This document shows positions 1 through 38,452 of a DNA stretch of 38,452 nt, piece by piece. The DNA is from a virus. The notes under the pieces are model-generated. The model was not told the origin of the DNA. It searched no databases and saw only the letters and a program-made list of their open reading frames with translations. Within the stretch, counting starts at the first letter, position 1; each line of letters starts with the position of its first letter. Location of the stretch: IMG/VR virus record IMGVR_UViG_3300025122_000001, positions 1 to 38,452 of that record, one strand, 5' to 3'. The translations under genes and the position numbers were made by a program.

Positions 1-111
1 CCAAGTTCCACTAGTTATTTCAAACCCTGTATTCTCTAGGAAGTTAGCGGTAACATTGCTAACAGAAACGTTCCAATCTTCACCAGTAAAGTTTAAATCT
101 AATTTCTTTTG
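1..111. repeat. Terminal direct repeat, left copy
   Basis: These 111 bases are identical to the last 111 bases of the window. A gene reading frame runs unbroken across the join when the ends are overlapped, so this is an assembly overlap of a circular or circularly permuted molecule, or a short terminal redundancy. The unique length would be 38341 bp. Confidence 0.95.
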
Positions 112-1434
112 TCCCTGTGCATATAATTGTGTCACTTGTGCAGCGGTAAGAATAGTGTCCCATAATTGTGGTTGGTCAATCGCACCATCAAAAGTCGCTG
201 TTTCTGCAGTGTTGTTCCCAATAAAAAGGTCATCCCCAACATCAGTGTTTCTTGTTCCTGTTGGAGTTAAATCTTCAGTAATGGGAACAGATTGTCCATT
301 TATGTAAATAATAGGGTCATTACTTGCTGAATCTGCGTCGTATGTAAAAGCAACATGGTTCCATGTGTTTAATGCTACCTCAACCCCTGTTGTTTTCCAT
401 TGGCCATTCGTACCACTCATCACTTGCTCGTATAAAACTTTAACAAAACCAGCCACCTCATTTCTAACCGAAAGGTTATGAGAGCCTTTAATAAAAAGAT
501 GTCCCCTATTTACCCCCCCATCACTCCTTGGTTTACACCAAAAACTTGCGGAACCACCTCCATCAAATATGTTCTGAATTGTGGATGCATCAGTGATTTC
601 TATTTCCCCAGTAGTTCCTTGAAAATCTAATGCTTGTCCAAATATTCCTGCTGTAGATGGAAGAGGGTGTGTGATTGTTCCATCATTACCATTACCACTT
701 ACATCAAATACTGTATCTCCTTTAACATTCATGTTCCACTTACCTTGTAAATTTGCACTTTGTATATCTTCAGTTTCTTCAGGGAGAACTGTTGCTCTAG
801 GGATAGTATCTAAATGAGCTTCCTGTAACCATTCGTTATACAATTCAGACATTTGTTGTTCAGTTAATGCCGTATTAAAATATAATACTTCATTAAATTT
901 ATTTAATGCTGGATTGTTCCCTGTATGAAAGTTACCAATAGCAATCGGTGCATCATTAGCAGAGATAGTTATAGTAACATCACCATTACCTTCTTTAACG
1001 CCATTTAAAAAGAATTCTGGAGCAGAACCGCTAGTTAAAGTAAATCCAATCATACGCACATTAGTAATGTCTGCAGCTAAATCCGAAGTGCTAGTACCAT
1101 CAAACACTCCTAAGTTAGATGCACTAAAGTTGAAGAAATCAATATGTGTACCTCCTGCATCTCTCTTTGAAAAGAACCTCGCACCAGATGTTTGATCCTG
1201 AAAATCACCAAATATGATGACACTCATGTTAGTAGCTTGTAATTCAACTGAATCTGATACCGTAACTATATTTGTGCTTTGGAACTCTAACGATTTTCCT
1301 TTCGATGTGTTACGCCATAGTGGACTTCCTGAAAAAGAACCATCATTACCATTACTTGTTTGGTCTGCTACTGTCCCTTTCCTGAAATCCCAGTGTCCAA
1401 CAATGTTAGAGCTAAGTGAATCTTTTATCGTCAT
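1..1434 (-). CDS. LamG/concanavalin A-like structural protein, N-terminal part (runs through the contig join)
   Basis: The ATG at 1434 overlaps the stop of the upstream gene as ATGA, and the frame stays open to base 1, then continues at 38341 down to a TAA at 37871. The whole protein is 634 aa. It starts MTIKDSLSSNIVGHWDFRKG and has at least two LamG-like jelly-roll units (about residues 10-200 and 225-430). The second shows the usual 'NTWNHVAFTYD' strand, 'IYINGQ' and a closing 'AAQVTQLY' helix. LamG domains bind sugars or other surface ligands; in a virus a particle-surface adhesin is the likely role. The gene lies between head genes and neck genes, so attachment to the capsid or neck is as likely as to the tail. 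Confidence 0.85.
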   Translation of the reverse strand, partial: MTIKDSLSSNIVGHWDFRKGTVADQTSNGNDGSFSGSPLWRNTSKGKSLEFQSTNIVTVSDSVELQATNMSVIIFGDFQDQTSGARFFSKRDAGGTHIDFFNFSASNLGVFDGTSTSDLAADITNVRMIGFTLTSGSAPEFFLNGVKEGNGDVTITISANDAPIAIGNFHTGNNPALNKFNEVLYFNTALTEQQMSELYNEWLQEAHLDTIPRATVLPEETEDIQSANLQGKWNMNVKGDTVFDVSGNGNDGTITHPLPSTAGIFGQALDFQGTTGEIEITDASTIQNIFDGGGSASFWCKPRSDGGVNRGHLFIKGSHNLSVRNEVAGFVKVLYEQVMSGTNGQWKTTGVEVALNTWNHVAFTYDADSASNDPIIYINGQSVPITEDLTPTGTRNTDVGDDLFIGNNTAETATFDGAIDQPQLWDTILTAAQVTQLYAQGQKKLDLNFTGEDWNVSVSNVTANFLENTGFEITSGTW

Positions 1435-2726
1435 TTGTTCAACAACCTCATATATTTATTATGTAAATATTTTATTTGTGTAGGTGTTAATTCAAAGTCA
1501 TATATTAATACAACATACATATCACCAATAAACTCATCAACAGTTCCTCCAGACCTGGAACCTATACTTGGAGTTTGAGCAGCACCTGCATTATTAGTAT
1601 CCAATGCTTGAGTGGAATCACTACCACTCTTAATACCATCAACGTACCCTTTTACATCAGTACCATCGTAAACATAAGCAACAGAATGTATCCCACCATT
1701 TGGTAAATTACTTCCAGATAGAGTGAAATCACCACCATACCTACTTAATTCTAATGTTGTAGTATTCGTATCAACACCAAAAGAAAACTCACCAAAACTA
1801 CCAGAACTTCCCCATCCACCAAATCTTGTTTGTCCCGTGATTTCTATTGTATCCAATATCAAAAATACAGTTCGTGCACTTGCACCAGAGGGATAAGATG
1901 CTGAAGTCCCAATGATTAAAGTATTATTTGTTCCAGGGAAATTCATACCTCTCGGTGTCAATTGAGTAACTCCCGAATCAACATCCACAGTGCCACCAAG
2001 AGAACCAATATTTTCAGTAACATCGTTACCATCATCATAAGTAGAACGTAAAGGTAATGCGAGTAACGCTTTGCTATCATCAATCTCAGTAAAAGTATCT
2101 CCTTCAACAATATCAAGAAGTTCCGCTGCACTTAACATTCTATTATACAACCTCACATCTTCCAAAGTTCCATTCAAATATCTTGATGGGGCTGCGTTAG
2201 TATCTCTTCCAATACTCATTAGATTATCAGAAGTGCCAATACCTGCAGAACGAGCTATCGTAGAACTTAACACTCCATTAGTATAAAATCTAGCATTACT
2301 ACCATCAAAAGTTACAGCTACATGAGTTCGTGTGCTATCATTAATAGCCGAACCTGTATCTTGTACCCAAGCAACACCATCTCCAGTATCAGCAACATAC
2401 AATGACATTTTACCATTGGTAGCTCCTCCACCTTTAATAGAGAAAGAAAAACCCTGGAAAGGACTACTTTGTGAAAAATTAGCAATAACTTCACCAGAAA
2501 TTGCACCAGTAGTTATCCAAGCCATTGCAGTCATTTCCGTAGCTGTAAACCTGAGTAAATCTTTTGATGTACCATAAGTAAGATGTTGAGTAGTGCCATT
2601 CAAAGTAACCGTTTGATTACCATTAAATGTGGCAACTATCGTATCTGCACCATTCTCGGTAGCAGAGCTTACACTATCAAAAGTTTCTCTGAAAATCCAA
2701 TCGTCATTTATTCTAGGATATACCAT
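1431..2726 (-). CDS. LamG-domain structural protein (two lectin-like domains)
   Basis: 431 aa. Two concanavalin A-like units are visible: about residues 25-215, with 'MTAMAWITTGA', 'RTHVAVTFDGSNARFYTNGVL', 'GTLEDVRLYNRMLSAAELLDIV', and about 220-430, with 'HSVAYVYDGTDVKGYVDGIK' and 'DMYVVLIYDFELTPTQIKYLHN'. These are standard LamG strand and closing-helix signatures. It is paired with the next gene through an ATGA overlap and is probably a surface adhesin of the particle, perhaps binding host glycans. It sits downstream of the capsid and head-fibre genes. No clear Shine-Dalgarno precedes ATG 2726, but the upstream stop at 2729 is close enough for coupled translation. Confidence 0.85.
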   Translation of the reverse strand: MVYPRINDDWIFRETFDSVSSATENGADTIVATFNGNQTVTLNGTTQHLTYGTSKDLLRFTATEMTAMAWITTGAISGEVIANFSQSSPFQGFSFSIKGGGATNGKMSLYVADTGDGVAWVQDTGSAINDSTRTHVAVTFDGSNARFYTNGVLSSTIARSAGIGTSDNLMSIGRDTNAAPSRYLNGTLEDVRLYNRMLSAAELLDIVEGDTFTEIDDSKALLALPLRSTYDDGNDVTENIGSLGGTVDVDSGVTQLTPRGMNFPGTNNTLIIGTSASYPSGASARTVFLILDTIEITGQTRFGGWGSSGSFGEFSFGVDTNTTTLELSRYGGDFTLSGSNLPNGGIHSVAYVYDGTDVKGYVDGIKSGSDSTQALDTNNAGAAQTPSIGSRSGGTVDEFIGDMYVVLIYDFELTPTQIKYLHNKYMRLLNK

Positions 2727-2728
2727 GT

Positions 2729-3178
2729 TTATGCCAATGTTACACTTGAATCACTGAATAATGGTCTGTAAATTATCACCCATAGTGTTGTTCCAGTATT
2801 ACTTGCTGCACAATTTAATTCAATATCTCCATCAATTAATATCCAAGGAACATCTTGTTTAAGCAATATTCCTGTTGTTACATTAACCATTGGGTCAGCT
2901 GCTGTTCCAGTTACATAATAAGCCGAACCTGAAGCATGAGCATTAATGTCAAGAGTTGCACATAAATCTGCAGTACCACCATTATTAAATTGGAGTTTAG
3001 TTGCATTAGCTTGAGCTTGAATTACTGTATCTACTTCACCAAATATTGCAATTACTTCAACAATACCAGTAACGGTAAATATAGCTCCTGCGGTTGATTG
3101 TGGTAAATTTGCTGGACTTGTTTGTTCTAAAATTTTAATTGGGGAATCATCCCTTCTTACTGCACTTGTTAATGGCAT
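2729..3178 (-). CDS. Small beta-rich structural protein, unknown
   Basis: 149 aa starting MPLTSAVRRDDSPIK, with GGAGG nine bases upstream of the ATG. It is rich in Ala, Thr, Gly and short alternating hydrophobic strands, with no catalytic motif. Such proteins between capsid and adhesin genes are often head fibres or adaptor bases. It lies in a row of structural genes with strong ribosome sites and almost no spacing. Function is inferred from place only. Confidence 0.7.
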   Translation of the reverse strand: MPLTSAVRRDDSPIKILEQTSPANLPQSTAGAIFTVTGIVEVIAIFGEVDTVIQAQANATKLQFNNGGTADLCATLDINAHASGSAYYVTGTAADPMVNVTTGILLKQDVPWILIDGDIELNCAASNTGTTLWVIIYRPLFSDSSVTLA

Positions 3179-3179
3179 T

Positions 3180-3458
3180 TTATATCCCCTCCTTCTCTTC
3201 AGGTTTTGGTGTTAATTCAGCAAGTTTAGTTTTCCATTCAGCTTCAACGACTTTTATTTGTGCATAAGAAAAACCAAGTTTAGCTTCACCAACAACTCTT
3301 CTCACACTCTTTTTAATTTCTTTTGGACCTTTACCTAAAAGTAAAAGTTCTACCATTGACCATTTCTCAGCATCAGTAGGTTCAATAAGATTACTCTTAC
3401 CACCTTCTTGACTAACTGGAGTTAAATCGTTTAATGTTTTTCCATCTAAATATCCCAT
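3180..3458 (-). CDS. Hypothetical protein, charged, helical
   Basis: 92 aa beginning MGYLDGKTLNDLTPVSQEGG. AGGAGG precedes the ATG. The N-terminus is loop-like; the rest is lysine- and glutamate-rich and predicted helical (residues 30-90). No family recognised. It sits between two structural genes, so a virion or assembly role is likely. Confidence 0.65.
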   Translation of the reverse strand: MGYLDGKTLNDLTPVSQEGGKSNLIEPTDAEKWSMVELLLLGKGPKEIKKSVRRVVGEAKLGFSYAQIKVVEAEWKTKLAELTPKPEEKEGI

Positions 3459-3472
3459 TTTAATTCGTCCTC

Positions 3473-4741
3473 CTAATAACTTTTCTTACTATACAGTGCA
3501 TAGTCAGCATCATTGTTCCCACCAGCAGTTACAGTTTTTATTTTTACAAATTTAACATCAACTGGAACATTCCTTTCAAGTATTGTATCTTCAGTAAAAT
3601 TAGCTGCTTCAAACCACTCATTTGTTACATCTTGATATGTTGCACTTGCCGCTGCAGTTCCATCATCTTGAATACTTGCTTCAACAGTTACTGTAGTTGT
3701 ATCAGTAGCACCACCATTAATTTCAATTTGAACTGCAAAAGTTTTATACCCATCCATATCCATATAATAACTAGTTGTAGCATTAGTTTCATTAGTTACA
3801 TCAGCTAAAGTTTCTTCCACATGATGAGAACTTAATGGACTTACTTCAAAACCTTTTAATGAGTCTGTACCTGAATCATAACCTTTAATTTGCCCATAAT
3901 CACTTCCATCATCATTCACTAAAGTTACAAATTGAACACCTTGACTGGTTACTGCAAAACTTGATGCCTTCCCTTCAGTATCTCCTGTTGTAGGTAGTGC
4001 ATCACTTCCATCAAAATCTGCCACTTGACCATGAACAGTATAACCTGCTTGATTATTCTTCATTGCCTCATCTTCGTTAGTTATTGGTGTTTCTGCACCA
4101 TCTTCAGTAACTGGGAAGAAATATTGTACACCTGATAAGGTTGCAGCTACTCTGATGGCATTTCCAGTTGAAACAGTGTTAGGTAATGCACTGTCATTAA
4201 AAGCTTTGGCTTCTGCTCCCTGCATAATTGAGGAAGCACCTACCGCTTGATTCTGAGAACCAGCACCATCAATCTTTAAATAACCGTTCATATTAGTTTG
4301 AAAGATGGTCGCATCACCATCTGTATAAGTCGTTGGAGCACCAGACCTATATTCACCACCAACATTAATCATTTGAGGCGTAGCAGCTTGTGCCGAATCA
4401 TCTGTTACTACACCAGACATACTCATTACATTAACACTTACATATCCATTTCCATCAATATCACCATACCTTGCATTAGCTGCAGTATTATCTGTTGAAT
4501 AAACAAACATATTGTCAATGTGTAAACTACCACCATCAATAGTCAATTCTGTATCAACCATTAATTTTCCATCACTTGTTAATCTAAGAAATCCAAAATC
4601 ATTATTTGCTAATGTTGGATCTGAACTTGTATATATTCCTGCTATTACATTACCATGAGCTGTATTAATATCTGCTTCTGCTGCAGTTTTATTATCTTCT
4701 ACTAAACTTGCGAATTTTCTTCCGCTTAATGCTTCAACCAT
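3473..4741 (-). CDS. Large structural protein, probable head-fibre or decoration protein
   Basis: 422 aa with AGGAGG seven bases before ATG 4741. The N-terminal third has 'NDFGFLRLTSDGKLMVDTELTIDGG' and repeated Asp-Gly turns ('DIDGNGYVSV', 'NMNGYLKIDG') that suggest beta-hairpin or beta-helix repeats. The C-terminal ~110 residues look like an Ig- or jelly-roll-like sandwich ('YKTFAVQIEINGGATDTTTVTVEAS'). No enzymatic motif is visible. It is placed downstream of the capsid and decoration genes, so it is likely part of the head surface. Exact role unknown. Confidence 0.7.
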   Translation of the reverse strand: MVEALSGRKFASLVEDNKTAAEADINTAHGNVIAGIYTSSDPTLANNDFGFLRLTSDGKLMVDTELTIDGGSLHIDNMFVYSTDNTAANARYGDIDGNGYVSVNVMSMSGVVTDDSAQAATPQMINVGGEYRSGAPTTYTDGDATIFQTNMNGYLKIDGAGSQNQAVGASSIMQGAEAKAFNDSALPNTVSTGNAIRVAATLSGVQYFFPVTEDGAETPITNEDEAMKNNQAGYTVHGQVADFDGSDALPTTGDTEGKASSFAVTSQGVQFVTLVNDDGSDYGQIKGYDSGTDSLKGFEVSPLSSHHVEETLADVTNETNATTSYYMDMDGYKTFAVQIEINGGATDTTTVTVEASIQDDGTAAASATYQDVTNEWFEAANFTEDTILERNVPVDVKFVKIKTVTAGGNNDADYALYSKKSY

Positions 4742-4805
4742 TTTAATCCTCCTAATTAATTATAATTTGCTGGTATTGAGGTTCCCACGCAATTGTATAT
4801 AATTA

Positions 4806-4934
4806 TTATTCTTTTTTAACTTCTATTTCTTGACCGTAACGAGTAATCTTTTTACCGATTGCTTTACTTAGTTTTGCTAAGTCCTCATCACTACTCCCTT
4901 TTCCTAACTTAATAGGGCCTTTGATTGTTACCAT
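4806..4934 (-). CDS. Small basic hypothetical protein
   Basis: 42 aa, MVTIKGPIKLGKGSSDEDLA to IEVKKE. A perfect AGGAGG lies nine bases upstream of the ATG, which is the main reason to accept so short a gene. It has many Lys residues and no Cys. It sits between two structural genes. Confidence 0.6.
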   Translation of the reverse strand: MVTIKGPIKLGKGSSDEDLAKLSKAIGKKITRYGQEIEVKKE

Positions 4935-4954
4935 TTTTGATTTCCTCCTGATTT

Positions 4955-4988
4955 CATAATAAAAAAAATAATAAAAAAAATTATTATG
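4955..4988 (-). terminator. U-rich terminator after the head-fibre gene
   Basis: On the minus strand two runs of eight T follow the stop codon at 4990, flanked by an 8-bp inverted repeat (CATAATAA/TTATTATG). Archaeal termination relies on T-tracts, so this may cut transcription partly between the very strongly expressed head genes and those downstream. Confidence 0.55.
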
Positions 4989-4989
4989 T

Positions 4990-5691
4990 TTAAGCTGCTG
5001 CTTCTAATGCTGCTTCAGTTCCTGTGCTTGTAAAGGTGTTACATACCCAAGTTGTTGCACTTGTGCAAACACATCTTACTAAAACATTAGCTCCAACTGC
5101 ACTTTCTACACCTGCACCAGTTCCACCATTAATTGCTACTGAAGAAGGGGCACTTGAACGTAGTTCATATCCATTAGCTCCAACATTTAACCAAACAACA
5201 TTTCCAGGTGTAGGTGTTGGTAAAGTAATAATATTATTAGCACTTGCACTTGTAACAGTTACATAAGTTGTTCCATCTGTAATAATTCCTGTGGTTAAAC
5301 CATCACCTGTTGCAGTTCTTGCTACAGCTGCACTTTGTTGTCCAGCGGTAAAAGTAGCTGCACCAGTTACTCCTAAAGTTGTACCAACAGTAGCTGCGTT
5401 AGTAGCTGCTAAAGTTCCTGTAATAGTTACTGCTGGGGTTATTGCCCAAGCTGCACCTGTAACTAATAAAGTGTCAGTTCCATCTTCATCATATTCCATA
5501 CTTACATCTTCATCAGTACCGAAATGTAGAAACCTATCATCGTTAACTCTTAAATCCCCAGCTACTGCTGCGGTATCTGAAGCTGCATCACCAATAGTGA
5601 AATCACCTTCGATTGTTAAATCTCCTTCCATTGTGACATCTTGTTTAAATGTCCACTCTCTATCTTCTAATTGATGTATTCCAAAAGCCAT
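4990..5691 (-). CDS. Head-fibre-like protein with trimeric beta-helix character
   Basis: 233 aa, beginning MAFGIHQLEDREWTFKQDVT. Residues 20-60 repeat the 'GDLTIEGDFTIGD' pattern and residues 80-115 repeat short T/A-rich strands ('TLAATNAATVGTTLGVTGAATF'), as in intertwined viral fibre shafts. The C-terminal ~100 residues look like a globular tip. GGAGG sits eight bases upstream of the ATG. It follows the decoration genes, so a capsid fibre is favoured over a tail fibre. Identification is by pattern only. Confidence 0.7.
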   Translation of the reverse strand: MAFGIHQLEDREWTFKQDVTMEGDLTIEGDFTIGDAASDTAAVAGDLRVNDDRFLHFGTDEDVSMEYDEDGTDTLLVTGAAWAITPAVTITGTLAATNAATVGTTLGVTGAATFTAGQQSAAVARTATGDGLTTGIITDGTTYVTVTSASANNIITLPTPTPGNVVWLNVGANGYELRSSAPSSVAINGGTGAGVESAVGANVLVRCVCTSATTWVCNTFTSTGTEAALEAAA

Positions 5692-5707
5692 TTTATATTT
5701 CCTCCTT

Positions 5708-5725
5708 CCGCCAAATTAAAAGCGG
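5708..5725 (-). other. Small hairpin just before a ribosome site
   Basis: CCGC and GCGG arms around a ten-base AT-rich loop lie a few bases upstream of the GGAGG of the gene starting at 5691. It is GC-rich compared with its surroundings and could protect the mRNA 5' end after processing or termination at the adjacent T-tracts. Confidence 0.35.
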
Positions 5726-5741
5726 GTAAATCATATTAATT

Positions 5742-5756
5742 AAAAAAATAAAAAAA
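5742..5756 (-). terminator. Double U-tract terminator
   Basis: Two runs of seven T (minus strand) lie shortly downstream of the stop codon at 5769. This matches the archaeal T-rich terminator pattern and, with the tract at 4955-4988, brackets the fibre gene. Confidence 0.5.
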
Positions 5757-5768
5757 TAACATCCTCAA

Positions 5769-6086
5769 TTAAGAGAATGCACCTACGTCTGATCTTCCAA
5801 TCAACTCTACTACTCTCGGTGCATTTGTATTTGCACTTTGAACAGTTATTGTTGCTACTCCTGCAGTTACAGAACATGTTGCAATATCATCTACTATAAC
5901 ACTACCATCTGTGGTATGTACCCAACTTCTTATAGTAAGAAGTCCAGTATTATTTATACCATAATCAGCTAATGTTACTGTAAATGTATCGTTCTCGTCT
6001 GCAGTATTGGGTGTCATGAATACAACTTCTTTAAGATCAGAATTGGGAAGTAATTCCCAAGCCTTCAAAATTGAAGTAGCTGCCAT
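5769..6086 (-). CDS. Decoration-like protein, second copy of a tandem pair
   Basis: 105 aa, MAATSILKAWELLPNSDLKE. It is clearly homologous to the gene immediately upstream over its whole length, with the same start, the same 'TPNTADxxDT', the same 'HTTDGSVIV' and the same 'RVVExIGRxDxGxF' end. The ATG overlaps the upstream stop as TAATG. Location right after the major capsid gene suggests an outer capsid decoration or cement protein; the compact beta-rich length fits, but no fold is proven. Confidence 0.75.
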   Translation of the reverse strand: MAATSILKAWELLPNSDLKEVVFMTPNTADENDTFTVTLADYGINNTGLLTIRSWVHTTDGSVIVDDIATCSVTAGVATITVQSANTNAPRVVELIGRSDVGAFS

Positions 6087-6403
6087 TATGCAAACACTCC
6101 TGCATCCGCTCTCCCAATAACTTCTACTACTCTCATATCGTTATCAGTTCCTGCTGGAATTGTTACAGTTAAAACACCACTGCTTACTGCAGTTGTATTT
6201 GCTTCTGTTACAATAACACTTCCATCAGTTGTATGTTTCCAACTTTGAACTGCTAACAAACCTGTTGCTGAAATACCATAATCAGTTAATGTAATTGCTA
6301 AGGTATCTGTTGCGTCAGCTGTATTTGGAGTAATAAAAAGCAATCTCTTTAATCCTGAATTAGGAGCTTGTTCCCAACTCTTTAATATACTTGTTGCTGC
6401 CAT
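6086..6403 (-). CDS. Decoration-like protein, first copy of a tandem pair
   Basis: 105 aa, MAATSILKSWEQAPNSGLKR. It is preceded by AAGGAGG with good spacing and follows the major capsid gene directly. It is beta-rich with no Cys. Duplication with divergence (roughly half the residues differ) suggests two related subunits, perhaps mixed on the capsid surface. Confidence 0.75.
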   Translation of the reverse strand: MAATSILKSWEQAPNSGLKRLLFITPNTADATDTLAITLTDYGISATGLLAVQSWKHTTDGSVIVTEANTTAVSSGVLTVTIPAGTDNDMRVVEVIGRADAGVFA

Positions 6404-6417
6404 TTTTGTTTACCTCC

Positions 6418-7494
6418 TTATGCTAAACCTGTTCTTTCAACCATTAATGCTTCTGCAGTTACGATTAAACTTCCGTACCACTTTAACATATATTTCTGGC
6501 TGTCGTTGTTCTTTGCTAATTCTTCAAAAGTTATATCTTGCAATACAGCTAAGAATACGTAACGAAGATCTAAAAACATTATTTCTCTGCTTGCTGCAGT
6601 TGTAGGCATAAATCTATCTTTGATAAATAAAACACCATCAAACATAAATGCATCTGGAATTCCGAAATCCATTTGTCCACTTGGTTGTTCCACATTTCGC
6701 TGGAAATCCATGAGCAAGCCTTTGACTGTATTAAAAGTTGCTGCATCAGTTACTGCAATATCTGCGTTTCCGTTTGCGTTAAACATTGTTGCCAAATCTG
6801 TTCTGATTTGTGCTAATGTAATTGCCGCTCCTGCGTTAGCAGTAGTGTTTGTTGTAATGCTTGCTCTTAATCCTTGAAAACCTAAAGCGTTTGTTGCAGT
6901 TGCACCATTAACGATTTCGTTCTCTAAGATTTCATTCATTGCTGCTGTTTTAACTCTGATGTCTTCAGCTAACAAATTTAAGTAACCCATTCCACTTGCT
7001 AATGCTGGTCCTGTAACTCTACCAACTACATAAGCATACTTCATGGTTGTACTTACTGCTGTCCAGGTATCTACGTCGTCTGCAAGTGCTGCATCATCGC
7101 CTTTAAATCCTGATCCTGCTGTTCCGTTTGTTGGAACTGCTTTTGCAGTTAATGCGTTGTAAACATAAGATCTTCCTCTTACTGCTTTTCTAGGTAATAA
7201 TCTTAACAAAGGTGTTTGTCTTACTGTTCTATCCACTAAGTTTGGATCGAAAAACGAAGGCATTAAACCTTGTACAGTGACTGTCGCCCCAGTATTTGTA
7301 TCTACTGATGGTGCTTTTGTTAAAGTACTTTCATACGCTTCACCCATTTTAATTAATCTTTCATCACAGTCTTTCTTTCCCCAAGTTAATCCACCATAAT
7401 AAGTTTCTCCTTCTTGAACACCCATTTTAGCAAATCCTTGTTCGAAAGCATATCCTGCATCAGAATCATTTGTATTACTATTCATAAATCCCAT
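6418..7494 (-). CDS. Major capsid protein, HK97 fold
   Basis: 358 aa from the ATG at 7494 (MGFMNSNTNDSDAG). This start is chosen because GGAGG lies eight bases upstream; an in-frame ATG at 7509 falls inside or before that site. Features of the family are an N-terminal arm, 'LVDRTVRQTPLLRLLPRKAVRG' leading into the E-loop region, a central 'YLNLLAEDIRVKTAAMNEILENEIVNG' spine helix, and a beta-rich C-terminus with 'VLQDITFEELAK...KWYGSLIVTA'. It is placed after the protease-scaffold gene, the classical order. It forms the icosahedral shell. Confidence 0.88.
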   Translation of the reverse strand: MGFMNSNTNDSDAGYAFEQGFAKMGVQEGETYYGGLTWGKKDCDERLIKMGEAYESTLTKAPSVDTNTGATVTVQGLMPSFFDPNLVDRTVRQTPLLRLLPRKAVRGRSYVYNALTAKAVPTNGTAGSGFKGDDAALADDVDTWTAVSTTMKYAYVVGRVTGPALASGMGYLNLLAEDIRVKTAAMNEILENEIVNGATATNALGFQGLRASITTNTTANAGAAITLAQIRTDLATMFNANGNADIAVTDAATFNTVKGLLMDFQRNVEQPSGQMDFGIPDAFMFDGVLFIKDRFMPTTAASREIMFLDLRYVFLAVLQDITFEELAKNNDSQKYMLKWYGSLIVTAEALMVERTGLA

Positions 7495-7495
7495 T

Positions 7496-8329
7496 TTATT
7501 GTCCTCCATATTTTGCTTTCAGCATATTTAATATAGTCGGTTTAAATTCTTTTTTAACTACCACCTGACTTTCTACTGTTGCTTTTAAAACTGATTGTTT
7601 CTTTAATTTCTCAATTTCCTCTTGAGCTTTTTTAAGTTCTACTGCTAATGATTTCTCAGCTTCACTTGGTTCTGCTTCTGCTGCTGGTTCTTCAGCTACT
7701 GGAGCTTCTTCTTCTTTCTTACATTCCTCTTCTGCTTCCTTTTTAATTTCTTCAACTATAGGAGCTTCAACAGGAATTTCCTTTTGTATTTCTTTATCCA
7801 CTTTAATTTCCTCCTTAGATTCAATATTAATATCAAATGATTTCGCAACTGCTGCAAAAGATGCATTTCTGTTACTTTGAATTGGCACAATAGTTGCCTC
7901 TAATATTTCCGCCTCAGTATAGCCTTTAAACTTTTCACCGTTAATATCTTTCTCAACCATTTCACCTTTCGGTATTGCACCAATACTGATTCCAATCCCT
8001 AATCCTTTACTTAATGCTTCCTCAACCATTGCCTTAGCTTGTTTTCCTAACGGATTACTTTCTAAGAAAAATGGTTCAGCTGTCATGGCAGTATTATCAC
8101 CATTTGATTTTAATTCTTTATTTGTCCATCCACCAATTAATTTCTCTAACTTATTCTCATGATTAGCTAACATTGGTAATGGTCTATTATCTTTTACCCA
8201 TGATTGTAAAAGTTCTTTTGTCATAAATTCTCCATCTCTATCAATAGAATTATCAGAGAGAATTCCGACAAAACCACCATTAATATCCTTCTGTAACGGC
8301 ATCCATAGTTTTATCATTTCTTCTTTCAT
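7496..8329 (-). CDS. Prohead protease fused to a scaffold domain
   Basis: 277 aa. The N-terminal ~165 residues match the HK97-type prohead protease (S78-like): 'GFVGILSDNSIDRDGEFM', the His in 'LANHE', the Ser in 'GIGISIGA' and 'ILEATIVPIQSNRNAS'. The C-terminal ~110 residues are a Glu/Lys/Ala-rich stretch with a coiled coil ('ELKKAQEEIEKLKKQ'), as expected for a scaffold that would be cut out during maturation. It lies between portal and capsid genes. Fusion of protease and scaffold in one chain is known in tailed viruses. Confidence 0.85.
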   Translation of the reverse strand: MKEEMIKLWMPLQKDINGGFVGILSDNSIDRDGEFMTKELLQSWVKDNRPLPMLANHENKLEKLIGGWTNKELKSNGDNTAMTAEPFFLESNPLGKQAKAMVEEALSKGLGIGISIGAIPKGEMVEKDINGEKFKGYTEAEILEATIVPIQSNRNASFAAVAKSFDINIESKEEIKVDKEIQKEIPVEAPIVEEIKKEAEEECKKEEEAPVAEEPAAEAEPSEAEKSLAVELKKAQEEIEKLKKQSVLKATVESQVVVKKEFKPTILNMLKAKYGGQ

Positions 8330-8347
8330 AGTATTATTAACCTCTTA

Positions 8348-8365
8348 AAGTATTTAAATAATATT
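8348..8365 (-). promoter_or_regulatory. 18-bp TATA-like element, copy 1
   Basis: Reads AATATTATTTAAATACTT on the minus strand. It overlaps the TAA stop of the portal gene and lies just upstream of the protease-scaffold gene. It contains ATTTAAATA, a plausible archaeal TATA box. The same 18 bases occur at 10711, 14103 (inverted) and 35238. Confidence 0.6.
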
Positions 8366-10617
8366 TAATCAACAACAAATTGAATAATGCTTCTACAATT
8401 TGGACCATGTGGTGGTTGGTCAAATTGTTTACCATCTTTAGTTTCAAAAACATCATTTAACTCAATTGCTTGATTATTCAATTCTTTACAAATATCAGTA
8501 GTGTTTTTATCAATAAATGATCGCCACTTCTTCTTGCCTTTTAATCCTGATTTCTTATATGATTCTAATCTACCATGATTAATGAAACGATTACTTTCCG
8601 TCCTCGCTATCTTCATAACTCTACCTTTAGTTACTTTTCCATTAACCTCACCACCTTTTAACTTGGTGAACATGGTTTTAATCTCTTTACTAATATCACT
8701 TAAACTTTGTTTACCAGATATTCCATCAGCAACAATCTTGCTGACTTTATTCTGAACATCTATACTTACACCTTTTATTCCCTTCCATCTTTTACCATCA
8801 ATAGTAAACCCTTCTAATTGTCTATCAGCTAATTGTTTAATTTCACGATTAAAATCTAAACTTATACCAATATCCATGTTTAATTCTTCTTCTGCTGCTT
8901 CAACTCCCTTCTTAACATCTATACGTATAACTCTCTGTAACCCAGTCATAAAACGTGTAGTATTAACAGAATTAAGTAACCGCCTAATAAACTCACCAAA
9001 AGACTTAACAACATAATCTTTTTGTATCTCATCTTTAATTGTCTCCTCTAAGAATCCTAAAATTGATTTCTCCCAACCATTAAACTTCTTAGTTAAAAAA
9101 TCAGCATAATCTTCAGCTTCCTCAATAACATCTTCTCCTTCATCAATTATTTGTTTCTGAATATCCACCTTCGCTTCTTTCTTTTCTTCTCTTTCTTCTT
9201 TTTTCTTATCCCTATCTTTTGGATTATCTCGTTTATTATCTTCCTTCTCTTTATCTTTTGGATTATCTTTTTTATCATCTTCCTTCTCTTTATCTTTTGG
9301 ATTATCTTTTTTATCATCAAAATCACCTTGTTCTATCATTCGATCCTGCATAACCATACTCATAGGTTGATCTCCCCATTCAACTGGATCTAAACCTTCC
9401 ATTGCTCTAACTTCATTAATAGTAAGTACACTCGCATTTAACTTTGCCATCATTTGTTCATGTTCAACCTTTTCAGCTGCATCATCTTTAGTAAACCATT
9501 CAAACTTAATCTTATCATGTCCAATTAACTCATTCCTAATCTCACAATTAATCTTCTGTTCAATTAAAGTAAGATAAGGTTTGATTGCATTTTTAATTGT
9601 AATTCGCTCCTGACTTTCACCAGTACTTTTATTACTGTTTTCATAGAACCCAACTTCTTGCGGACTTAAACCATAAGCACCAAACACAATATGAAAGTAC
9701 CACTTTTGTCCTTCTAACCAATCCATGTCTTTATTACTTAAAGCCATTGGGGTAAATTTAGCATCACTGTTTAAGAAGGCAAGTTTGTGAGCCTTGCCTC
9801 TCATCTCTTGTTCCCATGCGTGTTTGAAATCTCTAAGATTGTCCAATGTCATCTCAGCAGTAATCATACCATCTGGCATTGCATTGTTCTTAAAGAACTC
9901 TTTATTATAACGAGTAGACTGTATCATAACTTCTACTTCTTGCTGAATTGATTGAAGTGGTGAATAACCATAAGGGGCGAACTCAGTGTTAGTATTTACT
10001 CTACCATAAATAATTTCATTTCTCTTAAATGGAATTGGTGCACCTTGTATCTGTCTAAACGAATATTGATAATATGCTGGACGTTCTTCACCATTCTCAT
10101 CATCTCCACCAATAATACCATGTTCATCAACATTAATTAGAAATCTTCCACCATCATGTGTAAATAACTCAACAAGTTCTCCAGCTAAATTCCTACCCTT
10201 GAATACAACACCTGCATCAATCTCAAGTACGTCTCTTAAGAATGGCACCCAAATATCCCAAAAGGTTGCACCATTACGATTAGGTGATTGTAATAAAGTT
10301 CTTAACTTTTCAATATCAGCAGAATAATCAGTTTGATCTTCCTCATCTGCTACAATAATATCCCATTCAGTTGTCATAATTTGTTTAGAAATAGCATTTG
10401 TTACCATCTGTACCCATGGACTTTTTGCATATTGTCTGACCTCAGGTAAATTAATATTACGTGGCATACCTAACTGTGGGTTGAATAACCATGTAGGTAA
10501 GACAGGTAAAGACTCTTGTGGAGCCATATCACTCGGATTAAAGAGACGTATCTCTTTAGTGAGCTTGTTTCGTGTTGACTTAATAAAGTCTATAAATCCC
10601 ATAAGTTGAAAACCCAC
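8365..10617 (-). CDS. Portal protein fused to a MuF-type minor head protein
   Basis: Up to 750 aa from GTG 10617; ATG 10602 (MGFIDFIKSTRNK) is the more natural start, though neither has a clear Shine-Dalgarno. Residues ~30-420 are a portal: 'SPWVQMVTNAISKQIMTTEWDI', 'NEIIYGRVNTNTEFAPYGYSPLQ' and 'FGAYGLSPQEVGFYENSNKSTG'. A Lys/Asp-rich linker of 13-residue repeats follows (~430-485). The C-terminal ~200 residues carry the SPP1 gp7/MuF signature 'IARTESNRFINHGRLESYKKSG', 'KWRSFIDKNTTDIC' and 'QPPHGPNCRS'. Fusion ties the minor head protein to the portal one to one. Confidence 0.9.
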   Translation of the reverse strand: MGFQLMGFIDFIKSTRNKLTKEIRLFNPSDMAPQESLPVLPTWLFNPQLGMPRNINLPEVRQYAKSPWVQMVTNAISKQIMTTEWDIIVADEEDQTDYSADIEKLRTLLQSPNRNGATFWDIWVPFLRDVLEIDAGVVFKGRNLAGELVELFTHDGGRFLINVDEHGIIGGDDENGEERPAYYQYSFRQIQGAPIPFKRNEIIYGRVNTNTEFAPYGYSPLQSIQQEVEVMIQSTRYNKEFFKNNAMPDGMITAEMTLDNLRDFKHAWEQEMRGKAHKLAFLNSDAKFTPMALSNKDMDWLEGQKWYFHIVFGAYGLSPQEVGFYENSNKSTGESQERITIKNAIKPYLTLIEQKINCEIRNELIGHDKIKFEWFTKDDAAEKVEHEQMMAKLNASVLTINEVRAMEGLDPVEWGDQPMSMVMQDRMIEQGDFDDKKDNPKDKEKEDDKKDNPKDKEKEDNKRDNPKDRDKKKEEREEKKEAKVDIQKQIIDEGEDVIEEAEDYADFLTKKFNGWEKSILGFLEETIKDEIQKDYVVKSFGEFIRRLLNSVNTTRFMTGLQRVIRIDVKKGVEAAEEELNMDIGISLDFNREIKQLADRQLEGFTIDGKRWKGIKGVSIDVQNKVSKIVADGISGKQSLSDISKEIKTMFTKLKGGEVNGKVTKGRVMKIARTESNRFINHGRLESYKKSGLKGKKKWRSFIDKNTTDICKELNNQAIELNDVFETKDGKQFDQPPHGPNCRSIIQFVVD
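9212..9318 (-). repeat. 39-bp tandem repeat inside the portal-MuF gene
   Basis: Three copies with a 39-base period (starting near 9212, 9251 and 9290) encode the 13-residue unit DDKKDNPKDKEKE, the third copy more diverged. It forms a highly charged flexible linker between the portal and MuF domains. The in-frame period means copy number can change without breaking the gene. Confidence 0.9.
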
Positions 10618-10726
10618 TAAAGGTATATGCTAAAGGCTGTGGGTACCTTGAACTAGCTCTCAACCTTTTCAAAGAGGTGATTGTGAATAATACTATTATT
10701 AATCCCTTTCAAGTATTTAAATAATA
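10618..10726 (-). promoter_or_regulatory. Structured 5' leader of the portal gene
   Basis: About 109 bases with no gene. It begins with the 18-bp TATA-like element and ends at the portal start. A stem of ACCCAC with GTGGGT brackets about 20 bases and its 3' arm covers the GTG at 10617. No Shine-Dalgarno is evident. It may control portal translation, or the hairpin may be incidental. I tested it by eye as a tRNA and it does not fit. Confidence 0.35.
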
Positions 10727-10728
10727 TT
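10711..10728 (-). promoter_or_regulatory. 18-bp TATA-like element, copy 2
   Basis: Minus strand AATATTATTTAAATACTT, beginning inside the TAA stop of the zinc-ribbon gene at 10727. It lies about 100 bases upstream of the portal start. Identity with copy 4 extends over about 21 bases (continuing GAA). Confidence 0.6.
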
Positions 10729-10873
10729 ATAAATCAATACGCTTTTTACAATAATGACAACGTACTCTATAAGAAATAATATCAATAGTGTATTCTAAAT
10801 ATTGGTCACATGCTGGACAATTTATTGTATAATAAGAAGTAAGTTTCCCTGTTGTTATTTGTACGCTACTCAT
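10727..10873 (-). CDS. Small zinc-ribbon protein (Com-like)
   Basis: 48 aa from ATG 10873 (MSSVQITTGKLTSYYT), one base after the TAG of the terminase nuclease gene. Two CxxC pairs (C19/C22 and C39/C42) form a typical zinc ribbon. Size and place near terminase and head genes resemble the Mu Com protein, a translational activator, but that is only an analogy. A start further upstream would overlap the terminase gene and adds nothing conserved. Confidence 0.7.
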   Translation of the reverse strand: MSSVQITTGKLTSYYTINCPACDQYLEYTIDIISYRVRCHYCKKRIDL

Positions 10874-10874
10874 T

Positions 10875-11447
10875 CTATCCAAAGAACCAACCGACCTGTT
10901 TTCCTCTGATCCCATGACAAGCACATGCTAAAGCATCTACAAAATCATCATGTCCGCCTTCACTATGATGTAGCTTTAAATTACCGCTCTCAGTTGTTTC
11001 ATATCTGAAATCTTTCAACTGATATATTAGTTTCTTATTATTAGGTATTAATAATTTACCTTGTTCCATTAATAATTTAAGGTTAGAAAATATGTCCATC
11101 TTATTCTTTTGGGTGAAAGTAACACCAACAACAATATCGTTGTCATTAGGACGTTGATTATAATTAGTAGGATTAATTGTTTTGTGTGCATTAAGTTTCT
11201 TTGCAAGTACATCAACAACACCAGCCCCCAGTCCAGTGCTGTCGCATACTATCTTGGCGAAAGAAAAACGATTATGAAGATATAAAATATAATCAATAGC
11301 CTGATCCATTGTATTCTTCTTTAACTCTTTAATGAACACAACTTTGTTTACTTCTTCCTCTTGTTTAATTATAATGAACACACTACAATCTTGACCGAGC
11401 CTAGCCAAGTCAGCACCTAGTAAGTATGTTATTGAAATCCCATCCAT
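10875..11447 (-). CDS. Terminase large subunit, nuclease domain as a separate gene
   Basis: 190 aa. It is an RNase H-like packaging nuclease: 'GADLARLGQDCSV' (Asp 13), 'IVCDSTGLGAG' and 'GGHDDFVDALACA' give the three acidic positions. In most viruses it is joined to the ATPase domain; here the ATPase is a separate gene at 11622-12386 with a membrane-protein gene between. ATG 11447 overlaps the end of that small gene but has no visible Shine-Dalgarno, so translation probably depends on coupling. It cuts concatemeric DNA at the portal. Confidence 0.85.
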   Translation of the reverse strand: MDGISITYLLGADLARLGQDCSVFIIIKQEEEVNKVVFIKELKKNTMDQAIDYILYLHNRFSFAKIVCDSTGLGAGVVDVLAKKLNAHKTINPTNYNQRPNDNDIVVGVTFTQKNKMDIFSNLKLLMEQGKLLIPNNKKLIYQLKDFRYETTESGNLKLHHSEGGHDDFVDALACACHGIRGKQVGWFFG

Positions 11448-11620
11448 ATCATATAATTACATATCAAAAAACCACAAAAACCCCAAAATAAACAAATTCC
11501 TATAATTATCTTTCCACCTAATGTTTCAGTGTTTATACAAAAAAACCAACCTACTGAACAAAATAAAAAAAATAATATTAATGTAAATGTCGCAAATAAT
11601 CTAAATATAATTCCTTCCAT
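11429..11620 (-). CDS. Small two-helix membrane protein inserted between the terminase halves
   Basis: 63 aa from ATG 11620 (MEGIIFRLFATFTLILFFLF). GGGGAG lies seven bases upstream and the preceding ATPase gene stops two bases before the ATG (TGAGATG). Two hydrophobic segments (about 4-28 and 34-60) are separated by a short polar loop. The 3' end overlaps the nuclease gene. No family recognised. AT-rich DNA can mimic hydrophobic ORFs, but the ribosome site and tight coupling favour a real gene. Confidence 0.6.
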   Translation of the reverse strand: MEGIIFRLFATFTLILFFLFCSVGWFFCINTETLGGKIIIGICLFWGFCGFLICNYMIWMGFQ

Positions 11621-11621
11621 C

Positions 11622-12386
11622 TCATATCTCCCCCAACATTTCATAATCACTTATACATTTGTCAATAAGTTGCCATGGGAAGTATGAATCCTCGTCGGGA
11701 ATGAACTCAGCATTATACTCTGTCCGAAACTCAATACTATTTTCGCCTAACTGCTTCTTCTGTTCCTCTATAAACTCTACACTGAAATGTCCAACTCTAA
11801 GTGCATCTTCCCATGTATACCTATGACTTATGTAATTATCATCTGACTGAAAACTATTATAAAAATGATTCATTGCAAACGGTGTACTAATCTTAATTAT
11901 CTTACCCTGTGTTGCTGCAACCATTGGTGTCAGTACCTGATTAACTATTGTATCTTTAATGAACGCAGCTTCTTCCATAATCAAAACATTAGCTGTCATT
12001 CCTCGTATAGTATCACCAGAATCTCCGACTGGTAATGCACTAATCCTGCAATTGTTACGCATGATTAATTGACGTTGTGTTGACGTCGCAATCTCTGAAC
12101 CAATTGGTGCATTCTTAACATGTGCTAATATTTTGTTAAATAGTTCTCCTGCTTGTCTATCAGTTGGTCCAACAATGACAATATGACCACCAGGATTCTT
12201 TAATGCTTCACATATAGCTAGAATAGAAATCGTTAATGACTTTCCAGTCTGTCTACAAAATGACCCAATAACTCTATTTTTCATTAAACAATCTTTAAGG
12301 AATTTATCTTGAAAATCATATAATTCTATATTAAACATTATCTTAATCTTCTGTTTGATCGTCATTGCTTGTTTGATTTTTTTCAT
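11622..12386 (-). CDS. terL: Terminase large subunit, ATPase domain as a separate gene
   Basis: 254 aa. It is a packaging-motor ATPase: Walker A 'CRQTGKS' (about 44-50), Walker B 'VLIMEEAAF' (about 133-141) and coupling motif 'STP' (about 167). It ends DYEMLGEI, just where the linker to the nuclease would normally begin. The start is uncertain: 12386 overlaps the small terminase gene by 44 bases, while ATG 12365 or ATG 12338 (MFNIELYDFQ) would also keep the conserved 'LYDFQ' region. Together with the 10875 product it should make a two-chain motor. Confidence 0.88.
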   Translation of the reverse strand: MKKIKQAMTIKQKIKIMFNIELYDFQDKFLKDCLMKNRVIGSFCRQTGKSLTISILAICEALKNPGGHIVIVGPTDRQAGELFNKILAHVKNAPIGSEIATSTQRQLIMRNNCRISALPVGDSGDTIRGMTANVLIMEEAAFIKDTIVNQVLTPMVAATQGKIIKISTPFAMNHFYNSFQSDDNYISHRYTWEDALRVGHFSVEFIEEQKKQLGENSIEFRTEYNAEFIPDEDSYFPWQLIDKCISDYEMLGEI

Positions 12387-12738
12387 TCGGATTCAATAAA
12401 TTATTCCAATTAACAATATGATGTACGTTTTCAGTTTTAAGAAACTCACCATGATGTAATTTATGATTAACTTGTTTTAATCTAATATAATCATTAATAT
12501 TCATTTGATCTTTTAACGCTTCAATATCTCCTCTAATATCAAAAGTACTAGCTTCAGGTTTTAACATAGTTTGTAATATCCATTCAATATGTTTATCTTT
12601 CAATCCTTGTTCCTTTAATGCACGTATTTTTGCAGAATATTTCTTCTTTAAAGATCTTACTTCACCACCTTTACGACCTGCAGTTACCGCTGAAATACCG
12701 GTTTTAAATTGCGTAGCTTTATTTGGAAATTCACCCAT
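12343..12738 (-). CDS. terS: Probable terminase small subunit
   Basis: 131 aa, MGEFPNKATQFKTGISAVTA. Directly upstream of and overlapping the terminase ATPase gene. It has an N-terminal 'AGRKGGEVRSLKKKY' and helical 'IRALKEQGLKDKHIEWILQ' segment consistent with a DNA-binding region, a central helical part and an acidic C-terminus. The assignment rests on position, size and character rather than a decisive motif. It would recognise viral DNA for packaging. Confidence 0.65.
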   Translation of the reverse strand: MGEFPNKATQFKTGISAVTAGRKGGEVRSLKKKYSAKIRALKEQGLKDKHIEWILQTMLKPEASTFDIRGDIEALKDQMNINDYIRLKQVNHKLHHGEFLKTENVHHIVNWNNLLNPNEKNQTSNDDQTED

Positions 12739-12862
12739 TTTCTACCCAATCATAAACTTCTGTACTATTACCTTTTTTAAAAGTCGCATGTAAATCTATT
12801 TTAATCTTATTTTCTCTACAATGATACTTTATCTTATCCATTAAATTAACTATTTTTTCCAT
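12731..12862 (-). CDS. Small hypothetical protein
   Basis: 43 aa, MEKIVNLMDKIKYHCRENKI to YDWVENG. Its start overlaps the end of the upstream gene (12850) and its stop overlaps the start of the small terminase gene, so the three are translationally linked. One Cys; no family recognised. Confidence 0.55.
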   Translation of the reverse strand: MEKIVNLMDKIKYHCRENKIKIDLHATFKKGNSTEVYDWVENG

Positions 12863-13143
12863 TTTATCAAACAATTTTCAGGTATAAAATAACCTTTACT
12901 ATTATTCTCATTGAAGTTCCTACACACCGCAGGTTTAGTATCCTGAATACTACATTTATTATCCACTAATTTATTACACTCCAATGGGACAACAACAGTA
13001 TAATCAGTTCTGCTTTTCCTAAACACTTCACAATTATGAAATTTGTAATATCTTAATAAATCAATGGTTGGATTTCTTAACTCAATGGTTATGACTTTAC
13101 AACACATCGCATCACATTTATTTAAGTTATCTAAACAGTTCAT
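12850..13143 (-). CDS. YkgJ-like cysteine-cluster protein (zinc or iron chelating)
   Basis: 97 aa. The CxxxCC motif at the N-terminus (C10, C14, C15) followed by 'PLECNKL', 'NKCSIQDTKPAVCRNF' and 'PENCL' is the signature of the putative zinc/iron-chelating YkgJ family (UPF0153). Seen in cells and in some tailed viruses; its role is unknown. It overlaps genes on both sides, just upstream of the terminase genes. A role in packaging or nucleic-acid modification cannot be decided. Confidence 0.75.
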   Translation of the reverse strand: MNCLDNLNKCDAMCCKVITIELRNPTIDLLRYYKFHNCEVFRKSRTDYTVVVPLECNKLVDNKCSIQDTKPAVCRNFNENNSKGYFIPENCLIKWKK

Positions 13144-13601
13144 ATCTCATCAAACGTAGTTCTTAATTCTCTAACTATTGGCATCTTCCAATCTAAATAA
13201 TGTTCAGCAATCATCCCACCAAGTATTGTGTTCATAATACTTAACTTACTATCCTGCTTCATATTAGGTTTATACCTATGTTTAGTCTTTTGAACTCTTA
13301 TATACTTCTCTAATTTACCTTTTAAGGCATCATACTTCGATTTTAAGGCATTATTCCACGATTCTTCTAGGTCTAATATAGTTTTTAAGTTTTCTTCAGC
13401 AGAAGCTAAATCTGTTTCCATCTTCTTACTTTCAATTGCTTCTTTAATTTGTTTAATTTGCGTTTCCACTTGACCTTTATCTTGTTTAAGTTTTTCTAAC
13501 TCTTTAAGTGACTCCATAAAATCCATTGTTTTAGTTACTGTTTGTTCAACAGTTACTCCATCACCATTATCTACACATACAAAACTATTTTTTACGTCCA
13601 T
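13140..13601 (-). CDS. Coiled-coil hypothetical protein
   Basis: 153 aa. Residues ~27-105 form a long heptad-like Lys/Glu/Leu helix ('MESLKELEKLKQDKGQVETQIKQ'), followed by a basic patch ('KTKHRYKPN') and a short conserved-looking C-terminus. AAGGTGA precedes ATG 13601. No family recognised. Its place at the head of the packaging operon suggests an assembly or regulatory role. Confidence 0.6.
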   Translation of the reverse strand: MDVKNSFVCVDNGDGVTVEQTVTKTMDFMESLKELEKLKQDKGQVETQIKQIKEAIESKKMETDLASAEENLKTILDLEESWNNALKSKYDALKGKLEKYIRVQKTKHRYKPNMKQDSKLSIMNTILGGMIAEHYLDWKMPIVRELRTTFDEI

Positions 13602-13731
13602 ATTTACTCACCTTCTTTTTTACCTTTGGTACATCTATTTGACATTTAACACAAACCCAAATGTCATCTGATCTAATACTAGAATATAAATCATCCCCAC
13701 AATCATGTTTAAATCCACTCTTACTTACCAT
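13585..13731 (-). CDS. Small zinc-ribbon-like protein
   Basis: 48 aa, MVSKSGFKHDCGDDLYSSIR to KKVSKYGRKK. H9/C11 and the pair C27/C30 (CVKC) could bind one metal; the C-terminus is very basic. Start overlaps the stop of the regulator gene (13721), and its end overlaps the next gene by 17 bases. Probable nucleic-acid binder; no family recognised. Confidence 0.55.
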   Translation of the reverse strand: MVSKSGFKHDCGDDLYSSIRSDDIWVCVKCQIDVPKVKKKVSKYGRKK

Positions 13732-14053
13732 TCTTTCTCATCTCCTTCAACAACATCAAATTCGTTACTGCAGTTGTATCTAAGTATTTCAACTTAGGCA
13801 TTTGCCTTATAATATTAAACTCTTCCAAAACATCATCATAATTCTGGTGATAACTATATTTATATAATTTTAACGGAACATTAGTTTTTCCTACAGTAAT
13901 AGTAGTAACAACAACATCAGAAGCAGCATGTAACTTTTTTAAACTGGATCTAACACTTTGTTTATTTATTTCTAATATCCGACCAATCTCATCTGCACTA
14001 AAGAATTTATCACCATTCTTTTTTAGTATCTGTATTATTTCGTTTTGACCCAT
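13721..14053 (-). CDS. Winged-helix transcription regulator, candidate late-gene switch
   Basis: 110 aa. Residues 1-45 form a helix-turn-helix ('NEIIQILKKNGDKFFSADEIGRILEINKQSVRSSLKKLH') followed by a beta wing with 'VVVTTITVGKTNVPLKLYKYS'. It is the first gene of the packaging and head operon, with AGAGGTG before ATG 14053. A TTTATATA box and an inverted copy of the 18-bp element lie upstream, so it may govern the early-to-late switch or its own promoter. Target unknown. Confidence 0.75.
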   Translation of the reverse strand: MGQNEIIQILKKNGDKFFSADEIGRILEINKQSVRSSLKKLHAASDVVVTTITVGKTNVPLKLYKYSYHQNYDDVLEEFNIIRQMPKLKYLDTTAVTNLMLLKEMRKNGK

Positions 14054-14087
14054 GATTCACCTCTAATTTAATTAATTATATAACTAC

Positions 14088-14095
14088 TATATAAA
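14088..14095 (-). promoter_or_regulatory. Candidate TATA box for the packaging operon
   Basis: TTTATATA on the minus strand, about 35 bases upstream of ATG 14053. That distance fits an archaeal promoter with a very short leader carrying AGAGGTG. Confidence 0.5.
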
Positions 14096-14102
14096 TTTTT
14101 TT

Positions 14103-14120
14103 AATATTATTTAAATACTT
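14103..14120 (+). promoter_or_regulatory. 18-bp TATA-like element, copy 4 (inverted)
   Basis: Reads AATATTATTTAAATACTT on the plus strand, opposite to the other three copies, in the gap between the ERCC4 nuclease gene and the regulator gene. Its central TTTAAA is symmetric, so it could still direct leftward transcription, or it may be a protein binding site. Confidence 0.5.
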
Positions 14121-14141
14121 GAACGTATTTTTTAATTTTAG

Positions 14142-14585
14142 TTAGTTTTTAGACTTATTATTATATAACTTATAATAACTCTTAAATAGTTCTTTAATTA
14201 TTTTCTTTGATTCAATTCTATTGTTTGCGAAAAATATATTAATATCATATTTAACATGAAGTGTGAATAATATCGACGTGATAACATATCCACGCATTTT
14301 AGAGAAATAAGAATTGGGAAAATCCTTATTGATGCAGTTTGTATAACTCCCTTCGATCACAATAGCGAAGTAATCATAACTTTTTGATCTTTCTAGTTCT
14401 TTCTTGAATCGTTTATGTCCACCACCTAAAGTTCCGAATAAATCACCCAGACTTTTCCTTTCTATCGCAATTTTATCTTCAAACCCTTCAATAGAATAAT
14501 CACCCACGTCGAGCTTTTTAACTACAACATTCTTATTCCAAAGTGGTTTCTGTTCTCTTGTATCGATTATTATTGTATAGTCCAT
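14142..14585 (-). CDS. ERCC4/XPF-type DNA nuclease
   Basis: 147 aa. The nuclease core is visible at the N-terminus: 'IIDTREQKPLW', 'VKKLDVGDYSIEG', 'IAIERKSLGDLFGTL' (the ERKxxxD active site) and 'YFAIVIEGSY'. The family cleaves branched or flapped DNA, as in archaeal Hef/XPF. No helicase or HhH domain is attached, so it is a minimal nuclease, likely resolving replication or packaging intermediates. Its ATG overlaps the polymerase gene end by 16 bases. Confidence 0.88.
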   Translation of the reverse strand: MDYTIIIDTREQKPLWNKNVVVKKLDVGDYSIEGFEDKIAIERKSLGDLFGTLGGGHKRFKKELERSKSYDYFAIVIEGSYTNCINKDFPNSYFSKMRGYVITSILFTLHVKYDINIFFANNRIESKKIIKELFKSYYKLYNNKSKN

Positions 14586-16321
14586 GCTGATAATTCAATT
14601 TGACTGTTATCTTTTTTTGTACTGAATGCTTTTGGAACGTAGTTAGAAAAACAATCCATCTCGCTCCAAAACTTGTTCAACACTAAACAATTCAAACTTA
14701 ACCCTCTTTTTTTAAATTCTTCAACTGTGCAATATCTTACTGATTTTCCAACTCCTAAATATTTATTTGGGAGTAATATATGAACACCTGTTCCATGTTC
14801 TTTACTTATTTGTGCTTGTAATTGATTTGGATTTTTATAATAATCAAACTCATTCACATTAAACTTCCTTGCTGCAATCAATATATCCTCTGTAAGTTCA
14901 TTATATAACCAATTTTTAATTTCTTCATACGTGAATTTAATATCCCCTTTTATCACTCTTTCATTCATATATTTGTTAAATATTTTGTAACCAATTTTAG
15001 AAGAATCATTTTTGATCATTGGTAACCCTTTTACTTTAAGTTTACCTTTGTTAGTTACAAACATATAATGTTTTTTCAAGAACTTATCATTCTTCTTAAA
15101 AAACCAAATATGTTTAATTTCTTCATCAATTCCCATATCAAATGTAATAATAGGAAATGGTAAGTTGTTTTTGATCTCTTTAATAATTGATTCTTTAACC
15201 ATTAGAAGTCTATCTTTGTCTTTGAATACATCTTTCAAATATACTGAATCTGTGTCACTATATAACACATAATATCCTGAATCAATGAATTTCTTCCTAG
15301 CTAATTTAATTGACTCCCTACCAATCAAAGTACAATCATGTGCCGCTTTATAATTATATAATGACTCAAATACAGGATTACCAGTCAACCCATACAATGT
15401 ATTAATAACAATCTTCAATGCATATTCACGTTTATCATTATTTTTCTTTAACTCTTTCCTCATACAATATATCTTATGAATCTTTCTTTCAATATCACCC
15501 AATCTCTTTGAACAATATCCACCAACAAGAGGAAACAAATTATTACCTTTCCATTTTTCATCTTCTCTACAACATTTACAACTATGTGAAAATAAATTAC
15601 CCTGAATCATATTATGGGGATATAGACTATTAAAATCAAAACAATAAATATCATCATGTTCTTCAGCTTTAATAGGCTCAGCAACAAACCCTCCTTTATA
15701 TCCCTTATGCTCAACATTATCGTTATATCTCTCTTTTAATCCAACAGCATTACAGATTACTTTATACGAATAAACACTGATTGAACTTGTCAACCATTTA
15801 TAATTACTCTTATCATAATTAGACATAAAACCCTTAAACGGCTCAAAAAACTCACATAACTTCTGAAATAACTCATAAGTAATCCTAATATCAACCAAAG
15901 TATATGCTTTAATCTCCTCATATTCATGTTTTAAGAGATTATATTTTTTAAGTAGATTATAGTCCAATTCACTCTTAACTTGCTTTAAATCAAAGAATTT
16001 CGCCATATTACGCATTGATTTGCTCTCATTCTTACATCCAAGTACCTCTGCTCTCTTCTTAATCACTTCAAATAAGTCAATATGCAGATGTCTATAAGGA
16101 AACATACCATGTCTTTTAAGTATTGGTTCATCATATTCTTTTGAATTGTAACCAATAATAACTTTATGTTTTTTTAACAAATTAATAACTTCTTCTTTTG
16201 TTTCTACAAAATGATATATTTTTGCTTCAACTTCATACGCACCCATAAACCTAAACTTATCTTTAAGTGGATTTGGTTTTGCTCCAACAACATCAGTTTC
16301 AATATCAAACACAAGCGTCAT
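14570..16321 (-). CDS. polB: Family B DNA polymerase
   Basis: 583 aa, short for the family. Proofreading exonuclease: D6/E8 in 'VFDIETD', 'IGYNSKEYDEP' (~56-66), 'YTLVDIRITYE' (~140-150). Polymerase: motif A 'DFNSLYPHNM' (~229), motif B 'KIVINTLYGLTGN' (~303), motif C 'YSDTDSVYL' (~354) and 'KVKG' (~429). All catalytic residues are present. The thumb is reduced and no uracil-sensing N-terminal domain is seen. No protein-priming insert is evident, in line with the encoded primase. GGAGG lies seven bases before ATG 16321 inside the end of the transglycosylase gene. Replicates the viral genome. Confidence 0.95.
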   Translation of the reverse strand: MTLVFDIETDVVGAKPNPLKDKFRFMGAYEVEAKIYHFVETKEEVINLLKKHKVIIGYNSKEYDEPILKRHGMFPYRHLHIDLFEVIKKRAEVLGCKNESKSMRNMAKFFDLKQVKSELDYNLLKKYNLLKHEYEEIKAYTLVDIRITYELFQKLCEFFEPFKGFMSNYDKSNYKWLTSSISVYSYKVICNAVGLKERYNDNVEHKGYKGGFVAEPIKAEEHDDIYCFDFNSLYPHNMIQGNLFSHSCKCCREDEKWKGNNLFPLVGGYCSKRLGDIERKIHKIYCMRKELKKNNDKREYALKIVINTLYGLTGNPVFESLYNYKAAHDCTLIGRESIKLARKKFIDSGYYVLYSDTDSVYLKDVFKDKDRLLMVKESIIKEIKNNLPFPIITFDMGIDEEIKHIWFFKKNDKFLKKHYMFVTNKGKLKVKGLPMIKNDSSKIGYKIFNKYMNERVIKGDIKFTYEEIKNWLYNELTEDILIAARKFNVNEFDYYKNPNQLQAQISKEHGTGVHILLPNKYLGVGKSVRYCTVEEFKKRGLSLNCLVLNKFWSEMDCFSNYVPKAFSTKKDNSQIELSAWTIQ

Positions 16322-17231
16322 TATGATGCCTCCATAATTTTAAACCTAATTCTCTTGGAATATCCCCATAATTATCTTTAATCCAATGATCACGAGCTTC
16401 AATTAATAACTGTTCTTTCGATGGTTGTATATGAGAACTTTCTAATCCAAAATCTGTTAATTGATTTTGTCTGATCCTGAACTCTTTAACATTATGTTCA
16501 TTCTGCATTTTTAAATAACTTAATATGTTAAATTCATTTCTTATATTATAATCATTACCAATACCCTCAACAGTTAATCCTCTACTAATAATTTCTTGTT
16601 TCCATTTATCATTGATTTCTTTAAAATATTTGGTGCCTAAAACAATATCAAACAATGCTCCAGTTTTACCACCCATAATCCAGGAACTACTATCAACACT
16701 AAACCAAGGATAACGGTTAACCAATCTGGTTGTTGTCAAACCAAATCCATGAAATTTATGTTTAGGATACTTAGAAAATATTGAATCCAACCATCCAATA
16801 AGTTTCTTTGTTGGTATTGGCACCATACCACCCAATGCAACAAAATCATAATTTTCACAATAATGTTCTAAATACTTCCAATCATCTCCATAATGAAAAC
16901 AAGGAACAGGGTTAACCCCATTATCTTCCATGTATTCTTGATTTTTTAATGTACCCTGTGCTGAACCAATAACATCTAATACAGCATAAAACTCTGCATC
17001 TGTTTCTTTACAAAATTTGATATATTCATCAATATCAATTTTACTACCTAAACTAAAAGCACTAAATGCGCCACTATCAATAAACAATAACTGTTTAACC
17101 CCAAGATTTTGTTTAATCCTTGGATTTTGCTTCCAATCCTTCTTAATATGATAATATGACATGAGCATATTACCATTATGTTTATTTACCAATTCATGGA
17201 ACGCTTCCGACCCAGCAAAGAACATTTTCAT
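16305..17231 (-). CDS. dpdA: DpdA-like DNA guanine transglycosylase
   Basis: 308 aa from ATG 17231, chosen because it forms an ATGA overlap with the upstream stop and has GAGG eight bases before it. It is TGT-like: 'LLFIDSGAFSAF' holds the acid/base Asp (D52) and 'PWFSVDSSSW' the nucleophile Asp (D180), the pattern seen in viral DpdA proteins rather than tRNA TGTs. A tRNA-binding PUA domain and the TGT zinc site are not seen. With queC/D/E and folE alongside, the expected reaction is exchange of guanine in DNA for preQ0. It overlaps the DNA polymerase gene. Confidence 0.85.
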   Translation of the reverse strand: MKMFFAGSEAFHELVNKHNGNMLMSYYHIKKDWKQNPRIKQNLGVKQLLFIDSGAFSAFSLGSKIDIDEYIKFCKETDAEFYAVLDVIGSAQGTLKNQEYMEDNGVNPVPCFHYGDDWKYLEHYCENYDFVALGGMVPIPTKKLIGWLDSIFSKYPKHKFHGFGLTTTRLVNRYPWFSVDSSSWIMGGKTGALFDIVLGTKYFKEINDKWKQEIISRGLTVEGIGNDYNIRNEFNILSYLKMQNEHNVKEFRIRQNQLTDFGLESSHIQPSKEQLLIEARDHWIKDNYGDIPRELGLKLWRHHNDACV

Positions 17232-17404
17232 TTTTTCAACCTCTCTATTTTTTCCCATAACATAAAACAATAGTTTGCAATATCCCTACATTCTTCTTGC
17301 ATATCCACTAAAAGTTCATTATGAGATTTTGAAAGGTATTTATCACCATAAATGGTTTTACCTTTTTCAAAACCTTCATTCATGAACTTTTGAAATTTAG
17401 ACAT
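17228..17404 (-). CDS. Small helical protein within the 7-deazaguanine cluster
   Basis: 58 aa from ATG 17404 (MSKFQKFMNEGFEKGKTIYG). The end 'HNELLVDMQEECRDIANYCFMLWEKIERL' has the spaced acidic helix look of small MazG-like nucleotide pyrophosphohydrolases, but it is too short to be sure. It overlaps queC at one end and the transglycosylase at the other, so it is probably co-made with the modification enzymes. Could clear competing nucleotides or be a structural helper; both are guesses. Confidence 0.6.
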   Translation of the reverse strand: MSKFQKFMNEGFEKGKTIYGDKYLSKSHNELLVDMQEECRDIANYCFMLWEKIERLKK

Positions 17405-18059
17405 ACTCAATTGGATCACCTACTCCTGCTTTTTGAAATGCTTCTAACCTTTCAACACATGATCCACATTTTCCACAGGCTTTGTCTTGTCCTTTATAAC
17501 AAGTCCAAGTAAGATTATAATCAACACCAAATTTATGTCCAAGAATAACAATATCTCCTTTATCCATATCAACAAATGGTGCTTCTAATTTAACTTCAGC
17601 CCAATCACAAAGACTAACTGCTTTCTTCATTGCTTCAACAAACTCTTTCCTACAATCTGGATAAATATCATGATCACCTCTATGAGCACCATACCAGATA
17701 GTTTTTGCTCCAACCGATATTGCATAAGATGTTGCTAAACTTATCAATACCATATTCCTATTCGGTACTACTGTCTGTTTCATGTTTTCATCAGCATAGT
17801 GACCTTCAGGAACTTCAATATCTTTTCTTGTTAATGCTGATGGTGCTAACTCATTCAAAACACTTACATCAATCATTTTATGTGGAACATTAAGTTTCAT
17901 ACAACTTTCTATTGCACATTCTAATTCTTTCAAATGTTTTTGACTATAATCAAAACTAATAGCATGAACATTTCCTGAACCAAAATAATCCATCGCTTTA
18001 TACAGTAATGTTGTTGAATCCATTCCACCACTTAATATTACTAACCCTTTTTCTATCAT
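17397..18059 (-). CDS. queC: 7-cyano-7-deazaguanine (preQ0) synthase QueC
   Basis: 220 aa, full length. PP-loop 'LSGGMDSTTLL' (residues 9-19), 'PNRNMVLISLA', 'GAHRGDHDIYPDCR', and the four-Cys zinc site 'CYKGQDKACGKCGSC' near the C-terminus. It turns 7-carboxy-7-deazaguanine into preQ0 using ATP and ammonia. GAGG precedes ATG 18059, overlapping the FolE fusion stop by four bases. Confidence 0.96.
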   Translation of the reverse strand: MIEKGLVILSGGMDSTTLLYKAMDYFGSGNVHAISFDYSQKHLKELECAIESCMKLNVPHKMIDVSVLNELAPSALTRKDIEVPEGHYADENMKQTVVPNRNMVLISLATSYAISVGAKTIWYGAHRGDHDIYPDCRKEFVEAMKKAVSLCDWAEVKLEAPFVDMDKGDIVILGHKFGVDYNLTWTCYKGQDKACGKCGSCVERLEAFQKAGVGDPIEYV

Positions 18060-18919
18060 TTTACAAACCTCATAAACTCAGCTCTTGCCTCTGGTTTATC
18101 TTTAAACACACCTCTCAAATCAGAAGTTATCATTTCACCTTTTTTCTTTACTCCTCTCATCTCCTTACATAAATGTCTTCCTCTCATAACTAATGCTATA
18201 CCTAAAGGTTTAATTTGACTTTCAATTTCATCTAAAACCTCTTTCACTAATCTTTCTTGTATTTGAAGTTTAGCTGAATAGTAATCTATCATTCTTGCTA
18301 CTTTACTTAATCCTAATATTTTTTTATCAGGAATGTATGCAAACCAATACTTCCCAAAAAATGGAACCATGTGATGTTCACATTGACTGTAATAATCACC
18401 TGAATCAATAATCATTTCATCATATTGTAATCCATCATGTCCATTTTCAAATATTGCCATTCTTGGTTTTTGTTTTTTGTCATAACCTTTAAATAATTCC
18501 TTCCACATTTTTATTACACGTTTTGGAGTATCGATTAAACCTTCTCTTTTTGGATCTTCACCAATAAATTCTAATTGTCTTACAACTAAATCTTCAGTAT
18601 CTTGATTAGTGTTTTCATACCAAAATTCAATCCATTCATTTTCTTTTTTAGTAATTAAAGCAAAGAAGGGATAATCTTTAAATTTCTCCATTGTTCTACC
18701 AGAATCAATAAGATCATCAACAACTAAACATTTATCATTTAACTCAGTTGTAAATTTTAAATCTGTTAATTCAGCAATTTTCATTGCTAAAAGAATACCA
18801 CCACGTGGAACGCCATATACAAATTCAACATCTTTTGGTCCTTTTAAATAAAAGTTCTGTGCTCCAATACTCATACTTTCAACTAACTTAATCCATTCAT
18901 TATATTCAATTCTTCTCAA
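18056..18919 (-). CDS. folE: Phosphoribosyltransferase-GTP cyclohydrolase I fusion
   Basis: 287 aa from TTG 18919, chosen because GAGGTG lies six bases upstream; the GTG at 18928 belongs to that ribosome site. Residues ~1-105 are a type I phosphoribosyltransferase: 'VYGVPRGGILLAMKIAE' and the PRPP loop 'CLVVDDLIDSGRTM'. Residues ~115-287 are GTP cyclohydrolase I: 'EDPKREGLIDTPKRV', 'YSQCEHHMVPF', 'KILGLSKVARMIDYYS', 'QIQERL' and 'RHLCKEMRG', with the zinc Cys/His ligands present. The FolE part makes dihydroneopterin triphosphate for QueD. The PRTase may feed guanine into GTP; its substrate is not known. It overlaps queC. Confidence 0.9.
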   Translation of the reverse strand: MRRIEYNEWIKLVESMSIGAQNFYLKGPKDVEFVYGVPRGGILLAMKIAELTDLKFTTELNDKCLVVDDLIDSGRTMEKFKDYPFFALITKKENEWIEFWYENTNQDTEDLVVRQLEFIGEDPKREGLIDTPKRVIKMWKELFKGYDKKQKPRMAIFENGHDGLQYDEMIIDSGDYYSQCEHHMVPFFGKYWFAYIPDKKILGLSKVARMIDYYSAKLQIQERLVKEVLDEIESQIKPLGIALVMRGRHLCKEMRGVKKKGEMITSDLRGVFKDKPEARAEFMRFVK

Positions 18920-18920
18920 A

Positions 18921-19535
18921 TTATACACCTCTTTTTATATTCCATACTTTTATATGTTGTCTTAAACAAAATTTCTTATTATGTTTAAGAGATAAATTCC
19001 AAACATCTTTTTCTATCTGGTTATCTATTCTACCTCCATCAACTGTTAATGGCATAAACATTGATGCAAATGGAATTAAATAAACACCTACTTTAAATCC
19101 ATCTGTTACAACTTTAATATCTCTTTTATCATATTCAATATCATTATCAATTATAAGACTCATTACATGTCTTGCATCTTTAATATTTTTTGGACTTATT
19201 GCCAAATAATCAAAATTATCAAAATGTTTCTTTTTTAATAGTCCTCCATTTGTTTCTATATGATGTTGAATATTATGTTTTTTTAATTTATCAATAACTT
19301 TCTTTATTGCTGGAAATTGTAATAATGGTTCTCCACCTGTCCAAACTATTATTTCTCTATTTAATGATAAAATTTTACTTACAATATCATCTTCTGAAAT
19401 AACTTTCCCTGTTTTCCATTCTGTATCACAAAAATCACAATTCAAGTTACAACCTTGTAATCTGATAAATAATACAGGATAACCAGCATATTTACCTTCA
19501 CCTTGTATAGATTCAAATATTTCATTAACTCTCAT
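18921..19535 (-). CDS. queE: 7-carboxy-7-deazaguanine synthase QueE
   Basis: 204 aa. Radical SAM enzyme: 'FESIQGEG', cluster motif 'CNLNCDFCDTEW' (C29, C33, C36), 'VWTGGEPLLQ' and 'IETNG'. It converts carboxytetrahydropterin to carboxydeazaguanine. It overlaps queD by four bases with GAGG before its ATG. Length and motifs are normal for the family. Confidence 0.95.
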   Translation of the reverse strand: MRVNEIFESIQGEGKYAGYPVLFIRLQGCNLNCDFCDTEWKTGKVISEDDIVSKILSLNREIIVWTGGEPLLQFPAIKKVIDKLKKHNIQHHIETNGGLLKKKHFDNFDYLAISPKNIKDARHVMSLIIDNDIEYDKRDIKVVTDGFKVGVYLIPFASMFMPLTVDGGRIDNQIEKDVWNLSLKHNKKFCLRQHIKVWNIKRGV

Positions 19536-19969
19536 TCTTCATACCTCGCTGTTGATGTTGGAGTTTCCCAAACTTTAATATATTTAATTTTAATACCTAA
19601 ATCATTTAATCTTGGTTTTATTAATTCATACCAATGTTTTGATAAATTTTCAACAGTTGGAATAAAATCAGTAATTATTATTTTTTGATCATACTCTTTC
19701 CTTAATTGATTAAAGAATATCCAAAATTCATCTTTCTCATAAATACAGAAACCATGATCGAATTTATTATCAATTTGTGTTATCATAATTTCTTTCAAAT
19801 CACCAAAATCAATAACCATTCCTTCACTACTATCTCCTTTTTTTGTTATTAATTTATCATTAACACCAACTTCTATTTTATATCTATGACCATGAATGTT
19901 TTTACATTTACTTTTATGATTTGGAATCCTATGTCCCATATCTATTTCAATTGTTTTAGTTATTAACAT
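19532..19969 (-). CDS. queD: 6-carboxy-5,6,7,8-tetrahydropterin synthase QueD
   Basis: 145 aa. The zinc histidines are H13 ('MGHRIPNH') and H26/H28 ('CKNIHGHRYKI'), with catalytic C22, 'MVIDFGDLK' and 'FDHGF'. First gene of the tight queD-queE-folE-queC-dpdA run. AGAGG precedes ATG 19969, and a terminator hairpin sits just upstream, so this run likely has its own promoter or depends on readthrough. Confidence 0.94.
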   Translation of the reverse strand: MLITKTIEIDMGHRIPNHKSKCKNIHGHRYKIEVGVNDKLITKKGDSSEGMVIDFGDLKEIMITQIDNKFDHGFCIYEKDEFWIFFNQLRKEYDQKIIITDFIPTVENLSKHWYELIKPRLNDLGIKIKYIKVWETPTSTARYEE

Positions 19970-19980
19970 TTTACACCTCT

Positions 19981-20004
19981 AAAAAAAGAGGGTGATAAAT
20001 CACC
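19981..20004 (-). terminator. Intrinsic-type terminator before queD
   Basis: Minus strand: GGTGA-TTTA-TCACC stem-loop overlapping the TGA stop at 20000, then CTC and seven T. It separates the 20000-20323 gene from the modification cluster. Confidence 0.6.
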
Positions 20005-20323
20005 ACTCCTTCACACTATACTGTGTGTCAAACCTATCCCCAACTCTAAGTATTGACAATTTAACTTCTGATGTTGGATCTTTCTTCTCCAAGATTGGTC
20101 TTAGTTTCTGTTTTAATCTTCTGCTTGATGTTGTAAACATCTTCTCACACTTCTCTCCATCTTCTTCAATACAGTCTGCTTGAAGTTCGATTGTTTCCTT
20201 ACCAAATTTCTCAACTTTCAAAAGTTGAATATTTCTGATAATTAATTTCTTTTCTTTGTCACTTTCCAAACTAATAAAACCACTTGAAGCTACTGCTTCG
20301 TCCCAATTTACGTTTTCTGTCAT
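20000..20323 (-). CDS. Conserved viral hypothetical, possible ssDNA-binding protein
   Basis: 107 aa, MTENVNWDEAVASSGFISLE. A beta-strand-rich core ('KKLIIRNIQLLKVEKFGKETIELQADCIEEDG') followed by a basic helix 'TTSSRRLKQKLRPIL' and 'VKLSILRVGDRFDTQYSVKEW'. It resembles small proteins seen near viral replication genes; an OB-like nucleic-acid-binding role is a guess. Its leader carries a hairpin shared with the gene at 21092. Confidence 0.65.
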   Translation of the reverse strand: MTENVNWDEAVASSGFISLESDKEKKLIIRNIQLLKVEKFGKETIELQADCIEEDGEKCEKMFTTSSRRLKQKLRPILEKKDPTSEVKLSILRVGDRFDTQYSVKEW

Positions 20324-20340
20324 TTTATTTTCTCCATCTT

Positions 20341-20360
20341 GTCATGACCTTTGGTCCGAC
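20341..20360 (-). ncRNA. Structured leader hairpin, copy A
   Basis: On the minus strand: outer GTC/GAC, inner GACC-AAA-GGTC. It lies about 20 bases before ATG 20323, upstream of GGAG. Its flanks (AATTAAGTCG before, ACAAGA.GGAG after) match copy B at 21111, but the inner helix differs by two compensating base pairs. Confidence 0.5.
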
Positions 20361-20364
20361 TTAA

Positions 20365-20469
20365 TTATTCAATTAACTGATCAACAAATTCATTCCATGT
20401 TTTATCTGCTTTAACTTGTTTAAGCTTTTCATATTTATCATCTTCTAAATGTAATACTACTGTTTTCAT
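20365..20469 (-). CDS. Tiny antitoxin-like or ribbon-helix-helix-like protein
   Basis: 34 aa: MKTVVLHLEDDKYEKLKQVK, then ADKTWNEFVDQLIE. One strand then two helices, in the style of archaeal VapB/CopG-like small DNA-binding proteins ('LxxDxYEKLKxxK...TWNEFVxxLI'). GGAGG lies seven bases before the ATG. No toxin partner is adjacent, so a small transcription regulator is more likely than a toxin-antitoxin module. Confidence 0.6.
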   Translation of the reverse strand: MKTVVLHLEDDKYEKLKQVKADKTWNEFVDQLIE

Positions 20470-20498
20470 GTTTCTGCCTCCATTGTTTATTAAAAAAA

Positions 20499-20522
20499 TA
20501 AAGAGATTTAGTGATCTCTTTA
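20499..20522 (-). terminator. Intrinsic-type terminator
   Basis: Nine-base stem (TAAAGAGAT/ATCTCTTTA) with a six-base loop; on the minus strand it is followed by a run of seven T. Lies between the genes at 20541 and 20469, so the tiny RHH-like gene may be separately controlled. Confidence 0.65.
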
Positions 20523-20540
20523 GGTTTTATGGAAAAAATA

Positions 20541-20720
20541 TTACTCCAAACCATTTTTACCTCTGATAAATAAATCAATTTTTTGTCCAAGTTCTAATGC
20601 TTTAGTAAAAGCATTTTCAGGTGTGTCAGCATACACCTTTACTTCAGAACTCCATTGTCCTTTTGCGTTCACAGCAAACTTCACACTATGTGGTTGTTCT
20701 TTGATTAATGTTTCATTCAT
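20541..20720 (-). CDS. Small hypothetical protein
   Basis: 59 aa, MNETLIKEQPHSVKFAVNAK to IRGKNGLE. ATG overlaps the upstream stop as ATGA. Pattern 'SVKFAVNAKGQWSSEVKVYADTPENAFTKALELG' suggests a small beta-beta-alpha fold. No family recognised. Confidence 0.65.
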   Translation of the reverse strand: MNETLIKEQPHSVKFAVNAKGQWSSEVKVYADTPENAFTKALELGQKIDLFIRGKNGLE

Positions 20721-20929
20721 TTTGGTTCACCTTTTGCTTCTTGTCTTTCGTCTGTTAATTGTGCATCTCTATCTTCTTCAGGATGACTACAATCAAAACA
20801 TATATTATCTGAATTGAACTCTTCAGTACAGCTTTCACAATATGTTAAATCACATGATTCACAATATCCACATGCATCACAATCACTACAAAAGGCTTCA
20901 TCACATTGTTCGCAATATTCTATACTCAT
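20717..20929 (-). CDS. Cysteine-rich zinc-binding protein
   Basis: 70 aa from ATG 20929 (MSIEYCEQCDEAFCSDCDAC); GGAG lies eight bases upstream. About a dozen Cys in repeating CxxC or CxxxxC spacing over residues 6-47, then an acidic tail. It looks like a double B-box or RING-like zinc module without an obvious partner domain. Probably a protein-binding adaptor; function unknown. Confidence 0.65.
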   Translation of the reverse strand: MSIEYCEQCDEAFCSDCDACGYCESCDLTYCESCTEEFNSDNICFDCSHPEEDRDAQLTDERQEAKGEPK

Positions 20930-20930
20930 C

Positions 20931-21092
20931 TTAATCGTTCTCCATATCAACAATTTCATATGCTAATTCAATTATTCTTTCTTTCGCGTTTTTCTCATAA
21001 TCACTAACATCTTCATCAAGTTCCCAATTCTGTACACAATCTTTTAAATCATTCATGGTGTTTTCGAATCTACAATAACTCATATTTGCCAT
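20931..21092 (-). CDS. Small conserved viral protein (MSYCRFENTxxDLxDC type)
   Basis: 53 aa: MANMSYCRFENTMNDLKDCV, then a helical tail ending EIVDMEND. The opening 'MSYCRFENTMNDLKDC' matches a small protein that I recall from many tailed viruses, of unknown function. It has the same structured leader as the gene at 20323. First gene of the small-gene run after the primase. Confidence 0.65.
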   Translation of the reverse strand: MANMSYCRFENTMNDLKDCVQNWELDEDVSDYEKNAKERIIELAYEIVDMEND

Positions 21093-21110
21093 TTTATTTT
21101 TCTCCGTCTT

Positions 21111-21131
21111 GTCTTGTTCTTTGAACCGACT
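21111..21131 (-). ncRNA. Structured leader hairpin, copy B
   Basis: Minus strand: outer GTC/GAC, inner GTTC-AAAA-GAAC, ending about 18 bases before ATG 21092. It keeps the copy A architecture (unpaired G on one side, two bases on the other) while the inner helix sequence differs with pairing kept. Confidence 0.5.
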
Positions 21132-21174
21132 CGACTTAATTACTTAATATATTACTTATTATCTTACTTATTTA

Positions 21175-21208
21175 TATATATTTATATTCTCTAGAATATA
21201 AAATATAT
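21175..21208. promoter_or_regulatory. Perfect AT-rich palindrome with 16-bp arms
   Basis: Arms 21175-21190 and 21193-21208 are exact inverted copies around a two-base CT centre. It lies between the primase stop and the small-gene run, overlapping a TATA-like stretch (TATAAATATATA on the minus strand). It could be an operator, a terminator for the primase mRNA, or an origin element. Confidence 0.6.
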
Positions 21209-21222
21209 TAATATACTAATTA

Positions 21223-23883
21223 CTATATTAACATTATCTTACCTCTAGTTATCATAATATCTCCATCCCTGCTCATTTTCTTGACCATTTCATCAATCTT
21301 TTCACGATGTTCTTCTCCGAAATGTTTTATCACTTCTTCGATACAAATCAAGTGATTTTTTGACGTTTTTAGGTAGTGTATTACATCGTCATACCTTAAA
21401 CTTTTTCCCATATTTGAGAGTAATAAATGATCACTATTTATGTGGTGATCATTTTTACGTTTATGATCTGGGATTTTGTTTAAGGTCCAAAACGGCTCTA
21501 CCCCTTGAATTCGGACAGCTGACGGATTCACCTTAAAGTGAAAATCGGAGCTGACATGGATTTTTGAAATTTTCCATTTTGAAAAATCCATATTAGAACC
21601 GTTTTCAACTTTAAGCAAAGCTATTTTTTTAAGCAGTTCTTCTCCTGTTGGAAGATCAATCAATTTGACTGCTTTATCCTCATTTAACGCATAAGTAGTA
21701 GTTTTTCCTGCACTTTTTTCAGCTGTGATAAACCCAAGATTTTCAAGGTGTGAAAGCAGTCCATGCCAGTGAGTATGCGACTTTCCCATGATTCTCATAA
21801 CATCATAAACATTAAATTCTGCCTTCCATGTCATCTTTTTGATCATATTTAGTAGATCAATTTGATTCAAAGTCAACCCTGTAAATGTAGCTCCTAAGAT
21901 ACTTTCACTGTATTGTCTAGCAATGTTGTAGTCATCTATACTACAAATTAAATGCTCTACACCATCTATTTCTGTCTTTTCTCGCTGATATTGATGTAGA
22001 TAAGTGGAGCATTTGATCAATGTAGCAAACTTCTGGAAATCTCTCCTTGCTCTAACATCATTTAAGGGTATATTAAGAGCTTTTAATTCTAAATAAGGGA
22101 TTACATAGTGATACTGTTTAAGTTGCTTTAAAGCATCCCTAATAACCCTTAAATCGCTCTTATTAAACTTCTTTAAACCTTTATTTAATTCACATTGATA
22201 GTCAAGTATTTCTTCTGTTTGTCCAGAACTCACATCCATACTGATCTGCCACCCACGATTCAATAACTGATCTTCTACTATACCTTCAGCTTGACATGAT
22301 ACAAATACAGGATGTCCAATAGTTCTCTTATTTACAAGTGCTTTACGTTCGATACCATCTGGGTCTTTAACTGTTTCAACAGTTGCAAGTTTGCAACTAC
22401 CTTCACTCATCCAAACTCTTAATTGACTGGTATTTTCGTCTAATCCCTGCAATTCTTCAATAAATATGATTTTTCCGTCCATATTTATTTCTGTGAAATA
22501 ATTAACAGCATTCTTACTTAATCTACTTACTATTATGTAATCTTCATCTTCTTTACCGAATAACTTCATTATACGTTTAGCAACATATGATTTCCCAGAG
22601 CTTGAATCTGAAGCAAGAATAATATTCTGACTCATTGGATCAGAAGGTATATTCCATCCGGGTTTTCCTGTTTCTGATGGAAAATCTTTACTAAGCATTA
22701 ATAAAAAAATCAATAATTTGATACTATTCTCTCCCACAACTTCTTCATCTAATACTTTTTTAACTTTAGTTAATATTTCAGAATTATTTAGGAAATCAAT
22801 AGCTTCTTTGTTCTTTGCATTACAAAATTCACATATGGTTTTATCATGAACACCTAATTCTTCTAATTGTCCACAATTCCAAAATACATGCTCTTGAGCA
22901 TATATCCAATTAATCCACTGTTCCGCTTCACCATAAGTAAATCTATGTCCTGATTGTTCACAATTATCAACATAAGAGTTTAAAACTTCTTTTGCTGTAT
23001 TTTTATTTAATTGATCAATCTTACAAGCAACTGATAATATTAATGCTCCGGTTGTTCTTTGACCTGTACCTAAACCTTCTTTTATTTTTAATACTCCATC
23101 TATATCTAAATAATTAATATCAAGTCTTTCATTGATCAATGGTCGATCTTCTCGTGTTTCTGCTGATTTAATAAACTCTTTTAACATAGTACAAAGTTCA
23201 ATAATATCAACGTGAAACGTATTTATTTCTTGAGGATATTTTACATTTTCAAAATTAACAATTCTTGGTTTCTTTTTATTAAATTCTTCTTTAGTTAAAT
23301 ATGTTTTATATAAAGTTTCAAATTCACCATTAGACTTCTTAGTTATTTTTCTTCCACCACAATCTCTTATTAAATGACTACTACCTGCGAAATAATTAAA
23401 TGATATTGGTGCAGTATCGACCATTTTACCACGACCACGATATTTACTTTCAATACCAGCCTCGTCGAGAATTGAGTTATAAATCCACAATCTGATATTT
23501 TTCCAAGACATATTATACGAGAACGCTTTTTTCATTAATTCTTTATCGTTCTTTTCTGTTAAATTTATTTTATCAAAGAATATATGAATGTGAATCCCTT
23601 TACCACCTGAGGCAAATATATAATATGGAATATTTCTATTTTCTAGAACTTCAACAACTGCTTTGGCATTTGTAAAATTTTTAACATAACTTCCCCAGTC
23701 GAAATCAAATATAACTTCATTAAGAAATACAGTTCTGTCGTCGTGCATTTTGAATTTACCCAAGTTATATCTATTTCCGGGTTTATATTCACCAATACTT
23801 GACTTAAATGTAAGAACAGTTACTTGTAATTCTGTTGCACCTACTTTTTTCAATACCTCAATATATTTCTCTTGATCATTCAT
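21223..23883 (-). CDS. Archaeo-eukaryotic primase fused to AAA+ helicase
   Basis: 886 aa. Primase domain (~1-250): metal-binding 'VIFDFDW' (D60, D62), 'ASGGKGIHIHIFFD' (~91-104) and 'GSSHLIRDCGGRK' (~167-179). A Cys cluster follows ('NCGQLEELGVHDKTICEFC', ~336-354). AAA+ domain: Walker A 'ASDSSSGKS' (~424-432), Walker B 'KIIFIEEL' (~471-478), then 'VSCQAEG'. Two winged-helix segments follow ('VYDVMRIMGKSHTHWHGLLSHLENLGFI' and the last ~50 residues). It should prime and unwind viral DNA for the family B polymerase. GAGGTG precedes the ATG. Confidence 0.93.
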   Translation of the reverse strand: MNDQEKYIEVLKKVGATELQVTVLTFKSSIGEYKPGNRYNLGKFKMHDDRTVFLNEVIFDFDWGSYVKNFTNAKAVVEVLENRNIPYYIFASGGKGIHIHIFFDKINLTEKNDKELMKKAFSYNMSWKNIRLWIYNSILDEAGIESKYRGRGKMVDTAPISFNYFAGSSHLIRDCGGRKITKKSNGEFETLYKTYLTKEEFNKKKPRIVNFENVKYPQEINTFHVDIIELCTMLKEFIKSAETREDRPLINERLDINYLDIDGVLKIKEGLGTGQRTTGALILSVACKIDQLNKNTAKEVLNSYVDNCEQSGHRFTYGEAEQWINWIYAQEHVFWNCGQLEELGVHDKTICEFCNAKNKEAIDFLNNSEILTKVKKVLDEEVVGENSIKLLIFLLMLSKDFPSETGKPGWNIPSDPMSQNIILASDSSSGKSYVAKRIMKLFGKEDEDYIIVSRLSKNAVNYFTEINMDGKIIFIEELQGLDENTSQLRVWMSEGSCKLATVETVKDPDGIERKALVNKRTIGHPVFVSCQAEGIVEDQLLNRGWQISMDVSSGQTEEILDYQCELNKGLKKFNKSDLRVIRDALKQLKQYHYVIPYLELKALNIPLNDVRARRDFQKFATLIKCSTYLHQYQREKTEIDGVEHLICSIDDYNIARQYSESILGATFTGLTLNQIDLLNMIKKMTWKAEFNVYDVMRIMGKSHTHWHGLLSHLENLGFITAEKSAGKTTTYALNEDKAVKLIDLPTGEELLKKIALLKVENGSNMDFSKWKISKIHVSSDFHFKVNPSAVRIQGVEPFWTLNKIPDHKRKNDHHINSDHLLLSNMGKSLRYDDVIHYLKTSKNHLICIEEVIKHFGEEHREKIDEMVKKMSRDGDIMITRGKIMLI

Positions 23884-23904
23884 CTTAACACCTCTTTTTA
23901 AGAT

Positions 23905-24081
23905 TTATTCTTTAACTGTCCACATACTTAAAAACTTCCCATACTTACCATCATCAGCACAAATCATCATCTCATCTCCATTACTTAAACCTAAATAATC
24001 TACCAATGCTTTTGGGATAACAATAGCCATACTATCTCCTTTTAAACCGACTTTTCTCTTAAACAATATCTTTTCTTTCAT
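23905..24081 (-). CDS. AbrB/SpoVT-like DNA-binding regulator
   Basis: 58 aa: MKEKILFKRKVGLKGDSMAI, then VIPKALVDYLGLSNGDEMMI and a short tail ending WTVKE. 'SMAIVIPKALVDYLGLSNGDEM' is the classic swapped-hairpin signature. GGTG precedes the ATG. It sits directly upstream of the primase gene and faces the plus-strand operon across an AT-rich gap, so it is well placed to regulate both. Confidence 0.85.
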   Translation of the reverse strand: MKEKILFKRKVGLKGDSMAIVIPKALVDYLGLSNGDEMMICADDGKYGKFLSMWTVKE

Positions 24082-24093
24082 AATATCACCATA

Positions 24094-24161
24094 TATAAAT
24101 ATATATTAAATATTTATAAATATATATATTATTAAGAATATAAATATTTAAATATATATTA
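24094..24161. repeat. AT-rich iterated repeats in the divergent intergenic region
   Basis: Three imperfect copies beginning TATAAATAT and ending ATATATTA: 24094-24108, 24115-24131 and 24139-24161. The region lies between the AbrB gene and the plus-strand operon, with no gene. It could be a divergent promoter, AbrB operators, or a replication origin. Confidence 0.5.
24147..24156 (+). promoter_or_regulatory. Candidate TATA box of the plus-strand operon
   Basis: TTTAAATATA, about 35-45 bases upstream of ATG 24192. GGAGG stands nine bases before that ATG. Spacing fits an archaeal promoter with a short leader. Confidence 0.5.
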
Positions 24162-24191
24162 ATTAATTAAGTATTATGGAGGTTCAATAAA

Positions 24192-24455
24192 ATGAAAACA
24201 AAATATAAAGTATTAATTGCGGGTGGTCTATTTGTATTAAGGTTTATACCTATATATGAATTGGATTTAACATGGCTTGATGCTGGTGTTAAAAAAATAA
24301 CAATAAATCAAATGACATCTATATGTTCAACCCCATTATTAGGAGCAATACCTGTTTGTAATGAAGTTAAATTTATTAGTGGAGCTTTATGGGTTGGTGT
24401 TGCAGCTTTAGTTGGATGGGCAATATATGATAAAGTTAAAGGTGATAAAAAATGA
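24192..24455 (+). CDS. Small membrane protein
   Basis: 87 aa. An N-terminal hydrophobic segment ('YKVLIAGGLFVLRFIPI') and a C-terminal one ('FISGALWVGVAALVGWAIYD') flank a ~40-residue loop with two Cys ('SICSTPLLGAIPVCNE'), ending in KVKGDKK. Two-helix hairpin with a possibly disulfide-held external loop. First gene of the plus-strand operon. Could modify the host envelope or block superinfection; no family recognised. Confidence 0.7.
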   Translation: MKTKYKVLIAGGLFVLRFIPIYELDLTWLDAGVKKITINQMTSICSTPLLGAIPVCNEVKFISGALWVGVAALVGWAIYDKVKGDKK

Positions 24456-24601
24456 TAAAATGTAAACATTGTAATGGGATTATACATGTGGAAGATTTTG
24501 ATTTTCTTAGACAGATTTGTAATTGTAGAAAGAAGCATCCAGTTACAGGAGATCTAAAACCTGATCCGAATCTTTTGTTTGAGGTGATTAAAAATCAATA
24601 A
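24452..24601 (+). CDS. Small zinc-ribbon protein
   Basis: 49 aa, MIKCKHCNGIIHVEDFDFLR to LLFEVIKNQ. CxxC (C4, C7) and CxC (C23, C25) can bind zinc. ATG overlaps the upstream stop (ATGA). Unknown function. Confidence 0.65.
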   Translation: MIKCKHCNGIIHVEDFDFLRQICNCRKKHPVTGDLKPDPNLLFEVIKNQ

Positions 24602-24704
24602 GTGTTGTGAGAGAAGATACATACAATTAAGAAATAGAGTTAAATGGTTAAGATTTTTTGTATGTAACAACTGTGATAAATTTGTGAGGACTGATGAAAA
24701 ATGA
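24594..24704 (+). CDS. Putative zinc-ribbon mini-protein without an ordinary start codon
   Basis: The frame is open from 24588 to TGA 24704 and encodes NKCCERRYIQLRNRVKWLRF, then FVCNNCDKFVRTDEK. The Cys-Cys and CNNC pairs look like a real ribbon, and its TGA forms an ATGA overlap with the next gene, as elsewhere in this operon. No ATG, GTG or TTG exists in frame; ATC 24594 with GAGGTG seven bases upstream is the best candidate start. It may instead be a remnant. Confidence 0.4.
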   Translation: MNKCCERRYIQLRNRVKWLRFFVCNNCDKFVRTDEK

Positions 24705-25000
24705 AAAGAATATTAATTACATTGTTAGTCTCGTTATTGTTTCTAACTGGGTGTGGAATAGTTAAGAACACTTGTGTTAAAGAATATCCGACATTAACTG
24801 AGACTAAATTAAATGAGAACAAGACAGAGTATGTAATGAGTGGAGACTTTTTATTGAAATCTTGTGAATCTGATGAAACTAAAAGAAGTTGTACTTGGTT
24901 AGTTAGGAATCAAACATATACTAAGAAATGTCAAGAAGGAATGTTTTGTGAACTGCAATGGATTAGTAATAAATTAGTTCCAATATGTAAGAAGGTGTAG
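24701..25000 (+). CDS. Lipoprotein with cysteine-rich exposed domain
   Basis: 99 aa. Signal peptide 'MKRILITLLVSLLFLTGCG' with a lipobox LTGC, so C18 would be lipidated. The mature part has six further Cys in a small beta-like domain. Surface lipoproteins of viruses often block superinfection, but nothing here proves it. A lipobox is typical of bacteria and also used by some archaea. Confidence 0.7.
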   Translation: MKRILITLLVSLLFLTGCGIVKNTCVKEYPTLTETKLNENKTEYVMSGDFLLKSCESDETKRSCTWLVRNQTYTKKCQEGMFCELQWISNKLVPICKKV

Positions 25001-25013
25001 GAGGAAATGAAAA

Positions 25014-25226
25014 ATGAAAGATGAATTTTTTAAAATACGAGGTGAAGAACATTTTTTATTAAATAAGAAAAAAGATTTTCCACGTATTATAATATCTAGT
25101 GATAATGGAGAAATTTGTGATATTGAATTAGGTTTAGGTATGATTGATTTACATTTTGATGTGGAAGAATTTGAAAACGTGATGAATTTATTTAACAATG
25201 TTTATATGAAATATGGAGGAAAATAA
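25014..25226 (+). CDS. Small hypothetical protein
   Basis: 70 aa, MKDEFFKIRGEEHFLLNKKK to YMKYGGK. TAGGAGG lies upstream of ATG 25014. Soluble, mixed alpha/beta, with 'FPRIIISSDNGEICDIELGLGMIDLHFDVEEFENVMNLF'-type strand-helix pattern. No family recognised. Confidence 0.6.
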   Translation: MKDEFFKIRGEEHFLLNKKKDFPRIIISSDNGEICDIELGLGMIDLHFDVEEFENVMNLFNNVYMKYGGK

Positions 25227-25227
25227 A

Positions 25228-25365
25228 ATGTGTGAAGAAGATAAAATAAGATTTAGTGATTTAACTTGGCCTTTAAAGACAGCAGTAGTAGCAAGTTGGG
25301 TAATGGGAATTATCTGGGTACTTGCATTTGTTGTAGGATTTATTCAAGGATTATTGTTGTATTAA
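25228..25365 (+). CDS. Single-helix membrane mini-protein
   Basis: 45 aa. A polar start (MCEEDKIRFSDLTWPLK) then one long hydrophobic helix ('TAVVASWVMGIIWVLAFVVGFIQGLLLY'). GGAGG stands eight bases before the ATG. Unknown role; holin-like or envelope-modifying proteins share this build. Confidence 0.6.
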   Translation: MCEEDKIRFSDLTWPLKTAVVASWVMGIIWVLAFVVGFIQGLLLY

Positions 25366-25393
25366 ATACCTAGAAAATGATAATGATTGATCA

Positions 25394-25411
25394 AGTTAAT
25401 CTACATTAACT
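25394..25411 (+). other. Leader hairpin
   Basis: AGTTAAT-CTAC-ATTAACT, a perfect seven-base stem, just upstream of ATG 25422, whose own ribosome site is weak. May affect translation or be a processing site. Confidence 0.35.
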
Positions 25412-25421
25412 GGACATAAAA

Positions 25422-25676
25422 ATGATTGAATTAATACAACAATGGATTTGGAACATAGGAGGATTTTTGTTTTCAATAAGCATTATCCTCTTAATTTTAA
25501 CAATTATTTGGAGTTGGATAATTAACCGACTAAGTGGATGGCATAAAAAAGAATGGAGAGCTAATTTATTTTATTTAGTACAAAACAAAAAGAAGTTTGA
25601 AGAACTATTTAAACTGCCTAACTGGAAAAAGAAAATAGAAAAGTGTCGGGTTAATAAGCATAACAAGAAGGGGTGA
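25422..25676 (+). CDS. Membrane protein with basic tail
   Basis: 84 aa. One strong hydrophobic segment (~10-35, 'GGFLFSISIILLILTIIWSWII') followed by a basic cytoplasmic part rich in Lys and Trp ('WHKKEWRANLFYLVQNKKKFEELFKLPNWKKKIEK'). No family recognised. Part of the same plus-strand operon. Confidence 0.65.
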   Translation: MIELIQQWIWNIGGFLFSISIILLILTIIWSWIINRLSGWHKKEWRANLFYLVQNKKKFEELFKLPNWKKKIEKCRVNKHNKKG

Positions 25677-25852
25677 AACTATGACAGTTATACATAAGAA
25701 ATGTGGTACTAAACTAGTATCAAGTGGAAGAGGGGATTTTGGAGTTTGTCCAACCTGTAAAATAGATGTGCATCATTTAATTTATGATAGTGGTGAAATT
25801 AAATTTTCAAAAGAAGTAATAATATCAAGTTAATAAGCATTAACAAGAAGGC
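25651..25852 (+). repeat. Duplicated ~20-bp inter-gene segment
   Basis: TTAATAAGCA(T)TAACAAGAAGG occurs at 25651 and again at 25830, each time just before the ribosome site of the next gene. The first copy is inside the end of a coding frame, the second starts at a stop codon. It suggests that the small zinc-ribbon gene cassette was added by recombination at these sites. Confidence 0.6.
25681..25833 (+). CDS. Small zinc-ribbon-like protein
   Basis: 50 aa, MTVIHKKCGTKLVSSGRGDF to EVIISS. H5/C8 and CPTC (C23, C26) can form one metal site. GGGGTG stands six bases before the ATG. Unknown function. Confidence 0.65.
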   Translation: MTVIHKKCGTKLVSSGRGDFGVCPTCKIDVHHLIYDSGEIKFSKEVIISS

Positions 25853-25858
25853 GAGTAA

Positions 25859-26053
25859 ATGACAGATAAACCTGATTTAAAGGCAATTGTACAGGAATGT
25901 GTATTTGAAAATGCTAGACTTAGGTTAAGTATAGGATCATTTGGATATTGTGCATTAGGTCAAAGAGATGTTCCTTGTAAGTACTTTGATAAGACATACA
26001 AATTAATAGGACAAAGTTTGACTGTATATGCTTGTCAATATGATAAGAAATAA
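25859..26053 (+). CDS. Small cysteine-containing hypothetical protein
   Basis: 64 aa, MTDKPDLKAIVQECVFENAR to ACQYDKK. Four well-spaced Cys (about 14, 31, 40, 59) and 'RDVPCKYFD' suggest a metal site or disulfides. Last gene of the plus-strand operon, ending eight bases from the convergent minus-strand gene. Confidence 0.6.
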   Translation: MTDKPDLKAIVQECVFENARLRLSIGSFGYCALGQRDVPCKYFDKTYKLIGQSLTVYACQYDKK

Positions 26054-26066
26054 AATATTTTTATTT
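26048..26066. terminator. Bidirectional terminator between convergent operons
   Basis: AAATAAAA-TAT-TTTTATTT, a perfect eight-base inverted repeat straddling both stop codons, with T-runs in each direction. It would end both the plus-strand operon and the long late transcript. Confidence 0.6.
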
Positions 26067-26306
26067 ATAGGGATTAGGGAAAGCTAGATAAACATTATTC
26101 TTAGCATGTTCTAAGAATGGACCAAGATCTTTTGGATAACCAGGTTTATGTTTAACATAATCTACAATCTTATCAATTAAATATCTAGTATATTTATTCT
26201 CTGTACCACGAACTACACTATCTAGATAAATATTAAAATTAGTGAGAAAAGGATCCTTAGGGTTATCCCTTATATAATCCGTAATCTCTTCTGATGGTAT
26301 AGTCAT
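26061..26306 (-). CDS. Hypothetical protein at the end of the late operon
   Basis: 81 aa, mostly helical: 'EEITDYIRDNPKDPFLTNFNIYLDS' and 'RYLIDKIVDYVKHKPGYPKDLGPFLEHAKNNVYLAF'. ATG overlaps the holin-like gene's stop (TAATG). No membrane segment. It may act with the holin-like protein in lysis; no lytic motif is seen. Confidence 0.6.
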   Translation of the reverse strand: MTIPSEEITDYIRDNPKDPFLTNFNIYLDSVVRGTENKYTRYLIDKIVDYVKHKPGYPKDLGPFLEHAKNNVYLAFPNPYK

Positions 26307-26518
26307 TACTTTTTCTTCTTGGGTTTAACAAAACTACTCAAACTTAAAGTTCCTGCAACTATCACACAAACCTCTACCCATAATGTTTTATCATATACTA
26401 CTGCTACTGCTGCGATTGCTGATAATAGAGCTGCCCATACTCTACGTTGTTTTATTAAATGTACTGCCATCTTTGGAATTTCTTTCCAAGGATTAAACCA
26501 TATATTTTTCTTTACCAT
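26306..26518 (-). CDS. Holin-like membrane protein
   Basis: 70 aa from ATG 26518 (MVKKNIWFNPWKEIPK), chosen because GAGG stands eight bases upstream. Two hydrophobic segments ('VWAALLSAIAAVAVVYD' and 'LWVEVCVIVAGTLSLSSFV') with a short turn, and a basic tail KPKKKK: the layout of class II holins. Its position at the end of the late operon fits lysis. No cell-wall hydrolase was recognised nearby. Confidence 0.6.
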   Translation of the reverse strand: MVKKNIWFNPWKEIPKMAVHLIKQRRVWAALLSAIAAVAVVYDKTLWVEVCVIVAGTLSLSSFVKPKKKK

Positions 26519-26528
26519 TTTAAATACC

Positions 26529-27224
26529 TCAATAAAATATACCCACGAGTTTCCCATGAATATGTTCTGCTCTAGTAAACTTACCATTTAACTGATCGTT
26601 AAACACTAAGTTATCCCCCCGTGTGATGCAATACCAACCTTGTTTGTCTTTACCTATCTCTACAATTCTATGTAAAACAAAAGGTTGATTATCTAAAATT
26701 CTATCAAACAAAATAATATCTCCGACCATTAATTTGTGAACATTAACTGTATTTCTAATTAACAATCTATGTCCTTTATCAATCAAAGGCTCCATACTAT
26801 TTGTATGGTTTCCTAACTTAACTTCATAATCATCCCCAAGACTCACTCTAAATCTATCAATATCAATTGCATTAAAAGCACTGAAATCAACCTTAGGACT
26901 TGGTAATTCTTCTGCTGCAACAATCTTCTTAACCTTAACCCGTTTCTTATACATTGATCTATTTATGTCGTCGAGAACTCTATCAATATATTTAATAGAT
27001 TTAGACTTAGGAAGATCAACAGTAAAAGATTTGATCATAGAATTCAGTTCTTCAATCATCTGTTCTTTTTCTTTTATTGCCAGAACATTATCTTTCTTTA
27101 AAACAGATAATCGGTTTTCTAAATATTTAGCATTACGCTTCTCAATTTCTAAATTACCTTTAAGTATTTCTATTTCATTTTCAAGGCTAGTTAAACCAAA
27201 TAAATCTTTTAACCACTTTATCAT
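26529..27224 (-). CDS. Coiled-coil protein with a signal peptidase I-like (S26B-type) domain
   Basis: 231 aa. N-terminus 'MIKWLKDLFGL' could be an amphipathic membrane anchor; residues ~12-68 form a coiled coil. The C-terminal ~105 residues match signal peptidases: 'HTNSMEPLIDKGHRLLIR' (Ser 143), 'VGDIILFDR', 'PFVLHRIVEI' (His 185) and 'YCITRGDNL' (Asp 204). A His in place of the bacterial Lys is the archaeal/ER type. No true transmembrane helix is seen. It lies between the receptor-binding gene and the holin-like gene, so a role in lysis or in trimming virion proteins is possible. Confidence 0.75.
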   Translation of the reverse strand: MIKWLKDLFGLTSLENEIEILKGNLEIEKRNAKYLENRLSVLKKDNVLAIKEKEQMIEELNSMIKSFTVDLPKSKSIKYIDRVLDDINRSMYKKRVKVKKIVAAEELPSPKVDFSAFNAIDIDRFRVSLGDDYEVKLGNHTNSMEPLIDKGHRLLIRNTVNVHKLMVGDIILFDRILDNQPFVLHRIVEIGKDKQGWYCITRGDNLVFNDQLNGKFTRAEHIHGKLVGIFY

Positions 27225-28283
27225 TTAACTCACATCATCTCTTAAATTTAAAGTCCAAACATTTTTATCATCAGCTAATAAAAATTTATTTGTATCATAT
27301 TCTGCAAAATTTGCATTTGTAAATCCATCAGATAATTCTCCAAAATTAATAAATGCACTAGACATTGTAAAAACACTCCAAGTTGCACCAGCATCATCAC
27401 TCTTAAAAATATGATAACCATTACACTTCTGAACCCCAGCAGTATCTTCACCAAAAATCATTGCAATAAAATAATAATTAGTATTACTTGATTTGATTAT
27501 TTTAGAAAGTCTACCATAATTACCTTCAGTACTAAATACTTCTGTAGCTGTATTTGTACTATCAACATAAGTATGAATATTTAAAATAGCATTACCTGCA
27601 TTACCAGTTGTAACTATTATTGCTGTATCTGTAGTAATTGTATAAACAGTTGCTCTATTAGTACCACCACCTGTTGTTATAGTATTAGTAGTATCAGTCC
27701 AATTAGTTCCACCATTAGTTGTTGTCCAAATAGCACCTGCATTTGTAACCGCATAACCAGTATTAGCGTCAAAGAAATCACCACCAACGAAATTAGCTGT
27801 ATCTGTACCTGTTGCTTGTGTCCAATCATCTCCACCATTTACACTATACCATGCTCCAAAACTACCTCCACTTCTAGTTCCAAAAGCTGCAACATAAGCA
27901 TCAACTGGGTAACTTAATTCAAAAATTGTGGTACAATTAGCTGGTTGAGTTGTTGGTACAGTCCATGTACTTCCTATGTTCGTACTCCATCTATTATTTC
28001 CACTTGCTGCTCTTATTGATACTGCTCTTCCTGCTGTAACATCACTTTGAGCTAAAATTGCTACACTTGTTAATCCCATATCATTAGACCAAGTTGCACC
28101 GCTATCGGTAGTTTCTCTTCTACCTGTAGTCCAAGCTGTTGTACTCCAAGCAATAACTCTAGCTCCATCTGTTGCTGCCCCTGTATATTTAACTGGAATA
28201 AATCTAACATGACTGATAGTATCCATTAGATCATCTGCATCTAAAATATTCCCATCAATCCATGTATTCATTTTATCTGTCAT
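27225..28283 (-). CDS. Asp-box beta-propeller, probable receptor-binding tail protein
   Basis: 352 aa. Repeated sialidase-type Asp boxes: 'TTDSGATWS', 'SVNGGDDWT', 'TTNGGTNWTD', 'KSDDAGATWSV', spaced as blades of a propeller, with 'FFDANTGYAVTNAGAIWTT' typical of BNR/Ycf48-like repeats. The short N-terminus ('NTWIDGNILDADDLMDTI') probably attaches to the tail. Catalytic sialidase residues are not evident, so binding rather than cleavage is favoured. AGGAGG precedes the ATG. Confidence 0.8.
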   Translation of the reverse strand: MTDKMNTWIDGNILDADDLMDTISHVRFIPVKYTGAATDGARVIAWSTTAWTTGRRETTDSGATWSNDMGLTSVAILAQSDVTAGRAVSIRAASGNNRWSTNIGSTWTVPTTQPANCTTIFELSYPVDAYVAAFGTRSGGSFGAWYSVNGGDDWTQATGTDTANFVGGDFFDANTGYAVTNAGAIWTTTNGGTNWTDTTNTITTGGGTNRATVYTITTDTAIIVTTGNAGNAILNIHTYVDSTNTATEVFSTEGNYGRLSKIIKSSNTNYYFIAMIFGEDTAGVQKCNGYHIFKSDDAGATWSVFTMSSAFINFGELSDGFTNANFAEYDTNKFLLADDKNVWTLNLRDDVS

Positions 28284-28294
28284 TTTATATCCTC

Positions 28295-29176
28295 CTAAAT
28301 TAAATGATCTTTTACAATAAATGTAAATTGATCTGTATCACTTTTACTTTCTGCAGTGAATGTATCTTCACTATGTAACAAAACTGTGCTATCAGTATTA
28401 ATTAATCCAAATCCATTAATATCATATCCATTAGCTTCTGTTGTTAATAATTGTCCTCTTATTTCAACTTCAAAAGTAGTATCATTAATCGTTGGATAAC
28501 TTGTCAGAAATGTTTTAGTAAAATCATCACTACTTGCTACTTTCCAATCATCCATTAATATTCTATCAGCTGCAATTGTATCTGCTGCTAAATCACAAGT
28601 TAAAGCAATATAACTGTAATCCATTGCTCCTAATGCTGGAGCACCTGTTGTTGAATCTGCACTTGCTGAAGTAAAATATAATAAATTCCAGCCTGCAGCT
28701 AAAACACTAATGTCCCAACCTTTTTGATAATAATGTCCAGCTGCACTTCCAAATCTTATAGTAACTGCATCAGTTCCTGTTGCAACTAAATCGGTAACAT
28801 CAGTTAAATATAACCAAACAAATAAAGTTTTACTTGTGAAATCTCTGCTTGTTGTTGTTTTACTTGTCGAATATGTTGCACTACCTGCTCCATCTTTTTC
28901 TAAACTTAAACTATTACTACCCTCTTTAAATGTAACAGCATTTAAAGTTGATCCCATGTCTGCACTATCTGTCCAATCTGCGGTTTCACAATCATCTACT
29001 GCTTCAGTTCCAGTTATTGGAACTGGATTATCCAAATCTGTATTTGCAACATTAGGTGTACTATTACTTATACCAACTTTAAATGAACTAGGAACTGTAT
29101 AATCTGGTGTAGATTTGTAACTTCTATTAATTATTATCTTTCGTCCCGAATCTGTTATAATACTTCCATTTGCCAA
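28295..29176 (-). CDS. Tail tip or baseplate protein with a jelly-roll insert
   Basis: 293 aa from TTG 29176, with GAGG eight bases upstream. The ends ('MANGSIITDSGRKIIINRSYK' and 'TTFEVEIRGQLLTTEANGYDINGFGLIN') look like a phage tail-tip scaffold, while residues ~60-215 resemble a carbohydrate-binding jelly roll ('SLSLEKDGAGSATYS', 'KTLFVWLYLTD', 'ILMDDWKV'). Probably carries or assists the propeller protein downstream. Confidence 0.7.
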   Translation of the reverse strand: MANGSIITDSGRKIIINRSYKSTPDYTVPSSFKVGISNSTPNVANTDLDNPVPITGTEAVDDCETADWTDSADMGSTLNAVTFKEGSNSLSLEKDGAGSATYSTSKTTTSRDFTSKTLFVWLYLTDVTDLVATGTDAVTIRFGSAAGHYYQKGWDISVLAAGWNLLYFTSASADSTTGAPALGAMDYSYIALTCDLAADTIAADRILMDDWKVASSDDFTKTFLTSYPTINDTTFEVEIRGQLLTTEANGYDINGFGLINTDSTVLLHSEDTFTAESKSDTDQFTFIVKDHLI

Positions 29177-29186
29177 TTTAATTACC

Positions 29187-31049
29187 TCATTCTATTAATT
29201 CTAATTTTATTAATGGTTCTGTGTTTTGTCCAAAACTATCTTGTGTTAAATCTAATGTTGCAACTCCTGCTGCATTTTCTGTAATTCTAATATAAGTTCC
29301 TAACCCATCTGAACTAGAAACATTTTCTAAAGTATCAATACTAATTTCTTGCCAAGAACTTTTATTATCTGAACTTATTTCATATTTCAATGTACCAACA
29401 ACAGTACCAACGCTTAATCTGCATTGAGTTAAAGTTGTACCTAAATCAATAATATCACTATACCAAATTTGTCCAGCAGTAAAACTTATATCATTTGTAA
29501 CTGTACTAAATGTAGCAGTACTATTAACAGCGTCGTGGAAATCAGTATCATAAGCATATTCTTCATAAGTCATTTGTCCTTGTATTAATTTAGTGACAAC
29601 ATCTTGTGTAACATAATTCTCTCCTAATTTATCAGTTCCTAAAACACCACCATCAGGATGAGCTAATACGAAAGAAGTTGAGAAGTTTACTACATCTTTC
29701 AATAATTTAAAATATCGTCGTCGTGGTTTAATATCTCTATTAAAACTTATAAGTTGAGTAATCAGATCAGTATCACTTGTATTTTTTCTTTCTAGATTTT
29801 CAATTCTCCTTATAACTTCATTTTGTAAAATGTAATCTTCATATAATGGTTCGTTATCTACTTCTATTTCATCGATTATGTCAGGGTATTTATATCTTAT
29901 TCTCCTGATGAATACATCTCTATTTTCATCATTAATCGTATCATTAATAGTCACTTTCATTCCTGCCTGCATACCAAACACACCATAAACATTGATGTTT
30001 GTATTAAATATTGGTTCGGAAAATTTTTCTGTAATTTCATTAACTTTTAATTCTGCATCAGCAGTAGTTTGTAAAGTATCTAATCTTTTTGTAATTTGAT
30101 AAGTACCATAAGCAGCTATACTTGTTGGGTTCTTTTTTCTAACTTTAACTGGAGTGAAATAAGAATATCTAACTTCTATTGGATGTGTATTAGTTGGAGC
30201 TACTTCAAAATTAATTTGTTTATTTTCTTTATCCATTGAATAATCAAAAGGTGTTGTTTGTCCTGTAATTCCACCAACTTTAAGAACACTATTTACAAAT
30301 ACTTTTACAGATTCAGGTTTAAATGAAAGAGTATATTGTGTTGTTGCGCCATCTCCAGTTTCATCTTGTGTTGTTTCTAATTCCTGTAAATCTCCTATTA
30401 ATGTTACATCATTTACAATTTTAGTATAATCAAAATTCCAATCGGGGATAGCAGTAATATTTATTCCTGTTTCTAAAGTTGTACCAAAGGTCGAAAATCC
30501 TTTTGTTTTGAATACAACTTCATCATTATCTGGATCATAGTACAACCAATAATCTATTATGTCGGCTAATTCTTGAAGTTTAGTAAGTATATCATCTCCT
30601 CTTAAAATAAATTTATCAATAACATTTAACGATCCACTCGCTTCTACGTTTGCAGTTAAACCACCATGTGTTTCTATTAAATCTTTAGCAATTGCACTTA
30701 TAACTCCTGCTTGAGTATCAATTACTCTATCATAAGAAGTTGTAACTGTTATTTTTTTAAGAATCCATAGTTTATCTAGTGATTCGACTGAAATATTTAC
30801 TCCTCTATTTTTACTGACTTTGCTTATATTCCCTTTAAAAATAGTTGTATCTGTTGAAGTAACATTCCCTCTTGTTATAATAATTTCCTGGTCTTTTGTT
30901 ATATCAATAAAAGATACCACTTGCTCTTTCAAAAGAACAGTAGACATTGTCATATCTTTAATATTATCAATAACTTCGTATTCTAGAAGGTAACTCGAAA
31001 TATCAGTCTCATCAACTGTAACCTTAGTGAAAAAATTAACAGTGGCCAT
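29187..31049 (-). CDS. Tail hub / tail-associated protein
   Basis: 620 aa. N-terminal region like gp27-type hubs ('VTVDETDISSYLLEYEVIDNIKD', 'IIITRG...TTIFKGNISKVSKNRG'), a mid-domain with 'ADIIDYWLYYDPDNDEVVFK', an inserted beta-sandwich ('GDGATTQYTLSFKPESVKVFVNSVL...IEVRYSYFTPV', ~230-310), return to the hub fold, then a helical stretch and a C-terminal beta domain. It closes the distal end of the tail tube. ATG overlaps the upstream stop (TAATG). Confidence 0.8.
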   Translation of the reverse strand: MATVNFFTKVTVDETDISSYLLEYEVIDNIKDMTMSTVLLKEQVVSFIDITKDQEIIITRGNVTSTDTTIFKGNISKVSKNRGVNISVESLDKLWILKKITVTTSYDRVIDTQAGVISAIAKDLIETHGGLTANVEASGSLNVIDKFILRGDDILTKLQELADIIDYWLYYDPDNDEVVFKTKGFSTFGTTLETGINITAIPDWNFDYTKIVNDVTLIGDLQELETTQDETGDGATTQYTLSFKPESVKVFVNSVLKVGGITGQTTPFDYSMDKENKQINFEVAPTNTHPIEVRYSYFTPVKVRKKNPTSIAAYGTYQITKRLDTLQTTADAELKVNEITEKFSEPIFNTNINVYGVFGMQAGMKVTINDTINDENRDVFIRRIRYKYPDIIDEIEVDNEPLYEDYILQNEVIRRIENLERKNTSDTDLITQLISFNRDIKPRRRYFKLLKDVVNFSTSFVLAHPDGGVLGTDKLGENYVTQDVVTKLIQGQMTYEEYAYDTDFHDAVNSTATFSTVTNDISFTAGQIWYSDIIDLGTTLTQCRLSVGTVVGTLKYEISSDNKSSWQEISIDTLENVSSSDGLGTYIRITENAAGVATLDLTQDSFGQNTEPLIKLELIE

Positions 31050-31456
31050 TAACTCGCCTCTGTAAATAACTCAATAGTATATTCAACTCTATTAACATCA
31101 CCAAAACTTAAATTGTAACTAAAACTATTTATTCGTACAGCTGGATAACTCTTTGCAACACCATTAGTATATGGTCGTGGTTGTTGGTTATCAGAACTTG
31201 TTTGATTTTCTATTTCAGTAATAAAACTTCTAATTTGAGTTTCAGTTCCTTGATAAGTTCCATTAACCAATAATATTCTTTTCTTTGGAAAGAAAGGTAA
31301 ACTAATTGAACCTGGAAGAATACCATTTGTTTGATCTGGATTTGTACCCGGAATACTTAAATGGAATAAATTAGCGTCAAAGCTACTTGTTTCTTGTGTA
31401 ACTGTATTTCTTACTGAATTAAATTCAGTCATACTTCCTAATGTTGGCGTACTCAT
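31049..31456 (-). CDS. Probable distal tail protein
   Basis: 135 aa. Lies between tape measure and hub, the usual place of Dit. Beta-rich with 'FFPKKRILLVNGTYQGTETQIRSFITEIEN' and 'VRINSFSYNLSFGDVNRVEYTIELFTEAS', reminiscent of the Dit N-terminal ring domain. AGGTG precedes the ATG. Assignment is by position and pattern. Confidence 0.65.
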   Translation of the reverse strand: MSTPTLGSMTEFNSVRNTVTQETSSFDANLFHLSIPGTNPDQTNGILPGSISLPFFPKKRILLVNGTYQGTETQIRSFITEIENQTSSDNQQPRPYTNGVAKSYPAVRINSFSYNLSFGDVNRVEYTIELFTEAS

Positions 31457-31466
31457 TTCATCTCAC

Positions 31467-32291
31467 CTATTTAATTGATTTTATATTTACTCTTTGAAAT
31501 CTAGAAGCTCCATCTGGGCTTTTACCTACGCCACCATATCTTGTTCTTCCACCTGGTAGTCTTGATACTGAAAAATTTCTATCAGTAACATCCCTTATAG
31601 GTGTTGATGATGATGCTCCTCCAGTTTGTGTGCTACCTGTTGTTTTTCTTATAAAAACTGCTAAACCATCTACGGCTTTTCCTAACTTATCAGCTGCCTC
31701 TGCTGTCCCAATCATTGTTCCAATAAATGCAAACCCTACTGGTCCTAAACCTAATAATATTCTTCCGGCATTACTATTTAACGCTTGAGTTGTACTACTA
31801 AGTAAAGAAAATTCTTTTTCAATAGTACCTTCTTTAATATCAAATATTTTCTTTGTTTTATCTACATGTCTTTCTGTTTTATTTGCAAATTCTTCTAATC
31901 CTTTTGCAAATTTATCGAGTGTTTTTTCAGGATTCTTAATAACATCAACAACTCTTCTTTTTGTTCTATCAATAACATCTCTAATATCATCTTTAGCCTG
32001 GTCAATAATATCTTTTCCTTTATTTTCAGGTTGTAAATGTGGAGGCAACGGAGCTTTGCCGAAAGCTTTATCGGCCAATGCTATTGCTATTGCAGAACCC
32101 ATTGCTGCTAATCCAGCCTTTGTAAAACCAGCTGCCATTAATGGTAAAAAACTTGATGTAGTTCTGTTTGCCTTAAATTCTTCTAATTTAAATCTACGTT
32201 CTTCTTGCGTTATTTTATTTTTTTGAGTATTACCAATAGACCCACCTTCTGTCATTAATACTAACTTTGCTTTTATCTCTGGTGTTGCCAT
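31467..32291 (-). CDS. Short tail tape measure protein
   Basis: 274 aa. Placed right after the chaperone genes and before the distal tail gene. Two hydrophobic segments ('FLPLMAAGFTKAGLAAMGSAIAIALA' region, ~48-72, and 'GRILLGLGPVGFAFIGTMIG', ~178-198) and long helices ('DQAKDDIRDVIDRTKRRVVDVI', 'FAKGLEEFANKTERHVDKTKKIF'). Unusually short; by the common rule of about 0.15 nm per residue the tail would be about 40 nm. GAGG precedes the ATG. Confidence 0.7.
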   Translation of the reverse strand: MATPEIKAKLVLMTEGGSIGNTQKNKITQEERRFKLEEFKANRTTSSFLPLMAAGFTKAGLAAMGSAIAIALADKAFGKAPLPPHLQPENKGKDIIDQAKDDIRDVIDRTKRRVVDVIKNPEKTLDKFAKGLEEFANKTERHVDKTKKIFDIKEGTIEKEFSLLSSTTQALNSNAGRILLGLGPVGFAFIGTMIGTAEAADKLGKAVDGLAVFIRKTTGSTQTGGASSSTPIRDVTDRNFSVSRLPGGRTRYGGVGKSPDGASRFQRVNIKSIK

Positions 32292-32494
32292 CTTTGATTC
32301 CTCATATTATCTACTCTTTGCATACGTTCTATTTCTTGAACTTCTTTTATGTCTAAATCTTTCCAACCTAATAATTTATTAAAAGGTAAATCATTTAACT
32401 CTGTATAAGTCAATCCCCAATTTTTAATAAAATATCTTTCAAATTCAAGATATTCTACATCTTCATTGTTTAGATTGCACTTCTGGAATTGCAT
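32273..32494 (-). CDS. Tail assembly chaperone, second reading frame
   Basis: 73 aa starting MQFQKCNLNNEDVEYLEFER. It overlaps the end of the preceding gene by 32 bases in the +1 frame and also overlaps the tape-measure start. This is the position of the T part of G/GT chaperones. It has its own ATG with GAGGA just before it and a TAA immediately upstream in frame, so it could be made separately or as a +1 frameshift product. Confidence 0.65.
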   Translation of the reverse strand: MQFQKCNLNNEDVEYLEFERYFIKNWGLTYTELNDLPFNKLLGWKDLDIKEVQEIERMQRVDNMRNQRWQHQR

Positions 32495-32768
32495 TTACTT
32501 CCTCAACTGCAACTTCTAACTTTTCTCCATCAATTAAACTCAATTTATATAAGTTATCTTGAGTTTTTTCAAATGGTGCATCTTTAATACAAGTTAAAAT
32601 TTTTAAGTCAACATACAAATCCATGTCTCTGAATTGCATTGGTGAATCTTTATACTCTTTCAATACTACACTTTTTCTCTTTATTTTCTTATATTCCCCA
32701 TAAGTAAGTGATCTAACTGTTACTTTCTCAGGATTACCTTTCCATTGTACTTCTATTGTTTTTTCCAA
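32463..32768 (-). CDS. Tail assembly chaperone
   Basis: 101 aa from TTG 32768, preceded by AGGGGG. N-terminal beta strands 'IEVQWKGNPEKVTVRSLTYGEYKKIKRKS' then a helical part; typical of small phage tail chaperones between the tube and tape-measure genes. It should coat the tape measure before tube assembly. Confidence 0.7.
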   Translation of the reverse strand: MEKTIEVQWKGNPEKVTVRSLTYGEYKKIKRKSVVLKEYKDSPMQFRDMDLYVDLKILTCIKDAPFEKTQDNLYKLSLIDGEKLEVAVEEVNAIPEVQSKQ

Positions 32769-32790
32769 ATTAATTACCCCCTAATTAATT

Positions 32791-33840
32791 TTAAGCTGTT
32801 GTATACCAAGTAACTGGAATCACATCAGATCCTTCTGTGGTACCTGCTAATGCTATACCACTAACTGTTATAGGAACTTGTCCACCTTCTAAACTAGGAT
32901 TTTCAGACCAAGATGTAATAAAAGCATTTGCAAATTGTAAAGTTAAAACTTTATCTCCTGATGATGACCCTTCTGATACAGTAACAACTAAAGCTCTTCC
33001 AGTTGGATTTCCACTACTATCTGGACTATTTGTATCACCAAAAAACTCAGAAAGTAATTCATTTGAAGAAACTGTATTTGCTGTATTATCATAATGCATT
33101 AAAATTGTTGCGGACCAAGTATATCTTCTAACTCCTAACGTTGGTAATTTACCAAATCTATTAAATACTTCTCTTGGATAGGTTGGATTTAAATCACATG
33201 TAATACTAAAATCTGTAACAGTCAAAGTCTCTGCGTTCCATTTAAAACTACCATTGATAAAAGTAAAAGAAGTTCCACTTGGTGCTGAATATGTTTCTAT
33301 AGTAGTACCTCTGGTCACAGTAGAACCTGTAAAATCAATAGTACATTGTAACTTCTCTCCATTTGTTCCACTCAATGTCCATGAATTAAATACAACACCA
33401 TTTATTGTTTTTTCTTGGTGATTAGATAAAGCTTTAGCTCCCAATTCTAATTTAATTGTTGGTAAATATGTTCCATCAGAATACCCTACATTAGGTAATT
33501 CAACTAATTCACTTTCATTTTCTCCTCCAGGTCCTGTACCTGCACTTGTTTGTATATTTCCAACACCATATTGTAAAAATGTAAAATCAATTGGTTCACA
33601 GTTAATAGTACCACTAACATCAAAGTTTCCGTACTGTACACTTGATCCTGTTATTCCATCTCCAATTCCATGTGCAATCTGAAGATTGTTATTCATGTTA
33701 AGTGTAACTGATTGTAATCTACCAAAGTTTTCACTTATTGCTGGAGTTCCACCATCAAATGTATTTGTCGATCCAGTATAACCAGTGTTTTCTGCATAAA
33801 TTAAATAATTATCTTTACCATCATAGTATTCTTTTGCCAT
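32791..33840 (-). CDS. Major tail (tube) protein
   Basis: 349 aa from ATG 33840 (MAKEYYDGKDNYLIYAENTG); GGAGG stands nearby upstream. Beta-rich with 'GRLQSVTLNMNNNLQIAHGIGDG', 'VQYGNFDVSGTINCEPIDFTFLQYGVG' and an Ig-like C-terminal part ('GRALVVTVSEGSSSGDKVLTLQFANAFITSWSENPSLEGGQVPITVSGIA'). Position between tail terminator and chaperones supports it. No sheath gene is present, so the tail is non-contractile. Confidence 0.8.
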   Translation of the reverse strand: MAKEYYDGKDNYLIYAENTGYTGSTNTFDGGTPAISENFGRLQSVTLNMNNNLQIAHGIGDGITGSSVQYGNFDVSGTINCEPIDFTFLQYGVGNIQTSAGTGPGGENESELVELPNVGYSDGTYLPTIKLELGAKALSNHQEKTINGVVFNSWTLSGTNGEKLQCTIDFTGSTVTRGTTIETYSAPSGTSFTFINGSFKWNAETLTVTDFSITCDLNPTYPREVFNRFGKLPTLGVRRYTWSATILMHYDNTANTVSSNELLSEFFGDTNSPDSSGNPTGRALVVTVSEGSSSGDKVLTLQFANAFITSWSENPSLEGGQVPITVSGIALAGTTEGSDVIPVTWYTTA

Positions 33841-33841
33841 T

Positions 33842-33955
33842 CTAATCCTCCACAACTAAACCATTAGAAAATAAAGTTACATTACCTTTGAACATTGTAA
33901 TATACTCTTTATTATTAATTTTCAATCCTTTTTTAGTCCGTTTGTATTTTTTCAT
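33842..33955 (-). CDS. Tiny basic protein between tail genes
   Basis: 37 aa: MKKYKRTKKGLKINNKEYIT, then MFKGNVTLFSNGLVVED. ATGA overlap with the tail terminator stop and two bases from the tube gene start. Reads like a short accessory protein of the tail module. Unknown function. Confidence 0.55.
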   Translation of the reverse strand: MKKYKRTKKGLKINNKEYITMFKGNVTLFSNGLVVED

Positions 33956-34701
33956 ATATCCTCACCTAAATTATAAGCATTAAATTGATATTCAAGAGTC
34001 TGTCTAAATAACCCTAAATCTTCATCTATTGGAATTGGATTATTAGAAATTTTATTAGGATAAAATAAACCACTTATAGTTGTATCAGTTCGCCAATTAG
34101 CTCGTATTTCTTTAACAATATTCCTTGCTATATGTTGTGCAGCTTTCTTACCTTCTAAAGCCACAGTATAAGTTGAAGTAATTGCTTCACCAACATCACC
34201 ACTTATATCTCCTGCACTAAAATTTAAATTACCTGTACTAGCTGAATACTCAACTGTATCTGTAGCTAGACTTGCAGGTGTAGTAAAATCAGCATCAGTA
34301 TTAACTCGTGTAACTATACCATAAGAAACACCATCATGTTGAATATTAGTTACTGAAGCAGGAACAAAATCAAAAGTCATTCTATCTGAATTAGAATTAG
34401 AAGCCATAGTACCTAATGCTTCATCTGTAATAGTTAAAGTGTGTAATTGATCTTTCTTAGTAACAACATCTATTTGAAAGTTTACTGTTTCGTATTGAGT
34501 ATCGTCGAAAAGCCCCATGCTATCACTAGACTCGTTAAGAACAGTAATCCCAACACGAGGGTAAGAAGTATCACCAAGAGAGGAAATTCGTGGAAAATCA
34601 CCAAATATCCACTGACCAGATCTGCTACCATTTATATCAGTTAACGTATTTCTAAGGAAGTTTACAAGTATTCTAGATGGTTCAATCTTTACGTTTGTAA
34701 T
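33952..34701 (-). CDS. Tail terminator protein with a probable ATT start
   Basis: 249 aa if begun at ATT 34701. The first ATG (34518) would drop a well-formed N-terminus: 'TNVKIEPSRILVNFLRNTL', 'GQWIFGDFPRISSL', 'YPRVGITVLNES', which looks like the normal start of a tail terminator. AGGAGG lies seven bases before ATT 34701, and no ATG, GTG or TTG occurs in frame between an upstream TAA and 34518. The C-terminus has 'KKAAQHIARNIVKEIRANWR'. The HNH gene upstream overlaps this start, so insertion may have removed the ordinary start codon. Confidence 0.7.
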   Translation of the reverse strand: MTNVKIEPSRILVNFLRNTLTDINGSRSGQWIFGDFPRISSLGDTSYPRVGITVLNESSDSMGLFDDTQYETVNFQIDVVTKKDQLHTLTITDEALGTMASNSNSDRMTFDFVPASVTNIQHDGVSYGIVTRVNTDADFTTPASLATDTVEYSASTGNLNFSAGDISGDVGEAITSTYTVALEGKKAAQHIARNIVKEIRANWRTDTTISGLFYPNKISNNPIPIDEDLGLFRQTLEYQFNAYNLGEDI

Positions 34702-35186
34702 TCTAACCCCTCCTTGACAGTTCTTATTAAAAATTGATGATATATATTATGTTCGGTATTGTTATTAAATAAATGTAAATTATCTATATTATCTATATTA
34801 TTATTGTTTTTATTAAAATCAATGTGATGCACTATCTCCTCTCTAGTTAAATATCTCTCAATCTGTTTTTCCATTACTAGACGATTTTCTCTTATATACC
34901 CAATATTGTTTTTATTAGGATGATCAGGAGAATGAATATATTTATAACCTTCTTTAAAATAAAATCCACCCTTCCAATGAGGGTTTTTATCCCCAATCAT
35001 TGGATGTTTTTTATAATATTCTCTTAATGATTTTGCTTTATTTTCAATATGTTCTTTTGATTGTTTCCTTCCTTTTCTATTTTTACTCATTAATAATTTC
35101 ATACAATCTTTAGAGCAAGATTTAGTGTTATTATTACTAGGTCTGAAACCTATATTACATATTTCACATGATTTAGTATTTGTCAT
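34689..35186 (-). CDS. HNH endonuclease, probable free-standing homing enzyme
   Basis: 165 aa. N-terminal zinc finger-like 'CEICNIGFRPSNNNTKSCSKDC', a basic linker, then the HNH core 'LTREEIVHHIDFNKNNNNIDNIDNLHLFNN' with HH, N and H positions. Sits between the tail completion and tail terminator genes, where it interrupts a normally tight gene order. Its last 13 bases overlap the terminator gene's likely start. Has its own TATA-like element upstream (35238). Confidence 0.88.
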   Translation of the reverse strand: MTNTKSCEICNIGFRPSNNNTKSCSKDCMKLLMSKNRKGRKQSKEHIENKAKSLREYYKKHPMIGDKNPHWKGGFYFKEGYKYIHSPDHPNKNNIGYIRENRLVMEKQIERYLTREEIVHHIDFNKNNNNIDNIDNLHLFNNNTEHNIYHQFLIRTVKEGLELQT

Positions 35187-35237
35187 CTTGACTTAAAAGT
35201 ATATCCCATCTTAGGACTTAATAATATAAAAGCTTTA

Positions 35238-35255
35238 AAGTATTTAAATAATATT
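35238..35255 (-). promoter_or_regulatory. 18-bp TATA-like element, copy 3
   Basis: Minus strand AATATTATTTAAATACTT starting in the TAA stop at 35254, about 50 bases upstream of the HNH gene start. Identical to copies at 8348 and 10711. May give the HNH and tail genes a separate promoter. Confidence 0.6.
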
Positions 35256-35700
35256 ATAATGATCGCACAGCGTTATTGATTACTTTCTCCATTCGTTTCT
35301 TATTCCATAATACTCTACGAACTGGAGCAAAAGGTTGCATCCCTTTTGGTAATCCTTTACGTTTAGCACGTGTCAATTCAAATTTCTTTGGTATTGTCGG
35401 ATAACCAGGATCAGGAAAACTCGATTTACCATAACTTTTCCAATAATCAAATGTACCATATTCAATATAAACTGCATAATCTGCGTCTGAAGTTATTACT
35501 ATATTATTACCTTTTACTTTATGTTTATAACTAGATACTAAACCCTTTCCACCACCTGATCGTTTAAGTTGCATATCAAATATTTGATCCTCTATGGCAT
35601 TAGTGATTTCTTTACCAATACCAAATAATAGTTTATCTTTGAACTCATCCCAGTTAGTTATTTCAACTTTCTGCCCATTAACTTCAATTATCTGAGACAT
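35254..35700 (-). CDS. Tail completion / neck protein (HK97 gp10-like)
   Basis: 148 aa. Family signature 'ADYAVYIEYGTFDYWKS' and 'GLPKGMQPFAPVRRVLWNKKRM'. Completes the head-to-tail joint. AGGAGG precedes ATG 35700, whose start overlaps the upstream gene. Confidence 0.8.
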   Translation of the reverse strand: MSQIIEVNGQKVEITNWDEFKDKLLFGIGKEITNAIEDQIFDMQLKRSGGGKGLVSSYKHKVKGNNIVITSDADYAVYIEYGTFDYWKSYGKSSFPDPGYPTIPKKFELTRAKRKGLPKGMQPFAPVRRVLWNKKRMEKVINNAVRSL

Positions 35701-36079
35701 TTATTCTCCTCCTACATCTGTAAGAGTAATGAGTTACAACGCCTCCTAATTCTGGACTTTCTATTTGACTTACAATTTCCCAAATACTATTACCATCAAC
35801 TATTTGGTCTTGTGGTAAAGGAAGGGTGCTTAACGCTTGGGGGTGAATGTATAGAACGCCTTCCCCTACTTCCACTACCCCAGAGCTTATATATCTCTGA
35901 TCTAAATCTACTCCAAATTGTAAATCTCCAGTAAAAGAAGTGTCAGCAGTGCTTGATGCACTTAATTGACCAAAATTATCAATAGTTCTAGTTACTACCC
36001 TAATAGTTAATGTTCTGCCAAATATATTCATAGCAGTTGTAAGTAAATCTCTGTTTATTTGAGCATGAGTTCGTACCAT
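35684..36079 (-). CDS. Head-tail stopper (head closure) protein
   Basis: 131 aa. Beta-barrel-like sequence with 'GRTLTIRVVTRTIDNFGQLSASSTADTSFTGDLQFG' and 'QDQIVDGNSIWEIVSQIESPELGGVVTHYSYRCRR', the pattern of SPP1 gp16-like stoppers. TAATG overlap with the connector gene. Prevents DNA leakage after packaging. Confidence 0.72.
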   Translation of the reverse strand: MVRTHAQINRDLLTTAMNIFGRTLTIRVVTRTIDNFGQLSASSTADTSFTGDLQFGVDLDQRYISSGVVEVGEGVLYIHPQALSTLPLPQDQIVDGNSIWEIVSQIESPELGGVVTHYSYRCRRRINVSDN

Positions 36080-37413
36080 TATATTGCCACCACATTTGCC
36101 CTCTTACCAGTTAAATTGTATAAACTATCAATTCTCTTATTGATCTGAGCGATAACTTCTCTTATATTAACATAAACCTCTCCTATTGTAACTGATTTAC
36201 TACCTAAGGTATAACTTGTAGCATCATCAAAAGATCCACCAGAAAGACCTACAAAGGCTCTCAAAGAAGCCAAAGCAATAGATAAATCAGTTATATAACT
36301 AGGAGTTGTTGTTCGGCCATAGTTATAATCAACTCTAATATTATCAGTACCGTTTGGAACACTAAGACCAGCAAAATTCAACATATTATTTGCCTTCAAT
36401 ATCCATTGGTAAGGTTCTACTATAGTAGAAATACTATCATTTAAACTAAGAGTCGCTATAACTGGATCAACTGAATAATCATCAGTAAGAGTACCTCGTA
36501 TCCAAAATCCTGAAACACTATTAACTGTAGTTTCGGTCCATCCATACGGAAAAGACCAAGTTAAATCTCCACTTGCTGTGAATATATCTGTACCTGTAGT
36601 TTGTGCAGTTTCAGTTAAATCTACCCAAGATGTTCCATTATAATATTCCCAATCAACTGCAGTGCTTCCGTTATCTACTCCAACAGTACTCATTCTAATA
36701 GTCATTCCTAGAAATCTAAGTCCACCACCAATATAAATAATATCACCAGTAGCTGGAGCATCATCAAATACACCAACTGGAGCTTCACTTGTTGAATTTA
36801 AATTATCTTCAATTGCTGTAAAAGTAGTTGTACCTAAATCATAATTAAAAGCATTTGCAACACTTTGAGGTCTAGCTAAGAAATAAACAGCATCAACTGT
36901 AGTAACTGGTTTGTTATCTAATACTATAAAATCTGATTGATCCCAATCGGATTGATAAGGTCTATCAGTTGTTGGATAACTTAAACTCGCTCTACCACTT
37001 CTGTATTCAGTTTTACTTGTAGCACTATCCCATTTCTGACCAGTTCTTAAATCTATTTCATCATCAGCACTATCTATCATACTTGAAATAATTGAATTAG
37101 TGTAATCATCTGAATACCAATAACTAGCATAAAGTATATTAGTTCCAACTGCTGTAACTCCTGCAGCTTCTAAAACTATTCTACCACTATCTGCATCTAA
37201 TGTGTAATGAGTAGTTTCAGTTAATGCTGTAAAAGTATTACTACCACTTGCAGCATAAGATATTGTATAACTTCCAGCGAATATTCTAGTATTATCTAAA
37301 TCAAAATCAGTTTCTGAATTATCTCCAGTACCAACATTCTCATCTATGATTTCTTTTCCTAATCCTGTTCTTTGTATTACTTGTAAAGTTGTTGCATAAG
37401 CTATTTTAATCAC
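36079..37413 (-). CDS. Head-tail connector (adaptor) with beta-domain inserts
   Basis: 444 aa from GTG 37413; but AGGTG here looks like the ribosome site for an ATA at 37404, so the true start is unsure. Adaptor helices appear as 'YATTLQVIQRTGLGKEIID', 'NSIISSMIDSADDEIDLRTG' and the C-terminal 'TDLSIALASLRAFVGLSGG...VNIREVIAQINKRIDSLYN'. Between them lie an inserted 'GDNSETDFDLDNTRIFAGSYTI...LYASYWYSD' sandwich (~27-105) and a larger beta region (~150-345). Joins portal to tail. Confidence 0.72.
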   Translation of the reverse strand: MIKIAYATTLQVIQRTGLGKEIIDENVGTGDNSETDFDLDNTRIFAGSYTISYAASGSNTFTALTETTHYTLDADSGRIVLEAAGVTAVGTNILYASYWYSDDYTNSIISSMIDSADDEIDLRTGQKWDSATSKTEYRSGRASLSYPTTDRPYQSDWDQSDFIVLDNKPVTTVDAVYFLARPQSVANAFNYDLGTTTFTAIEDNLNSTSEAPVGVFDDAPATGDIIYIGGGLRFLGMTIRMSTVGVDNGSTAVDWEYYNGTSWVDLTETAQTTGTDIFTASGDLTWSFPYGWTETTVNSVSGFWIRGTLTDDYSVDPVIATLSLNDSISTIVEPYQWILKANNMLNFAGLSVPNGTDNIRVDYNYGRTTTPSYITDLSIALASLRAFVGLSGGSFDDATSYTLGSKSVTIGEVYVNIREVIAQINKRIDSLYNLTGKRANVVAI

Positions 37414-37420
37414 CTATTAA

Positions 37421-37639
37421 TTATTTCTTTTCAGGGTTAACTTCTTCTTTTTGTTCAGTAATTTCTCCTGTTTTTTCGTCTACAACCCATTTTTTACTCA
37501 TGTCAGTACCAGCTTCTTTTACTTGGTGTTGTAGATATAAATTGTATTCTCTGTTAGCCATTTGCACTAATGTTTGCACACTAGCTAATGCGTTCCTTCT
37601 TGCTTGTAATTGTTTTAATACTTCTTCATTTACTTTCAT
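37421..37639 (-). CDS. Small coiled-coil protein
   Basis: 72 aa, MKVNEEVLKQLQARRNALAS to EVNPEKK. Helical with an acidic/basic tail; GGGGG precedes ATG 37639. Located between the XhlA-like gene and the connector. No family recognised. Confidence 0.6.
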   Translation of the reverse strand: MKVNEEVLKQLQARRNALASVQTLVQMANREYNLYLQHQVKEAGTDMSKKWVVDEKTGEITEQKEEVNPEKK

Positions 37640-37688
37640 TTTATTACCCCCACTTGTTCACAATAAACTAATTTTTACTCTAACTAAA

Positions 37689-37871
37689 TCATCTGAAAGC
37701 GTTAGATAACGCTGCACCAATAACAGTCATTAACACTGTTGATATTGCGTATAACCATTTCCTATGTAATCCTACACTTCCGTTTGTTTTTGTTACTTTT
37801 TCTTCAATCGCTATTAATTTATCATAAATGTCCTTGTTCGTTATTTTAAGGAAAGTTTTTTCTTCTGCCAT
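37689..37871 (-). CDS. XhlA-like membrane-associated protein
   Basis: 60 aa from ATG 37871 (MAEEKTFLKITNKDIYDKLI), which overlaps the LamG gene's stop (TAATG). A coiled helix ('IYDKLIAIEEKVTKTNGSVG') leads to one C-terminal membrane segment ('WLYAISTVLMTVIGAALSNAF'), the layout of hemolysin XhlA-like proteins that accompany phage lysis genes. It could be a second lysis component or anchor a particle protein. Its site within the virion genes is unusual for a lysis gene. Confidence 0.6.
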   Translation of the reverse strand: MAEEKTFLKITNKDIYDKLIAIEEKVTKTNGSVGLHRKWLYAISTVLMTVIGAALSNAFR

Positions 37872-38452
37872 TATGCTGTCGGATCCCTCACAGTTGGCCA
37901 AAACTTTATATTTCTTATTGCATCTCCATTATCTAATTGCAGAACCAAGAATGAAGAATCGACATAAGCAGTGTCTCCTCCTGTATCAATAGAAGTCTCA
38001 TTCACGAAAATCTCAAAAGTTCCCGACGCATCTCTGGTTATAACCACCCTTACAAATTCATCTGTAGCAATGGCACCCGTTGCCGTAGAGAATATGGTCG
38101 TGGACCCTCCACCCGTAATTCTTCTCAAGAAAATGGCTTCATCTACCGTTACGGTCATCTGATAACCAAGAGCAGCGTTCCCTGCCTGAACTGAATCCAT
38201 TATGAATCCTATTAAAGGATTTGATGCAGCATCCTTGCTTAACTCAAATTCCCACGTTCCAAATGCTTGTTGGCTTGGAGTGGATATAATCCCCGTCCCT
38301 ACACATGTAATCTGCTTACCAGCACTTGAGTCGTCTACCTGCCAAGTTCCACTAGTTATTTCAAACCCTGTATTCTCTAGGAAGTTAGCGGTAACATTGC
38401 TAACAGAAACGTTCCAATCTTCACCAGTAAAGTTTAAATCTAATTTCTTTTG
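37871..38452 (-). CDS. LamG/concanavalin A-like structural protein, C-terminal part (continues from 1-1434)
   Basis: C-terminal ~157 residues of the 634-aa protein that starts at 1434; 38342-38452 is the duplicated overlap. It holds a third jelly-roll-like unit, with 'FVRVVITRDASGTFEIFVN' typical of lectin-like beta strands, and ends VRDPTA before a TAA that overlaps the next gene's ATG (TAATG). Two lines counted by hand (38041-38160) give 56 G/C of 120, well above neighbouring virus DNA (20 of 60 at 37201-37260), which hints that this end was acquired recently. Confidence 0.85.
   Translation of the reverse strand, partial: QKKLDLNFTGEDWNVSVSNVTANFLENTGFEITSGTWQVDDSSAGKQITCVGTGIISTPSQQAFGTWEFELSKDAASNPLIGFIMDSVQAGNAALGYQMTVTVDEAIFLRRITGGGSTTIFSTATGAIATDEFVRVVITRDASGTFEIFVNETSIDTGGDTAYVDSSFLVLQLDNGDAIRNIKFWPTVRDPTA
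38342..38452. repeat. Terminal direct repeat, right copy
   Basis: Exact copy of bases 1-111. The 111-base length is compatible with an assembler k-mer overlap; a true packaged terminal repeat cannot be excluded from sequence alone. Confidence 0.95.

Follow-up and report, generated by a model that had tools for sequence, protein, structure and literature searches.

A preQ0-into-DNA cassette of a tailed virus with a predicted xanthine-guanine phosphoribosyltransferase domain fused to FolE

The exchange of guanine for a modified guanine in viral DNA is a known anti-restriction trick. Escherichia phage CAjan and Mycobacterium phage Rosebush carry FolE, QueD, QueE, QueC and the transglycosylase DpdA, and this enzyme set yields dPreQ0 in their DNA (Hutinet 2019, PMC6884629). 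CAjan DpdA inserts dPreQ0, and deletion of dpdA abolishes dPreQ0 (PMC6884629). The preQ0 pathway is also carried by the Druskaviridae, which are haloviruses (PMC8651126). We analyzed a stretch of viral DNA of 38,452 nucleotides (IMG/VR record IMGVR_UViG_3300025122_000001, designated as the window), in which an earlier note had recognized queD, queE, a fused folE, queC and a DpdA-like gene at 16305-19969. The overall reading of that note is supported, including its statement that the pathway is known from phages and a halovirus, but the novelty is lower than it implied: the enzyme set is known in CAjan and Rosebush, and the pathway in Druskaviridae. What goes beyond the first reading is the predicted identity of the FolE fusion partner, a xanthine-guanine phosphoribosyltransferase (XGPRT) domain, and the varied modification modules that related viruses carry in the same genomic slot. 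The fusion partner is the more interesting part.

Gene content and signature residues of the cassette

The cassette runs on the minus strand from 19969 to 16305 in the order QueD, QueE, FolE fusion, QueC, a 63-codon ORF and the DpdA transglycosylase (Table 1). All five genes named earlier were found with Pfam and PHROGs matches. Adjacent frames share a few bases, and the cassette runs directly into the DNA polymerase gene, in line with the overlapping run described earlier. Given the E-values of the five genes and the strict synteny, chance ORFs were ruled out. A near-identical cassette is present on a second contig (L002). The 63-codon ORF had no family match in Pfam or PHROGs, and neither tRNAs nor Rfam families were found in the window.

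Table 1. Positions of the cassette genes, their parts and neighboring features in the window
Feature	Position	Strand	Evidence or remark
QueD (6-carboxy-tetrahydropterin synthase)	19532-19969	-	145 aa; CxxxHGH; PF01242 5e-33, phrog_2389 2e-33
QueE	18921-19535	-	phrog_2076 6e-31, PF04055 3e-14
FolE fusion, whole	18056-18928	-	PF01227 4e-57 at residues 115-289
Predicted mini XGPRT domain (fusion N-terminus, residues 1-108)	18605-18928	-	profile matches to PDB XGPRTs and E. coli Gpt
FolE (GTP cyclohydrolase I) domain (residues 109-290)	18056-18604	-	PF01227 4e-57
QueC (7-cyano-7-deazaguanine synthase)	17397-18059	-	220 aa; PF06508 5e-71
63-codon ORF between queC and dpdA	17228-17419	-	open frame overlapping both neighbors
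DpdA, short phage type	16305-17231	-	308 aa from ATG 17231; phrog_887 6e-58
33-nt block in dpdA	16554-16586	-	unrelated 21-nt block instead in L002
DpdA C-terminal tail	16323-16388	-	common to the longer transglycosylase of L174
DNA polymerase B (PolB), right edge of modification slot	14570-16321	-	PF00136 1e-20; synteny with L092, L172, L173, L174
Conserved 107-aa protein, left slot edge	20000-20323	-	48-68% identity in L092, L172, L173, L174
Primase-helicase (AEP-like N-terminus and helicase-like part)	21223-23883	-	host indicator; weak LigD_Prim-Pol match

The cassette is confirmed, and its signature residues are intact. The window QueC has all four motifs of canonical QueC (SGGxDS, YxQxHxxE, VPxRN and YPDC; PMC13329287) and keeps the four Cys of the zinc motif as C(x)7CxxCxxC, where the canonical form is C(x)8CxxCxxC (PMC13329287); among 100 viral QueC hits, the first spacer has 7 residues in 50 and 8 in 1. 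The zinc and catalytic residues of FolE (C183, H185, H186, H252 and C254) are intact and fall in invariant columns of alignment A5. A queuosine-only role of the cassette was ruled out by the presence of DpdA, and a folate-only role of FolE by its position within the preQ0 run.

For DpdA, the start at ATG 17231 (MKMFFAG...), which overlaps the 63-codon ORF at its stop, was preferred over TTG 17270. The dpdA gene of L002 is identical to that of the window in a DNA alignment outside the substituted block (Table 1). The window protein is 37% identical to CAjan DpdA and keeps every invariant residue of the alignment, and its TGT-type aspartates D65 and D193 (in DSGAF and VDSSSW) are invariant across 67 aligned proteins. 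An AF2 model (pLDDT 87.6) displayed a TGT-like TIM barrel with ArcTGT 1iq8 (6.7e-9) and TGT 6z0d as the best Foldseek matches; this structural check, which the earlier note had proposed, fits the DpdA-like reading. The Pfam TGT family PF01702 had no match in the window in a search that was positive in 14 of 14 control genomes, and a tRNA TGT was therefore rejected. The C-terminal zinc motif CxCxxC...H, which is present in E. coli TGT and in the enzymes of the relatives L174 and L092, is absent from the window DpdA. A DpdA/TGT tree was uninformative, being rooted by a single TGT and dominated by long branches (10 for E. coli TGT), whereas profile comparison groups the protein with phage DpdAs, not with tRNA TGTs. 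The window transglycosylase is a member of the phage DpdA family, of the CAjan type.

The domain fused to FolE

That FolE is fused had been noted before, with its partner left unnamed; profiles now identify the partner as a predicted compact XGPRT domain. A profile of 71 fused proteins matched PDB XGPRTs along almost the full length of the domain (1.6e-9 to 2e-8), and the fused domain matched E. coli Gpt at 8.6e-13. The PRPP loop DDxxDxG and the purine-site Lys and Trp are present, and the equivalents of Asp88, Asp89, Asp92, Gly94, Thr96, Lys115 and Trp134 are 92-100% conserved across the 71 proteins. The flexible catalytic loop of XGPRT is shortened: the RGG-to-DD spacing, which runs from residue 42 to residue 71 in the window protein, is 29 there and 24-39 in 102 of 104 proteins, compared with 51 in Gpt. 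Loss of most of this loop may come at a cost in activity. An AF2 model of the fusion (pLDDT 94.7) matched 1wm9 in Foldseek (1.7e-22), and the best 50 listed matches were all FolE structures, so that the XGPRT assignment rests on the sequence profiles.

The fusion is widespread in viral cassettes. In IMG/VR, 78 of 79 loci with the XGPRT domain have it fused to FolE, and these fused loci mostly carry Que genes (76/78) and DpdA (68/78). Fused and unfused FolE did not differ in their association with DpdA (23/3 against 46/8, p=1), because FolE in the tested set almost always sits with DpdA; this lack of enrichment counts against the guanine recycling considered below. Other cassettes have XGPRT-like genes as separate genes, one of which (L067) has a long loop region. 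We found no description of an XGPRT or PRTase joined to FolE in phages in the open-access literature, and a scan of genomes with the XGPRT domain returned one Clostridia MAG contig (L214), which was uninformative on the host.

Base exchange by DpdA must free one guanine per modified base, and to our knowledge the fate of this guanine has not been addressed so far. The recurrence of the XGPRT domain in viral FolE/Que cassettes suggests guanine recycling. The domain would most likely convert the guanine freed by DpdA to GMP, and host kinases would convert GMP to GTP, feeding FolE; since one GTP is used and one guanine is freed per base exchanged, the loop would be balanced at a ratio of 1:1. We tentatively propose, at somewhat less than an even chance, that in many 7-deazaguanine-DNA viruses a bifunctional XGPRT-FolE recovers the guanine that DpdA frees and feeds it into the first step of preQ0 synthesis, closing a purine cycle within the modification pathway. 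With GTP cyclohydrolase as the sole annotation of these proteins, such a cycle would have escaped attention. The domain is not essential, since the closely related L174 has an unfused FolE in the same pathway. If XGPRT-FolE does salvage guanine, it would provide a concrete answer to where the base freed by DpdA goes.

An alternative that we consider unlikely is that the domain is a sensor, which would bind guanine, GMP, PRPP or ppGpp and tune FolE without catalyzing salvage, while dPreQ0 would still be made. PRTase folds act as ligand-binding regulators in PurR and PyrR, animal FolE is under the control of the partner protein GFRP, and retention of the substrate-binding residues together with a short catalytic loop is consistent with such a role. 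However, there is almost no variation at the equivalent of the acid/base Asp92 or at the Lys and Trp that contact the purine, and the separate, loop-bearing XGPRT in the L067 cassette is a better fit to an enzyme.

Expected product, modification slot and host

As stated earlier, no QueF, ArcS or Gat-QueC domain was found among those window proteins, part of the small ORFs included, that were scanned against Pfam and/or PHROGs, and dPreQ0 is therefore the product expected by family. The virus-encoded FolE, QueD, QueE and QueC would convert GTP to preQ0, and the short phage-type DpdA would exchange guanine for preQ0 in replicated DNA. The DNA bearing preQ0 would then withstand host restriction; both the base exchange and the anti-restriction role are assigned by family. 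It is improbable that a host enzyme or an unrecognized viral one (e.g., the product of the 63-codon ORF) leads to dADG, dG+ or dPreQ1 instead. QueF does lie in the same slot of the relatives L092 and L174, and the DNA of the haloarchaeal virus HVTV-1 contains dPreQ1 and, in trace amounts, dG+ and dADG (PMC6884629), but no QueF was found among the window proteins scanned, and the short-type DpdA of CAjan, without an amidotransferase, yields dPreQ0 (PMC6884629).

Four related viruses (L174, L092, L172 and L173) resemble the window around one slot, with PolB 47-60% identical and ERCC4 genes, and the primase was seen in L174, L092 and L172. The slot contains QueF and a longer, zinc-motif transglycosylase in L174 and L092, an AdoMet synthetase gene adjoining a DNA methyltransferase gene in L173, and other genes in L172. 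The C-terminal tail of the window DpdA, HWIKDNYGDIPRELGLKLWRHH, has the longer transglycosylase of L174 as its best match among 27,693 ORFs (E 0.003) and is absent from the other short DpdAs in the alignment. The window DpdA is apparently a hybrid enzyme with a tail like that of the longer transglycosylase, as if swapped in place. This seemingly archaeal lineage has a genomic slot where relatives exchange base-modification chemistries, and dPreQ0, QueF-derived and methylation chemistries can be compared there in similar virus backgrounds.

The window encodes tailed-virus structural proteins (TerL, portal, protease, capsid and tail tube). All 11 INPHARED records matching the primase-helicase are archaeal viruses (Sulfolobus and Halorubrum viruses), making an archaeal host likely, and the AdoMet synthetase of L173 (PF01941) was counted toward the same host. 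Scanning genomes with the PolB alignment found no host, and a scan for close relatives of the primase found none. A bacterial host, with archaeal-looking replication genes acquired by horizontal transfer, has only a small chance of being correct. The cassette is phage-like, the matches to the portal include a halovirus but also phages, those of Thermus among them, and a lipobox-bearing ORF at 24701-25000 would suit a bacterial host; however, relatives of the primase-helicase occur in archaeal viruses only, and PF01941 in L173 also argues against it.

We consider it very improbable that XGPRT, instead of recycling guanine, acts on preQ0 or on its precursor and forms a nucleotide that is incorporated directly or sequestered. 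In favor of this reading, preQ0 is a guanine analogue, and for Campylobacter phages, which lack DpdA, a route via modified dGTP has been proposed (cited in PMC6884629). Against it, DpdA is present in the window virus and nearly all fusion carriers, so that a nucleotide route is unneeded, and the cassette has no deoxyribonucleotide-making gene.

Comparison with known systems

Taken together, it is fairly probable that this tailed virus, whose host is most likely an archaeon, makes preQ0 DNA via DpdA and recycles guanine via XGPRT. CAjan and Rosebush share with it FolE, QueD, QueE, QueC and DpdA without an amidotransferase, and in CAjan dpdA likewise lies just ahead of polymerase genes; they differ in their bacterial hosts, gene order and replication module, and CAjan FolE lacks the XGPRT domain. 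The HVTV-1/Druskaviridae pathway is that of an archaeal tailed virus, as the window virus probably is, with FolE, QueD, QueE and QueC in the replication region (PMC6884629, PMC8651126), but FolE is unfused and QueF is present; HVTV-1 further differs in having no recognized DpdA in Hutinet 2019 and dPreQ1 in its DNA (PMC6884629).

The XGPRT-FolE fusion is also found in Pseudomonas NP1/PaMx25, Vibrio VpKK5, Stenotrophomonas ply2008005c and Sphingomonas MMDA13 (Queuovirinae and similar), where it is 38-42% identical overall to that of the window, lies just before dpdA and is annotated only as GTP cyclohydrolase. These phages have bacterial hosts and a different order (QueE-QueC-QueD-FolE-DpdA-clamp-polymerase), and, unlike the window, NP1 has Gat-QueC and MMDA13 a QueF-like gene. 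E. coli Gpt has the full flexible loop that is shortened in the fusion and is not joined to FolE, whereas its sequence family, PRPP loop and purine-site Lys and Trp are those of the fused domain.

Gene content of the preQ0 cassette

The window record (IMG/VR, 38,452 bases) is classed as linear, and every cassette gene lies on its minus strand. The earlier note had read the run as queD, queE, a fused folE, queC and a DpdA-like gene followed by a DNA polymerase gene, an order borne out by the coordinates (see table) and by strong family matches of the window proteins. The listed DpdA start, TTG 17270, is probably not used, because DpdA family members start with MKxFxAG and ATG 17231 overlaps the stop of the 63-codon ORF. 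Small unassigned genes also adjoin dpdA in Escherichia phage CAjan and in MMDA13. A second contig, L002, carries nearly the same region; the sole difference in dpdA DNA is a 33-nt block (window 16554-16586) versus an unrelated 21-nt block, both in frame, with the remainder of the gene identical, and the swap is either a population variant or an assembly artefact.

Cassette genes of the window and modification slots (conserved 107-aa gene to PolB) of related uncultured viruses
Source	Feature	Position	Strand	Transcription order or content
Window	QueD	19969-19532	minus	first
Window	QueE	19535-18921	minus	second
Window	FolE fusion	18928-18056	minus	third
Window	QueC	18059-17397	minus	fourth
Window	63-codon ORF	17419-17228	minus	between queC and dpdA
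Window	DpdA	17231-16305	minus	after 63-codon ORF
Window	PolB	16321-14570	minus	last listed, after DpdA
L174	Slot	107-aa gene to PolB		QueD, QueE, unfused FolE, QueC, QueF, 426-aa transglycosylase
L092	Slot	107-aa gene to PolB		QueD, different QueE, XGPRT-FolE, QueC, QueF, 424-aa transglycosylase
L173	Slot	both within 344-2654		AdoMet synthetase (PF01941); DNA methyltransferase across the 107-aa gene
L172	Slot			methyltransferase-like and radical-SAM-like genes, both identified by eye only

The window QueC contains SGGxDS, YxQxHxxE, VPxRN and YPDC, the signature of canonical QueC (PMC13329287); its zinc motif spacer is 7 residues, not 8, a spacing shared by half of the viral QueC matches here. 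QueD has CxxxHGH, QueE has the cluster motif CxxxCxxC, and FolE keeps the zinc and catalytic Cys/His residues, its predicted model (pLDDT 94.7) matching 1wm9 in Foldseek (1.7e-22). The transglycosylase, previously called DpdA-like, retains every residue invariant among ten aligned DpdAs and is 37% identical to CAjan DpdA, the experimentally tested protein in that alignment. Structure prediction, which the note had proposed, gave a TGT-like fold (pLDDT 87.6; ArcTGT 1iq8 by Foldseek, 6.7e-9; TM-score 0.58 by query). The Pfam TGT profile did not match the protein, and the TGT zinc motif looked for in it was absent; judged from these features and the invariant residues, the enzyme is therefore a DpdA by family. 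One viral contig (L003) encodes two tandem DpdA paralogues (6860-7780 and 7950-8810) downstream of an XGPRT-FolE fusion.

The XGPRT domain fused to FolE

By sequence comparison, residues 1-108 of the FolE fusion form a compact xanthine-guanine phosphoribosyltransferase (XGPRT). A profile from 71 fused proteins matched solved XGPRTs over nearly the whole domain (1.6e-9 to 2e-8), and its N-terminal part matched E. coli Gpt at 8.6e-13 with the search space set to 5,000. Across the 71 proteins, equivalents of Gpt Asp88, Asp89, Asp92, Gly94 and Thr96, in the PRPP loop, and of Lys115 and Trp134, at the purine site, are 92-100% conserved.

Searched alone in viral contigs, the domain occurred at 79 loci, at 78 of which it was joined to FolE. 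Of these 78, 76 had one or more Que genes and 68 had DpdA in the fetched flank, some flanks ending early at contig ends. The fusion was found in 39 of 75 FolE-bearing loci when searching from DpdA and in 26 of 80 from unfused FolE sequences; it accompanies DpdA no more often than FolE itself does. Separate XGPRT-like genes occur in four other cassettes (L016, L045, L067 and the Clostridia MAG contig L214), the last being the sole locus among the matches listed in a scan of bacterial and archaeal genomes. The cultured phages NP1, VpKK5, MMDA13 and ply2008005c have the same fusion, annotated only as GTP cyclohydrolase.

Most likely, guanine expelled by DpdA would be converted to GMP by the XGPRT domain, and host kinases would return it as GTP to FolE. 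As each exchange uses one GTP and frees one guanine, such recycling would balance exactly. Alternatively, the domain could be a sensor rather than a catalyst, the main argument for which is the shortened flexible loop (RGG-to-DD spacing of 24-39 residues in 102 of 104 proteins versus 51 in Gpt). Catalysis is favoured by the near-invariant Asp92 equivalent and by the separate gene of L067, whose product has a long loop region and scores above the Pfam PRTase cut-off. Since FolE is unfused in L174, which has the same pathway, the domain would be an improvement, not a requirement.

Related viruses and the probable host

PolB (47-60%) and ERCC4 genes are common to the window and its four relatives, and the primase is shared by three of the four within the stretch compared. 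The modification slot differs in content from one of these viruses to the next. In the longer transglycosylases of L174 and L092, which co-occur with QueF, both aspartates are present, as is a zinc motif of the TGT type. The window QueD (72% versus 30%) and FolE (63% versus 33%) are closer to L092 than to L174, whereas QueE is nearer to L174 and QueC is close to both; gene by gene, these sequence identities fit no single tree. The C-terminal tail of the window DpdA is absent from the short DpdAs aligned, and of 27,693 ORFs the one it matches best is the long L174 enzyme, in its tail and at the same genomic place (E 0.003). On the simplest reading, QueF and the long enzyme gave way to a phage-type dpdA through recombination in which the old gene's end was retained; this is likely but not more, because the tail match is short. 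With its AdoMet synthetase, the L173 virus would provide the methyl donor itself, next to the gene for a DNA methyltransferase.

Genes for TerL, a portal with a Mu-F domain, protease, capsid and tail tube mark the window as the genome of a tailed virus. All 11 INPHARED records matched by the primase-helicase belong to viruses of archaea, namely Sulfolobus spindle-shaped viruses and Halorubrum tailed virus 27, and PF01941, the family of the L173 AdoMet synthetase, is the archaeal type of that enzyme. A scan of 84,980 prokaryote genomes turned up neither a provirus nor a relative. The host is probably an archaeon.

The window TerL (10875-12386) is split: its ATPase (11622-12386) and nuclease (10875-11447) parts lie in distinct, overlapping frames, and a hydrophobic ORF of 73 codons (11429-11650) interrupts the hinge, with no Rfam intron match. 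L002 has the same arrangement; the TerL of L174 (14573-15970, 465 aa) is intact. Window 26529-27224 encodes a protein resembling a signal peptidase (SMEPLI...HRIVEI...RGDN), with no Pfam match; by eye, it has the catalytic His of the archaeal/ER type, not the bacterial Lys. A protein of L172 (11772-12167) begins with MNKKGQGEML, a sequence resembling the class III signal peptides of archaea.

Predicted product and comparison with known systems

From known family chemistry, FolE would convert GTP to a pterin precursor, QueD, QueE and QueC would then give preQ0, and DpdA would swap it for guanine in DNA. The note had seen no QueF, ArcS or Gat-QueC-like tailoring gene, and likewise none had a match among the window proteins scanned. 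Hutinet et al. (PMC6884629) reported dPreQ0 in phages CAjan and Rosebush, which have this enzyme set, and its loss on deletion of CAjan dpdA. Our best prediction from the gene set is that the product is dPreQ0. Halovirus HVTV-1 has dPreQ1 in its DNA without a recognised DpdA; its HVTV1_69 (33803-34963, 386 aa, DUF6610, phrog_16059) adjoins FolE and is, by its location, a candidate for the enzyme that would insert the base; none of the DpdA profiles applied here matched it.

The window cassette adds a member to a known system, from a viral lineage that is little known. We found no published description of the XGPRT-FolE fusion in the open-access literature, and this apparently undescribed fusion is what sets the cassette apart from the known system.
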